Positions 1 through 64,000 of a DNA stretch of 64,000 nt are shown one piece after another (position 1 is the first letter of the stretch; each line of letters begins with the position of its first letter). The notes beneath the pieces are model-generated. The model ran no database searches, was not told the DNA's origin, and saw only the letters and a program-made list of their open reading frames with translations. The position numbers were made by a program, and so were the translations under genes. This stretch comes from Rhododendron vialii. Its lineage: Eukaryota > Streptophyta > Magnoliopsida > Ericales > Ericaceae. Location of the stretch: positions 2,676,001 to 2,740,000 of the forward strand of contig NC_080558.1 in NCBI RefSeq assembly GCF_030253575.1. The letters are read 5' to 3'.

Positions 1-413
1 ACGTTAGTATCTCTCATGAATGACTATTTTCAATTTCTATGGATATATCGGTTTTGATGGTATGTTTTTTTCCTGAGAGAGTTTTGAACTTTTGACTCTA
101 TTTTAGCAGCAGGATGCATTCTTTAGGCAATTTAAGTATAAGTTGCAGAAATTAATTTCCACAGGATAATTGAAGGATAATGCTCTGTTTGGTTGCTTAG
201 AAAGTTTAGGAGGGAGCTAAGAGAAGATACATTTCCATTCAATGACGCCTTATTCAAAGATTTGGCCTAACATGTCTCTGACCCAGTCGTGTCCCAGTTG
301 TCAAGGATTTAGGATGTGAAAATTTTATAACTGCTGAGGATGTACTTGGTGTTACAGTTGTCTACTGTGAGTTATATGTGATGATTTCTGTGTTTTCTTT
401 TGGTTTATATCAG
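1..413 (+). other. Intron sequence of HISN5
   Basis: AT-rich sequence before the first visible HISN5 exon, ending in a pyrimidine-rich tract and CAG at 411-413. I found no exon matching the part of the protein that should precede QLASHG, so the upstream exons lie outside the window. Nothing else is seen here. Confidence 0.7.
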
Positions 414-3400
414 CAACTTGCTTCGCATGGGTTATTCGACGTTCATGCAAGGGCTACTGGTGACATTCATATCGATGACCATCACACAAATGAAGATGTC
501 GCCCTTGCCATTGGAACGGTAATCTACTTCTGGGTATCTGTTCAATTGACTTCTCTATTCTCCATGAAAGTGACAGGATGTAACATAAAAGATGTACTGG
601 GGAACATTGCATTTTCCATTTCTACTGATTTTTTTTCTAATTGGTAGCATGAAGACCAGTATTAGTGTTAAGTGACAGGACCACTACCAGCTCAACTAAC
701 TCAACTCCACCAACTAGTTCACCAACGAATTCAGAAGTTCCACCACTTGTTCCAGCTGGCAGTTAGTTAGTTAAATGGAAATTAAATTCACTTGTAATTC
801 AGTTGTGATTCTTGGTTTTCATTTCATGTTCATTTCAACTGTCTCACTGTATAAATAGAAATAGCTTTCTTTGTAAAAGTATGTTTTTCAATGAAGATTG
901 AGATCTTTTCTTCTCTGTTTATGAAAGTTGTCATGGTATCAGAGCCCTAAAGGCGCAAGCCCTAGCTTACGATCCAAACTCTTTCTCAACGATTCTCTGG
1001 TGCAGCTTCAATCTCTTCAATGGCGTCCTCTTCTGCATCATCGACTTCCGCATCTACATCTTCGATGTCTGCCATGTATTTGCCTAATTCTCTCACATTT
1101 CTGATTTCAAATTTTCAGTCCTTTGTTACGGTGAAGCTTGAGAATTCTAATTACTTTGCTTGGAAAACTCAAGTTGAGAATGCTTTGAAAGCAACAGATC
1201 TATTTGGTTATGTAGATGGTTCTATTACCGCTCCCTCTTCTCACATCGTTGATAGTTCTAGAATCAAAACCCTAAATCCTGACTTTGCTCAGTGGACTAC
1301 TATCGATCGTATGCTTTTGTCTTGTCTCATCGCTACTCTCACTCCTCCAATTTTACCACATATTGTTGGTTCTGATCATACTTTTCAATTGTTAAACAAG
1401 CTAGAGGAGAAATTTAGTGTTTTATCTAGATCGCATGTACATGATCTGAGACGCAAGCTTTTTAATCTTCACAAAACTGGATCAGTGGATAGTTATCTTG
1501 ATTCGGTTAAGGAAATTGTGCAAAAGCTAGCTGCTTCTGGTTCTAATGTTGATGATGAGGAGCTCATTTTTCATACCGTCAATGGTTTAAAGGAAGGTTG
1601 TTATTCATCCTTCAAACAAATGATCCGTACTCGCATTGAAGACCTGTCCTTTGGTACATTTAGTTCTATGCTCTTAGCTGAAGAATTGCATATCTCTCAA
1701 GATGACACAACCACATCTACCATTCTTGTTGCCCCACACCAGGCTTCCTCTATTTCTAACCCTAATACAAACTCTAGCTCATCCTCTGGGCTTTTACCTA
1801 CTCCCCCATCTATTTCTATGCCCACACCACCTCCACCATTTCAGTTTCCCTTCCAAACTTCTTCTCCTCAAAACTATCTCCCTTCGTTTCAACCAAATTA
1901 TTCCGGTCCACGGTTTCACTGGAACAATAACCACAGATTTCGTGGAACTCAGTTTGGTACTCAGTTTGGGAATCAGTCTGGTGCTAGTTGGAATGGCACA
2001 CCTAGTCCTAGTTTCCAAGGCTCCTATGGTTTTCCAAGCAACTTCCACTACCAGTCTATACCAGGGGTTGGAGGAATGCCTGGTATTACTTGTCAAATCT
2101 GTGGAAAGCCAAATCATCAAGCATCTACCTGTCGTCATAGAGCTAATCTGGGCTATAGACCTTTTGGTCAGTTTGGGAGACATTCGTTTGGCCAATCTGC
2201 TGGTTTTCCTCATGCACCACAGTTTGGGCCTCAATCTGGATCTACCACTTCTCAAGCCTTCTATACCTTCTCAGATCCCATGGGCTATTATAACACTGGT
2301 TTTTCTGTTGATCAACCCTCATATGCTCTTCACATGCCTGATTATGATAATAGTGCTACAACATCCTCACAGCTCAATGGAGTACATGCTACTTCTCATG
2401 GAGGCACATCTTCTAGCTATGGTTCCACTGTCTCACCATGGTATTTTGACTCAGGTGCCACTTCTCATGTAACTCCTGATGCTTCCCAAATATCAGCACC
2501 CTCAGGAGTCACAAACACTACAAGTGTCACAGTTGGCAATGGACAAAACATTCCAGTGGCTCACTCAGGTAAAGGCATACTCTCTACTACTCCTTCTTGC
2601 ACATTCACTTTATCCCATCTTCTTCATGTTCCTCTTATCTCTCACAATCTTCTCTCTGTTTATCAATTTGTTCATGATAATAATTGTTCCATTACTTTTG
2701 ATTCTCGTGGTTATGTCATTCATGACAACACCACTCACCAGGTTCTACATCAGGGGACATGTCACAAAGGGCTTTACCCCCTGCTTCCTTCTTCTGACAC
2801 AATTAAAGTTCTGCTGAGTCTTTCCTCTTCAGCTACTTTGTGGCATAGAAGACTTGGTCATCCTCATGCTGGTTTACTCCAACACCTGTCTAAAGCTTAC
2901 CAACTCCCTATTGGTCCTGTTACTACTTTAGACTGCTACTCTTGTAATAAAGCAAAAAGTCACAAACTTCCTTTTTCTGTGTCCACCACTCACACCACAA
3001 CACCTTTTGAACTCTTACACATGGATGTATGGGGACCATCCCCCCCATTCTGTCTTTTTCTGGCTATAAGTACTACCTTCTTATCGTAGATGATTTCACC
3101 AAGTACAGCTGGTTGTTTCCTTTACATGCTAAATCTGATGTCAATAAACATGTTCAGGCTTTTAAAGCTTTTGTCTCTACTCAGTTTTCATTATCTGTTA
3201 AAACTATTCGAACTGATAATGGTGGTGAATTTCTAAACAAGTTGATGACTACTTTCTTTTCTCTTTATGGTATTCTTCATGAAACCACTTGCCCTTATAC
3301 TCCAGAACAGAATGGAGTAGCCGAGAGAAAGCATGGTCATCTCATTGAGACAGCCATCACTCTCCTGCAACAGGCCCAACTGCCTATCCAGTTCTGGTTA

Positions 3401-6400
3401 GAAGCTCTAACCACTGACTTGTATCTTATTAATCGATTACCTAACTCCTCTATTCATTTTCAAGTTCCATTTCATGTTCTTTACAAACACGCACCTGATT
3501 ACTCTCTTCTCAAACCCTTTGGCTGTTGTTGCTTCCCTTGGCTTAGACCATATGCCTCCAACAAACTTGTCCCTAGGTCTACTCCTTGCATCTTCCTTGG
3601 TTATTGTTCCGCAACTAAGGGCTACAGGTGTCTTGACCCCACCTCTTCTAAAGTCTATATATCTAGACATGTTAAGTTCTTGGAACATGACTTTCCTTAT
3701 CCTCAACTTCACTCTCTCCTTTCTCCTTCATCCTCTTCTGTTCCTTCCTCTTCTCCTCCTATGTTTAAAATTCCAGGTCCCCATTGTCCTCCTTTCTCTT
3801 TTTCCTTGCCTCAGTCTATTTCTCCTCCTAGTTTTTCCTCTCCTCCTACACCTGTTCTTCCTTCAGAAATACAGAGCTCAGGTGTGGCTATCTCTGCATC
3901 TTCTCCTCCCTCTATTTCTCCACCACCTCCTGCTCCTCACCATTCTATGACCACTAGGTCCAAAAATGGTATTTCTGTTCCTAAAATACCCTTTTCTTTG
4001 CTGGTTCAATCTCCCCCTCTTACTGAACCTTCTTACTTTAGAGAGGCCATGGCCTATCCTGAGTGGCAAAAAGCCATGTCCGAAGAGTACACTGCATTAC
4101 TCCAACAGGGCACTTGGACCTTGGTCCCTCTGCCTCCTAATGCTCCTGTTATCGGATGTAAATGGATTTATAGAATCAAGAGGAATTCAGATGGTAGTGT
4201 AGCTCGGTACAAAGCCCGATTAGTTGCCCAGGGCTTTCAGCAGACAGAAGGTCTAGATTATACTGAAACTTTCAGTCCTGTTGTCAAGCAGCCCACAGTT
4301 AAGTTGGTTATCTCTCTTGCTCTTCATTTTGGTTGGGAAGTTAAGCAACTAGATGTTTCCAATGCATTCCTTCATGGCACAATTCAGGAAAATGTCTACC
4401 TCAAACAACCTCAGGGGTATGTCAGCACTCAATTTCCCTCCCATGTCTGCAAATTACATAAGGCTTTGTATGGACTGAAACAAGCCCCCAGGGCCTGGTA
4501 TGAGATGCTGTCTCAAAGTCTTGTTCACAAAGGGTTTCACAATAGTCTAGCTGATTCCTCTCTATTCATCTATTCTAATCACCAAGATCTAGTTTATGTC
4601 TTGGTATATGTAGATGACATTCTCATCACTGGGAATAACACTACTCTAATTCAGAATATTATTGCTGGGCTCAGTTCTGATTTTGCTATTAAAGATTTGG
4701 GTTCCCTACATTATTTCTTGGGGATTGAAGTGGTTCCAGTCTCTGCTGGTCTTGTGCTATCTCAGACCAAATATGCTACTGATCTTCTTCAGAAAGCTGG
4801 TCTTCTTGACTGCAGGCCTTGTGCTTCTCCCTCCTCTCTAAAAGCTTCTCCCCATACAGCACCAGATTCTCCCTTTGCGAATCCAGAGTTCTTTCGAACC
4901 ATTGTTGGCTCTCTCCAATATCTCACCCTTACCAGACCTGACCTCTCCTTTGCTGTCAATGCTGTTTGTCAGCATATGCATAACCCCATGGATAGCCATT
5001 TTACTGCAGTCAAACGTATCCTTAGATATGTCAAGGGGTCTCTTAATCACGGTCTTCTTTTTACCAAGAGTTCTCTGCATCTATCAGCCTTCACAGATGC
5101 CGATTGGGCAGGTGACTCTGTGGACAGACGCTCTACAGGAGGCTATTGTGTCTTTTTGGGGTCTAATCTTCTCTCTTGGTCTGCAAAAAAACAAGCTACT
5201 GTGGCTCGCTCCTCTACTGAAGCTGAATACAAGGCCTTGGCTAATACTACTGCAGAAGTTATATGGTTCAGTCAACTCTTGAAAGATTTGCATGTGTGTT
5301 CTCCTTCTCCACCTGTTGTGTGGTGTGATAACATTTCCGCTATTGCCCTTGCTTCTAATCCTGTCTTCCATGCTCGCACCAAGCATGTTGAAGTGGACTT
5401 TCATTTCATCAGAGAAAAAGTGTTGCGCAAACAGTTGGTTATCAGATTTGTTCCTTCTCATTTACAAACAGCAGATATCTTTACAAAGCCTCTCACTACT
5501 GGTCGTTTTCAATTTCTTAAGGAGAAACTGAGGCTGTCAGATCTTCCCTCCTCAGTTTGCAGGGGTGTGTTAAGTGACAGGACCACTACCAGCTCAACTA
5601 ACTCAACTCCACCAACTAGTTCACCAACGAATTCAGAAGTTCCACCACTTGTTCCAGCTGGCAGTTAGTTAGTTAAATGGAAATTAAATTCACTTGTAAT
5701 TCAGTTGTGATTCTTGGTTTTCATTTCATGTTCATTTCAACTGTCTCACTGTATAAATAGAAATAGCTTTCTTTGTAAAAGTATGTTTTTCAATGAAGAT
5801 TGAGATCTTTTCTTCTCTGTTTATGAAAGTTGTCAATTAGAATATCTGTTAAGATATTTTTTTGGGTGTAGTTTTGAGGATTTCTTTGGGTTTCGGCTAA
5901 TGACTTTGTTTCTGTTTCATGTCATTCATTCTGGTGATGCCTCATTTTTTTTAGCACCGAACTGTATGTGCATATGCTAAACACACTCATGCATGTATCT
6001 GAGTTTGAGTCGTAGAACTTAACTTTCTGGTTCATGCAGGCTTTGCTACACGGACTTGGTGATAGAAAAGGAATTAACCGGTTTGGTGATTTCTCAGCTC
6101 CACTTGATGAAGCACTAATTCATGTGTCACTGGTATGTTACCAGCACATATGGTTTTTATTGTGTGTTCCTATAATTGCTACGGGGTTAGTAGTCTAAAG
6201 ACCAGCTGATACTATGTTCTCTTGGCCGCTACGTGCTTTAGTGCATGGTTGCATGGTAAATCACTTTGAGATAGCTAGGGATGGATGCTGAAACTTCTTT
6301 TTGGTCACATGTTTAAGTTTGACAGAAAAGCCTATTGTGGCTCCGTGTGTGGTGTTTGAACCAGGAAGTAACCCAGTATTTTGGGTTTGCAACTTAATCG

Positions 6401-7733
6401 CCAAAGGATTGGGAACAGTGTTTGTTTTTCTGTAAGAAATTTTGAACACAATATTTTTCCTTGAAAATTGTTGAAAAATGATGCGTATATCTGCTACTTT
6501 TTGATATTTTTCTTATTCAAACTTTGCCATTTCTTACGCGTTCTGTACTTCTGATCTAGGATTTATCTGGACGGCCACATTTAAGTTATGATTTATGCAT
6601 ACCTACTGAGAGAGTTGGAACATATGACACACAGGTAGCTTATCTCACTGTTTTTTTTATTTGTATGATGGAGGTTGCTTGAAATCCGGTTGTCATACTT
6701 GTTTATCTGCATAGTTCTGGCTATGATGACGTTATTTGACAAGTTTATCAGAGTCTAACACTGCTATTTTGATCTTGGCCTTTTTTATTGCTTTACACTG
6801 GTTCACTTTTGAGTATCTCTTCAACAAATTCGTTGATACATTTATGGGATTTGTTTTACACAGCTTGTGGAGCACTTTTTCCAGTCTTTGGTGAATACGT
6901 CTGGCATGACCCTTCACATCCGGCAGGTATGATGAATCCTCAAATTTCATAAAGCTCTTAAACAGAGCGTTCGGGAGAAAATTTCAACTTGCCCACAGTC
7001 CACACGTCTGTTATTCGTATCATCATAAAGCTCACAGAACTTTTATGGGTTACTTCCAATCTCACGTGATTATTTCAGCCTACTATTTGAGTTTTTTACG
7101 TCAGGAGGTGTGGTAAAGTAATATCTTCGCTTTTGTCAAAAACAGCTTGCTGGAAAAAATTCTCACCATATAATTGAGGCGACCTTTAAGGCTTTTGCAA
7201 GGGCTCTTCGACAAGCAACAGAATATGACCCACGTCGTCGTGGGACTGTGCCAAGGTTTGAGATTTTTTCTGTCTACAAGGATTGCATGAACAATTGAAT
7301 TTCATTTTTGGTTTCTTCAAATGGGACTGTGTAGAGAATGTTCCATCGTCTATGTTAGAGTAATAGGCTTGCTATGAAGATGCTTTAAAGAAAAGGTTCA
7401 ACAGCTTTAGTAAATGGTTTCACAGTTCACCCTATTTTCATAATTCTTGTATGAAAGAGATGCTCTTTGGTGTTTGTGTTCTATCTAAGTTTATTTTTTT
7501 TATGTTGAAAGTCACCGTATGCCTTGTTCTGGAAAATGGTTTTTGACATCAACCCTTTGAGTTACCATCGCTCACAGGTACCGTATTATGAAGGCTTAAG
7601 TGCTTAGTTATTTGCCTAATCACGAAAGCAGCCCATATTATTGGGGAAATTGAACCTATGGAACTAAATTTAAGACTGTTTTCGCCATTTTGTCACTGCA
7701 TGCAGCTCAAAAGGGGTTTTGTCCCGCACTTGA
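414..7733 (+). CDS. HISN5: Imidazoleglycerol-phosphate dehydratase, 3' part of gene (5' exons lie before the window)
   Basis: Sixth step of histidine synthesis: dehydrates imidazole-glycerol phosphate to imidazole-acetol phosphate, in plastids. Visible exons are 414-518, 6040-6132, 6560-6634, 6864-6926, 7146-7255 and 7706-7733 (stop TGA at 7731). All junctions are GT-AG and the frame is continuous, giving about 157 residues from [10 protein letters not shown] to KGVLSRT. The metal-binding motifs DDHHTNED and [11 protein letters not shown] are present, as are the conserved blocks [17 protein letters not shown] and [18 protein letters not shown]. The sequence is close to what I recall of Arabidopsis HISN5A. 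The transit peptide and N-terminal half (with the first DHML-type motif) are outside the window. The intron 519-6039 holds a 5.2 kb Copia element; without it and its target duplication the intron would be about 346 bases. Coding exons look intact. Confidence 0.97.
666..933 (+). repeat. 5' LTR of the Copia element
   Basis: 268 bp, begins TGTTAAGTGACAGG and ends GAAAGTTGTCA. Contains TATAAATAG near 850. It matches the 3' LTR at 5568-5835 with no difference that I can find by eye. Confidence 0.96.
5568..5835 (+). repeat. 3' LTR of the Copia element
   Basis: 268 bp, follows a short purine-rich stretch (GCAGGGG) that probably serves as the polypurine tract. It is followed at 5836-5840 by ATTAG, the second copy of the target site duplication. 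Confidence 0.96.
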
Positions 7734-9607
7734 TGTCATCTTGATGCAAAAGTACGATGATTGTAATCATAAGGTAGCATGTGCAATCTCTCCTTTTTAA
7801 TCTTCTAGTTATGCAACTTTGGGATTTCTCCTTGTGATTTTCTCATGTCGTGCAGCTATTTTCGTTGATTAAAGCAATACTGTTGCAATGAAGTGGATAT
7901 TGACGCACTTTTGTGCAGTGAATCAGTGATAACTATTGCAATAAAGATAAACTGATGTAATTTGGAGCTACATCTGCTGGAAGTGGCAATGGATGTTCAA
8001 GATGTTGGAACTTAGAGCGCATTCAGAAGCTTGTGTAGTATATTGAAGGGCGCTTAGGAACCAAGAGGACTGAAACTGGATACCCATCTTACGTTGTTAA
8101 ACATTGGAGCTTTTCATTTGTTCATAGCTTCTAGTTCAAACCTGCCATTTCTTAAGAAGCTCCTAGAGGAAAAACCAATGAGAGCAGGATTGCGAAAATG
8201 TTGTAACATCTCTTGAAGCTTATTTTTCTATTATTCTGGTTGTGCGCATTTAACACTCATCTAATACAAGTTTTTGCGGTGAAGATGAATCAAGATCTTA
8301 CTCTGGTTGAAACACGTTTTGAATGCTTTCATGTGTCCCGTGCAAAAGTCTCATTTTCATAGTTTTCCACTGCATTCATTCAGAAAAGGCAATTTCCAAA
8401 ATCTGTAACGGCTATAACTCAGCAATGTGATTTGCTAGGTAGTTTTATTAGTGTTGCCAGCTCAAATGCGGAGACTTTTCATACGTATAAAAATCAAAGT
8501 TGCGTTTTTGAAATTTTTGGGTTCTTCTAGTACTGTTGATATAGTTGAAGCGCAATCAAAATATGGTTTTTGGGGATGGAATTTGTGGCGTCAACCTATA
8601 AATGAATCCAATTTGTGCACAAACACACAAAAGAAATGGCGGTCTGAACTCTTCTGGGTATAGTATCATTATGGCCTTATTCTTGCAGGAATCAAGGCAA
8701 AATTCTTGTTTGGGCAAACTCTAAATATGACACATGAGTTGCAGTTTATCTGTTATGTTGCAGAAAAAAAGTCAAGGGAGGAATAGACACAGAAAATGAC
8801 TGCAAATTAGTAGAAGTCAGGAAAATGGTTTTATACAAAAAAAAGCCATTCAGAAGTCATTCTGGGATGTAGTTATCAGAATCATGATATGCCGACTATA
8901 CGGGCTTTGTTCTGAGCTCAAAACTCAAAAGTATGATTCGAACCGTTCGCTTTGTAGAGCTCAACGTGTATAAAAGTCCTTGTAAAAAAATAAGTTGGTC
9001 AGACATTATTAGCTTAGTAAAAGAAAAACCAAAATATTTGGCTGTGTAATTTTTGCATCCTATTTGCTGTTCATTTACTGCATAAAAACGTGGTTTTCTT
9101 ACTCAATCAGCTGGAATTTTTGATCCGCTATTAAAAGCATGAGCTATATAAGGTGAACAGTTCAAATCATGTTTTGAGCTCCAGACGAGGCCCATAAGGC
9201 TGACACAACAACCTGCTTGGTGACTCACCAATAACATTGATTAGTAGATTGTCGAAAAGTTGATGTATCGAGTTGTATGCTACTGAATAATTCTGGAAAA
9301 CGCATCAGATTGTCACTCAATGTATGTTTTTTGATCAAAGCAAAAACATAGCATATATAAGGCTCCGTGTATGTGTGTGAGAGAGAGAGACTAATTCTTC
9401 GTTTGGCTTGATTTTAACTCGGCTTTTGTTTTGCTTGATTTTTTACAGTCATTTTGATTGATGGGGTTAATTTGGTGTCTAATCCTTCGTTTGATTTTAA
9501 CGGGAACGAAGGTCAATAATATATTGATATCGTCAAGTATGTATACATATATCTATGGATAGAGAGAGATGAGTTCTGACTTTGGGTTTTGTTTTTGGAA
9601 AATGATT
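7734..9607. other. 3' flank of HISN5, no gene recognised
   Basis: The start is probably HISN5 3' UTR. The rest is AT-rich with many stops in all frames. A 70-codon open frame at 8451-8663 has no family signature and I do not call it. A short GA run lies near 9381. Confidence 0.5.
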
Positions 9608-9728
9608 TTGGCACTCCAACTTTTTATTATGGCACTCCAAAATTGTCTTCTAGTGTGTCTTGCTATGTATAATTTTTACACTAAAAAATAAATTTTGGAG
9701 TCATCATAAAAAAGTGGAATTTCAATAG
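9608..9728. repeat. Small inverted-repeat (foldback) element
   Basis: About 40 bp on the left (GCACTCCAACTTTTTATTAT, then GGCACTCCAAAATT) is an imperfect inverted copy of the right arm, which ends AAAAAAGTGGAATTTC. Looks like a MITE-type remnant; no target duplication was made out. Confidence 0.5.
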
Positions 9729-9739
9729 ACAATTGTGAT

Positions 9740-9870
9740 TTTCAAGCATTTCAACTCTACATTTTTACTCAAATGACATGGTTGTAAATTTGAGAGGAGA
9801 AATAGCCTTGCAAATTCGAATAAAAGTACAAGTCTCCTTTGATTTGAGTAAAAGTCAGTATTCGGCAAAA
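9740..9870. repeat. Fragment related to the element at 18237-18791
   Basis: The sequence from about 9752 (CTACATTTTTACTCAAATGA through AGCCTTGCAAATTC to TTTGATTTGAGTAAAAGTCA) resembles 18330-18455, the interior of the GAGCATC/CTCCAGC element in the FRL4 intron. Probably a partial or diverged copy of that MITE family. Confidence 0.45.
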
Positions 9871-10149
9871 ATAGTTTCAGTCAAGATTTGGTTGTATACT
9901 TAAAGAATATACTTTGAGAGCTTAGTCACGATGAACTTGAAATGAGAACTATCAATTCAGTTGGAGTGACTTCATGAACTGATGAAAGGATTATATAATT
10001 ATACACAATTTATAACTAGACTTCTATGTTTTTGTTGGAGTTGAACATCGGGTCCATATGTTTGAAATCTACATCTATCCACACGGAGCCTTTGGGTTTT
10101 GTTTCTGGATTCCCAGTTTATTGTTTTTTTCTATGTCGGTGCTCGGATT

Positions 10150-12970
10150 GGAGAGGTGAAGAGGGTTACAAAGAGATCACTGTGGCAGTGAGAACAGATT
10201 GAGAAGATTGAGAGAGTTTGATAGAGAACAAGATATGAGGAGAGAGTTGGGTGAACTTCTCATGAAGCAAGAAACATATTGGGGTCAATTTTTACCCAAA
10301 AACAATATTGGGATCAACGGTCAAAGCTGAACTGGTTAATGATGGGAGATCTTAACACCAGGTATGTCCATATGGTGGCTAGTGGCTACTCTAAGGTGTC
10401 GGATGAAGCGGATTGCCTTTTTTTGGTCAAGGAAAATGGGGAGTCTAGTTTTTGGCCACAGGAGATCTCTACTCACATTCTTGAACACTTCCGGGCCCTT
10501 TTCAGTGGTGTAGGGGTGGGGCAGAATGGGATTGTGCCGGATGGGGAGTGTGCTACTCATATTGATGTTCTTTCCATAATGGATTAGCATCTCACCGAAG
10601 ATCAAAGTGCTTGCTTAGTCAACCTTTCACTGTTTCGGATGTTAAAATGGCTTTGGATCAAGTGGCGGGTTGGAAATCTCCGGGTCCTGATGGCATACCA
10701 ACTGCATTTTACCAACAAGAGTGGTCGTGGTGGGGGAGGTGCTGACCTCTTCTGTATTATATTTTCCTTCAGACTTGATTTATGCTTAAGGAGGTAAATA
10801 GAACTTTGCTTAAGAAGATCAAAGTGCTTGCTTAATCAACCTTTTACTGTTTCGGATGTTAAAATGGCTTTGGATCAAGTGGCGGGTTGGAAATCTCCGG
10901 GTCCTGATGGCATACCAGCTGCATTTTACCAACAAGAGTGGTCGTGGTGCTGACCTCTTCTGTATTATATTTTCCTTCAGACTTGATTTATGCTTAAGGA
11001 GGTCAATAGAACTTTCATTGCCCTTATTCTCAAGAAGAAATCCCCACAATCTATTCATGATTTTCGACCCATTAGCTTATGAAATGTTTGCCTATAAGTT
11101 AGTTTCCAAAACTCTTGCCAATTGCTTGAGGTTGTGTCTGGGTACTTTCGATTGTGGAAAATATCTTATTGGTGCACAAAGTTCTTGATTTTTTCCCAAA
11201 AAGAAAAAAGAAGGCAAAAATTCTCCTCTAGCTCTGAAAATAGACATGAATAAAGCTTTGGATCGAGTCAATTGGGCTTTTCTTCGTCGGGTTCTTCAAG
11301 TTACGGGTTTTAGTTCAATGTGAGTCACTCTTATCATGGAATGTGTTGGCTTGGCTCTGTTTCGTTTTCAGCTTTACTCAAAATCAACCCACTGAGTTTT
11401 TCTCTCTGTCAAGGGGATCCGCTCTTCCCTTTTCTGTTTATTCTAGTTGCCCAAGCTCGCCTCTCATCTTTAGCGTCCACCTGTTTCACACCTTTTTATT
11501 TGCCGGTGATAGTTTATTTTTTCTTGAATTCAATGTGGAACATTTGTGGTGCTTCAAGTTGGTTTTGGACGCCTATTGCTTTCAGTCGGGACTAGGTATT
11601 ACTTCCCAAAAGTCGGAAATTTTTGTTAGCCCAAATATGTCCTGTGTTGACAGAGCTTTGTTAAACTCAACTATTCAATATTCCTATTGTTCAATCCTCT
11701 GGTATCTTGGACAGATTTTTGAGTCGTCTACAAGGGTGGAAAACCCCGATGTTGGCATTTGGTTCACTTTGGGCATTACCAGCAGAGTCATCATTAATTA
11801 ATTTAGGTGAATGGGCATTCCATTGGGAGGCCACATAATGATTATTCCGTTCTTTGCCAAAAACATTCCATCGATGAGAATCATCATTTTTCATTGTGGT
11901 ATTTTTCCCAGGCAATTATTGGATTCTATTAGCTTGTTTCAAGGACTAAAACTATTTGGTTGCTTTAGTTATGTCTTTTGTTTCCTTACTCATAATTCTG
12001 AGCTCATTTTTATCAAGACTCAGGGAGCATATTCGGCAATCTTCAATTAGCATCATTTTTATGTTGAATTTATGTTAACAGGAGAGGAGGGTCCAGGAAG
12101 GTCAACAACATGGAAAACTGCTTTAGTGGGCACATCTTCGGAACAGTGAACATGCATGCACGATGGTGAAGCATTTGTTTAACTTGGTGGATCCTGATCA
12201 TGAAGGTGATTAGAACTTTTAAAGACCAATGGATGCCTAAGATGCCTAATCCCTTTGTTGCTTCTTCGGGTGTTCCGTCTATATTTCAAGGTGATGTTTC
12301 AGTGTCTAGTCTTATTGATGCTGGAGCAAAATTGTGGAGAGTTCCTTTGGTAAGGGCTTCATTTTTTCCGGCTAATATTGTTCGCCACATGTTGGCCATC
12401 AACTTCCCTCGTAACAGGGATCAAAATCAGCTGGATGAAATAGTTTAGTGGCACTAGAAAGATTGTAAGGAGGACCAGTTTTTATTTCCCAAACCAAATA
12501 ATGGATTTCGGTCAGATAATCATGGAAGGTGTCACAAAGGTGTTGTGATAACTGATGGAGCTTGGAATATAAAGGATATGCATTCTAGTATTGGATGGGT
12601 TCTAACAGAGGAGGAGGGGGAATTACTGGAGCAACAAGGCAGAAGTACCCTCGCTTCTTCAGCCTTTCACTCCGAATGTCTGGCTTGCTTGGATGCGATG
12701 ATATGGTGTTTCGAGCACAATTTTTGTCATATCACAGTTGCTACGGATTGCAGTTCACTGCTGGATGGAAAGAAGGCTATGAAATGGCAAGAGGAACCGG
12801 TGATTCGTGAATTACATTGTTTGTGCGATGCTATTTCTTTTGTAAGGTTAATCGTGTTGTAGTGCAACAAGCTCATGTAATAGCGTAAGATATAAGAGCT
12901 CTATAATCTCTGCTGCAACTGTATCTGTTTAATTATATATGCATTGTCCGTTTCTCAAAGAAAAAAAAAA
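10150..12970 (+). mobile_element. Decayed L1-type LINE (reverse transcriptase and RNase H remnants)
   Basis: Pieces of a plant non-LTR retrotransposon in their normal order, scattered over all three frames. They are a linker with MGDLNTRYVH (about 10340), the RT entry motif KSPGPDGIP (about 10680, repeated near 10900), KIDMNKALDRVNWAFLRRVL (about 11238-11300), SLCQGDPLFPFLFIL (about 11405), and an FAGDSLFF piece where FADD-type residues are expected, followed by GITSQKSEIFVSPN (11500-11640). Near the 3' end, 12545-12862 encodes a recognisable RVT_3-type RNase H domain (ITDGAWN, SAFHSECLACLDA, TDCSSLL). An A-rich run at about 12960-12970 fits the 3' tail. There are many stops and frame changes, and the endonuclease is not seen. 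Old and inactive. Confidence 0.85.
10600..11015 (+). repeat. Tandem duplication (about 217 bp) inside the LINE remnant
   Basis: Copy 1 starts at 10600 and copy 2 at 10817; both begin GATCAAAGTGCTTGCTTA and run through the RT motif KSPGPDGIP to TTTATGCTTAAGGAGGT. The copies differ by a few substitutions and about 10 bp missing from the second, so the duplication happened well after the element had inserted. Confidence 0.9.
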
Positions 12971-13969
12971 CTCATAAAAAAGTTGGACTTAGGCCCCGTT
13001 CTGCAATCTGTCTAAATTAGCAAACATCCGTGGGATCTTCCCTCATGACTTGCAGTGGAGCTTTCACTACCTCTAGCTGATCTCAAGTAAAGCTTTTGGC
13101 AAACACTTTTTCTGGTATTCATTTTCTCTTTAGGGTCGAAAAACAGTTTTTCAGCCACAATGACACCTTCATCATCTTCATCATTTTTTGCCTTTCCCAC
13201 GTCTCCGGCCCGAGCAAAAAAAGGCGTTCGAGCGCGGTTGAAGTTTGTAGTAGTGAATTGTGAAACTCTAGTGCATTGTTAAAGTATGTTGAGGGCAAAA
13301 TGACTATTCTTGTTTGGGTCACTCAATGTGACACATGAGTTGCAGTTTATCTGATATCCAATCCACAATTTAATACTGAGAGATTGTTTGCTATTAACAT
13401 AATCCTACAACGCAAAAGTTCATGACAAAGATGCTCTTTCACAGGGCCAGGGCAACAAAGTCAAGGCTCACAGTCACATGATCCAAAGATTGTTCTAGGA
13501 TTCCCTTATCCTTTTGAAAAAAAGAAAAGAAAAGATTGTTCTACAATATTTTATCATTTCCTTCGATATCAAATAAGCATCACCAAAGCTTTTCGGCGGC
13601 AACGATGAAGACGTCGGAAGGCAGATTCGTTGGCGATTCTGCAGCGGAAGTACGATCCGGTGGCGATCTTCTGTCCACCCATCTCCATGAGCGGAGAACT
13701 GGCCAATTCAACATCGGCGCTGAGCAGCATCTATTGTATACAGTATGGTACAATGCACGTGCACCCTTGGCTATGTCTATCTCTACCTTTTTTTAAGTAT
13801 CTGACTTACAACCACCTCCACCAAACCATGTGGTGGACAAGTGAAAATGGGCCACCACCGAACCACCAACTTTCCCCCAGCTTTTCAGCTCCTCCCCCTC
13901 AATTTCCTTTTCCTCTTTTCCCCGATCCAACTTCGGTTTCCGGGAAAGTCTCCACACTATCTCCTCCAC
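12971..13969. other. Intergenic, no gene recognised
   Basis: Contains GGCCCCGTTC at about 12992, like the end of the inverted-repeat element seen at 14395 and 54671, but no matching second end. A frame at about 13600-13796 looks gene-like in base composition (KTSEGRFVGDSAAEVRSGGD), but I recognise no family and the frame closes quickly. Confidence 0.4.
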
Positions 13970-14175
13970 TTTTATTTTTCCCGATCAACTTATGCGAATC
14001 TTGACTATTTCCCTTTCCGATCAGGTTGAAGGTAAGTCGTTTATGCCGGAATGAGGGGATTCACGAGAGATTTCTCTTTTGCGATCTGGCTCCAAGAGAT
14101 TGTTAAATTTTGAACTCATAATATCTGAGTTTATAGCTCATTATTGTTGCCACTTGAGCTATCTCCTAGTTATCC
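13970..14175 (-). mobile_element. Probable SINE, same family as 39339-39553
   Basis: Sequence from TGCGAATCTTGACTATT through GAGATTTCTCTTTTGCGATC to TTGAACTCATAAT resembles the SINE at 39339-39553 and lies in the same (minus) orientation. Ends are not sharp and no target duplication was found. Confidence 0.5.
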
Positions 14176-14394
14176 CGTTCACTTTTCTAACCTTATCCAA
14201 ACAGCCCCTTCCACCTAATAAAGTCAAGTCGAATAGTAGTAAAATAGGAATGATTGGCTTCCATAATTTAAAGAGCTTAAAAATAAGTTTGGATTCTTTA
14301 CCAGTAGAATTGATCTTAAACTTGCTGAATCCGCCATGATGGCATGATATGATCTTGATTAACTTAATAACTCTTCAAGAGAGTCTAGGACCTC

Positions 14395-15163
14395 GGCCCC
14401 GTTTGATAAGGCTGTGTTCCACAACCCAAATAACAACTTATTTTTTGTTGAATAAGAAGGCTTGTTCCCAAAAAATAACAAGGAGTTGCTTATTTTTCAG
14501 AATTTATATAGGAATCAATGGGTGCCGGAGAGGGAAATCGTATCAGCGGCCGCGCCGGGTCATCTCCGGCCACCGGACGACCGATCCGAGCCGTCCAAAA
14601 ATTATAAAAAAAAAAACCGAGGGGGCCGTCGCGGGGAATCAATGGCATCCGAGGTGTGTAGGGTGCATGATCCGAGCACCCCTTTTCCGTGTATATATGA
14701 TCATCACATATACACTGAAAATGGGTGCTCGGATCAAGCACCCTACACACCTCGGATGCAATTGATTCCCGCGATGGCCCCCTCGGTTTTTTTTTTTTGA
14801 ATTTTTGAACGGCTCGGATCAGCCGTCCGGTGGCCGGAGACGGCCCGGCGCGGCTGCCAGTACGATTTCCCTCCGCCGGCGCCCATTATCATAGCAACAG
14901 TCTTATTTTTTGTATAAGGCAACTTCAAGCTAAAAAATCATGTGTTTACGCAAATAATTTTCTTATCACTATGGATCTTGTTTGATAGATCTCATTGAGA
15001 TCTTTAATACGGTGCAAAAAAAAATTGAATTTACATGATTTTTGAGTTTGAAAATGTAAAAGGAACTTTTTATTTGGGTTTTTGTGGAATGACCCTTCTT
15101 ATTTTTTAAGGAGAAGTGGTAAAATAAGTACTTATTTTTTAAGAAGGTTTCCGGAACGGGGCC
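14395..15163. mobile_element. Inverted-repeat element (GGCCCCGTT ends) interrupted by a foldback element
   Basis: The left end GGCCCCGTTTGATAAGG and right end CCGGAACGGGGCC are inverted. The right half (about 14920-15163) is a reverse-oriented copy of the element at 54671-54909, sharing TTTACGCAAATAATTTT, ACGGTGCAAAAAAAAATTGA and AAATAAGTACTTATTTTTTA. A separate 369-bp foldback element (14518-14886) sits inside it. Non-autonomous; superfamily not settled. Confidence 0.65.
14518..14886. mobile_element. Foldback element, Mutator-like MITE candidate, nested
   Basis: An almost complete 369-bp palindrome. The left arm starts ATGGGTGCCGGAGAGGG and the right arm ends CCCTCCGCCGGCGCCCAT; the axis is near 14705. 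Its arms share blocks with 16966-17339, such as CGGCCACCGGACG, GAATCAATGGCATCC and GTGTGTAGG. No target duplication is clear at this copy. Confidence 0.7.
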
Positions 15164-15245
15164 TAACAATGATAGATAAATGAGATTCGTAAGGAGATGA
15201 GATTAGAATTGGAATTGGTAATAAGAAAGATTAATTAATAATGAG

Positions 15246-15871
15246 TATGTTTGTTTGCAATGAGAGATTAGATTATAGAATTATTAATATCATGTTTGTT
15301 TCTATGGGATAGGATTGGATTGAATGATTGATAGTATACATTTTCAATTTTGCCCTTATGCAAAATTGAAGGATAACAATCATATGAGAGCCCTAGAGCA
15401 AAAAAATAATTATGATCCTTTAGAATAAAATGATTAGAAAAATAAAATCTTCGCACCGATTCAAACGGATTGAAAATTGGAGCACTTAATTTTTTAATCA
15501 TATTTTTAGTATATAAACTATCTTTAAAAATTAAATGCTCCAATTTTCAATCCGCTTGAACTAGTGTGAAGATTTTATTTTTCTGGTCATTTTATCCTAA
15601 AAGGTCATAATTGCTTTTTGGCTCAAGGGATTTTATATACGAACCCTAAGATAGCTGAAGAACCAAATGAGGGCAATTTGGTAAACATAATTTAGTCCCA
15701 TGGGACAAGATTACGAATACCGTGTCTACCGGGGTATTACCAATACCCCTATTTGGCCGGATTGGTAATCCATAGGATTAGTTGTCCGGAGGTGTTTTGA
15801 ATTACCAAACAAGGGATTCATAATCCCTTCGGATTCACAATCCAATCCCATGACTTAACATGTTTAACAAA
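15246..15871. repeat. Nested inverted-repeat elements
   Basis: An inner palindrome at 15391-15629 has arms of about 100 bp: CCCTAGAGCAAAAAAATAAT on the left against TTGCTTTTTGGCTCAAGGG on the right, with GGATTGAAAATTGGAGCA near the axis. Around it, TGTTTGTTTCTATGGGATAGG (about 15293) and CAATCCCATGACTTAACATG (about 15840) are inverted, suggesting an outer element into which the inner one inserted. No target duplications were resolved. Confidence 0.5.
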
Positions 15872-16303
15872 CAGGCTCTCGAACAAATTTTAATAACACG
15901 GATTGAACCCGAGTAATTTGACTCGTTTAACAATCATCATACCAATCCTTATGCTCTCATAGGATTTTCGGACTGTGCGCTGTTGTGAGGGTAGATGGGC
16001 CAGCATAGATTCGTTGATCTAGAATGAAATTGTTCATTATATTGAACTAATCGAGTCGAATGCACATAAAAAAAAAAAAAAAAAACTCAAATCGAACAAG
16101 TGCTTATATAATTTCGAGGGTAAATGGCTACTAGTATAAAAGAGGCCCGTTTACAATTTTGAGGATAAACCAAAAATTAATCATATCCAGTCCTATGATC
16201 TTTCTATTTGATTAATTGAAACTTTCTAAACAAAGACGTAACGAATCTATCTAACAAAGTACAATCATAAGATTAGGTTAGGCCTAGACCCCACAAAAAA
16301 TCA

Positions 16304-16449
16304 GCTTAATTGGATATCGTTAAGTGCCTAATCGGAGCCCATATAACTCGGTCCATGGGTTATAGTGGATTTGATCCAGTGTTTTGGATCAATTCTTTTC
16401 AAGATAAAAAGGTTCCGATCAGGCACTTAACGATTTCCAATTAAGTTAA
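16304..16449. repeat. Inverted-repeat element or hairpin
   Basis: The left arm CTTAATTGGATATCGTTAAG, continuing TGCCTAATCGGA, is mirrored by the right arm TCCGATCAGGCACTTAACGA, continuing TTTCCAATTAAG. About 146 bp, MITE-like, no target duplication seen. Confidence 0.55.
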
Positions 16450-16618
16450 TTTTTTGCTTAATTGTTCTACTCGACGAGCTCTATAAAGTAAACGATTCTG
16501 ATTATCGGAGCGAGACCGGAGTGGGTCCAGAAATCGGGGACAACAGCCTCCCGCTTCCGCCGTATACACTCACCAGCGCAACATCCATATTACTACTCCT
16601 ATTATACACACACAGTAT

Positions 16619-16757
16619 CAAAGTTATGAATACCGTTTCGGACATGATATTGATATTCTATTGGTACGGTAAGTACCGGTATTGGTCAGGTATCGAGTAT
16701 CGTTTACTTATCAAAATGGTACATACCAATCGGTACAGAACAATATTCATAACCTTG
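16619..16757. mobile_element. hAT-like MITE
   Basis: 139 bp. The left end CAAAGTTATGAATACCG and right end CAATATTCATAACCTTG are inverted. The flanks CACAGTAT (16611-16618) and CACAGTAC (16758-16765) form an 8-bp target duplication with one mismatch, typical of hAT. The interior is rich in GGTA/TACC dinucleotide steps. Confidence 0.75.
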
Positions 16758-16965
16758 CACAGTACTGATTATACACATAATTTATTATTGTTACTCCAAA
16801 ATCATTATTGCCAAACCATTCCATTGCAGACGAGAATAATTATTCTTAAGCACAATCAGACTTGAAAATGTGAATGGATATTGACGGGTTATTGAATATT
16901 CATTTCATCAAATTTTATTCCATTGTAAATTTTATTACATCGAACCAAACGTACCATAAAAGTAA

Positions 16966-17339
16966 GGGAAATGATACACCCACCGAGGGTACTCCCATCG
17001 CACCACCCACCGCACGTCGCCGGGCCCACTCCGGCCAATCCGAACCGTCCAAAAATTCTATCAAAAAAACCGAGTGGGCCTTCGCGAGAATCAACGGCAT
17101 CCGACGTGTGTAGGTGCTCGATCCAAACTTTCATTTTTAACGGCTCAGATCATCTGATTTTTGAAAGTTCGGATCGAGCACCTACACACGTCGGATGCCA
17201 TTGATTCTCGCGAAAGCCCACTCGGTTTTTTTGATAAAATTTTTGGACGGTTCGAATTGGCCGTCCGGTGGCCGGAGTGGGCCCGGCGATGTGCGGTGGG
17301 TGGTGCGGTGGAGGTACCTTCGGTGGGTGTATCATTTCC
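16966..17339. mobile_element. Mutator-like foldback MITE with 10-bp target duplication
   Basis: The ends GGGAAATGATACACCCACCG and GGTGGGTGTATCATTTCC are inverted, and the arms extend almost to the axis near 17150. It is flanked by ATAAAAGTAA at 16956-16965 and 17340-17349. A 9-10 bp duplication with long terminal repeats is characteristic of Mutator-like elements. The arms share motifs with the element at 14518-14886. Open frames across it are artefacts of the palindrome. Confidence 0.85.
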
Positions 17340-17375
17340 ATAAAAGTAATTATTACTTGAACCTCGCACGGTCAC

Positions 17376-17465
17376 GTGGTGCGTGTGCATGCACCATGTG
17401 GCGGTGACAAGTCCATGGTACAGGTGCGTGTGCGTGCACCATGTGGCGGTGACAAGTCCATGGTA
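17376..17465 (+). repeat. Short tandem duplication upstream of FRL4
   Basis: The block GCACCATGTGGCGGTGACAA, continuing GTCCATGGTACAG, occurs twice (from about 17390 and from about 17436). It lies about 200 bp before the FRL4 start codon, so it may fall in the promoter or 5' UTR. Confidence 0.8.
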
Positions 17466-17534
17466 CAGAATAATTTATCATCAATCGCTCCCGTCTTCCT
17501 CATTCGACGTTGCTTTGTCGCCACCATCACCCAC

Positions 17535-17577
17535 TCTCACTCACTCTCTCTCTATCTCTCTCTGTCTCTCTCTAATT
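17535..17577 (+). repeat. CT-rich stretch before the FRL4 start codon
   Basis: ACTCTCTCTC/TATCTCTCTC/TGTCTCTCTC repeats about 70-110 bp upstream of the ATG. Such CT-rich tracts are common in plant 5' UTRs and core promoters. Confidence 0.6.
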
Positions 17578-17643
17578 TGACAAATCAACTTCTAGAAGTC
17601 GAACAGTGATAGAAAATCACTGAGAGAGAGAGAATCCCCCGCA

Positions 17644-20600
17644 ATGGGCTCCCTCTCCGACTCCCCCGGCGAGTTCAACTCGCCGACTCACCCACCCCCG
17701 CCGCCGAGTCTCGACGAGTTCCAAAAACAAACCTCCCTAATGACCACCTGCACTCTTCTCTGGAAAGAGCTCACCGACCACTTCACCTGGCTCGAACAGA
17801 CCCTCCTCACCAAATCCAACTCCCTCAGCTCCAAGCTCCAAAATCTAGACGCCCAAACCACCCACTCCCTCCAAGTCCTCGAGCATCGCGAGCTCACCAT
17901 CGACGACGCCGTCTCGATCCAAGTCAAGAAAGCCGAGGAGAGCAAGTCCGTTGCTCTGATTAGCGTCCGAGATGAAAACGAAAACGAGAACGAAAACGAC
18001 GTCGTTGGTGAAGTTGATGATTCGGAGGGGTTGTTGATGAGGCTGAGGTTTTACTGTAGGAGAATGGACGGGGAAGGGATTTGGAGGTTTGTGACGGGTA
18101 GGAAGAAGGAGTTGGAGGGGATTAGGGCTCAGATGCCGGTGGCGTTGGGTGACTGCGTCGATCCAGCGAGATTCGTGATGGAGGCTATTTCGGAGGTATA
18201 AAGTTTTTGTTTTTGGATATTTAAAGCTTATATTTCGAGCATCCATCTCCAGCGTTTACTCAAAGTTTGACGTATATTTTGAGGAAAAACTTCACTTGAT
18301 ATACAACACGCCGATGGACAACCTCAAATTTTAGAGTAAATTAGAGTAAAAGGTTCATGAATGGCATAGTTGTACATTTGAAAGGGGGAAAAAAGTAGCC
18401 TTGCGAAATTTTGGTAAATAGTGGGGTTTCCCTTGATTTGAGTAAAACTTAGTTTGGTACAGGATGGAGTCGAGAAGTGGAGTTGATTTTGAGGGCTTTT
18501 ACTCGAATTTTGGGTTTGTATGAAAAAAAGGTTAAGGGCTGGAGATAGAGGTGTCAAACTGGTCGGGCCGATCCCTTTAGCTTCATGCCAACCGCGCTTT
18601 GTGCCGTGCCGGTCCATCTCCAACTGAGTTTTGGTGGGATAAAAATGTATGACAGCTAAAAACTTTGTATTTGTTGTGTCGTGCCCTGTGCCCTTCTAGA
18701 ACCGTGCCGTGCTGTGCTCGTGCCGGGCCCGTCTAAAATCTTGTGTCTGTGCCAACCCGGCATGTATGACACCTCTAGCTGGAGATGCCCTAACAAAACC
18801 TAAAAGATACAGCGGCTAGTGGCTACAAATGACAGACCTAAATGTGGCTGCATTTGGGGGCGTTAGCGAATTGTCCGACATTGGTTGGGCATAGAATGTG
18901 AGGTTGCTTAGTAACATGAGGGATCTCTCCATTCATTGCCAATTGGTTTTGGGTTGGATATAAAGTTTCCACATCAAAAGGGCCATTTAGTTCCAAGTGG
19001 CCACGAAATTTGCAATGGAAAATGCCTTTGGGCTCCATGTGTGCTTGTGGATTGGCGTAGAGCTAGCTCATGGTCATGCTCGGATGGTAGGAGAGTCTTG
19101 GCCACCTCTTCCTTTTACTTATTCCCACTAATCATTAAAAAAACACAGAACCATTCAGCTCACTAGATTAACTTCCCTAGGGTGACATGATGACATAGAG
19201 AACATTTGAGGATTATGGTATCCAAAGGGGGCACGAACTCAATCGAAACAATTCCCTTGCCTTTGTTTCAGCTTGGCATAAAACATTTTTTGTGTGTTAA
19301 CACCAGGGTTTTAAATTAGGAAATGCTAACCTCATCCCAATAGGCAAATGGTTAAAAGGGCATTGATATATGTGAAAGGTTTATGGATGTCCGGAAAAGT
19401 GCATATCTGTGGAAAGTACATTGAAACTCTTAACTTTTTTGGCATTTAGTGTGGATTATCCATGGCCTATTGGGCTGATGCTAGCAAAACTGTTTACATA
19501 AAGGCCATTACGTATCATATCGGTCGTTACGTAATGGAATTTTGGACCTCCGATAACGTTATTTACTTAACATATTGGCTGATACGAACCAATACGGTTC
19601 AATATCGGCCAATATATGTCCGTATCACTGATATCGTTTCGTTTCCCGTGCCGAAATCTAAAACCCTGGTTAACACTAACATCCTCTCTGGCTTCCTTCA
19701 CCTTCCATTCTTGCCTAGTGCCTGAGTCCACTTGTTTGAGAGGACAAGAAGCACTAGAGTGCTCAAACCTTACATTATGGACGTTTGAGGTTTCCAAAGC
19801 CCTTCAACCCTGATTTCGTATGGGTACCCAACTACCCATACCAATATCGATCACAAAAGATTTAGACAGACTCATCTAAAAGGATAAGCTGCTAGAAAGA
19901 GACATGCTAATATAGTGAGGGTGTTTACCAAAAGATTTTGGATCGACCAAGTGACTAGGAATTTATCCCCAGTGTCTGCTAAGATGCTCCGGTCTTGGTT
20001 GATGCTATTATGTAAGAAAGACCATTTTTTTAGTAAAAGATTAGAGATATAGCTGGTACTATATTTCTATCTTTGACCTATCTATCGAGGGGTGCTCTTA
20101 TCGTATTTGTGGTGCGCCGTATCGCCCTAAATCTAAGCGACAAGATTTATTGTCAGATCATTTCATATTGTCAGCTGTCAAGTAGGAACTCATCTAAAAG
20201 CTTAAGCTATTAGAGAGGGGGAAGTTTTAGTATTTGCATTCATAACAGGTGTTTCCGGTGGACAAGAGGGCGGAAAGCAGTGATAGAGCGAATGATTTGG
20301 GCTGGGCTTGTGTTCTGATGTTGGAGTCATTGATTCCGTCCGTGGTAGACCCGTTTTTGGGGAATTCGCGGCTTCTGGTGACGCCGAGCATGAAGGAACG
20401 GGCAAAGGAGATAGCGGAGACATGGAAGAAGAGCTTGGACCAGCGTGGGGGAATCGAGAATGTGAAGACTCCGGATGTGCACACATTTTTGCAGCATTTG
20501 ATTACTTTCGGGATTGTGAAGAAGGAGGATATTGATTTGTATAGGAAGCTTGTTGTTGGGTCTGCGTGGCGGAGGCAAATGCCCAAGCTTGCTGTGTCAC

Positions 20601-23600
20601 TGGGTTTGGGTGATAAAATGCCTGGTATGTTGTCAGCTATGTCGTTTTTGTTTTGCTATGTAATTAGAAGCCATGTTGCTTGTGTTGATTAATGTTTTCT
20701 ATTACCAATACATGATGAAAGAAACCACTTCCACTTCCATGCCACTCAGACCTTGCAAGATATATATATCTTTAGGTTGTTTTTTCTTCTCAACATTTTT
20801 GGTTGCCTTGTGCGATTGCCCTGCATAAGACTGCAACACAAGTAGTTCTCAACTACAACTCGTTTAGCAACATTAGCTGTTTGCCTTTTATACTCTTACA
20901 GGGGCATGCCTTCGGTTTGCCCAGTTGATTTTCTCTCTTGGCCTCTGCCCACGTTCTACTTCTTGTGCTTTTATTTTGTATAGTGTTACCATGTGGAGCT
21001 TGCTTGCAAATCAGAATATGAAAGAGGCCGGATGCAAGCATCTACTCTCAAGTGGCACACAAACTGTGTCATTCAGAATTGCTTGACAACATTATTTGAT
21101 CTGGTGCGGGAGGAAGCCCAACACATTTCTTTAGGTTATTTAAGTACATATTTAATAGTAGTGTGGAAGTCTTCAAGATATGGTTAAAGGGGTAAGGTCG
21201 ATGTTCGCTTTCAATTTTTAAGTCCCTATAATCCAAGACAACCTTGAACTCCAATTTCCATCTGTTGTTCATGCCACAGTTTAATTTTCTAAAACCCTAA
21301 GGACTTACGAGCATTGATTGGATGAACAGGATGAGCCAAAGAAGAATGTTGAACTTACCAACAAAAAAAGAAGTTTTTCTCAGGTGGATGAATTATCTAA
21401 ATGGTCCAGTTTTCAACTTTTAACTTCAGCTGATAGCACGGAGCCATAGTTTGTATCACCTTGGTTGGTCGATGGCTCGCAAGTCATCTAGAACAATAAG
21501 AAACTAAATGAACTCATGTGACATACTCCCTCCCTTCCATTTGTTTGTCCATTTTGGTATTGTGCCATTAGTGGGATCAACGGCTAATAATGTTTTCATG
21601 CATAATTTTCCAACTTTTTTCACCGATCAAAAGATCTCAATCATTAAATGCATGATTGTGGAAAATGGGCAAACATTATTGGATGGAAGGAGTATGTTAA
21701 TGAGATGTAATATTACCCAGAGAGCATCTGATTTTATGACCGAGCTCACTCAAAACCTTTTCATATCTGGGCCTTAATTTTTTATTCATATGAATTTGCA
21801 ACTCAATGAAATTCTGATTACCTTATTGTTTAATTTTGAAGTATTTACTGTGCTTTTCCCGATATAGTTAGAGGATAATGCTGGGGGATTAATGATTGAG
21901 TTGGAATGTTTGTGTACAGATATGATTGAAGAATTAATAAGCAGGGGACAGCAGGTTGATGCGGTCCATTTTACTTTTGAAGTTGGCCTTGAGGATAGGT
22001 TCCCACCTGTTCCGCTGCTCAAGGCTTTCCTGAAAGATGCTCGAAAAGCTGCAGATTCTATATTGGATGATCCTAACAACTCTGGCCGAGCAACGGTATT
22101 TAAGCATGGTTGTGTCATTTTTTTATTGATTTATAGTTTATACAAACATAACTTAATGTTACAACATAATGTTCCTTTTATTTTTTGTCTCTGCCTTGGT
22201 GGTATGCATACTTTTTTTAGCTGGCATGCCACCTTCTTTCTGTTTGTTGAATGGCACCATTTATTTATCTGCGACTGCTGGAAATTCTATTGAATAACAT
22301 ATTGTGCAACAAACCCCTCTGCAAAAAGTAGAAATGTTTTTCTGCTGGAAATTTTTTATCAGTTTAGACTTCAGAGAAATCAATAGATGCTTTCTCTAGT
22401 AAGGGTTGTTTTCTCCCTCCTCCAGTGAGGGTTTTCCATCTCATAAGTGAGTTTTTGTTTTTCTCCTTTCCTCTCCTGCTGAAACCTTCCACCGCCTATC
22501 CCTCACCCGTCGACCTCTCTCTGCCCTCCACCGTGACCCACAGCCTATTCTTCTACCTTCCATCGACTCGCCGCCCCCCGTAGCCCATCATCCTGCCTTC
22601 TACCGCCTCCCGCCGTCTCAAATCTGGATTGGAGCTTGCCGCTGCTCACAAATGGGTTACTCGCACATTTGCTACTCCGATTCGGCACCTTTTATGGGTT
22701 CTCCGTTGGTAGAGGCTTTGGGAGCCTTTAGGAGCCGACGAGGCTAACGGTTTTCCGGCTGTCTTTTCTTCTGTTTTTACGTTTCTGTTTCTATTAGGTT
22801 TTTTTGGTAAGCTCTGTGCCGTGGTATCCGGTACTCGCCATGGTCGCGTGGGTTAGTTGGGTTTGCCGGCGTGTGCTTTCCTACGTCGGCTCGCCCCAGA
22901 GTGGCATCCTATGCTTGTGGTAGTGAAGGCTCGCCGGCGTTTTGTCGTCGGCGTTTGTTTTCCTCTCGTATCATGAGCAGACAAGCATTTGGCTTTTGGA
23001 TAACTGGTCCTTGTTTTAGTTTTAGACTAATAGTTTTGCTACTCTGGAATCCACGGTGCCTTGGTGTTGCTGCATTGATATGATTCTATGCGGGTAGGTG
23101 CTTGATTTCTATATAGTTGACTGGTTCTATTGGTCAAACTCCGTGTGTAGGTGTGTAGGCTCTGCTTTGCAGGATGTGCCTGGGTCTTGATGATAGAGAT
23201 TAGGTATTCCTACTCTGTTGAAATTGTCTATCGTGTTAGGTTTGGTTGCACATTAGTTTTCCTATCTCTTTATTTCAGGTGGATTCCTTTGTAAGTGCCA
23301 GTGGGCTTATTGAAATGATATCATTGCGATTGACTTGTCAAAAAAAGCAGCAGCAGCAATAGATGCATTTTATCTCCCTACTTGCCTTTAATGTACTTCT
23401 GTGGCTCATACTTTTTTTTTATTCTGCTGCACAATTTTGTCAGTTGAGAGAAAATTTACTCGTGCAATTCTTTGGTTCATTGCAATAGATGCATTTTAGC
23501 TCCCTCTAGGGATTCATAATCTCAAAAAAATAATCTCAATGTATAGCTCAGAACTGTCATAGTAAACGAATAGTTCAATTTTGATATGATAATATGCTGT

Positions 23601-24198
23601 TTGTGGCATTTACCAACTTATTCTCTCTCAACAGAGGGGTGTTACATGCGCTAAACTGGTGGTAATTACTTGTATTGTGCAGTTTCTTGCTGCACGCAAG
23701 GAGCAGTCAGCACTTCGGGCTGTCATCAAGTGCATTGAGGAGTACAAACTTGAGGCTGAGTTCCCATCTGGAAATCTCAGAAAGCGCCTTGAACAATTAG
23801 AGAAGACCAAGAGTCATGAGAAGAGAAAGCCATCTTCTGTCCCCGCCAACAAAAGAACACGAGCGAATAATGGCGGCCCAATGCCTCCTGCAAAGGCTGG
23901 TCGCTCTACGAATGCTTATGTGTCATCTTTTCCGGCTGTGTCATCTTTTCCGGCGGCTCCAACTCATGTCAGGTCCCCGTCACACACTCAGTACCCTGCT
24001 GCTGGGGTCCCACAGTATCCTGCTGGACCTGGCATGTATGGGAGCAGGAGTCCTCCGTCCAACCTTTATGCTTACTCACCTGAAGCCGGCCCTCATCCCT
24101 TTACTGGGTCGTATCAAGTACCCCCAATGAGCTATCCTCTTTATGGAAGCTATGGAAATGGTGTTGCACCAGTGTATCATCAGGCCTATTACCGGTAG
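17644..24198 (+). CDS. FRL4: FRIGIDA-like protein 4 (FRL4a/4b type)
   Basis: Four coding exons: 17644-18195, 20249-20624, 21920-22095 and 23683-24198. Together they give 539 residues with all junctions GT-AG and in frame. The N-terminus (SLDEFQKQTSLMTTCTLLWK, then ELTDHFTWLEQ) is typical of FRL4 and probably coiled. The central FRIGIDA domain has EAISEVFPVDKR, LESLIPSVVDPFLG, NVKTPDVHTFLQHL, DMIEELISRGQQVDAVHF, and LAARKEQSALRAVIKCIEEY. The C-terminal third is low-complexity, rich in Pro, Tyr and Ser, after the basic PANKRTRA stretch. Length matches my recollection of Arabidopsis FRL4A (about 530). FRIGIDA-family proteins act in the nucleus as scaffolds; the role of FRL4 is less clear. Introns 1 and 3 carry transposon insertions. 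The ATG is the first in frame after a CT-rich leader. Confidence 0.96.
18237..18791. mobile_element. hAT-type MITE (GAGCATC...GCTGGAGATGC), interrupted
   Basis: Lies in intron 1 of FRL4. The left end GAGCATCCATCTCCAGCG and right end AGCTGGAGATGCCC are inverted, resembling the common plant ends GAGCATCTCCAGC. A second element (18547-18776) has inserted close to its right end. No outer target duplication was resolved. Confidence 0.6.
18547..18776. mobile_element. Small element nested in the MITE, with 9-10 bp target duplication
   Basis: 230 bp. The ends AGAGGTGTCAAAC and GTATGACACCTCT are inverted. Flanks are GGCTGGAGAT (18537-18546) and AGCTGGAGAT (18777-18786), nine of ten matching. The interior repeats GTGCCGTGC-type GC-rich words. 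The size of the duplication suggests a Mutator-like origin, but the inverted ends are short. Confidence 0.65.
19304..19668. mobile_element. hAT-like MITE with 8-bp target duplication
   Basis: 365 bp in FRL4 intron 1. The ends CAGGGTTTTAAATTAGG and AAATCTAAAACCCTG are inverted. The perfect 8-bp duplication GTTAACAC is at 19296-19303 and 19669-19676. Confidence 0.85.
22395..23356 (+). mobile_element. Possible retroposed sequence in FRL4 intron 3
   Basis: GC-richer than its surroundings, with a CT-rich start (about 22400-22600), a gene-like middle and an end TTGACTTGTCAAAAAAAGC that resembles a retroposon 3' tail. Similar words CAATAGATGC (about 22380 and 23357) flank it and could be a target duplication; the same word occurs again near 23486, which weakens this. 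No coding domain is recognised. Confidence 0.35.
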
Positions 24199-25433
24199 AC
24201 ATGACTGGTACGATGGTGACACTGATATGTTGACCCTAATCACAAAATGTTCTAGAAAGGGTTTGTAATCACTAACCTTTTAATGGTAGCAATGTGTGGT
24301 AATCCGTAATCGTTAATCCTGACATTGTCATCTTGCCTCTTGACTATGTTAAAAATGCTAGTTCTCTTCCTAATGTTGCTTAAACTTGTAGTACTATGCG
24401 CGTGTGGAAATTAATTCAGAAAATTTGTACAAAAAGCTCAGGGTACTATAACTGATATCGTGTTGTAGCATGATACTTCGCTGTTCTTTTTCCCTGATCC
24501 CTTTGTTTCTTTGATTGTTGGGTAAGATGGACCAATGCCCCCCACATGATGCAAAGCTTGAACTTTGTTCGAGTCGGATTGGCTGCTTTCTGTGATAATT
24601 TTTGCATTTACAATAAATGGACACGCTGGAAGATTGTATTGGACTGTACTAGTTGCCGATGTGCCCCATTAAGCAGGTTAACATAGTTTGCTGGAGGGCA
24701 GGAGGGATGTGCTTTACCAAACTTTTTTACTGAATGGTGAAGTGATTGGGATTGAATTGTGGGACTGCAGGTGGCAGTGGACAGGTTTTAAGATCAGAAG
24801 GCCTCTGCTGAAGCAAGCATGAAGCCTTGATGTGTTTCAAAAAATCTGGGAAAACATCTTCAATACATAGCTCCGGACACGCACTTGTCAGGATCCATTA
24901 GATGTACGCAGATTCATATGCATCTAACGGTTCCTAACACAAGTCTAAAAATTTATGTGTTTTTGTTATAAAAGTGGTGGTTGAAGTTGAGAGTAAAAAA
25001 GACTCGGAGGATCTTGTTGTAATATTCTTTTTATGTGTTTTTGTGTGTCAGGACCGTTAGATGTATGCTGATCAATATGCATCTAACGGTTCCTAAAACA
25101 AGTCTCAGAATTTGTGTTCTTTTGTTATAAAGTGGTGGTTGAAGTTGAGAGAGTAAAAAAGACTCGAACGATCTTATTGTAATCTTCTTTTTAAAGAGCA
25201 TTTTCACTTACCAAGCTATTAATTTCAAATACGCGAAATCTCTTTATTTGAAAACAACTGACAGAGCTTTAAAAATGAACAATTTCGATTATGAAATTGT
25301 AGCAAAAAATGTCTTGTTATGGCCAAAATCATCAGAGCTGTTGGCGACCATATGGGCCTATTTTACCCTATGGTTTATATTTGTAGGTAAACTATCTTTC
25401 TTTGCATCGTCCTGTTTCTAGTTGTCACTGAAA

Positions 25434-25437
<4 letters not shown>
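24199..25437. other. FRL4 3' UTR and intergenic region
   Basis: The first few hundred bases are presumably FRL4 3' UTR. A tandem repeat (24886-25200) follows, then AT-rich sequence up to a GA microsatellite. No gene recognised. Confidence 0.5.
24886..25200. repeat. Two-copy tandem repeat, about 160 bp per unit
   Basis: Unit 1 starts at 24886 (TGTCAGGATCCATTAGATG) and unit 2 at 25046 (TGTCAGGACCGTTAGATG). Both continue through CATCTAACGGTTCCTAA and AAAGTGGTGGTTGAAGTTGA to AAAAAAGACTCG. Inside each unit CCATTAGATG/CCGTTAGATG and CATCTAACGG are inverted and could form a hairpin. Confidence 0.85.

Positions 25438-25483
<46 letters not shown>
25438..25483. repeat. (GA)n microsatellite
   Basis: Uninterrupted GA repeat of about 46 bp, some 300 bp upstream of the L18p start codon, probably in its promoter or 5' UTR. 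Confidence 0.95.
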
Positions 25484-25487
<4 letters not shown>

Positions 25488-25786
25488 GACAAAACCCATC
25501 ACTTCTCAATTGAATGCTAGGCTAAAACCTCCGTGTTCTCGTACTTCTATCTACACTTTGATTCCTTATCCGGATTCAAGTCTCGCTATCTCGTTCATTT
25601 CGAATTTTCCAGGAATTCGCGCGAAAAGCGCAATCCTTTTTCGCATACCAACTGTTCGATAAAATGCTTCTTAGAACAGTACCATAGACACTAGACCTAC
25701 TTCATACCTATCTCCCACCGCAGTTTCACAGTCCTCAACTCCTCAATCAGTTAAAAGACTCCTTCATTCTTTGAATCGGAATCCAA

Positions 25787-26971
25787 ATGACATTAGTTTT
25801 CTCAAGAAGATGCACCACAATCCCACCAGTGGTGAATTCTTGTTCTCTTTCAAGAATCCTTTGTTTTTCTTCTACTACATCAACCTTTCTAGATAATGAA
25901 AAGAATGAAGCAACCCAATTATCTTCAGGTAAAGAAAAGGGAGTTGCTTCTGGAAAAGAAAGGAATGGGGTCAATCTTTCATCGTTCTTTTCGCATGGTA
26001 GAGCCCATTTGGAGGGTTGCCGAATTGAACTTGTAGACGATGATTCGTGGCGGGTTTCCTCGGGTTTAGCCGAGGCATGGAGAGGAACAAATGTGGCATT
26101 GAAAAGGAAGGGTTTGGTTAAGGAAGCAGTTGATGAGGTGGTTAAGTATGATCTGGATTTTGATGATGTTGAGGATATGAGGATTAGGGGAAATCTTTTC
26201 TACAAGATTGATAGGGATTCCAAGGAGTTTGAAGAATATAGTTTCGACTTCCATCGTAGGAAATCGTCGAAGAATAAGAATGAACGGAAAGAGAGTGAAA
26301 AGAAGATAGGCTCACATAGTAAGTTGGCTTCTGGAGTTGACAAATCATTGAATAATAGAGAAGAGAGAAAACAAATCAGAAAGAGGGAAAACCAGATTGC
26401 TAACTTGGCTTCTGGAGCTGAAAAGTCCTTAATGAATAGAGAAGAGAGAAATGAGTTCAAGAAGAGGGAAAACCCAAGTTCTAACTTGGCTTCTGGAAGT
26501 GGAGGACTATCTCAACTTGTTACAAATGAAGCTCTTAATAGTACGATTCAAGAAATGGAAAATGTTTGTGTTGGGAAGAAGGTGAGGACTCTCACCTTCA
26601 ATCAGATCACAGCTCCTTACCATGAACCGTTTTGCTTAGACATTTACGTGTCGAAAGGATCGGTTCGTGCCTGCATTATTCACCGGGGGACTAGCAAGGT
26701 TGTTGCTGTGGCCCATTCGATATCCAAGGACATGAAATTTGACCTTGCATCGAAAAAGGATGCGACAACTTGCGCTGCAGTGGGAGAAGTTTTGGCTCAA
26801 AGAGCCTTGGCTGATGATATTCATAATGCGGTTTACACGCCAAGGAAAGGGGAGAAATTGGAGGGGAAGATTCAGATTGTACTGCAGTCTATAATTGATA
26901 ATGGGGTTAGTGTGAAGGTTAAGATCAAGCAGAGAAAACTAAGGAAAACTGGTCACTTACCTAATTCTTAG
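25787..26971 (+). CDS. Ribosomal protein L18p/L5e family, probably mitochondrial
   Basis: Single-exon gene of 394 residues. Residues 1-35 (MTLVFSRRCTTIPPVVNSCS, then a Ser/Arg-rich stretch) lack acidic residues and look like a mitochondrial presequence. The C-terminal part (about 275-385) carries the uL18 fold: APYHEPFCLDIYVSKGSVRA, ASKKDATTCAAVGEVLAQRA, and GKIQIVLQSIIDNG. uL18 proteins bind 5S rRNA in the large subunit. The middle (about 140-245) is a highly charged, low-complexity linker containing three 27-residue repeats. The protein is much longer than bacterial L18 (about 115). I recall a homologue next to FRL4A in Arabidopsis. Whether it is a true ribosomal subunit or a derived relative is not shown by the sequence. 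Confidence 0.9.
   Translation: MTLVFSRRCTTIPPVVNSCSLSRILCFSSTTSTFLDNEKNEATQLSSGKEKGVASGKERNGVNLSSFFSHGRAHLEGCRIELVDDDSWRVSSGLAEAWRGTNVALKRKGLVKEAVDEVVKYDLDFDDVEDMRIRGNLFYKIDRDSKEFEEYSFDFHRRKSSKNKNERKESEKKIGSHSKLASGVDKSLNNREERKQIRKRENQIANLASGAEKSLMNREERNEFKKRENPSSNLASGSGGLSQLVTNEALNSTIQEMENVCVGKKVRTLTFNQITAPYHEPFCLDIYVSKGSVRACIIHRGTSKVVAVAHSISKDMKFDLASKKDATTCAAVGEVLAQRALADDIHNAVYTPRKGEKLEGKIQIVLQSIIDNGVSVKVKIKQRKLRKTGHLPNS
26324..26505 (+). repeat. 81-bp coding minisatellite in the L18p gene
   Basis: TTGGCTTCTGGA recurs at 26324, 26405 and 26486, exactly 81 bp apart. Each unit encodes about 27 residues of the form LASG..KSL.NREER...KREN. The third unit is partial. The period is a multiple of three, so copy-number change would keep the frame. 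Confidence 0.92.
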
Positions 26972-27563
26972 GAATCATGTTTCACCGGTTTCTTGGAAAA
27001 AGTTGGTTTCAAGTAGAAGAGGAGGAAACAACATCAAATGGCCAACTTCAATGGGAGTTTTTAGCTGGGAAGTGGATTTCTAGAAAATAAAGGAAAGCCT
27101 ATGCAGTTTGCATTTTCGCCAACAAGACTGGAGAAAGAAGGGGAAATACTCATCAACAAGAAACATTCCAATTTGTTGTCCATTTTCATGCACCCAAGAA
27201 GAAAAATGGTTTATGTTCAGAAATCTGTTTATTGGTTTGGGTTTGCCCATTTGTGGTTGTTTCAGTGAAGTATGTGCCAAAGGACTACTTTGTTGGGTGT
27301 TTTTTGTGGTTGCCTGTTCTATCATACATGTAGTTGCGTATTTTTGAAGTATGGATAAATGAACTGAAATCTTTTTCTACTACTAGTCCATTTTTACTTA
27401 CCAGTCATTGAACTCTACTGAACTTATACACAAATCTTGCCTTCAGGTTTTACAATTTTGATCTAACCGATATAAACCGATAAATGGAATGAACCGATAT
27501 GTGCAATCAACAGAAAAACTCATTGATACATTTAACCCGTTCAAGGAGTTATATTTCACCGAT
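26972..27563. other. L18p 3' flank
   Basis: Probably 3' UTR followed by intergenic sequence, ending at the solo LTR. Two open frames near 27100 on opposite strands show no domain. Confidence 0.45.
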
Positions 27564-27568
27564 CAAGG

Positions 27569-28211
27569 TGTAAGGGACCGAACTCAACTGTCCATAATGG
27601 CCACCGAAAACATATTTGGAACATGGCCGAGGATCGTCATTAGCAAGATTCTTGATCCGAGCCCAGGGGGCAAGGATCGTTCAGGCTCGGCCACCACTGG
27701 TCAAGAATTCGTCCGCGTGGTCGCCACGTGGGTCGCCTATCAGTCTCGGCCAGTTCTGAGCTCGGACGGATCTGGGGCTCGGCCATATTTGAGGTTCGGT
27801 TACCGTGGAATCACGTGCTACCTCACGTGGTCAAAGCGGATACACTGAAGGATGATGATGAGCACGCATGGGGTGTGCCAGCTCACGCCAAAACGGTTAC
27901 CAGATCTATGCTATGACGCTACAGTGACGTCGTCTGGTCCGTGAAAAGCACATGCCCGTACTTGGAGAGCAAGCTAAGGAGACTCTATAAATATTGAAGG
28001 ATGACAACCCTAAATAGGTACATGCTACTACATACTCACACTCATTGTCTTCTGCCTCCTCTCTGCACAATACTTATCCTCTTGCCGGAGGGCCTTGCCG
28101 GGACAATCCCCGGCCAGGTCTTAGTCGTGCGCTCCCTGTGCAGGCTAGGAAAATACTCAATAACCATCAAGCCACCAGCGGAGGAGAAGATCGAGAATCA
28201 CGGGCCACACA
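27569..28211 (+). mobile_element. Solo LTR (probably Ty3/Gypsy)
   Basis: 643 bp with TG...CA ends: it begins TGTAAGGGACCG and ends CGGGCCACACA. It is flanked by the 5-bp duplication CAAGG at 27564-27568 and 28212-28216. A TATA-like CTCTATAAATATTG lies near 27983, placing the transcription start in the right half as in plus-orientation LTRs. GC-richer than its surroundings. No internal region is present, as expected after recombination between two LTRs. Confidence 0.75.
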
Positions 28212-28216
28212 CAAGG

Positions 28217-29010
28217 AGCCGCTGCCGTATATAGAGGGTGATATACTGGAACATATTAATGGTAACGACAGGTACCATTTATCCCGCGGCTTCATCCTTG
28301 AATCCTTCTTTTAACTCATAAACACAATAAAACCAACTTCAAATTCCAAATTTCAAATTGATCAGACAAAAATGTGATTCAGACTGAACCCATATACCAA
28401 TTGGTCCGATTCCAAGGAACCAGCTCAATACACATGGTGTGACCACTGTCACCAACAGTGCTCCACAAGCAAACAAGTTTGACAGTCCATTATTCCCTCC
28501 TTTCTGCCACTCTGCATTGCGTAAATGAACTGAATTCCAGAAGTTGAAACTATTTTGCATTGAGTCATGATTTCTATTGTAGTACTAGTGGGCTCTCTCT
28601 CTTATTAATGCACGTAGACAGAGCAATCACTATTGAGCAAATATTCCGCGTTCTCGGAGTATCACGTAGAGGCAAATTATCATTCGCTTCCCATTGGTGA
28701 ATAGTAACGGGTGATGCATATTGTGTGGTGGTTATCTTTTATCTGTCAGAAGTATCACGTGGCAATGGTACTCCAGGAGTATCCAATAATTGCAGATCGT
28801 ACTTCATTTTCATGGAGTCCCAATGAAAACATCCATATCATGTTTGAGTTGATTGAGGTGACCTATCTATGAACCGACAATCTTTTGTATCGAATAATTG
28901 CGGATCGTACCTCGGCTGTTACTCGGTCCCCGTTCCCCCGGTGTGCATCGAAATCAAGCTTTGGATTAAGCAAGCTTGAATCGAAGGTTGCTATGAGGCT
29001 TCAGTAAATT
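28217..29010. other. Intergenic, no gene recognised
   Basis: Repeated words such as AATAATTGCGGATCGTACC (about 28893; a variant near 28780) suggest decayed repeat sequence. No domain in any frame. Confidence 0.4.
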
Positions 29011-29045
29011 TTTTTTTTTTTGATAAACAAAAACGCCCACAGGGC
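29011..29045 (-). mobile_element. Very short 5'-truncated LINE insertion with 14-bp target duplication
   Basis: A poly-T run followed by GATAAACAAAAACGCCCACA (reverse strand: GGGCGTTTTTGTTTATC plus poly-A, like the 3' end of a plant LINE). It is bounded on both sides by GGCTTCAGTAAATT (28997-29010 and 29046-29059). Only about 35 bp of element are present. Confidence 0.8.
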
Positions 29046-29218
29046 GGCTTCAGTAAATTGCAATTCTCAAAATTATTCTGACTGTTTAATTTTTTCAAGA
29101 TGAACCAGATACAATCATACGTTCTACCGTTGTTCGACTAACTTGATCTTTTGCTCGAATAACATATACTCGACGTAGACCTTTTCCGATCAGATCATGA
29201 GAATCCCATTTACACTCA

Positions 29219-29456
29219 GGCTGCGTTCTTATAAACTTAATTTAAATCTGAGAGTTTTGTTTTTATTTGAATTTTTTTTCGCATTTGTTAGTTTTACGCC
29301 AAACTTATGTGGGGTAGAGAAATCGGAAAAATAAAAGTACCTCTTATTGAGACGAACCAATAACCCACAAAAATTTAGCACAAAACTAATAAATGCGAAG
29401 AAATTCAAATAAAGACAAAACACTCAAATTTAAATTTAGTTCATAAGAACGCTGCC
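29219..29456. mobile_element. MITE with 3-bp TCA flanks, PIF/Harbinger-like
   Basis: 238 bp. The ends GGCTGCGTTCTTATAAACTT and AGTTCATAAGAACGCTGCC are inverted, and the match extends about 70 bp inward (GTTTTTATTTGAATT against AAATTCAAATAAAGAC). TCA at 29216-29218 and 29457-29459 is a 3-bp target duplication, the size used by PIF/Harbinger and Tourist elements. Confidence 0.75.
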
Positions 29457-29567
29457 TCAAACCACCAAGATGCTACTGATAAAGTAATCAACTTTAAATC
29501 CACCCCAATGAGCTCTATCTCATGCAATTATTTTCTCTTTCCCTGTAAGGGGGTCAATGCATATTTA

Positions 29568-29778
29568 CTATTCTTTCTGTCCCTAAATAAGTGTCCGGCG
29601 AGCAAAATTTGACTTTCAAAAAGATGCATTTGTTTCGTTAAAAAAATTAATTTTTTTCACAAATCAATAGATAGCAATGAATTCTACTAGATTGTGAATT
29701 TTTTTTAATTTTTTAATAAATTTTTTTTTTGTAAAGCTTAATTTTGCGGGCCGAACACTTATTTAGAGACGGAGGGAG
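29568..29778. mobile_element. Stowaway-like MITE
   Basis: The right end GAGACGGAGGGAG followed by TA is the classic Stowaway terminus. The left end CTATTCTTTCTGTCCCTAAA is a diverged version preceded by TA. The inner arms (AAATAAGTGTCCGGCGAGCA against GCGGGCCGAACACTTATTT) are inverted. 211 bp. Confidence 0.8.
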
Positions 29779-29780
29779 TA

Positions 29781-30242
29781 TTATTCACGTGACAGAAGCC
29801 ATCTTCTTTTTAATCAGTGAATTGTACTTTAACAAGGTCTCTTTCACAAAGCAGGTGATGATTAGATGATTCACGAATCATGGATGTCAATTGCTCATGA
29901 CATGTTGCAAAAGGTGCCTTGATTGTCAATAAAGATGACCTTGCAAAATCTTAAAAAGTCATTTGGCTTTTATCATTAAAAGATTTGGTTAATAATAGAC
30001 ACACGCGATCAACAGCTGAATCTATCCCATCGATTTATTTGGTCATCAAACGTTATTTTCTGTTTCCAGGAACTGGGTCTGTAGTGCATGCATGGATGCA
30101 CTGCAACAATGTAATCCGCGACCCGAGCTCTCAATCTCAATCATTTATTGTCAAGATGAAATCTAATCCGTAGCCGAAATGGGGCTCAAATTGTGAACTA
30201 CAACCTTGAAACAAAGTGTTTTTCTTATCATGTTTTTCGTGG
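29781..30242. other. Intergenic, nothing recognised
   Basis: AT-rich, stops in all frames, no repeat structure noticed. Confidence 0.4.
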
Positions 30243-30690
30243 TTTATTTATTTATTTATTTTGCTAAAACGATAACAGATGATATTACAGATTCAAGAAA
30301 CAATAGGAAACTCTATTTCTAAACAAGAGATCAAGAAACCAAACATGGAGGGACTCAGTCTAAAGACTATATCCAACTTCAATTAAATCCATCGCTCCAA
30401 ACAGTCGGAGCAATACAGAAAACAATCAAAAACACCCACACATATGAGTGATAGAAGCCCCACAAACGAGGAGAAATCCCACACAGTAGACACTAAAGAA
30501 AGAACAAAAAAGAGAAAAACCGGTAACGGAATCGGACGGAATCCGCCATACCGGAGCAGACTTCATTCACCAACCTAGATCTCCCACTCTGGCAGGAAGG
30601 ACGCCTCTGGCGATCACGATCTGCAAGGCACGACCTCTCAAAGCCGTCGGACTACGGCGCGACTGAGGTGGAATCTAAATACGGCCTATT
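30243..30690 (-). mobile_element. Possible LINE 3' fragment
   Basis: Read on the minus strand, the segment runs from GC-rich, UTR-like sequence (about 30690) to a tail of AAATAAATAAATAAATAAAC near 30243, the kind of simple-repeat tail some plant LINEs have. No reverse transcriptase motif is left and no target duplication was found. Confidence 0.35.
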
Positions 30691-33448
30691 GGAACTCTAA
30701 TGCGGGCCCCATTCATGTTCAATAGCTACTGAAAAGAAAGAATGCAGCAGCAATGAAGATCAAGGAAAGTAAAAGCATTGCTAGATTGTCTAATTTTCTT
30801 GTAATTTTTTTTTTTTTTGGTCCAGTTATTAAAGTTGTGGGTTTTTATGTCTTTAACTTTCCCACTATGAGTTTTTCTCCCAAAACTTGTCTTGCAACAT
30901 TTTTCAAGAATCTTTATTTTACAATATTTTACTCCTACACACTTTTGTCCCTGAATTTTAATTTACTATGAATCCCTTTATCAAATTAACACATAATGAA
31001 AAATACATTTTGTTTCTTTTACTTCACTTCATTTAAAATTCCTCAGAAATAATTTTCTTGCACCAAATTCTTGAAGTATCATGGTCATGTTTGTGATACT
31101 TTTGTCTACATTTTTTTCCTGCATCTACTCTTGCATGCTCGAGTTCTATGAGTGGGTACTTACAATTTATCATGTATCTGCATGTGTTCACCCCGCTTTA
31201 CATCTATATCTATATTTACAATACATATAACAAGGATAGTCCACTTGACATTATCTCTTTTTATAAGAAAATCAAAAAAAATTACATCAAAATTCACATA
31301 ACCCTCTTCGCTTCTCTAGCTCATCTCTTATAGGAGTACTATTCTTCCATCCACAGTTCCGTTTTCTCAAGTCAACCGTTTACTGCCGACCGCTTGATCA
31401 TCTGAGTCCCTTTTCTATGACTGATCTAGTGTTTTGGTGCATGGCACGAGTACCACGCTTGTATACATAAACACAGACACACACACACATCTAAATGATG
31501 CTAAAACATGAGTACAAAATAGTTAGGTGTTCATCAAACTAATAAACATTATCTTTGATCAGTTAGGGTTGTAGTGACTAAGAAAACAATAAATATATAC
31601 TTGTAACATGCGCATGGGCAACATCAAAGATTCCTTGATAGTTTCTTATTTTCTTTTGTTTCGGCCTTATGCGACCAACTCACCACATTGGGCCTCACCT
31701 TAATCCGGATTTTGTCAGAATCATACCTTTTAATTAAGCTTGTTAAAGCTAGCACACACATGCATTGATACGTACGCTTCTTATTATTTTAATTAGCGGA
31801 CCGTCGTCTCAACGTAAACGCACAAAATAACGGTCAAAATTCTTCATCAACTGCGAATTCGGATGTCGATCGTGTGTTCGACTTTTGCCGATAACACCAT
31901 GTCTTAGTAGCTGCGAAAAGTTGCACAGGTGGGTTATTGTGTTCTCGTCAGATTTACGATGCCTTTTGGAATCGATCAATTCGGTCCGATCGGAGGCGGC
32001 TTCTCGTGTCTTGTAAAAGAAAAATAATTGACACTTTTGAGCAGGAAACCCACATTCCCGGCCGGCGAAAATGCTATCCCAAGGAAAGCTTAGATCTTAG
32101 CAATACTAATGGAGACAACATATCCAGAGTAGGTATGCTATTAAGCTACCTAAACCAACTAACATTGTTACATTAAGAAGTGAGAGAGAGAGAGAGAGAG
32201 AGAGAGAGTAATTCCTTCGTTTGGTGTAGTGGTTGGTGTCTTTATTGGATACTCTTTGTTTGTTCCCCCTTCTTGTCAGTACAAAAATAAAAACTAAAAA
32301 TGAAGTTAAAAAAACTCAACTTTGCTTAATTTCTTTAATAGTACCAGTAACCCATGCAAGACAAAAGAAATTTTAGTGGGTTTACCTCCTCAATGCTGGC
32401 TCCTGTGCTACTTTAATGGGTAATTGACGGTTAAATTGTCGGATCGGGAATACACTAGGTTATGAGCTCTAGACAGTAGTATTATATTAGAATATGTAAT
32501 TTTTCAATTTGTTGGGTTTGTGAAACATGATTCGATCGGTATGATCTGTACTTCGCTGACTATTCGATGTTCGACCCTCGTTCGTAAAACTTATTCGCTC
32601 ACTCTTAAACTCAAACATGACTGATAATCCTGCGAAAACATGTTTACGAAAGTGGTTACGGTATAAAACTTAAAAGGCTTGTTCAGTTTATATTGAACTT
32701 CAAGCTTAGAAGACAGGAGGATCACACCAGCACTCTGTGATCAGATGAAGGTGCCAGCAAGGAGGTGTAGCGAATCGGTTCTCAAGTGAGGCTGTTTTGG
32801 TCTGTGAAGTCGGATTCAATTTAATTTACACACAAACTGGAGAACCGCATAAAATCTGTATACGTGTCTCTGTTGATTGTGTTTTTTTATCAATTATTTC
32901 TTCGTGCATCGTGTGTGTTGTGATTTGACCGATTTCTTCGAACAATTCTCGTGTCATAAGTTGCTTAAGGCTGTGTTTGGCCCATGGGTTACTAGAATTT
33001 TTGTGCAGGAAAAAGAAAAGGGAAGGAATTCTTCTTTTCTCTCCCATATATACAAGAAAGAAAATGAAGTCCTTTTTTAACCTCTCTTTTCTTAACGCTT
33101 TGTATCGCAGTCCCATTGAATACTCAGTTTTTGGTTTCTTATTTAAATTTAAGACCATCATCCTTGATACAAAATAGAGAAAAAAAAAATTGGTGATATA
33201 TATCTGCATCCAACAAGTATGAAGATCATAAAAGTGTCCAAAAAACTTACCCAGAAAATATCCCGAAAAGGAAAATCAATGGTCCAGATCATTTTGAGTG
33301 AATTGGACCCTTGATTTCCCTTGTCGGGTTGTCTAGCATTGCTCAAACCATAAGTAGATGGATCCAATTAGCCATGCCCCACATTTCCTATGATAGCTAC
33401 TACGTCGCAAAAAAGTTGATGGGTACTACATATTAGGTTATGACAAAT
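30691..33448. other. Long intergenic region, no gene recognised
   Basis: AT-rich throughout. Contains a CA/ACAC run near 31480, a GA microsatellite at 32184-32208 and short open frames without domains (for example 31937-32176 and 32826-33209). Confidence 0.45.
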
Positions 33449-33991
33449 GACAAGTGAGTGATTTACTTCCTCAACCGACTCGACAACCAATTGAAGAATT
33501 CTTCGGACCACTGGAGCTTTACTTTTTCATCATCTTGGAGACTCCGAAATTGTTTTGAATGTGCATAAGTTGGTTTAGATACTCGACAATCAATAAATAT
33601 TGCCTAGAGGATTAGAACCCATTAGGCACAACATAAGATTTATGCCAAACCCTGTTATGGGACCAGATGTAGGCAGGCCCCTCATCTGTACTAAGCCACC
33701 CAACATGTTAGAAGTACGTACCCCCGGACCACAATACCTAGTGCATTGGTTGTCATGACAAGTGAGTGATTTACTTCCTCAATTTACTCGACAGAGTGAT
33801 TTACTTCCTCAATCGACTCGACAACCAATTGAAGAATTCCTCGGACCACTGGAGCTTCACTTGTTCATCATCTTCGAGACTCCGAAATTGTTTTGAATGC
33901 GCTTAAGTTGGCATAGATAATCAACGATCAATATTTTCCAAGAGAATTAGAACCCATTAGGCACCATATAGATTTATGCCAACCCCTGTTT
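33449..33991. repeat. Segmental duplication, about 210-bp units
   Basis: Unit 1 (33449-33657) and unit 2 (33757-33991) both begin GACAAGTGAGTGATTTACTT and end at TTTATGCCAA(A)CCCTGTT. They share AATTGAAGAATTC, GGACCACTGGAGCTT and GAACCCATTAGGCAC. Unit 2 has a further internal duplication of about 30 bp (GAGTGATTTACTTCCTCAAT twice). The phrase CCCCTCATCTGTACTAAG also recurs at about 33677, 34131 and 34180. Confidence 0.85.
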
Positions 33992-35145
33992 TTGTAGGGG
34001 TGTACTACAAGGGCTACAATGCAGATCACAACCGTCCAACAGTTTTTCAATGATCCTGAAAGAGTTTATTTTTAAATTCGAACAATTGAAAGCATGTTTG
34101 GACGGCTGTGATATGCACCGCAGGGTGCGGCCCCTCATCTGTACTAAGTTAAAACCTTTGGACCACAATACCAAATTCGGCCCCTCATCTGTACTAAGTT
34201 AGAACCTTTGAACCACAACACCAAATTAAGGACCCCAATACATTTTATATTTTGTGAATTTGCAAACGAAATGCGAAAAATGATTTTCACATTCTTCTTT
34301 TATCTTCATGCATTATTTTTCTTGCCTTTATCTATGTGAAATTATCAAATTGCCCTTCCCATATAAGTAAAAAATGAATGTAGAAGTAAGGCTAGCTTAG
34401 AAGAAAAAAAAGTGAGTGTACCAAAATAAAAGAGGAGTGTGAAAATTACTTTCCATCAAACATTAAGACGTTATATAAGCATTTCCCTAGAAGATTCGCC
34501 CCAAAAAACACATAGTAAACCCTACATCTTTACGATACATTATTACACAATAAGTCAGAAAAATTACATGCACCGAGGCCACGCCTCCCTTGGTTTTGTC
34601 ATCTCACAAAGCTTTCCACTTTTGTCTCGTTGGATGGAACACTTTTCTTCTCACCAAAAAACCAAAGGGCAATTCCACGGACAAGCCACAAAGAAAGAAG
34701 AAAGAGAAAATCACACTAATGGCTCATTGGTTTTACCGGCATCAGTTGGCTCCTCCTCAAAAATTTCAACTGTAGCATATTCGGCCTCCGATTTTTTTCC
34801 CATTTCGCACCAAATCAAGAAAACCGAAGGCCGTTGTCCGAACTTCCGTTACCGAGTAGCTCGCAAGCACGTCACATGGGCCAAAGCACTGTGCAGTCTC
34901 AAGCTGGAATATGCCATGTTAGCTTGCAGAACTTTTGTGCACGGACTTCACCCTCTTTCTGGTTACGTAGTTTGCTAAAAAGCCTGGTGGAGGAGTCCCC
35001 AAGTAATCTGAGTCTTTAAATTGAACTCCCACTACCTCAGACAAGAATTTTTCGTGGGGCATTGACAAAACAACTTTAGCAGACATGCATGTGGTCAATC
35101 ACATGATGTATAGAGTCTACACTTACGAGTTACTTACGCTTTACA
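33992..35145. other. Intergenic, no gene recognised
   Basis: Contains inverted words GCAGATCACAACCGTCCAA and GGACGGCTGTGATATGCACC (about 34020 and 34104) and a short direct repeat of about 49 bp at 34129-34227. A 179-codon open frame at 34439-34978 has no recognisable family. Confidence 0.4.
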
Positions 35146-35297
35146 GAGCAAGGAAATAACTTCTCGTAATTAGAGGGAATTCTTCCGAAACTCTAAGGAC
35201 ACTTTACTAGCAATTTGAATCGAGCAAAGAAATAACTTCTCGTAATTAGAGGGAATTCTTCCGAAACTCTAAGAACACTTTACTAGCAATTTGAATC
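35146..35297. repeat. Tandem duplication, 76-bp period
   Basis: GAGCAAGGAAATAACTTCTC (35146) and GAGCAAAGAAATAACTTCTC (35222) start two copies that differ at only two or three positions, so the event is recent. Confidence 0.92.
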
Positions 35298-35483
35298 GGA
35301 CGTGACCAACTTCTGACAAATTGTGGACGACCACCGTCATTTGTCTAATTTGACGCAAAATATAAAATTAAAGCCCAACGTGCAATACCTAAAAGGAAGA
35401 GGACCAAGTCGAAACCCGAGGAAAACATGAAGGGCTATCCGTATATATGACCTACCCAAAAGGCAAAAAGGAGAAGAAAAAAT

Positions 35484-36200
35484 TTACAACTGCCGTGAAA
35501 CGGCGACTCCACGGTGGCTTTCGGGTTTCCGGCGACAACTACCGGTCGAATTCGACGACACGAGTGAAACCAGAAGGTCCGAAAAAGCACCGAAAATGAA
35601 CTCGTGGGTGTGTTTCGGGTTTAAAGAGAGATAACACAAGAGAAGTTCGTGCAAATAGTCCCAGTCAGCCTTCACGTCGAACAACTGGCGCGCATCCACC
35701 ATTTCCTGCATCGACCGCCGGAAATCCCAATAAGGATCTGGCGAGTCTGTATCCACGGCGACTCCGCCCGCGACCATTGGGTTCGGGTCCGGGTCCAAGT
35801 CCGGCGATTCCGTCTCAATGGCGACTCCGCCGGCGACAAGTGGGTCCGGGTTATGATCCGGGTCCGGGACGACAATAGAGTTGGAGTGGCCGGGGGACGG
35901 GAAGAAGAAGCGGTGGGAGGCGAAGAGGGCGGCGAAGTCGGGAGGGGAGAGGTGGGGATCGGTGTCGTCGGAGGAGGAGTCGGAGGAGGAGGAGAAGAAG
36001 GAGGAGGTGGCGGAGAGGTTGGAGGCGGCGGCGGCGGTGGTGTTGGGGAGAGGAGTATCGAAGGTTTTGGCTAGGGGGGTTGGTGGCTGAAGGGTGGTGT
36101 CATCTTGTTGTTGTGAAGGTAGGGGTGGGGGTAGGCATGTGGGGAAGCACTTGAGTTTTGAGAGGCAGAGGTAGAAGTGTTTCCATAAGATGTTGGACAT
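35484..36200 (-). CDS. OVATE family protein (transcriptional repressor)
   Basis: Single-exon gene of 238 residues. The ATG at 36200 (MSNILWKHFYLCLSKLKCFP) is chosen because the in-frame codons upstream offer only TTG. The N-terminus with a short Leu/Cys/Lys-rich motif, a long Pro/Ser/Asp-rich middle with poly-Ser, and a C-terminal OVATE domain (about 160-218; PYWDFRRSMQEMVDARQLFD, then WDYLHELLLCYLSLNPKHTH and FIFGAFSDLLV) are the standard layout. It resembles the OFP13/15/16/18 group. OFPs are nuclear repressors that bind TALE homeodomain proteins and TONNEAU1-recruiting motif proteins and affect organ shape. Pro/Asp-rich repeats around residues 115-155 contain a duplicated AGGVA..T.SPD unit. 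A GA tract lies just upstream in the leader. Confidence 0.94.
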   Translation of the reverse strand: MSNILWKHFYLCLSKLKCFPTCLPPPLPSQQQDDTTLQPPTPLAKTFDTPLPNTTAAAASNLSATSSFFSSSSDSSSDDTDPHLSPPDFAALFASHRFFFPSPGHSNSIVVPDPDHNPDPLVAGGVAIETESPDLDPDPNPMVAGGVAVDTDSPDPYWDFRRSMQEMVDARQLFDVKADWDYLHELLLCYLSLNPKHTHEFIFGAFSDLLVSLVSSNSTGSCRRKPESHRGVAVSRQL

Positions 36201-36211
36201 TTTCCCTTGCA

Positions 36212-36212
36212 A

Positions 36213-36244
<32 letters not shown>

Positions 36245-36275
36245 GGAGGGAGGTAGGAGAGAGAGAGAGGATCTT
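36212..36275. repeat. GA-rich tract in the OFP 5' leader
   Basis: Interrupted GA/GGGA repeats (CT-rich in the transcript) begin about 12 bp upstream of the OFP start codon. Confidence 0.9.
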
Positions 36276-38293
36276 ATATGGGATTTGTGTTGTGGGTATG
36301 GTTCATTGGTTTTGGTAACTAGTAGTATAGTGAAGGATATACAGAGAGAGTATGTTTTTATCACTCTGGGCTGGCATTCATGTGAAGTTGTGGGTAAAGT
36401 TCTATGGCCAAAAATGATTTTCTTTTCTCGCTTTTTCACCATTTGCTTCTTAAAAGACGACTCCAATTATCCAGATATACCTGGACTAAAATTAGGGAAA
36501 AGACAGGATAAGTGTTTTCAAAATAGGTTGCAAACGAGCCGAGTCTGGCCAAGTTTTAAGTTAAGGTGTTCGAGCTTGGTGAGAGTATTGAACGAGCTTC
36601 TACACACGAGCTGGGCTTATCTACTCGAGTTGAGGTGCGACTAACTCGAGCACGGTTTGTTTACTAAGCGAGTCAACGAATTCTATTCTAGCTCGTTTGT
36701 TTACTGAACCAATCGAACCGAGCCTCGAGCTGCTCAAGAACAGTTTGGTTCATTTGAAGCCCTCTTTTCCAGTACAAGATTCTAGTTCGACCTTCTTCAG
36801 GGACAGTCTTTTAGGAATTGTTGCGAGTGCTTCACGTGTAGTCTCTAGTGCCGGCATAGGTGACTTGCTTTCTTCTCGCACGTTTGTTTTTGGTAAACCT
36901 GATGTGCCCTTGCTTCAAGGGCAGCGCATGCCAGGTCAAAAACCAGAAAGAACAATTAGGCCTTCACAGGCTTCACTGGAGCACGCCATGTACTTGAACA
37001 AAGGACCCCATGTCCTCATGTGTCCCTCAAGATTAAATTGATAGTACTGTAAATAGCTAAGGAACAAAAACTCATTTGCAGACGTAATTGACAGTGGTAT
37101 CTCTCTCAAACCTCTTTAGTACAGGACATCTCTGCATTCGTTAACTACCTACTCATCAGAAAGACTACCCCACAGCTCATCGCCGTTTCGACAATCAATG
37201 GTTTAAATTTTAAAAGAAGTTCAAACATTTTTGGACAGTAGCGGTGGGTGTAGTATTTTTGCTACTTTTATGTGGGTTTCAAACTCGCATTTTTTTCGCA
37301 ATTTTTCCCACGGTTAGGGATGTCTGAGTTTACTTACGCGCAGCTCGACTAGTTTCCTCATTGGCTCGGTCAAAGGCAGGCTATTGATGCCCGTGACTAG
37401 AGAATTCAAAAAACGCGACGTGACTCCGAAATCGAGCCCTAATCGATTGTATGGAGAGGACCAACAAACAGTAGTAACCTTGGACTGACTCACTTTCTTT
37501 TTATGCCGACGCCTAACTGTCCTTCACATACACAGGTGTCTCACAAGGGAGAAGAGTCCCTACTTTGGTTTCAAAATGTTGCACTTAGGTATCTTTGCTT
37601 AATCCTTCTACATATGAAATCAATTACTCTATATATTTTTTTGGTAACACAGAGTGTTTCCAGGCCAATTATGCATATTACGGGACTAAATCTCTGCGGG
37701 CCCTATTGGATATGTTGAGAATAACTCCATTTTTTTTAACGTAAATCAGCTACTCCATCAAAAGTCAATAACTTCGCTAGTAAATCTTTGTTGATGACAT
37801 ACAATTAACTACTTATCGCTTGTTAATCCGATCGATTAGCAAGTTCTTAGTAAAAAGAATCCACTAAGATAGAAATTAACCTTTGAGAGATTTTTCGTTT
37901 GCAATAAGGCAAGAATAAGCAACGAAACAAACAAGCCCTTGGAAGGGTTTAGGCACCTTCCCCATCCTAAGCTGTTAAGGTTCACCAAATAGAGAATTCC
38001 CTATGCATATTAAGAAATTAACCAAACTTCCTTTTTTACCCCTCATAGTTTGGACAATTTGCCGATGATTTCTGTGTTAAATTAGGAAAAATGTAATCTT
38101 TGTACTAAAGTGCACCGTTAATTCCATTACGGAAATTTTATGGACACACTCAAATTACACACAGAATCACGTGTGTGCTATGGTGTGTGTAATTTAGATG
38201 TGTCCATAGAACAACTCTGTTGTTACTGCCAACGATCAAATGCCTCTAATACCCCATAAAAAATGAGGGGGCCTGCTACAACGGAGTTTACAT
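36276..38293. other. Intergenic region upstream of OFP
   Basis: About 36530-36760 is a run of GAGC/CTCGAG-rich words (TCGAGCTTGGTGAGAG, CGAGCCTCGAGCTGCTCAAG) of a dispersed repeat type also seen at 43190-43310 and 54015-54340. A frame at 36760-37041 (SRTFVFGKPDVPLLQGQRMP) looks like a gene fragment but I recognise no family. A hairpin (TATGGACACACTCAAATTAC against GTAATTTAGATGTGTCCATA) lies at about 38131-38209. Confidence 0.45.
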
Positions 38294-38866
38294 CAGGGAC
38301 GGAACCAGAATTTCATATACGAGGGGGCCAACTACAATATAAATAACAAAGTTATGATATTTGAAGGTTCAAGAATGTAAAATATTTAAATGACTTAAGT
38401 AATACCCACTTCAAAATACAAATATCTAAGTGCTCTTAATAAATAAAAAACAACTAGAAGGCAAAAAATATAAAAGTTTTGTAATGTGTTATATATCAAG
38501 CATGTATCAAAATGAAATGCAACGTTTCCCTAAGATTTTGAAAGTCATTTTGTGATTGAGTCAGAACTAATTTTCACAGCAATTTTATTCTCAATGAATA
38601 TAACCAAAGCATGTGTGAGAAATTCATCCTCCATTTTGTTGCAATTTTGACAATATTCATAACTGAAAATGTTTTACTCCATCTGGGACACCATTCTTTA
38701 TTCATAGCTGAAAATGCATTTTCTTTATTCTTTATTGGTCACCATGTAGGGGTATAATTTTGATATTCAAACAAAAAAGAAAAAGAAAAGACCAATACTA
38801 ATAATAAAAATTTTGAACTGCGGGGAGGCCTGGCCCCCCATAAGGACACTCTTGGCTCCGCCTTTG
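38294..38866 (-). mobile_element. hAT transposon remnant with transposase C-terminus
   Basis: 573 bp. The ends CAGGGACGGAACCAGAAT and CTTGGCTCCGCCTTTG are inverted. Flanks GTTTACAT (38286-38293) and GTTTCCAT (38867-38874) are an 8-bp target duplication with one mismatch. On the minus strand 38634-38545 encodes MEDEFLTHALVIFIENKIA, continuing VKISSDSITK and a stop; it resembles the C-terminal dimerisation end of Tip100/TTF-zinc-finger hAT transposases. Nothing else of the transposase survives, so it is an internally deleted, inactive copy. Confidence 0.82.
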
Positions 38867-38874
38867 GTTTCCAT

Positions 38875-39237
38875 TATGTGGTTCTCCAACTGTATAGTTG
38901 AGTCTGTACAGTATGGCATTTATAACATCGAGTTTACACATCATTAACTATCGTAATAGTCCGGTAAAAGTTTCGGGACACTACCCTCAGACTCCTATAA
39001 CGTGGATGGACAAGTCGAATCCCGAATGCTCAGCGTAGCACAAATCAAACCGAATCAAGCTTCATGAAATTCAACTGCAATTTGCAACACCTTAATTTTG
39101 AGCCGTTTGGGATTCTACTGTGTATGAGTACTTGTCAATATCTGGTTTCAAATTTTCCAAAGCAAAAACATTCTTCTCATGTTGCATCATATACTAACAG
39201 TTGCCCCATGCTTTAATCTTTTCCCCCAACTGAAAAT
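38875..39237. other. Intergenic, nothing recognised
   Basis: No open frame, repeat or inverted structure of note. Confidence 0.4.
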
Positions 39238-39338
39238 CCATCAATGCCAATGACACTCTCTAACTGAGAAGGAATGGGAACCTGTTTGAAATCCATCATT
39301 GCCAATGATACTCTCTAACTATAAGGAATGGGAACCCG
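39238..39338. repeat. Tandem duplication of about 55 bp
   Basis: CCATCAATGCCAATGACACT and CCATCATTGCCAATGATACT begin two copies, both ending GGAATGGGAACC(C/T)G. The second copy's end serves as the left target duplication of the adjacent SINE. Confidence 0.8.
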
Positions 39339-39553
39339 GATTTTTTTTTTTTTTTTGGTTTCGACAGTCTGAGCCAGTTTATGCGGATCTCGACTATTTT
39401 TCTTTTCAATCCACTCAAAAGCAGACCATCTACGCCTGGATCAGGAGATTCACAAGAGATATCTCGTTCGCGGCCTGATTGCCAAATTTCGAACTCAAGA
39501 TGCCTTAAAGTTTTCAGCTCATCCGCCTTTTGAGAGCTACCCCTTGGGTTGAA
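39339..39553 (-). mobile_element. SINE with target duplication
   Basis: About 215 bp. On the minus strand it has a tRNA-like head (GGGTAGCTCTCAAAAGGCGG, with GAGTTCGAAAT as a B-box-like element) and a poly-A tail (poly-T at about 39341-39356 on plus). It is flanked by GAATGGGAACCCG (39326-39338) and GAATGTGGGAACCCG (39554-39568). Another member is at 13970-14175. Confidence 0.75.
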
Positions 39554-39568
39554 GAATGTGGGAACCCG

Positions 39569-40204
39569 TACTATGGATTATGTTATCTTCTCACTCTGCC
39601 AAACACAGTAATAAGAGTACAGAGAGAATCAGAGAAAGTTTTGAGGACCTAAATATTAGGAAAATATATATATATTTTTGATACGGGCCTAATACGATAC
39701 AGGAAAAGTTTTCGAAAAAATGTTCAAGAAAGAAATATGAACGGTCCAGATTCTTTTCTAAACATTTTTCCGGAAACTTTTCATGGATCCTATCATTTTT
39801 TTCGATAAAGAAAGGTCGAGTACCTAGCTGAAGTCCATTGTATGGGGCCTTTGGTGACAGGTATTCTTAAATTGAAGAAAGCTTTGTACACAAGTGGCCT
39901 TTGGTGACAAGTCTTAAAATACAGAAAACTTTGTACTTTAGTCCTATTACAAAACTCTGTTTTGCACGAGATTTCTCAAATTCAAAATATTCCCGTATGT
40001 GTCAAGTTACTACTATATGCATATTAACCCATGCATGCACGGATCGAGGGGCGGATGAGCAGAAACAACCTCTGCGCCAAATTTCCAAATAATCCAGCTA
40101 CTAAGAAAAAAAAAATTAGTCAGGCCGAGCGGAAAAAAAAAAAGAAAAAAAAATAGTCGGGATGTATGAAATATGAGTTCATCCGTGCAAAATTAATTCA
40201 AATT
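39569..40204. other. Intergenic, nothing recognised
   Basis: AT-rich with A-runs near 40108-40152. Inverted words GGAAAAGTTTTCGAAAAAATG and AACATTTTTCCGGAAACTTT (about 39702 and 39763) suggest a small hairpin. Confidence 0.4.
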
Positions 40205-40342
40205 TTCCTGTTAAGGAGACACTCAAACAATTAGAGTTTTTTTTGTCAAGCATACTGTTACTGTATCACGATTGTTAAGGAGACACTCAAACTATTAACA
40301 GTATTTTTTTTTTGTCAAGCATACTGTTAATTGTATCTCGAT
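40205..40342. repeat. Tandem duplication of about 66 bp
   Basis: GTTAAGGAGACACTCAAAC and TTTGTCAAGCATACTGTTA each occur twice (first copy about 40211-40275, second about 40276-40342) with different T-run lengths. Confidence 0.85.
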
Positions 40343-40495
40343 TCGTAATGCTAAAATTCTAGGTCCCTTGGAATCTCAAAAGTGCTCGTCATGTCTTTTC
40401 ATCCTCGCTAGATCGCTCGTTCCATGTCTTGCTCTCCTTAATTATGTTATTTCCTCACAAATGGGATGATTTTCGATAGGTTGAACACCTTGATC

Positions 40496-40757
40496 CAGAG
40501 CCGGCTCTGAGCTAAATCAAGCGTTACGGTCGCTTTAGGTCCTCCTAAAAATGTAAATTTTAAGAGCCCTTCATATTTTAGGATCCCTAGGTATCTTGGA
40601 ATATTTGGTTATTGTTGTAGGTTATTTCTTATTGATGAATACTAGTATTTGTTCTTGGAAGGGTAATCTACCTACTTACATTTTGTTCATTAAGATTTCG
40701 AAAAGGACTTCCTTTTGGTTTTCGCTTTAAGCCTCCAAAAAGTCAGGACCGGCTCTG
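40496..40757. mobile_element. hAT MITE with perfect 8-bp target duplication
   Basis: 262 bp. The ends CAGAGCCGGCTCTGAGC and AGTCAGGACCGGCTCTG are inverted. CCTTGATC lies at 40488-40495 and 40758-40765. The CAGAGCCGG terminus is typical of hAT elements. Confidence 0.88.
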
Positions 40758-40784
40758 CCTTGATCAATCAAGTCATATTAGCAA

Positions 40785-40937
40785 CCCAATGGGCTCTTGT
40801 CCCAGTTGGTAACTCCTGTCCTCCCCATGTGAGAGGCCAGGGTTCGAACCCCGTCATGAGCGTTTCAGATTCTAACCTACTAACACTTGCTACCTTGCTA
40901 CCCCACTGATGTATACAAATATTGGCAAAAAAAGGAA
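40785..40937 (+). mobile_element. tRNA-derived SINE with 12-bp target duplication
   Basis: 153 bp. A box-like TCCCAGTTGGTAACTCC and B box GGTTCGAACCCC are spaced as in a tRNA-derived promoter, and the body ends in a short A-rich tail. TCATATTAGCAA is present at 40773-40784 and 40938-40949. It inserted 27 bp to the right of the hAT MITE. Confidence 0.87.
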
Positions 40938-41237
40938 TCATATTAGCAAAAATACACACAGAGCAAAGGAACAAAACTAACTGCATGGAAGGAAAATATA
41001 AGCATGCAATTACCCCTATTAGGCCTTTGTTAATATTTACACATCTTAAAAAGACAGAGACCCGAACTACCATCCCACTTGCTAAGACGATTTCAGGTGG
41101 GAAACCAAACATCCAGAAGGAGCAAAAGTACATGATTTTACTTTATATGCTCCAAGATGGCAAAACATAGTATTACCTACTTATGTCACACATATATAAG
41201 TATATACAGCATTCTTGTGCTAATTAAAACATCCACC

Positions 41238-43703
41238 TCAAGTACTAGTAGCACCCTCGTTAAGCCTAGCAGCCGCCGTCATGGACGTGGCCACCCCTCC
41301 TGGATTTGTGGTCAAGTTGGGGTTGTTCCTCAGCTCCGCGGTTACCACTCCTTCCGCATCATCCCTTGTCGCTACCTTATCCGCCGGCAACCTCGCGGTT
41401 GCACCCTGCGTTACACACCATCCGCGGTTAGAAAAGATGTACTTTGAACAAATTAAAAAAGTTAATTTGATGGATTCACATTGACCATTTCTTAACACTA
41501 ACCCCAGTCATTTCATGAAAAATGTTGCCTATAGATCAAATTAGGCTAGAGCTACAATGTTGAAATACTCGATTAACTACGAGCGAAATGCCTGCGTACG
41601 CAGATTTCTGTGCACAGAGTCACAGACCTAAGTATACGACGCACATGATCCATGCATTGCTTTTTTGTGACTCGTGTAGGGTTTGGAACACATCTGTTTT
41701 CGAATTTGTGCACATAGACTTTTGATGAACCAATGGATTTTTTTGAAAAATCTTACAGTGAGCACATCAACGAGCTTGATTTTGTCCTCGTCGCGATCCA
41801 ACCCGGCATTGAAAGCCGCAGCGGATTGGGCCGTGGCTCCAACTCCACCGGGAGCTATAACGTTGGAGCCAGTTGCCCTAACCTCCGCGGCCTGAACCGC
41901 AGCAGCATCGCTCTGGTCCACGGGCTTGTTTCCGGCTGTAGCTATAGCGGCCTCGAGTGCTTCCCCTATGGTTATTTGAGCCTGGACCACCGCCGCTCCG
42001 GCGGTTGTTGCCTGTACTTCTGTGTACTGATACACTTGTCCCAAGACCTATAACAAATCAAAGACGTTTTCTTTCACTAGCACTATTGTAATTAGCTTCC
42101 TTTTTCTTTTCTTTTTTTGTACCAAAGATCTTTTAAAATACGTGGAGATAAATGAAAAGGATTTTGATTTTCGCGCTTCATTTTTTTTTACTAATGGCGC
42201 TCCATTTTGTTCATGAAATTACTAGTAATTTCACGTTAAAAGTGAAGCGTCACTGATAAAAAGTGAAGCGTGAAAATTAGTTTCCAAATGAAAAACAAAT
42301 TACTAATTAAGATGCTAAACAGGCATGTCAAGATTATACATTTTCGTTATATTCGGATGTCTGGCGCCACAGTGAATTCGCACCCTTCGACTAATCTCGA
42401 AAGTCAATGACTAGATAAACATTTACTGGTGTTTTTCACTTAATAATTAAAACGCTCTCACGTGGTAGAGAGAGTATTTGAGAATAAAATCTCGACATGC
42501 CGGTTTTCCATTCAAAATTACCACTCATTTATTTCATAACTTGAAAAATACAAATATTCAACGTGGATTATTCAAAATTCAGTTCCAAATTCCATTCCCA
42601 ACAAACTATTTAGCAACGTTACTCTTTGAAAAACTACCACAATGATTTGTTTTGATCCGCGAAAGTTTATTTTGTTAGAATGATTAGATTAACACATTGA
42701 AAGAGATCATTTAATATTTAGGTATATCATGGGCTTTCTATTTAAAAACTTCTTCCTTGGTATGTTTCTTTCTAGGACAGCAATATATATATTGTTGTTC
42801 GCTTGTAGCTCGAAGCTCAGTTCGTTGGGATTTTATTTGGCTCAACTTAATTCGTTTAGTAGAAAGTTTTTTCCCAGGTGTATCATATGCACCTATTTTA
42901 TGGTTCATAACATTTTAGCGTGGTACATAATTTTTGTTCTAGAATTTATAGTTTTTCAGCAGTACGATTTGTAACATTTTTATTATGATTCATAACATTT
43001 TAGTGTATCTCGTAATCTTTATACGATTCACAAATTTTTAGCAATACGATTTGTAACATTTGCTATAGAATTCATAACATTTTATGGGTACGTGTTTTAA
43101 GAATGCATATGATACACACCCAAATGAAAAGTCTGTATTGTAGTCTTTTTCGAGTGGAAAAAACCGAAGTTAACCATAGTTTTGACTCGTGTCAATGCGT
43201 TTAGCTTGAATGTAAGGGCTCAACTCGTTTGTAGAAGCTCATTTAGTCTCTAACCGAACAAAAGTTCTTCAAAAACTAATCAAGCTCGAGCTTGAATATT
43301 TGGACTAGTCTCAACTCTCACGTTTCACGTTTGGTCGGGAGAGAGAGAGAAAGAGAGAGACCTGTCCCCCAACTGACTCAGTGACAACCCAGGTACCAGG
43401 ATACTCTGTGTCTGTGGCCGAAACCGCAACCCCTCTGTCGCGGGCCACATCCGTCGCATCGTCGCGGCCAACGACCCCGGCTCTCTCGTTCATCGCAGCC
43501 GCTGCCTGCATGACCGCCGCGGGACCGCCACTTGGGACCTGTCCAAACACGGAGGCTTCAGCCGTCTGCATCATGGCGGCGTCTTGCGGGGTGATGGGCT
43601 GGCCGGCGAGGTCGCCGGAGACTTGGAATACGTCGCCGTACTTGATCGGCTCTTGTTGCCGCCGTTGTGTTTCTTGAGGCCGGCGTGGCTGTTGTTGACT
43701 CAT
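41238..43703 (-). CDS. Seed maturation protein, LEA group 5 (SMP/ECP31/RAB28 type)
   Basis: Three exons on the minus strand: 43703-43362, 42047-41757 and 41405-41238, all phase 0 and GT-AG, 266 residues. The start is MSQQQPRRPQETQ at 43703, where the family begins; the frame runs on upstream into leader sequence. Three SMP domains: one per exon, with PIKYGDVFQVSGDLAGQPIT and QDAAMMQTAE in exon 1, ITIGEALEAAIATAGNKPVD and QSDAAAVQAAE in exon 2, and DKVATRDDAEGVVTAEL in exon 3. Ala/Gln/Gly-rich and hydrophilic, as expected of a late-embryogenesis protein protecting cells during seed drying. Length matches the family (about 260). From memory, SMP genes lie near FRL4A in Arabidopsis. Seed-specific ABA control is likely from the family, but I did not identify the elements. 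Confidence 0.96.
42877..43120. repeat. Inverted-repeat element in SMP intron 1
   Basis: The left GGTGTATCATATGCACCTAT and right GCATATGATACACACC ends are inverted, with ATTCATAACATTTTA/G words repeated inside. MITE-like; no clear target duplication. Confidence 0.55.
43190..43310. repeat. CTCGAGC-rich dispersed repeat
   Basis: GGGCTCAACTCGTTTGTAGA and AATCAAGCTCGAGCTTGAAT belong to a dispersed repeat also visible at 36530-36760 and 54015-54340. Confidence 0.5.
43341..43360. repeat. GA tract at the 5' splice site of SMP intron 1
   Basis: On the gene strand the intron starts GTCTCTCTCTTTCTCTCTCT, so the CT tract begins directly at the donor site. Confidence 0.85.
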
Positions 43704-43814
43704 GTTGCTGGTCGGATTACTGAAAAAAGGGGTCAGATTTTCCGGTGTGTTTGATGTGTTTGAGGAGTGTTGATCCAGAGAATTTAGAGAGAGAGAGGGG
43801 TATCGGTGGGTCAA

Positions 43815-44582
43815 GAGAGGGTGATGTGTTGGACACGTGGATTTTGGGATGACAAGTGGCAGATGACAAAAAGAGGTGATGGTACACGTGGAGCCCTGAT
43901 AGTTAACCCGTTGGCGGCTGAATTACACGTGGCAGTTGGATGGCCAACTAGAGTGCATGAGAAGTTATTTTTATTTGGCTGCTGATTTTGCCACTTTTTT
44001 TTTTGTTAACGTCATTCCTTTACAAGTGTTTTTTTTTGTACAAAAATATACTTAGAAGAGTGGCGTTAACAAAAAAAGAATAATAAAATCATTTCATTTT
44101 GTTTATGCCAAAATTGTAATGCATAAAAGTCTGTACCTTACACATGGATTAAAGTTTGTATGCATAACAATTTTGACACAAACACAAACTATTTTGGCAT
44201 TAGCAACACCTTTTTTTTTTTTTTACTATTAATAGAAAAACTCTCAGAGAATAATTTTGTTCACCCTCTCTAAAAGAATGTCAACATTACCTTCTCTTAT
44301 TGATTGAAATGGTATAAAAATCACGAAATTATTACACTTTTTGGTGCAAGAAAAACAAAATCTTTGTGGTTCCTACTCTAAATTTTATAATTCCTAATTT
44401 CCTACACCCATTTTGACCAATGAGATGGAAGGTAAAATCATTCTCAAATTTATAATTCCTAATTTCCTACACCCATTTTGACCAATGAGATAGAGGGTAA
44501 AATCATTCTCAAATCCTCGTCAAGAAAACGCAGCATAATAAGAAACAACTCAAGAAATGAACAAAACCCTTTGCATAATCCC
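43815..44582. other. Region upstream of SMP
   Basis: Contains ACGTGG-type words near 43835, 43885 and 43927 (ACACGTGGATT, TACACGTGGAG, ACACGTGGCAG) on the side upstream of the gene. These resemble ABA-responsive G-box cores, which would suit a seed LEA gene. A tandem duplication of about 66 bp lies at 44380-44512 (ATTCCTAATTTCCTACACCC twice). Confidence 0.5.
43834..43935 (-). promoter_or_regulatory. Candidate ABRE/G-box cluster upstream of the SMP gene
   Basis: Three CACGTGG cores (about 43836, 43887 and 43928) lie 130-230 bp upstream of the SMP ATG. CACGTG(G) is the core of the ABA-responsive element bound by bZIP factors, and LEA genes of this family are typically ABA- and seed-induced. 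The positions are read from the sequence; the function is inferred. Confidence 0.6.
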
Positions 44583-44765
44583 AAGGGGTTTGGTCATGTG
44601 AGCATGAGAAAAATTGTCCTTCATAAGTTGGTGTGTTCAAATCCCAGATAAGCCGAACATTCTACACTGTAGTGCCACTAGGGGGTTTGTCTGGTCGCTA
44701 ACTTCAGGATTCAAAATTAGTCGAAGAGCACGCAAACTGATCCGAATATCCAGTTATTAAAAAGA
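44583..44765 (+). mobile_element. Au-like SINE
   Basis: The tRNA-like head has a B box (GTGTGTTCAAATCCC). The 3' part GGGGGTTTGTCTGGTCGCTA, continuing ACTTCAGGATTC...ATTAGTCGAAG..CACGCAAACTG, matches my memory of the plant Au SINE consensus. It ends in A/G-rich sequence. Diverged; target duplication not seen. Confidence 0.7.
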
Positions 44766-45163
44766 GAAGAAAAGAAAAACCATGATGTATGTTGTCACAA
44801 GAGAGGCAACTGAGGAGATACAATGTGGAAATGACAACGTGTACAAAGGAAAGAACCGACGAATTAGAAGAGAATGGAGACAGAAATAAGAATAAACTTG
44901 TTGATATAATGTAGACAATTTCCCGAACATAATGCAATGCTTTCCCCATATCTAGTTGAAGTTGAAGCATTCCAGGCATATAAAATAAAAACATTACTGC
45001 AAAGACATACACATCATAGTCCATTTACACATCATTTCTCAATCCAAATATAGGGGTCTTTTGGGAATCTTATTGCCCTCTTATTTAACTACAATTCCTT
45101 CCCATGTACACACAACTGAGTTTACAGCTACTCTTGGATATGGAGCAACCAAACTTATTCCCG

Positions 45164-48107
45164 TCAATTCTCCATGCTTGCAACCTCCAAGCCATTACCT
45201 GCGCGTCAATATACAACAAGGGTGAATACAATTCCGCAAGTTGGAAGCTGGGTCTAGCTCTCGTGGTAAGGAGCGCTAATGGACTTGGTTCATGCCGGGA
45301 GTTCGACTCTCCCTGACCCTCTTAAACTCCTTCCGCATATTGTATGATGTTCTTGCATTTCCTATAAAACAACACCACCACAAACTGGATACAGGACATG
45401 CTGGGATACGGCAATTGAGAACGTCCCAAAGATCTTTGGCTGCTAATCACAAATGGTTACTGGCTATGGCCACTACCTAGAGAGCTAACATCTCTGTCAA
45501 TATTTCAGCAAATAGGCTCTACCCTTAAACATACTTTTGTGTGATTTTTTTCATTTCCCTCCTGAATTGAATATCCATCTCTAATCGATGGTATGGCAGC
45601 ATGCAGTTAAAGAAAGGGAGTCTGAAACAAAGGGGTTCCAAACACTCACCATCTGGATCAAAGAAAAATACTTGTCTGGTCTTTGCATTTGGCAGACTCC
45701 TCTGGTGCGTTTCGATTCCCTTCTCCTACAGAACATAACGATGCCTATGTTATAACTTATAAAGGAAAGCAGAGGAGAAATTTTCACCCAAGCGCATGTG
45801 TATGAAGTTACTGCAAATAGTTATGCTTCCTCTGTAATTCTCATCCTCTCCCACGTGAGTAACCAAAGGGCAATTGTGCGTGTACTATCAAATATCATCT
45901 TGTCTGTATACCCTAGATTTACCCTAAAAATTTAATTCTAGTCATGGTACTCCTACAACAAAAACCTCCAAATCAAAATCTTTATGAAGGAGACCCATAG
46001 TGTTGCGCTTTAAAACCAATTATCTTAATACCATGAGCAAAGACCTTGCCAAACAAAACCGTGGGATAAGAAAACAAACGTAAGAGAAATGCTAAAAGAA
46101 ATAGGGACTCTGATTTTCAAATCATGTTTCTTGACACAGTCATGGTGGAAGATACATATAAGACACATGATAGGCAACATAAGGAGCGGATAAAAAAAAC
46201 ATAAGGAGACTCAAACTCAAGTCTCTTTATTTGGGGAATCAACAGGTATGAGGTCAGAATTCAAAGAAAGTTGACAGGGTGAGGGATGAACCCCCTAGGA
46301 TTACCAGCGCAAAAACAGAAATATGGAATTTGACATTGTATAAAAACATGCAAGAATTACAAGAAACAAAAAAAAAAAACAAAAAAAAAAAAATCAACAC
46401 ACTAAGTAATTAATAAGGTAACTATGACTCTCTACAAAAAGAATGGAAGTCTGAACCACTTATTTGTGGTTAGCTCTTCATTTCCTTGTACTGGCTTCAA
46501 TCTCATCCTAAGAATCTCGTACAAAAGTGCTCAAAGGCATGCAAACTGGACATCGTTTTAGCATCTTTACATGCGTTAAACACCTAAACTTGCATCCACC
46601 ATTAAACCAGAATGTGAATATGCAGATGAAATCAGCAGAAGAGCGACATTATTAACAAACTACTACAAATTTCATACACATGTCCCACTAATGATCAAAA
46701 TCCACTACTAAGAATATACCTTGAGGGTCTGAACAAATGAATCAAAATTGGCGATGGAGAAGCAGATGTGATGACCTCTTGGGAGATTTTTAGGGTCAGC
46801 GTCGGCTGATGTGGCACTCCACGGTCCTTCTGGAAGCTTAGTCTCCGGATTTCTCTCGATGAGGTGAAGAAAGAAAGATGGCAGTTTTAGCCAAATGATA
46901 TCAAATTCAAGCTTGGGACTCTCTACCTGCTCAAACCCAAATATCTGCTACCAAAACCCACAAACACATACATACATTTCAGTTTTCTAATAAGCACATA
47001 CATAACTATATAACAGATAAATGTAAAAAAAAAAACAAGTTACAAGCTTGGGCCATCCTATCTGCTCAAACACAAGTGTACATGTCATACTTTTTCATTC
47101 TGGGACTCTAAATCTATTCAGATCCAAGTATGTAAATCCAAAATCCGCAAATTACATTATAAAGAAACCACATGTTATTATACATATCCGACTAACAACA
47201 GACATACATATCAGAAAAATGAGACACATACATAAACTATACGGATATGATATATTCTTCAATTAAGACACCCTATCTGCTCAAATCCAGATATTGCACC
47301 CGACATCCACAAATTCTACAAACAAAGAAAGAAACAAATCAGAAACACATGGGGTTTGTTTTCTTGGGGTCTTGAAACCTTTCTCCCTCTATCTGTGCAA
47401 GGTTTTCAAAAAGTTTCTCTCCACTTATTACTCCCATGATCCCATCTTTCTATTTATCTATCTCCACTCATTACCCAAAAAACCTCCCTCAAAATCCATA
47501 CGAAACAATCCCTATTTCGATAGAAATATCTAGCACTTTCTCAAACTTGGGGCTCTCTATAACACAGGTATTGTTGAGAAATTGACCACCCCAACAAAAC
47601 ACAACGCGTGAAGAAAAATCAACAAAAGAAACAAAGAATGTCTAGAGATTTTTACGGAACCACCTGTGTTGAGTACATCCACGTCTCACGCCAATTTACA
47701 CGCTACGTGTAAATGAACAGAGTACACAACTTACATCGGCTACTACGTAACAAGTATTCATAACACAGGCTTATGTCATCCATTACAGTAAGACCCTGTC
47801 TGAGTCAAGGGGGCTGCGAAGCCCGAATAGTCGGCGAAGCATAATTAAACCGAATCAGGCTTCACAAACCCAACAAGATATCTTAGACCCAAAAGCCAAA
47901 AGCTTTGTACAAACACATGGGCATGTATATATTACACAAATGTAACAGCTGCATATCAGGAAATTAAGAATGCTGTGAACAAGTTTTGAGAAAGTTGAAG
48001 GTAAAGAGATGATAATTTCCAACCTCCTGGTAGAACTTAGCGAGGCGCTTTATGTCTGATGATTCCCTTGACACGTGGTTGAGACATGCTCCTTTAGCAG
48101 CCGCCAT
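45164..48107 (-). CDS. Small glyoxalase I-like (VOC superfamily) protein
   Basis: Four exons on the minus strand: 48107-48024, 46944-46720, 45725-45650 and 45198-45164, joined in frame with GT-AG introns, 139 residues. It starts MAAAKGACLNHVSRESSDIK and ends GNGLEVASMEN. One VOC domain covers nearly the whole protein: candidate metal ligands are the His in CLNHVSRE, the residues in LHLIERN, the His pair in RGHHICFSI and the Glu in NGLEVAS. The middle block ETKLPEGPWSATSADADPKN is typical of plant lactoylglutathione-lyase-like proteins of this length. True glyoxalase I is larger, so activity on methylglyoxal-glutathione is not assured. The first methionine lies in a good context and no upstream frame competes. 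Introns 1 and 3 are AT-rich; intron 3 has a tRNA-like sequence. Confidence 0.94.
45248..45317 (+). repeat. tRNA-like sequence, probably a SINE head
   Basis: GGGTC at the start pairs with GACCC at the end. A D-arm-like GCTC...GAGC and a clear T arm (GGGAG TTCGACT CTCCC) are present, but the anticodon arm does not fold convincingly. It lies in intron 3 of the VOC gene, on the opposite strand. Confidence 0.45.
46945..48023 (-). other. Intron 1 of the VOC gene
   Basis: 1079 bp. Direct repeats of about 20 bp (CTATCTGCTCAAA followed by CACAAG or TCCAGA) occur around 46930, 47058 and 47273. They resemble the sequence around the exon 2 acceptor (CTCTACCTGCTCAAACCCAA), so short exon-edge duplications may have spread here. 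No coding exon found. Confidence 0.5.
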
Positions 48108-48342
48108 TTCTAGAGCCTCTGTGGTTGGTTCTTCTCCTCTAATCTGTTTCCAGTGTTCTGAAAATGGGTTGGGTTTTCTTGCTTTTCGGTGGGATCACTG
48201 GGATTAATACGATGTCGCCAGGAGGCATGGTTCTCATTTTTCCGGTCTTTTTCCGGATCTTTTTCAAATATGGGGGTGCGATTAAAAGATTATTGTTCGG
48301 AGAGATTAAATATACAGTGTGCATCTAATACAATAGAAAAAA

Positions 48343-48665
48343 GGTGCCGTTATTCGCAACTTTTTATTTTCTTCCGTAGCCCACTACATTTCGGTAAATG
48401 GTTGTTGAAAATCATAAATAACATTTCGGTAAATTGCTGTTGAAAACAAGATTATATTTCGGTAACTACATGTCGAAAATATGTTCAACTTTCGGTAAAC
48501 AACTGCCGAACATGCATTTTCGGTAAACATCTGTTGAAAAAAATATTATATTTCGGTAATTGAATGCTGAAAATATATCTCAATTTCGGTAACTAACTGT
48601 CGAGTATAATTGAAAATTTTTAACGGGCTATGGGAGTAAATAGAGGGCTGCGAATAGCAGCGCCC
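48343..48665. mobile_element. Mutator-like MITE with a minisatellite core
   Basis: 323 bp. The ends GGTGCCGTTATTCGCAA and CGAATAGCAGCGCCC are inverted, and the arms extend about 45 bp (GTAGCCCAC against GGGCTATGG). Flanks TAGAAAAAA (48334-48342) and TAGAAAAAG (48666-48674) are a 9-bp target duplication with one mismatch. Between the arms TTTCGGTAA recurs at about 48390, 48423, 48458, 48490, 48517, 48550 and 48586, each followed by a TG.(T/C)GAAAA word. Non-autonomous. Confidence 0.8.
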
Positions 48666-48941
48666 TAGAAAAAGACTAATTGCATATGTGAACGGCAAAT
48701 AACACATTCAATCCAAATGAAGAATTCATCGAGGCATAAATTGATCAAACAGTTAGATATTGGAAAAATTTATGCAAGTTGTTGATGAATAGTTGTCACG
48801 GTATTTTCACTATTAATGAAACATTTTTACAGAAATTGAGCATAGAGCACTAAGTGTACGATTACGCATCATGCTAGAATGGATACTCTATTTGGAGTCC
48901 CATTTTTTATTTTTTTGTTACTTATTCATCAGGGGGAGTTA

Positions 48942-49213
48942 CTCCCTCTGTCCCTTTTTTTGTGTCCAGTATTTCATTTTGGGTTGTCCCTTAATAAGTG
49001 TCCATTTTGTAAAGTTAGGGGGGTAAAAGTTGGTGTATTATCTATTTTGTCCCTCAAAGTAGATTTTATTTTGAAAAGTTAGTGAGTAAAAGTGTAATGA
49101 TGATGGGTAAGTAGGAAAAATAGAAGAAAAAGTTGATGTGAAAGGTGTAATGATTATGTCTTTTTAATAAGTTGGAGTTACGAAGTAGGACACTTAAAAA
49201 GAGACGGAGGGAG
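48942..49213. mobile_element. Stowaway-like MITE
   Basis: 272 bp. The left end CTCCCTCTGTCCC and right end GAGACGGAGGGAG are inverted, with TA at 48940-48941 and 49214-49215. Inner words AATAAGTGTCC and GGACACTTAAAAA are also inverted. Confidence 0.85.
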
Positions 49214-49224
49214 TATTAAATTAG

Positions 49225-49300
49225 TTAACAGGGGGTTAAGCGGCCACCTGCGCCTCTCGTGAGGCTCGAACTCACTGCTACACAGAGGAAGGCTAAGGAG
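49225..49300 (-). repeat. tRNA-like sequence, possible SINE piece
   Basis: On the minus strand GTGAGTTCGAGCCTCAC forms a T arm with 5 paired bases and a TTCGAGC loop. The rest of the cloverleaf is not convincing. Confidence 0.35.
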
Positions 49301-49453
49301 TCTGATTTTGTTCACCCACTTTAAAAGTGAGTGAACATTACCTACTTTCTTATTGGTTGATACTAACTCGTGGACCCTACAAGAGTTAACTATGGTTATT
49401 GTCTTAATCTAGTAATAAATCATTTTTAAGCATACCCACTTACTTCAGAATTA

Positions 49454-50176
49454 GGCTTAATTGTACTAACACTCCCTAAACTATCACTTTTTGGCAACTT
49501 CACCTCCTTAAGTTTAAATTCGAGCAACTTCATCCCTTTAACTACCAAATTCGAGCAACTTCACCCCCTCTCCCATTTTCTGTCCAATTCTTGGACGAAC
49601 TGAAATAAAAAGACCAACGTACTTAAAAAAAATACACGGTTTATACTTGGAAGAAAAAACGATTGATCAGTCCCACCACCTTTCAATCTATCTATCTCTC
49701 TCTCTCTTTTTCTCTCTCTCTTCGTCATGGGTCGAGGTCTTTCATCTATCTATCTCTCTCTCTCTCTTCGTCATGGGTCGAGGTCGACCGAGACCCTAGA
49801 ATCGATCTCCCCGTCTCCCACCTCCCATCTCCAATCGAGGAGAGGGAGGGAGAGAGATATCGTGTAATGTAGAGGGAGGATAGAGAGAGAGAGAGGGAAA
49901 GAGAGAGAGAGGGAAAGAGAGAGAGAGAAAGATATCGTGTAATGTAGAGAGAGAAAGAGAGAGAGGGGGGGGGGGGGGGGGGGGGGGGGGAAGGGCATTT
50001 TGGTATGTTAAATTACTTTTTCCATCCATATCCCTAACAGAATTGGACGGAAAATGGGGAGGGGGGGAAGTTGCTCGAATTTGGTAGTTAGGGGGGTGAA
50101 GTTGCACGAATTTAAACTTAAGGGGGGTGAAGTTGCCAAAAAGTGATAATTTAGGAGGTGTTCTTGCAATTAAGCC
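49454..50176. mobile_element. Long-terminal-inverted-repeat element, Mutator-like, with simple-sequence core
   Basis: 723 bp. Inverted arms of about 150 bp: GGCTTAATTGTACTAACACT on the left against GGTGTTCTTGCAATTAAGCC on the right. CACTTTTTGGCAACTTCACC is mirrored by GGGTGAAGTTGCCAAAAAGT. Flanks TCAGAATTA and GAAGAATTA (seven of nine match) suggest a 9-bp target duplication. The core has two CT-rich blocks each ending TTCGTCATGGGTCGAGGTC, then GA-rich blocks with GATATCGTGTAATGTAGAG twice, then a 26-base G run (49965-49990). Confidence 0.7.
49965..49990 (+). repeat. Poly-G run, 26 bases
   Basis: Uninterrupted G homopolymer next to a GA microsatellite. It could form a G-quadruplex, and it may also be a sequencing or assembly weak point, so its exact length is uncertain. 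Confidence 0.85.
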
Positions 50177-50863
50177 GAAGAATTATTATCAACTTGCCTT
50201 CTTTTGCATATCTTTGACAAAATCTGAGCAAAATAATCCAAGGCCCCAACCGTGAATATAAAACACTCTCTCTTTTTTCTTTTTTATTTATTATCAAACG
50301 TTACATACAGGAGTACACATATTCTTAAGTAGATACTTGATTAATCTTCCCAAAAAAACTAGATAATTGATTTTTAAAATAAAAGAATCACATTTACACA
50401 ACCTAAGACAGAGTTACATTTTTAAGAGACATTTAATTTTCTTCAAGAGAGGGATTTGACATTTCTGTACCAAAGGTAAAAGCAATAGATCAGTAAAAAG
50501 AAAACTTCAAAAGGAAAATTAAGTAATAGTGAAATCAAATTGCATTTTAAAAGATAACAATGTTATTTGAAATTATATTGTACAGTAACATTCGCGGCTC
50601 TGTATATACATATGCAAATTAATTCTCCAACTCGTTTGCAATCAAACGAGTTCGAATGTGCCCACCTGCCTAGCGTTCGACTCCCTGTGATACTATCAAA
50701 AAAGAAAAAATTGCATCCAAACACATTTTCTCCAAGATTAAGCTCTATTGGTGTTCATTCATGCACTAAAACTCCTATAATCTGCTAAATCTGGGCATAC
50801 GACATGGTAGTTATTTATAACCTTGACAACCTGTGAGAAACTATATGAAAGATTTTCAAACTA
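50177..50863. other. 3' flank of the PPR gene, nothing recognised
   Basis: AT-rich sequence between the long-TIR element and the stop codon of the PPR gene; part is probably its 3' UTR. Confidence 0.45.
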
Positions 50864-53800
50864 TCACCAATAATCTCTACAAGAGCATTGATTATCTCTA
50901 AACCGATGAAACCGGTTATTGTCTCTTAGAATAATTTCTCTGCCAACAATGCCTGAGATGAACTTAATTGCGCTATGGCAATCGACACAAACCCTAAGAT
51001 TTTTCGTTATCCGTATAGGGATTCCAGGAGGTAAAGCAATTAGGCCGAATGCAAGGGCTATCTTCTCACTATGGTACCAAACTTCTGTTTCTTTCTCTTC
51101 CTCTTCTAAATCATAGAGGGCTTGTTTGGTGTCGGGTACGTAGCCAGCTGACTTCATATCCTTCTTCAGCTTAGTAAGCATTTTCTGGATTTCTGAGTTC
51201 ATTTCATGAGAGGTGTCTTTTGCTTGGAACACATGGACCAAGTTTTTCACAGATATCCAACTGCAGCCCACGCCCTTCTTTATTCCAACATCCTTCATTT
51301 CCTTCCTCACAAGGTTAGCATCTTCCCACCTGAATTAATATAATGTGATTAGTTAACAAGAAAAGCAAAATCGTAAACGTCAAACTGCAACAATCCCACC
51401 GTTACATGTCAGAAGACAATCACAAACACAGTAACAGAAAGTTGATCCTGTTATTAGGATCGACCAGACTAATCAATATCGTGCCTGCAATCAAATTGTC
51501 TCAGGGAGTTCACTGAGAAAGCCAGCGAGCAGGGCTTGCATGTTATTCAAGCAGCAAGAAACAATGAATGTTTTGACCGCCGGAAGGAAACTTTGCAAAA
51601 ATGCAAGCTAGTTCAGTTTCAATTCAGTATCAACCTTACGTGCGACTCTCACCACATATGGCTCGAGAAGCATATGAAAGGATGTTCATTAGTTGACATC
51701 AAGAAAAGTTATACCACAGGTCCACAAGAGAAGTTTGTAGCAAGAATGGTTTGACCTACTCTCTAAGCAAAGTAGGGGAGGAGACCCCGCAACAAAGTCC
51801 AGAGATAGAAAGAGCACTCCATAGAGAATTCACTTTCGTATTTATCAAAAGTCTACCAACTGCCAAGCAAAAAATCTACTGAGCATTCTCCTATTTCATT
51901 AGTTACGACTTCAACTTGTGTCCTGGATGTATCCTACTTCATATTAATGATGTGTGAACTACCTCGGTAGAAATATGTTGAAGTGTGTTTTCGACTCGTG
52001 CTAGAGCAGCAGTTTTCCCTGATAGTAGAAAACTATGGGACTAAGATTAACAAGTGCAGCAAACAGAGACAACTGATCAAGTCGTCATGCTTCACTTCTT
52101 TGAGCATGTGCTAAAGGGGAATAACTTTTGAAGTAACGAAGCTGGTGAATCGAAACAACTTGTGAAAGTGATACATACATGGACTTTCTGAAGTAAAAAA
52201 AAAAGCAAAACCATTTCGTGGGGAACTTGTAGAAAGTTTATTTGGAGTAAGAATTTCAACACCTGATAAGGAAGTGAAAAAAGGTACCTGCCAGAAGCTG
52301 CAAACATGTTCGAAAGCAATACATGGTTGCCAGAGTCATGTGGATCAAGTTCAAACAAGTTTTCAGCTGCAACCCTCCCCAGTTCTGGTTTCCCATAAAC
52401 TCTACAAGCCCCAAGAAGTGCCCCCCAGACCGAAACATTTGGACGAACAGGCATTCTCCTTATAAACTCATAGGCTTCCTCCACCTTCCCTGCTCGCGCA
52501 AGTATGTCCACAACACATGCATAGTGCTCAATACCCGGTTCAATCCCATACCTTCCTCTCATCGACTCAAATATCTCCATTCCCATTTTCACTTCCCCGG
52601 CCCTACTACATGCCGATAATACACACACAAGGGTCACATAATTGGGCCCCACCTCATGGATTCCACATGTCATTTCTTGGAACAATGCCAGAGCCATATC
52701 CGCATGACCTTGGTGTGCATACCCACCTAGCAACGCATTCCAGGTCACCGAATTTCTCTCACCCATCTCATGAAACGCTGTCTCACAATCCTCTAAGCTT
52801 CCACATTTCCCATACATGTCAACAAGTGCACTACCAACGAACACATTCTTTTCTACGCACGCTTTTGCAGCAAGCGCATGGACTGACCTGCCCAATTCGA
52901 GCCCTGCAAGGCCAGCACAAGCGCTCAAAACACTAGAAACCATATAATCCGTTGGCTCAATGCCTTCTGTCCTTGCCTTCACGAACACCAAACAAGCCTC
53001 CTCTTGCTCATCATTCTGCTCATAAGCAGCCACCATCGAACTCCACGAAACATCATTCCGACTACTCATCCCACCAAAAACAACCTCAAAGCAACCCATC
53101 TCGTGACATTTCCCATAAAAATCAATCAACCCATTTGCAACCGAGACATCTGCCTCGTACCCGTACTGAATCACAAACCCATGTAACTGTCTCCCCAGTT
53201 TCAAATCCTCAGCATCTGAGCACGCATTGAGAAATGCGCAAAACGTAATCGCGTCACCCCCTCCACCATTTCGCCGAAACTCAATAAACATAGACACAGC
53301 ACTACCAGGCCGCCCGTCAAGCACATAATTCGAAATACACGCATTCCACGTCGCAAGATTTCTGTGCGGCATTTCATCGAACACCTTACAAGCATCATCT
53401 CTAAGCCCCGTCTTACAGTACATATCAAAGGCACTGCACCCAACAAACGCATCTACCATTTGCCCGTCTTTAATTGCCAACCCATGAAGCTGTTGCCCGG
53501 CAACCGGCAACCGGAGACAACCGGAGGCTTTAAAAGCGACAGGGAAGGTGAAGTCGTTAGGGTTTACGCCGTCGCGGCACATGCTGGAGAAGTGGGATAG
53601 GGAGAGGGAGAAGTGGCCGTTACGGACAGCGCCGGAGATCAGGGAGGTCCAGGTGACGACGGAGCGATTCGAGGTGAGTCGGAGGAGGAGGTGGGCTGAG
53701 TTGGGTAGGTCGAGTTTGGAGTACATGTGGATGAGGTGGTTGGAGAGGAAGGGAGGAATGGTGGAGAGGGTTTTGAGGATTTGGGCGTGGGTGGAGCGGC

Positions 53801-53873
53801 CGAGGAGGGGGGAGTGAGTTGACACGGCGGACTCGATGAGGGAGGCGGCGGCGGCGGGGGTTAGGAAGGGCAT
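50864..53873 (-). CDS. LOI1: DYW-type PPR protein, LOI1/MEF11-like RNA editing factor
   Basis: Two exons on the minus strand: 53873-52288 and 51329-50864, 683 residues. The intron of 958 bp interrupts the SGR-WED codon. The start at 53873 ([20 protein letters not shown]) is the first ATG; further upstream the frame offers only TTG. A string of PLS-class PPR repeats (about 30-520; for example [34 protein letters not shown]) is followed by E/E+ motifs and a DYW deaminase-like domain with HSE (zinc/catalytic), CVDCH and the C-terminal CSCRDYW. Such proteins bind specific organellar RNA sites and edit C to U. The similarity and length (Arabidopsis 684, from memory) point to LOI1/MEF11, a mitochondrial editing factor. 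No clear long presequence is visible. An intron is unusual in this mostly intronless family. Confidence 0.94.
51330..52287 (-). other. Intron of the PPR gene
   Basis: 958 bp with GT (52287-52286) and AG (51331-51330). Reading through it gives a frame ending within 200 bp, so an unspliced transcript would lack the E+ and DYW domains. No transposon ends noticed. Confidence 0.8.
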
Positions 53874-53984
53874 TTTGTTGAGAGAGAGCCATCGTTTTGC
53901 TAGAGGTGGTGGGGGCTTGGTTGGTGCATGGCAAATGCAGCAACGAGGATGTCTGGGCCAACTATTACTAGCACCTAGAACCAA

Positions 53985-54670
53985 CGGAAGAAGGGTTCTT
54001 GGACCCTATGGATGTCAACGAGCCTGAGTTGAGTTTTGAAATATTTGAGCTTCGCCCGTTTAAAACTAGTCTAACTCTAGCTCGAGTTCGGCTCATGTAG
54101 TGTCGAGGTGTTGTAGTTTGGTTCGTTTACTAAACAAGTCTTTATAAATAAGCTGAGTGGCTACAAAAGAGTTGGACTTTTATAAATGAGTCGAGTTATA
54201 ACAAATTCAAAGTTGAATTGTTTACTAAACAAGCTTAAAATTTGTGTTTGAGCTCGACTAGCTTTTTAATTATCCGATCTGAGCAAGTTGAGCCTCAAGC
54301 TACTCCGAATAGCTCAGTTTATTAACAGCTGTTTTCCAAGTTCAAAGTTTAATCGAAGCCGTTTGTGATGTAGATTCCAACATGCAGCATATCTGTGTAA
54401 CGACTCATGTCACTCGAACATCAAGAACTTGTGATAGAATAGTATTATTCTTGATAGAATGAAAGGCAAATATAAATTTGAAAATGAATTTGCTAAATTT
54501 CATTAGGAAAATTTCAAAATACATCTCAAATTTTACACTCATTGTCTAATAGACACCTAAACTTTGATAAATTACTTCCATTTTACTACTAAACTATACC
54601 ACCATTATTATTCAATTAGACTCCTAAACATAGGAACGTCCAAAATCGTTTGATGTATATTATTCAATTA
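53985..54670. other. Upstream region of the PPR gene
   Basis: From about 54015 to 54340 there are GAGTTGAG/GAGCTCGAC/CTCGAGTTCGGCTC words of the same dispersed repeat as at 36530 and 43190. The remainder is AT-rich with no gene. Confidence 0.45.
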
Positions 54671-54909
54671 GGCCCCGTTCCAGAATACCTTCTCAAAAAA
54701 TAAGTACTTATTTCACATTTTCAAACTCAAAAATAATGTAAATGAAAAATATTTTTTCAATTTTTTTTGCACCGTATTAAAGATCCCAATGTGATCTATC
54801 AAACAAGATCCATATTGATAGAAAAATAATTTGCGTAAACACATGATTTTTAAGCTTGAAATTGCCTTCTTAAAAAATAAGTACTTATTTTCCTTTCCGG
54901 AACGGAGCC
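54671..54909. mobile_element. MITE with GGCCCCGTTC ends
   Basis: 239 bp. The ends GGCCCCGTTCCAGAATACCT and CTTTCCGGAACGGAGCC are inverted; the arms extend to AAAAAATAAGTACTTATTT on both sides. Flanks TTA and TAA suggest a TA target. The interior matches 14920-15163 in reverse orientation, so these are two copies of one family. Superfamily not certain. Confidence 0.78.
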
Positions 54910-55499
54910 TAAGCCCCTCACAAAACAATGGGCAACCCACATGCATTTCCACGATTTAGAACTCGTGTGTTTGCACATAAATCTGTATAAACAAATTCCT
55001 TTCACTTTGTTATAGTTGTTTATAACTAAAAATAACCAAAACAAAAGACAACAAAAGAATTTTAGAAGGAAAAAAAAAAACTCCTATGCTTTAGGAAAAA
55101 TAAATACTCAATGCTTTTGTGGCACTGTGGTATCCAAGACCCTCCAAATTCACATATTCATGTGGGACTCATGACTTACTATACGTGTCGGGCCTGGTAT
55201 TCAAAGCTCTTGTTGTATTGAAAGATCATGTGACACCACGTAACAGTGCCCATAATAAACAATCCAAAGATGGCATCACGGTTCGAAAAAAGATGTATAC
55301 ACAAGTTGGTGGAGGAATTGGTCATGAAGTGTCAATAGCATTACATGACAAGAACTGAGCGAGACTGGAGCAGATCAAGCCCGATCGGCCGAGACAGCAC
55401 GGTGCTGCCCCTCAACCCCCAGTCCCTATTTTTGGAACTTGAATTAATCTAGGAACAAGATTCTCTCTGTCTGTTAGTACAATATAATAGCCGCAAAAT

Positions 55500-55502
<3 letters not shown>
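54910..55502. other. Intergenic between PPR and TSR2 genes
   Basis: No gene or clear repeat. An open frame at 55119-55358 has no recognisable domain. Confidence 0.4.

Positions 55503-55532
<30 letters not shown>
55503..55532. repeat. (GA)n microsatellite in the TSR2 leader
   Basis: Perfect GA repeat about 75 bp upstream of the TSR2-like ATG. Confidence 0.93.
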
Positions 55533-55535
<3 letters not shown>

Positions 55536-55607
55536 GCTGGAGGTCAGAACCAAAGGCCAAACACAAAAGGGTGTCTCGCAAGGGGAAGAAGCTTCATAAT
55601 TTTCCCA

Positions 55608-56394
55608 ATGGAATCATCAGTTAAGCCAAAGGCCGACTCTCTTCTCCTCGAGGGAATCACGATGCTCCTGTCCCGATGGAACGGGCTTCAAACGGCGATC
55701 CAGAACCAGTGGGGCGGCCACGATTCCCTCTTGAAATCGAAGCAGCTCGCTTCCGAGATCCTCTCTTGGTTTTCTCAATCCAAAGGTCGTGAGGGGTCTC
55801 TTTTCCTCGCTTTGCATCCTCATCATTTCTAGTTTTCAAAATTTGGGTCGTGTCGTCTATAAACTTTCCATGGAAATTTTCTCAGGATAATTTTACTGGC
55901 TACATAAACTCAAAGCATCCGTGAACAAAATTTTCCTTGATCGGAATTCGCAACAGTGGAGCTAATAGTACAGGAATTCATTTGCTATGCTTATTTTCAG
56001 CTTTCCTTATGATTTGTAGAGCAACCTCATGCAGAAGATTTGGAGAATTTGCTGCATGAAAGCTTGTTACTTTCTTTCAACACAGACATTGAAGATGGCA
56101 GCATTGAGGAAGTATGTTTTCTTTATATTCGAATCAAACTGTTCTTCTTTTCTTCTTTGCCCTGCTCAGATAAAGAACTATTACTTAAACCTAGAAGCAC
56201 TTTAGCTGATCAAAATTACGCTTCACGAGCTCTATTTACAGACTGTACTTAGCACACAAAACTTCTGCAGCTAGTGTTGCAACAATTTCTGTAGAGTCTC
56301 GGTGTTACTTAGTGAAGCTCATGCGGGATAATCACTGCAGGTCGCGGAGCAATTGATGATTCTGCATGAAGAATACTTGCAAGGGATACATTAA
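55608..56394 (+). CDS. TSR2-like pre-rRNA processing protein, short or C-terminally truncated
   Basis: Three exons: 55608-55785, 56020-56111 and 56341-56394, in frame with GT-AG junctions, 107 residues. The core of the TSR2 domain is complete: LLEGITMLLSRWNGLQTAIQ with NQWGG, then ENLLHESLLLSFNTDIEDGS IEE, then VAEQLMILHEEYLQG. TSR2 escorts ribosomal protein eS26 into assembling 40S subunits and is needed for 20S pre-rRNA processing. Plant TSR2 proteins, as I recall, continue for about 80-100 more residues, with an acidic stretch and a conserved C-terminal DGWTVV-type motif. Here the frame stops just after EEYLQGIH, no donor site is visible at that point, and I found no downstream C-terminal exon. 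A solo LTR starts 0.5 kb downstream. Either a shortened gene, a pseudogene, or an exon I missed. Confidence 0.8.
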
Positions 56395-56896
56395 TCAACA
56401 AATGAGCTTACCGGCAATCCAATCTCCTTGGCACAAGTTCATCCCACATAGTGTACAGGTACTAGTAGTACTCAAGCTTTTGGCCCTAGATCTTGCCTCT
56501 AAATATGTTTGTACCCACTGGCTATCAGGAGTTGCTTTTACTGTTATGCGTTCTACCTAAGATCAATAGATGAAACAATAAAGCAAAATTATGCATACAT
56601 TTTGATGCGGAATGGAGATACGGGAGGTGCTTAGTGTGTGCATACCTGGAGGCGTCGAGTATCGGAATGCATACCTAATGTTATGCATACAATAGGGTGG
56701 GTCCCGCACACACTAGACACCTTCAGTTTTAAAAATTATGCATACCTAAGGTTATGCAAGTTTCAATTTTGTTAGTATCAGATACAATTTTCATCTCCGT
56801 AACATCTTTCCAGTTTTACAGAGACGAAACATGAAAACTTGGGTGGAAATGCAATGATGTATTAAAATCTAAGGTGTCAGGCACTCGACAAGGAGG
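56395..56896. other. 3' flank of the TSR2-like gene
   Basis: No C-terminal TSR2 exon seen. Inverted words AGGTGCTTAGTGTGTG and CACACACTAGACACCT (56618-56732) form a small foldback with GCATACCTAA.GTTATGCA repeated around it. Confidence 0.5.
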
Positions 56897-56901
56897 GCAA
56901 G

Positions 56902-58156
56902 TGATAAGCGCGTAAATGTTCACATACGCGCTCCCTAATCTATCTTTGCTAAGTCTATTTATATAATATTACTTGGAGATTTATATTTTTATTTTTGTTG
57001 TAGGTATTTGAAGGGTTTGACACAAAAAGCGCAAAGTTAAAATATTTAACGGTGTTCGAAGTTGAGAGTTCGGGCTCAATCAAGTGGAAGGCCTGAATTA
57101 CAATATGAAGTCAGGACTTTAGCACTGAACTTAACCGAAGTTCATTGGCCAAGGAATTGGACTTGCACCACTTTGACTAAGGATGGGCCCATGATGTTAT
57201 AATAATACTATCTTATTAGGGCTTTTATAATTAAAAAATGAAGAGGTAGGCTGTCGGAGCTTTGAAAAAAAGGTGACTTTTATTAGGCATTAAAAAGGAG
57301 GCGTTACAGAGAAAAAAAAGAGACCTACGCAGCATCATCACGCACGATCAGAGAACAGAGTTTCGGACTTTTGGACGCATCGACAGTGGAGAAAAAGAAA
57401 GAAAGGCTGCCGCTTCGAGCATCATGTCTACTGTCAGCCGAACCTCAATGCTTTCCCTTCCGATGTCCGGCTAAACTCTCTTCTAGGGTATAGATGAAAC
57501 TCAATCTCTGAGTAATAATGTTTATATTTTGATTTAGTGTTTTATTATTCGAATCGTGGTTGTATGATATAAGAATTTATTTGCAGTATTAATTTTTTCT
57601 ATCAAATCTTGTGTATAATTTTCTAGATTTTTATGCACATTCATGCAACAGTTCTTAATTGTTCTGTGATAGCTGGGTAAGATGGATTATGCTCCGTAAG
57701 ACGCATCGTGCTATTAGACAATCCATGCCATAGAGACGGATCGTACTAGTAAGACGGTTTGTGCTAGGCGGCGATACTCCATGCTATTCGGTGATTCATA
57801 GAAATCTTTTGGCTATACCGTGAGGGCCCGCGGACCCTAACGATATCTGGATTGATTCGAATAATAGACCTTTATCATCGTATAGAGATTGTTACAACGG
57901 GTCGAGTGGATTCGAAACCCTAGATCTTTTCTCTCATAAACTCTCACTTTTTATTGCTTACTTTTATTCAGCTTTAAATATTTTAGAAATCAACAATCAA
58001 ATCTCTTTTCGAATTAAGTTAGAAATCAATGAAAGCAATCGCAATTTAACCTTCGTAATCCCTGAGGATGATACTCGGAGTACTTACCGCTATCTTTTAG
58101 ATAGTAGTAATTATTCTGTTTTATTAATTATTTTTGATACGGAAACGACACGATCA
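56902..58156 (+). mobile_element. Solo LTR, about 1.25 kb, probably Ty3/Gypsy
   Basis: 1255 bp. It starts TGATAAGCGCG and ends CACGATCA, with TG...CA ends and the perfect 5-bp duplication GCAAG at 56897-56901 and 58157-58161. No internal region or second LTR. The ends and the length are in the range of Gypsy LTRs of the Tat/Athila type, but I cannot fix the lineage. Orientation is tentative. Confidence 0.8.
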
Positions 58157-58161
58157 GCAAG

Positions 58162-58951
58162 CAGCAGGAACATCAGGTTTCAATACGGTGATGAGACTTT
58201 CCAGCAACGAGTACTCACCTCAAGTGGGTAAAACAGAAGCTCAAATATGAGAAACAAGCAGATGATATACAGGAAAGAAGGATATATACCAATTTTCTTT
58301 TCTTCTCTCTCCTAGTTTCCAAAACGGACTGTTAGTTGTCACTAGACAAGAAAGTTGAACGTCGGGATCTAATAGCCAACGACCTAATTTTGAGTTGGCA
58401 GGATACCTTCTATTCTTTAGCACTCAATGGGTTGCCCCTATTTTCACGTGAGCAAAATTTCATGCACTTTCTCCTGATCTAATAGAGTAAGCCTGGTATT
58501 CTGTCCACTTTTCTTCTGAACTGCATATTCTGTCTAACTTGCTGGCTGTGTTTAAGTAGCCAACTCCACAGGACAGTAATCAGACATTGTATTGTTTTAT
58601 TGCTAACCAAGCTCATTAAGTGCCAGCTTATTCACATCTACAAAAAATCAAATCCGCCAAATACCCACGGGTTATTTCCAACTTAAAATGCTTTTCTAGC
58701 AGCTCGGGCAGGAAAACACATATGAGATTGCACAATTATTTTAGTGATTGACTATTAGCTTGATTATATTTTAAGTTCACCTTGGAAGCGATAGCACATT
58801 TTTCCTTCAATAGGACGAGCAACAATTTGTAAGAGCCAAGCATAATTAAATACGTGGAATGGTGCATCTCCTGCATCCCCAGAATAATACTATTACTCCC
58901 AAGGTTACAACGACAAACTCACGAGAAGACTGCATCACCCAATGCAGAAGG
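58162..58951. other. Intergenic and 3' flank of the unrecognised gene
   Basis: No gene or repeat recognised; the right part is probably 3' UTR of the minus-strand gene that ends at 58952. Confidence 0.4.
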
Positions 58952-61207
58952 TCAAGAATGTTGAAATTTGGAAGAAGCTTCATGGTGTCGCATTCGATGC
59001 CTACGGTGAGATCTCTTGTGGCTACGGCCATGCCTTTTGGGAGATAAGACGGAGGTATTAGTATGATGAATCTCCTCACTGCTTCCCGTGACTCCAAAAA
59101 CATCATCGAAAGGGTTTGTGGTTGCATCCAAAACAGGGCTCCTCTGCAAGAAAAAATAGGTCATATAAAGGTAATATAAATCTGGTAAACAAGAAGCAAA
59201 ATTTGAAGGGTAGGAGTACTTGAGGTTTTTTGTTGGAGGCACAAAAAGAAAGCTAAACCCTTCAAACTTTTTCTATTGTGGTATCATCATTATCATTACT
59301 AGAGATATACCATCAGAAGTGCTCATAACAGTGTTACAATTAGATGGTAGGGCGGTGTGCTTACAAGAGCACGGTTGGGCTCATCAGCATTCTCCATATC
59401 AGTCTTCTGTGGATCAGTCTTTTCACCATAACCATGAGCATCACTATTGTGTGTCCCCTGGGAAAAAGCTACATTATCACTAAAGAAATTCCGATACCGC
59501 CACCTTATCTTTGGCTGATCCGCGGATGAATCATCAAAAACCTTCTCCGAGTAGAAATGCTTGGTGATGAGCTGCATTGGCATTGAGTCATCTCCATATT
59601 TTCTCAATATTCTGCATTTGGGAAAAAATCTCGACACTCGATTATCCAAAAACAGAAAGCAAGAAAAAAACAAACAAAAAAAGGTGTCCACAAGGTGCTT
59701 CGTAGGGTGGCTCAAGTGGGCCTTCCGAAAAGATGATGGGCACATTGCTGGCCAGATATCTCAGGAAGTGGAGGGGAGAGAGCCAAGGCATTCTTAGGAG
59801 AGAGAAGGTGGAAGTGGATGGATGTTATGAGCCACTGGAGAAGGAAGCCACATGGAAACATAACTTTATAATGTGATAGATTGGTGTCCAAGGTTGATGA
59901 AGGATCTCCTTATAGTCTTATACAAACCATCAATCCAATGACAAGGGAAAGAACCAGGGTAATTAACCTCCACCCCCATGCCCAATGCAGAGGGATGAGA
60001 AAAGACATCAATCCCTTCACCTGATCAAAGAATCGATTGCTTTCCGCTTTACTAATATGTTAAACTGTAGATAATAGTAGCAGATTAGAACCTTATTGAA
60101 ATTATTGCCCAGAGTAAGAATATAGCTAGGATGGTTGAGAACCTACATCTTTGATAACTCCATTTGCATCCTACTTCCATCAGCAGAAAGTATGTGTTCA
60201 ACGCTAGTATCTAGTGACCTACCAAATCTCCAAAAGCTAGAAATAACAGCAGCTCCTGCAATTATGTAGAACTAATGAACTGTGCAGCAAAAACATGATA
60301 CTAATGAATATGCAAAAGAGATCCTGCCGTGATGGCAAGATTATATATACACTCATACATGCAAATCGGAAAGAAAACCATCATCCTGTTTCGAACCATG
60401 AATAGATTATACATTTACAATCAGCATGTGAAAGCTTACTGCTTTTATATTGCGGCTGTTATTCCCTGAACATGAGGAATTTCCTGATGATGAGTGTGGA
60501 TGAAGTTTAAATTCATTATAGCTCTTAGTTGTTTTCAAGTATGTATGTAATTTCTGAAGGAAGCTAAAATTTATGGATTCACAACTTTGGTGGATGCTAA
60601 ATTGATTGGCATTTTATTTAGTTAAGTGAACTTGTAACTTCTGTTGAATATTATGATCTCCTGCCATGTAATGTCACAGCAATCAGGAAGGATTAGGAAC
60701 AAAAGGATTGCAACATGTGGAACAATTCGCAAAAGAGTGAAACCTTTTGGACCTCAGGTCCTCAGACACAACTATTGGGTACGGGTATGAGTCTCAATGT
60801 CGGATTCACATAAATCTTGTGTTCAAGAACATCAGGACACGTCCCACCAAACCAAATCAAGTGTCTCCACTCAATTGGGGTGGCTACATGAATCATTTTG
60901 TGCCATTCTACTCTGTCAAGGCTGCTAGATTCATACTTCATGAATACTTCTTACTTATTAGATGGTTTTTACAAACTATTAGTGCTTAATAAATGTGGTA
61001 CGCTTGGCTATCTACACGTACTCATTTTCCACAACCTTGCCCAAGTGTGTCCGGTATGGGTATTTCACAAATTTAGAAGAATACTGCCAACATTCATTTC
61101 ACTAGGGTTATGCATCTTGATAACAAGCAAAAAAACAAAATCCTCTCCAGTTAATTTCAGAGTAATCGAAATGATCAGCAAGTCTTCCACTTCTGCCTCA
61201 GTAAAGA

Positions 61208-61274
<67 letters not shown>

Positions 61275-61940
61275 CTCTTACCAACTGAAAGGTTGATGCG
61301 AAATAAAGTACGTAGCCTTCGAGTTGCTGCAAAAAAGGACAATTATTAGTTTCACAAATTACTAAACCTCATCACTGCACCAAGAAACCACCACATACAC
61401 ATCTACAACCCATATAGTTGAAGGTAGAAATTAAAATTAGAAAGCACAAAAGATATTGATGTAACAGTATACTAGAACACTGTGCTGAGATAACAAACAT
61501 TGCCAGAGACAAATACATAGAAGTCCAAAGTTTTAAAATATGATTCAAGTACAAAAGTAAAAAGGTCACTGTTAGTGAATAGTGTCATGTATGCCGGAAG
61601 ACAGTGCCAGAGAAATCAAACATTTATGGGTAGAGAAATTAAAACTACATGACCCACCAATATCATTGTACATCAAACCATGAAACCAACTCCCAATAGA
61701 CTTTCTAATCTAAGGCTTTTAAAGATAAGTGGCAGTACCGAAATGTAACATCTGAAAACATCACTCAAACCTACAATTCTTATACAAGGAGGATTTACTT
61801 TGTAATAAATACGCCAAAGTACCTAGCCAAGTGACGCCAGCAGCAACAGTACCACCGACTGTAAATTCCCTAAGAGCATCAGCTTTGCACGCCATAAGAA
61901 CATTTGTTTCTTGACTCGTCAATTTTTCCTGAACATTCAT
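58952..61940 (-). CDS. Conserved-looking protein of unknown function, 236 residues
   Basis: Five coding exons on the minus strand: 61940-61823, 61326-61282, 60255-60147, 59611-59365 and 59143-58952. All four introns are GT-AG and phases agree. The protein starts MNVQEKLTSQETNVLMACKA; an acceptor-like CAG at 61931-61929 leaves the possibility of a further upstream exon. Two short Gly/Ala-rich hydrophobic stretches (FTVGGTVAAGVTWLG at about 28-42 and INLSVGAAVISSFWRFG at about 50-68) could be membrane hairpins. A middle part follows (KIILRKYGDDSMPMQLITKH, DQPKIRWRYRNFF), then a polar linker and a basic, His-rich C-terminus (KRHGRSHKRSHRRHRMRHHE). I do not recognise the family. The exon structure and lack of stops argue for a real gene. 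Confidence 0.75.
61215..61272. repeat. (GA)n microsatellite just inside an intron of the unknown gene
   Basis: An ACACACAC run then about 54 bp of GA repeats. On the gene strand the intron starts GTAAGAGATTCTCTCTCT, so the CT repeat begins about 10 bases after the donor site at 61281-61280. Confidence 0.95.
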
Positions 61941-62797
61941 ATCACGCCATAAACCAACCTTTATCTGGTAATACTTCAATTCAGATGTGCAAACCAATGA
62001 TTACTAATCTACCACAAACAATAATCAAAACCCACCTAAAAGTAAACACAAAGCGCTCATTTGACTGGCTGGATTAGTCAAAGATTTGGATTAAAAATCC
62101 TTGGAGCAAGCATTTCTGGCTCATGAATATAAGAATTAGAGGAGGATAGCGAATTCGTTGGACAAACAACCCCCCAAAACATGGGTTATGTAAGCCAATA
62201 AGAGATGTGATAGTAGACTAGTAGTAACCCCCTCTGTTAACCCAGTAGGATTACCCATTCAATGGAATTACATATCCCCTAATTATCTATCTGACCAAAC
62301 CAACATGACCCAAAAGAACAAATGCAACTCCAGGAGGGTTCCTTTTCAGCTAGTTTCCTACTTTACTAATTGAACTCTATGAACTTGACTCCGAAATTGC
62401 AACAAAATGTAAAGAGAAACTTCTTAAAGTCTCAGGCTTGTGATGAAGAAACTGATATAGGCAGCACTGGGCTCTTACCCAGATGGTATCCTAAGTTCCT
62501 AACTATGTGGGATTTACAACTGAGCGAAGTTCAATCAAATGCAGAGATTATAATTGTCGACTAATCCCACACTTCTCTCGATAATACTCCACTTCTGAAG
62601 GGGGAAAAAAAGAATAGCTACCTCCAATAATTCACCAAGAAGTAAAAGTTCAGCATGATCGCCTTAAACATCCATGAACTATCGCCAATTTACCAAGGAA
62701 TTTTCAAGAAAATGAGAAGGGAAACTCTATAAAGACTCGGGCTTGGTGAAGAAGCAATCGATGTCTGCATCGGGCTCTTACCCAGTTGGTGTCTTAA
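61941..62797. other. Upstream region of the unknown gene
   Basis: Contains a diverged direct repeat: around 62415-62490 (AAAGTCTCAGGCTTGTGATG ... GGGCTCTTACCCAGATGGT) and 62730-62790 (AAAGACTCGGGCTTGGTGAA ... GGGCTCTTACCCAGTTGGT). No gene recognised. Confidence 0.55.
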
Positions 62798-63234
62798 TGA
62801 TGCAGCGCAGCGTCCTTTTACAAAATTATTTGCAAGAAGAGATCACGAACTTGCTTATGTTAAAGATTCTCTCTTTAAAACATAAACACAAATGGGTATG
62901 AACTAGAGGTACTCCCTCTTCGAACACACGATAATGAGAAAACTCTCAATTTTTCTTTAATTCAATAACAACTCCCTTAACCCGAAGGCTTACAACTTAT
63001 TGTATAGGAAAAAAACCCTAACCCTAATTGATTCGTTTGAAAAGGAAGCAGAATCAATTAATTAACAAAAAATACCAAAAACAAAAAATTCTACTTTGAC
63101 TTGGAAATTAAATACTAGAAAGAAATATAAGGTTGCCAAAATAAGAGGCAACTAAAACGAAATTTCCTAACAAAATAATAAACTCAAAATAATGCGTAAT
63201 TAATTTATATTCTTCATATTTCTGTTCTGCATCA
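62798..63234 (-). repeat. 3' LTR of the right-edge retrotransposon
   Basis: 437 bp with 8-bp inverted ends TGATGCAG/CTGCATCA. It carries AAACCCTAACCCTAA, a two-unit plant telomere-like (telobox) motif, at about 63013-63027. Confidence 0.8.
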
Positions 63235-64000
63235 TTCTCCCCGTCTTGAAGAAACTTGTCATCGAGTTTATATAGTTGAGTACGCCGAACCTTGTCTGCA
63301 TCAAGCTTGTATTTCAAATTGATTTTTGCGAACCCAACATGTAAAAAAGAGTCTTGATAATTTGAAGGAATGATTTCCCTTAACAAAACAAATTCACCTT
63401 CCTCCCATATCGGAACACAATGATGCTTGCATGTAGTGTCTTCAATAAATTCCGAAAACAGATCAATAAATTCAGTTTTCAATGACACTAACATTGTAAC
63501 AATTTTTTTTTGCAATTTTTTTTATTTTCTCCTTTTGTAATTTTCTCCACCAGTTCTTCATCAAAAACTGGTGGTTTACTCCAATCCACTACTGAATCTG
63601 GAATAATATTTGATGTGAATGGTCACTCAATGGTAGCTTCATTCACCATTGTCCTCCCTCTCGTCTGATAATTACCAGCCAAAGGTTTGGTGATAGAAAC
63701 ATCATCCGACACCTCCTCCTCTTTCGAAAACCGAGGTTGAATTGGACGACGGCGAGGTGGAATTGCAACTTCAAAAGCCTCCATGCGTTGGGTAAGCAAC
63801 CCAATCGTCACCAAGACTTGCTGCAACCTTTCCTCCATTCGAGCATCTCGAGCAACCTCATCTCGCTCATAGACTTCATCAACACTAGTTGTATGACCTC
63901 TTCCACCTCGACCTCCAGCACGTCCTCCAGCCATTGTCAGGATTGGAACGAAAGCTCTGATACCAACTGATGCAGCGCAACCTCCTTTTACAAAATTATT
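62798..64000 (-). mobile_element. LTR retrotransposon on the minus strand, broken and running off the window (probably Ty3/Gypsy)
   Basis: One LTR of 437 bp is at 62798-63234 (TGATGCAGCGCAG ... TTCTGCATCA). The start of the second, TGATGCAGCGCAA, is at 63968. Just inside it, 63965-63954 reads TGGTATCAGAGC on the minus strand, a primer-binding site for initiator tRNA-Met. A gag-like start follows (MAGGRAGGRGGRGHTTSVDE, about 63934-63623). Nearer the other LTR is a piece reading LYKLDDKFLQDGENDAEQ, which resembles the tail of Gypsy polyproteins. The coding content is a small remnant, so this is a broken, non-autonomous copy. The right LTR and any target duplication extend beyond the window, so age cannot be judged. 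Family assignment is moderate. Confidence 0.75.

Follow-up and report, generated by a model that had tools for sequence, protein, structure and literature searches.

The window analysed here, a 64,000-nucleotide stretch of Rhododendron vialii DNA, opens within HISN5, a plus-strand gene for imidazoleglycerol-phosphate dehydratase (IGPD, EC 4.2.1.19). Its third intron carries a Ty1/copia element of 5,170 bp (positions 666–5835) on the same strand, in sense orientation. The parts of the gene and of the element are as follows.

1–2, + strand: final 2 bp of HISN5 exon 2 (joined frame, donor GTTAGT), the rest lying upstream at L009:9878-10000
414–518, + strand: HISN5 exon 3 (GT/AG, open frame, IGPD match)
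519–6039, + strand: HISN5 intron 3, 5,521 bp (346 bp minus the element and one ATTAG)
661–665, + strand: left target-site duplication ATTAG (a single ACTAG here at four paralogous sites)
666–933, + strand: 5′ long terminal repeat (LTR), 268 bp, TATA box at 850, 268/268 identical to the 3′ LTR
934–945, + strand: primer-binding site TGGTATCAGAGC, directly 3′ of the 5′ LTR
966–3089, + strand: open frame 1, with Copia gag (Retrotran_gag_2/3), Pol_BBD and GAG-pre-integrase (Pfam on 1005–3086)
3011–5668, + strand: open frame 2, in another phase, with integrase core, SH3-like and RVT_2 (Pfam on 3074–5665)
5559–5567, + strand: polypurine tract region (GCAGGGGTG), adjoining the 3′ LTR start at 5568
5568–5835, + strand: 3′ LTR, 268 bp
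5836–5840, + strand: right target-site duplication ATTAG, an exact 5-bp copy of the left one
6040–6132, + strand: HISN5 exon 4 (GT/AG, IGPD match)
6560–6634, + strand: HISN5 exon 5 (GT/AG, IGPD match)
6864–6926, + strand: HISN5 exon 6 (GT/AG, IGPD match)
7146–7255, + strand: HISN5 exon 7 (GT/AG, IGPD match)
7706–7733, + strand: HISN5 exon 8 and stop codon (GT/AG, joined frame)

Eight predicted coding exons give HISN5 an open frame of 280 amino acids. Exons 1 and 2, taken from the upstream stretch, complete this frame; two in-frame pairings of them were computed (288 and 280 amino acids), of which the 280-residue one was chosen, and the transit peptide was judged by position only. All splice sites of exons 3–8 are GT/AG, and the product of these exons aligns with solved plant IGPD chains along 156 of its 157 residues (E = 3.4e-92). 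The exons and splice sites are intact, as the preliminary description of this DNA had proposed. The introns, together with the full 280-residue frame, rule out a processed copy or pseudogene.

That description had also placed a Copia insertion, in sense, within a HISN5 intron, which is confirmed by the LTRs, target-site duplication, primer-binding site, protein domains and IGPD match. The element is bounded by two direct LTRs with ends of the TG...CA type (TGTTAAG...GTTGTCA). They had been described as apparently identical, and comparison bears this out at 268 of 268 positions; the perfect ATTAG duplication and the growth of the intron from about 346 bp to 5.5 kb hold equally well. A chance repeat as the source of the LTR pair is ruled out by the 268 identical bases, the target-site duplication and the domains. 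We take TGGTATCAGAGC at 934–945 to be a primer site of the initiator-Met tRNA type. Of the two LTR promoters and two poly-A signals proposed earlier, the promoters find a counterpart in a TATA box (TATAAATAG) in the LTRs, whereas the poly-A signals stand only at the level of motifs, because a motif search found no AATAAA in the LTRs (the nearest variant being AATGAA at 890). The same type of search located AATAAA at two internal positions of the element, 2946 and 3143. Rfam gave no matches across the window at gathering scores.

Pfam matches in the two element frames place integrase before reverse transcriptase (RVT_2), which is the Copia domain order; no RNase H model is among these matches. 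With its LTRs, 5-bp target-site duplication, primer-binding site, purine tract and domain order, the element is a Ty1/copia retrotransposon (Pseudoviridae type). Its two frames overlap in the integrase region without forming a single open polyprotein, and the integrase core (rve) match in frame 2 begins at profile position 28. The intact polyprotein expected of an autonomous element is therefore lacking, and the present copy reads as defective, its coding sequence switching phase within the integrase region; this lowers the case for autonomy and leaves the Copia assignment standing. A programmed gag–pol frameshift is an unlikely cause because the change lies away from the gag–pol border; the assembly may contain a sequencing error at this point.

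A protein search of the 532.6-Mb assembly with exons 3–8 found no second complete HISN5. The search returned 12 matches from 15 candidates: five of the six queried exons matched at the locus itself, exons 5–7 matched there only, and the other seven matches lay in four other places. The earlier view that the gene is essential is plausible, since the assembly appears to hold one complete HISN5 and otherwise pieces. All four paralogous pieces (4/4) lack the element and carry a single ACTAG at the corresponding site. Because four paralogous sites in the same genome are empty, the element-bearing state of intron 3 is supported as the derived one.

Diverged copies of HISN5 exons 2–4 reside in Helitron-type repeats, and three of the four paralogous pieces sit inside 6.8-kb elements with Helitron ends. 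Helitrons start with 5′ TC, end with 3′ CTRR after a hairpin and insert between A and T; these features occur in 3/3 full 6.8-kb copies, the class being read from ends and insertion site, with no Rep/helicase noticed. No report connecting HISN5 to a retrotransposon insertion or to Helitron capture appeared among the literature matches listed; three papers that mention both the enzyme and ‘retrotransposon’, once each, seem unrelated judging by their titles.

The absence of LTR differences (0/268) upholds the earlier claim of a recent insertion. At rates of 1.3e-8 and 7e-9 substitutions per site per year, the 95% limit on age is about 0.43 Myr or 0.79 Myr, respectively. The label ‘very young’ is thus sound as far as ‘recent’, but LTR identity only bounds the age at about 0.4–0.8 Myr, which is an upper bound and not a date: LTRs as short as 268 bp date loosely, and gene conversion between them could equally yield identity.

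Relatives of the element were judged on LTR and reverse-transcriptase pieces. Among the 40 of 116 reverse-transcriptase candidates that were scored, the next full-length match is 81% identical, with no further copy falling between 81% and 100% along the piece. Outside the element itself, the most similar LTR is a solo one (89%), flanked by its own AAAAT duplication as read by eye, and a fragment of the same reverse transcriptase, 96.5–98% identical, lies at C10. On these two pieces the element looks like an orphan in this assembly, although a close copy could be missed because the genome search was heuristic and used those pieces only. The solo LTR and the C10 fragment point to earlier residence in the genome, which weakens horizontal transfer as the source of the orphan. 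A 28-base LTR pattern gave no matches in viral_contigs.

The account that we consider probable, taken as a whole, is a recent sense insertion that is silenced and spliced out with its intron, leaving HISN5 working. The anatomy shows that a Ty1/copia transcript was copied into DNA that inserted into intron 3, in sense, at a 5-bp staggered cut, and LTR identity with the rates given above bounds this event to about the last 0.4–0.8 Myr. The donor copy has probably been lost or resides on another haplotype, because no close donor was found in the assembly. HISN5 is most likely functional: the host would silence the element and remove it by splicing together with all 5.5 kb of the intron. A smaller share of transcripts may terminate in the 5′ LTR or be initiated from an LTR; this view of transcript fate is drawn by analogy with ONSEN, RAC and COPIA-R7. 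Termination in the LTRs may be weak because they lack AATAAA. With no second complete HISN5 found, homozygotes would pay heavily for a strong drop in splicing.

It is conceivable, though doubtful, that HISN5 has recently become reliant on heterochromatin-aware processing of the EDM2/IBM2 type, such that its full-length mRNA is made only while an orphan sense Copia element in intron 3 stays silenced. Introns of that type carry H3K9me2 and non-CG methylation, and their genes need IBM2/EDM2 to yield full-length mRNA. If this were true, histidine supply would vary with epigenetic state and allele.

We regard it as unlikely that the element strongly lowers HISN5 output, creating a near loss-of-function allele that survives in a heterozygous sequenced plant. 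The sense LTRs would cut most transcripts short or interfere with splicing, as the orientation, the TATA box in both LTRs and the two internal AATAAA motifs would allow; at RPP7 and RPP4, the 5′ LTRs of COPIA-R7 and COPIA4, respectively, are described as supplying poly-A sites (PMC7529245), and an unassembled haplotype could hold both the donor and an empty allele. However, the LTRs lack AATAAA, and exons and splice sites are free of decay, although a young allele would show none yet.

An insertion older than it appears, with LTR identity owed to gene conversion or chance, is quite improbable. It would suit an element that appears as a single copy, whose relatives stand at 81% (reverse transcriptase) and 89% (solo LTR) and whose coding frame is already broken, but the target-site duplication is perfect, the LTRs show no differences and the C10 fragment indicates near relatives in the genome not long ago. 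A retrotransposon misjoined into HISN5 during assembly is hardly credible: in the single assembly examined nothing was found to support it, the duplication is exact, the host intron continues on both sides, colinear with the paralogous copies, and no near-identical second copy was found (LTR and reverse-transcriptase pieces) to drive a misjoin.

The insertion we favour, recent and spliced out with its intron, is a clean event but an ordinary one in kind. In rice, about 11% of gene models are reported to contain heterochromatic introns, the majority of which are associated with transposable elements and repeats (PMC7145194). If an element-free allele still segregates, it would offer a clean natural test of a young sense Copia element in a housekeeping gene, with promoter and exons the same and one intronic element present or absent. 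Any assignment of reads should use a reference that includes the Helitron-borne HISN5 copies.

Among known systems, RAC (the Rhg1 alpha-SNAP copia of soybean rhg1-a) is likewise a full-length intronic Copia element of similar size (4.77 kb), present in some haplotypes and not others, in a host gene that is still expressed and whose mRNA and protein are described as not overtly affected (PMC6712407). RAC is an imperfect precedent because it is antisense; it also lies in intron 1 and has an intact polyprotein and similar genomic copies (PMC6712407), whereas the HISN5 element is sense, in intron 3, with a broken frame and no close sibling found. COPIA-R7 also resides within an intron (intron 1) of a working gene, Arabidopsis RPP7, where its 5′ LTR serves as a proximal poly-A site; RPP7, however, is an NLR gene with known EDM2/H3K9me2 control (PMC7529245), unlike HISN5, a housekeeping gene of which a single complete copy was found. 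ONSEN (ATCOPIA78) in Arabidopsis genes shares the recent intronic Copia insertion but is an experimentally induced multi-copy family. As reported for that family, intronic insertions are often spliced out, whole exclusion being the commoner outcome, and sometimes provide LTR start or end sites, with seven insertions giving alternative ones (PMC12112155).

HISN5, the imidazoleglycerol-phosphate dehydratase (IGPD) gene of histidine synthesis, carries in intron 3 a Copia retrotransposon that integrated with the usual copy-and-paste anatomy and left the host splice sites intact. The element and gene parts in the window are as follows.

414–518, 6040–6132, 6560–6634, 6864–6926, 7146–7255 and 7706–7733, + strand, HISN5 exons 3–8, with GT/AG borders
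666–5835, + strand, LTR retrotransposon, 5,170 bp
666–933, + strand, 5′ LTR, 268 bp
966–3089, + strand, open frame from gag through pre-integrase (Pfam: Copia gag domains, Pol_BBD, GAG-pre-integrase)
3011–5668, + strand, open frame in another phase (Pfam: integrase core from profile position 28 onward, SH3-like, RVT_2)
5568–5835, + strand, 3′ LTR, 268 bp

Primer site TGGTATCAGAGC starts right behind the 5′ LTR, a purine-rich tract precedes the 3′ LTR, and ATTAG is perfectly duplicated on either flank. The element begins 147 bp from the splice donor and ends 204 bp from the acceptor (each distance including its ATTAG), giving an intron of 5,521 bp that would measure 346 bp minus the element and one duplication. 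The LTRs align with 268/268 positions identical, rather than with the many differences that would speak against a young insertion. The structural claims of the preliminary description (identical LTRs, perfect duplication, sense insertion into a 346-bp intron, undamaged exons) are confirmed, and its caution on effects was right. Its two LTR promoters and two poly-A signals hold in part: a TATA-type motif, TATAAATAG, lies in the LTR at 850, and AATAAA is absent from the LTR and instead occurs twice internally, at 2946 and 3143. AT content is 58% in the element versus 64.5% in the host intron pieces.

The element has Copia order because integrase comes ahead of reverse transcriptase (RT); no RNase H model is among the Pfam matches listed for it. 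A single open polyprotein is absent: the frame switches inside the integrase domain stretch. Barring an assembly error at the switch, the copy looks defective.

The product of exons 3–8 matches solved plant IGPD chains over 156/157 amino acids (E about 1e-92); these chains, named ‘Imidazoleglycerol-phosphate dehydratase 2, chloroplastic’, are presumably from Arabidopsis. Exons 1 and 2 lie just upstream, in the adjoining stretch L009, where two pairings joined by script are in frame and yield 288 or 280 amino acids. We take the 280-residue version, whose exon 2 would start at GARIGEV; Arabidopsis HISN5 A and B have 270 and 272 residues in an excerpt of PMC10978614.

The genome compared, a plant's to judge from the genes it carries, comprises 532.6 Mb in 13 contigs, the window being C2:2676001–2740000. 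A protein search of it with exons 3–8 gave 12 matches out of 15 candidates. Five of the six queried exons matched the HISN5 locus, the 28-bp exon 8 being too short; seven further matches, in four other places, involve exons 3–4 only. Exons 5–7 had no match outside the locus in this search, which therefore seems to hold the genome's sole complete copy of the gene; on that count the preliminary description's "essential" is plausible. Arabidopsis has two HISN5 isoforms (PMC10978614, in part), and loss of both copies of HPA, a different histidine-pathway gene, is embryo-lethal there (excerpt of PMC8042742).

Around the gene, an inverted duplicate of the exon 1 region (C2:2672067–2672703, L009:6067–6703; 678 bp aligned, 82.7%) lies on the opposite strand, some 1.6 kb ahead of exon 1, and could give double-stranded RNA if read through. 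Downstream, 9772–10194 holds a second intron 1/exon 2 copy (88–95%) that includes a 14-codon piece of exon 2. Nested, mutually related inverted repeats at 14530–14873 and 16967–17339 (arms 63–106 bp, 82–95% complementary) are probably small foldback or MITE-type elements. Four neighbouring genes follow, and we take these surroundings to resemble those of Arabidopsis HISN5A and HISN5B.

17644–18198, Frigida-like gene
25778–26968, ribosomal L18-domain gene
43314–43829, seed maturation (SMP) gene
52095–53912, PPR protein gene

With 0/268 LTR differences, the 95% upper bound on divergence between the LTRs is 0.0111 per site; for rates of 1.3e-8 and 7e-9 substitutions per site per year this limits age to 0.43 and 0.79 Myr, respectively. 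A genome search with the LTR and intron flank gave nine matches, four to the flank and five to the LTR, two of the latter being the element's own. A whole-genome search with the LTR by itself gave five places (all five candidates scored), two of them again the LTRs of this element. The closest other LTR (89%, C7:4604514–4604795) is a solo LTR: a separate AAAAT duplication flanks it, and internal element sequence found no match within the surrounding 10 kb. Two more reach 70–74%. In a heuristic search with a 701-bp RT piece, the next full-length match among the 40 of 116 candidates that were scored was 81%. An isolated fragment of about 180 bp on contig C10 (C10:25583720–25583899, L046:4920–5099) matches at 98% over 124 bp, or 96.5–97% by piece over its length, with no LTR or other element part matched within the surrounding 10 kb. 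Neither the LTR nor the RT search found a near-identical donor, which may lie on the other haplotype, be unassembled, have been missed heuristically or be lost; by these searches the element looks like an orphan.

The four flank matches (to 560–665, 86–87%) are paralogous copies of the site, and at 4/4 the insertion point is uninterrupted, with a single ACTAG. Since they are not allelic, they show the pre-insertion state and not population frequency. Three, on C7 (L010/L011), C5 (L016/L017) and C2 (L014/L015), all outside the window, are copies of one 6,835–6,869-bp repeat sharing 97.1–99.4% identity. All three have 5′ TC, 3′ CTAG and a short 3′ hairpin and are inserted between A and T; under the Helitron terminus rule, the repeat is a Helitron as judged by its ends. 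They carry HISN5 exons 2–4 with introns at about 84–85% DNA identity to the gene; in one copy, two of the four listed frames of at least 90 amino acids have no Pfam match. The fourth, on C5 at 5.01 Mb (L012/L013), is shorter and partial (82% to the gene, 91–92% to the Helitrons).

We infer that the element is most likely silenced and removed together with the intron. The sequenced plant could be heterozygous for the insertion, which counts against this reading, and absence of decay would be expected in a young allele even if it were a poor one, which weakens it.

Events of this kind are well known. The present analysis adds that the genome search showed no further complete HISN5, that the element looks like an orphan, and that empty sites are borne by Helitrons. 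For ONSEN in Arabidopsis introns, an excerpt of PMC12112155 gives exclusion of the whole insertion as the commoner outcome (three intronic among eight homozygous insertions), with alternative start or end sites from seven insertions. As described in part of PMC7529245, the 5′ LTRs of COPIA-R7 (RPP7) and COPIA4 (RPP4) supply poly-A sites, use of the former being restrained by EDM2 and H3K9me2. RAC, a Copia element in a soybean intron without obvious effect on the protein (PMC6712407, in part), is antisense, whereas the HISN5 element lies in sense.
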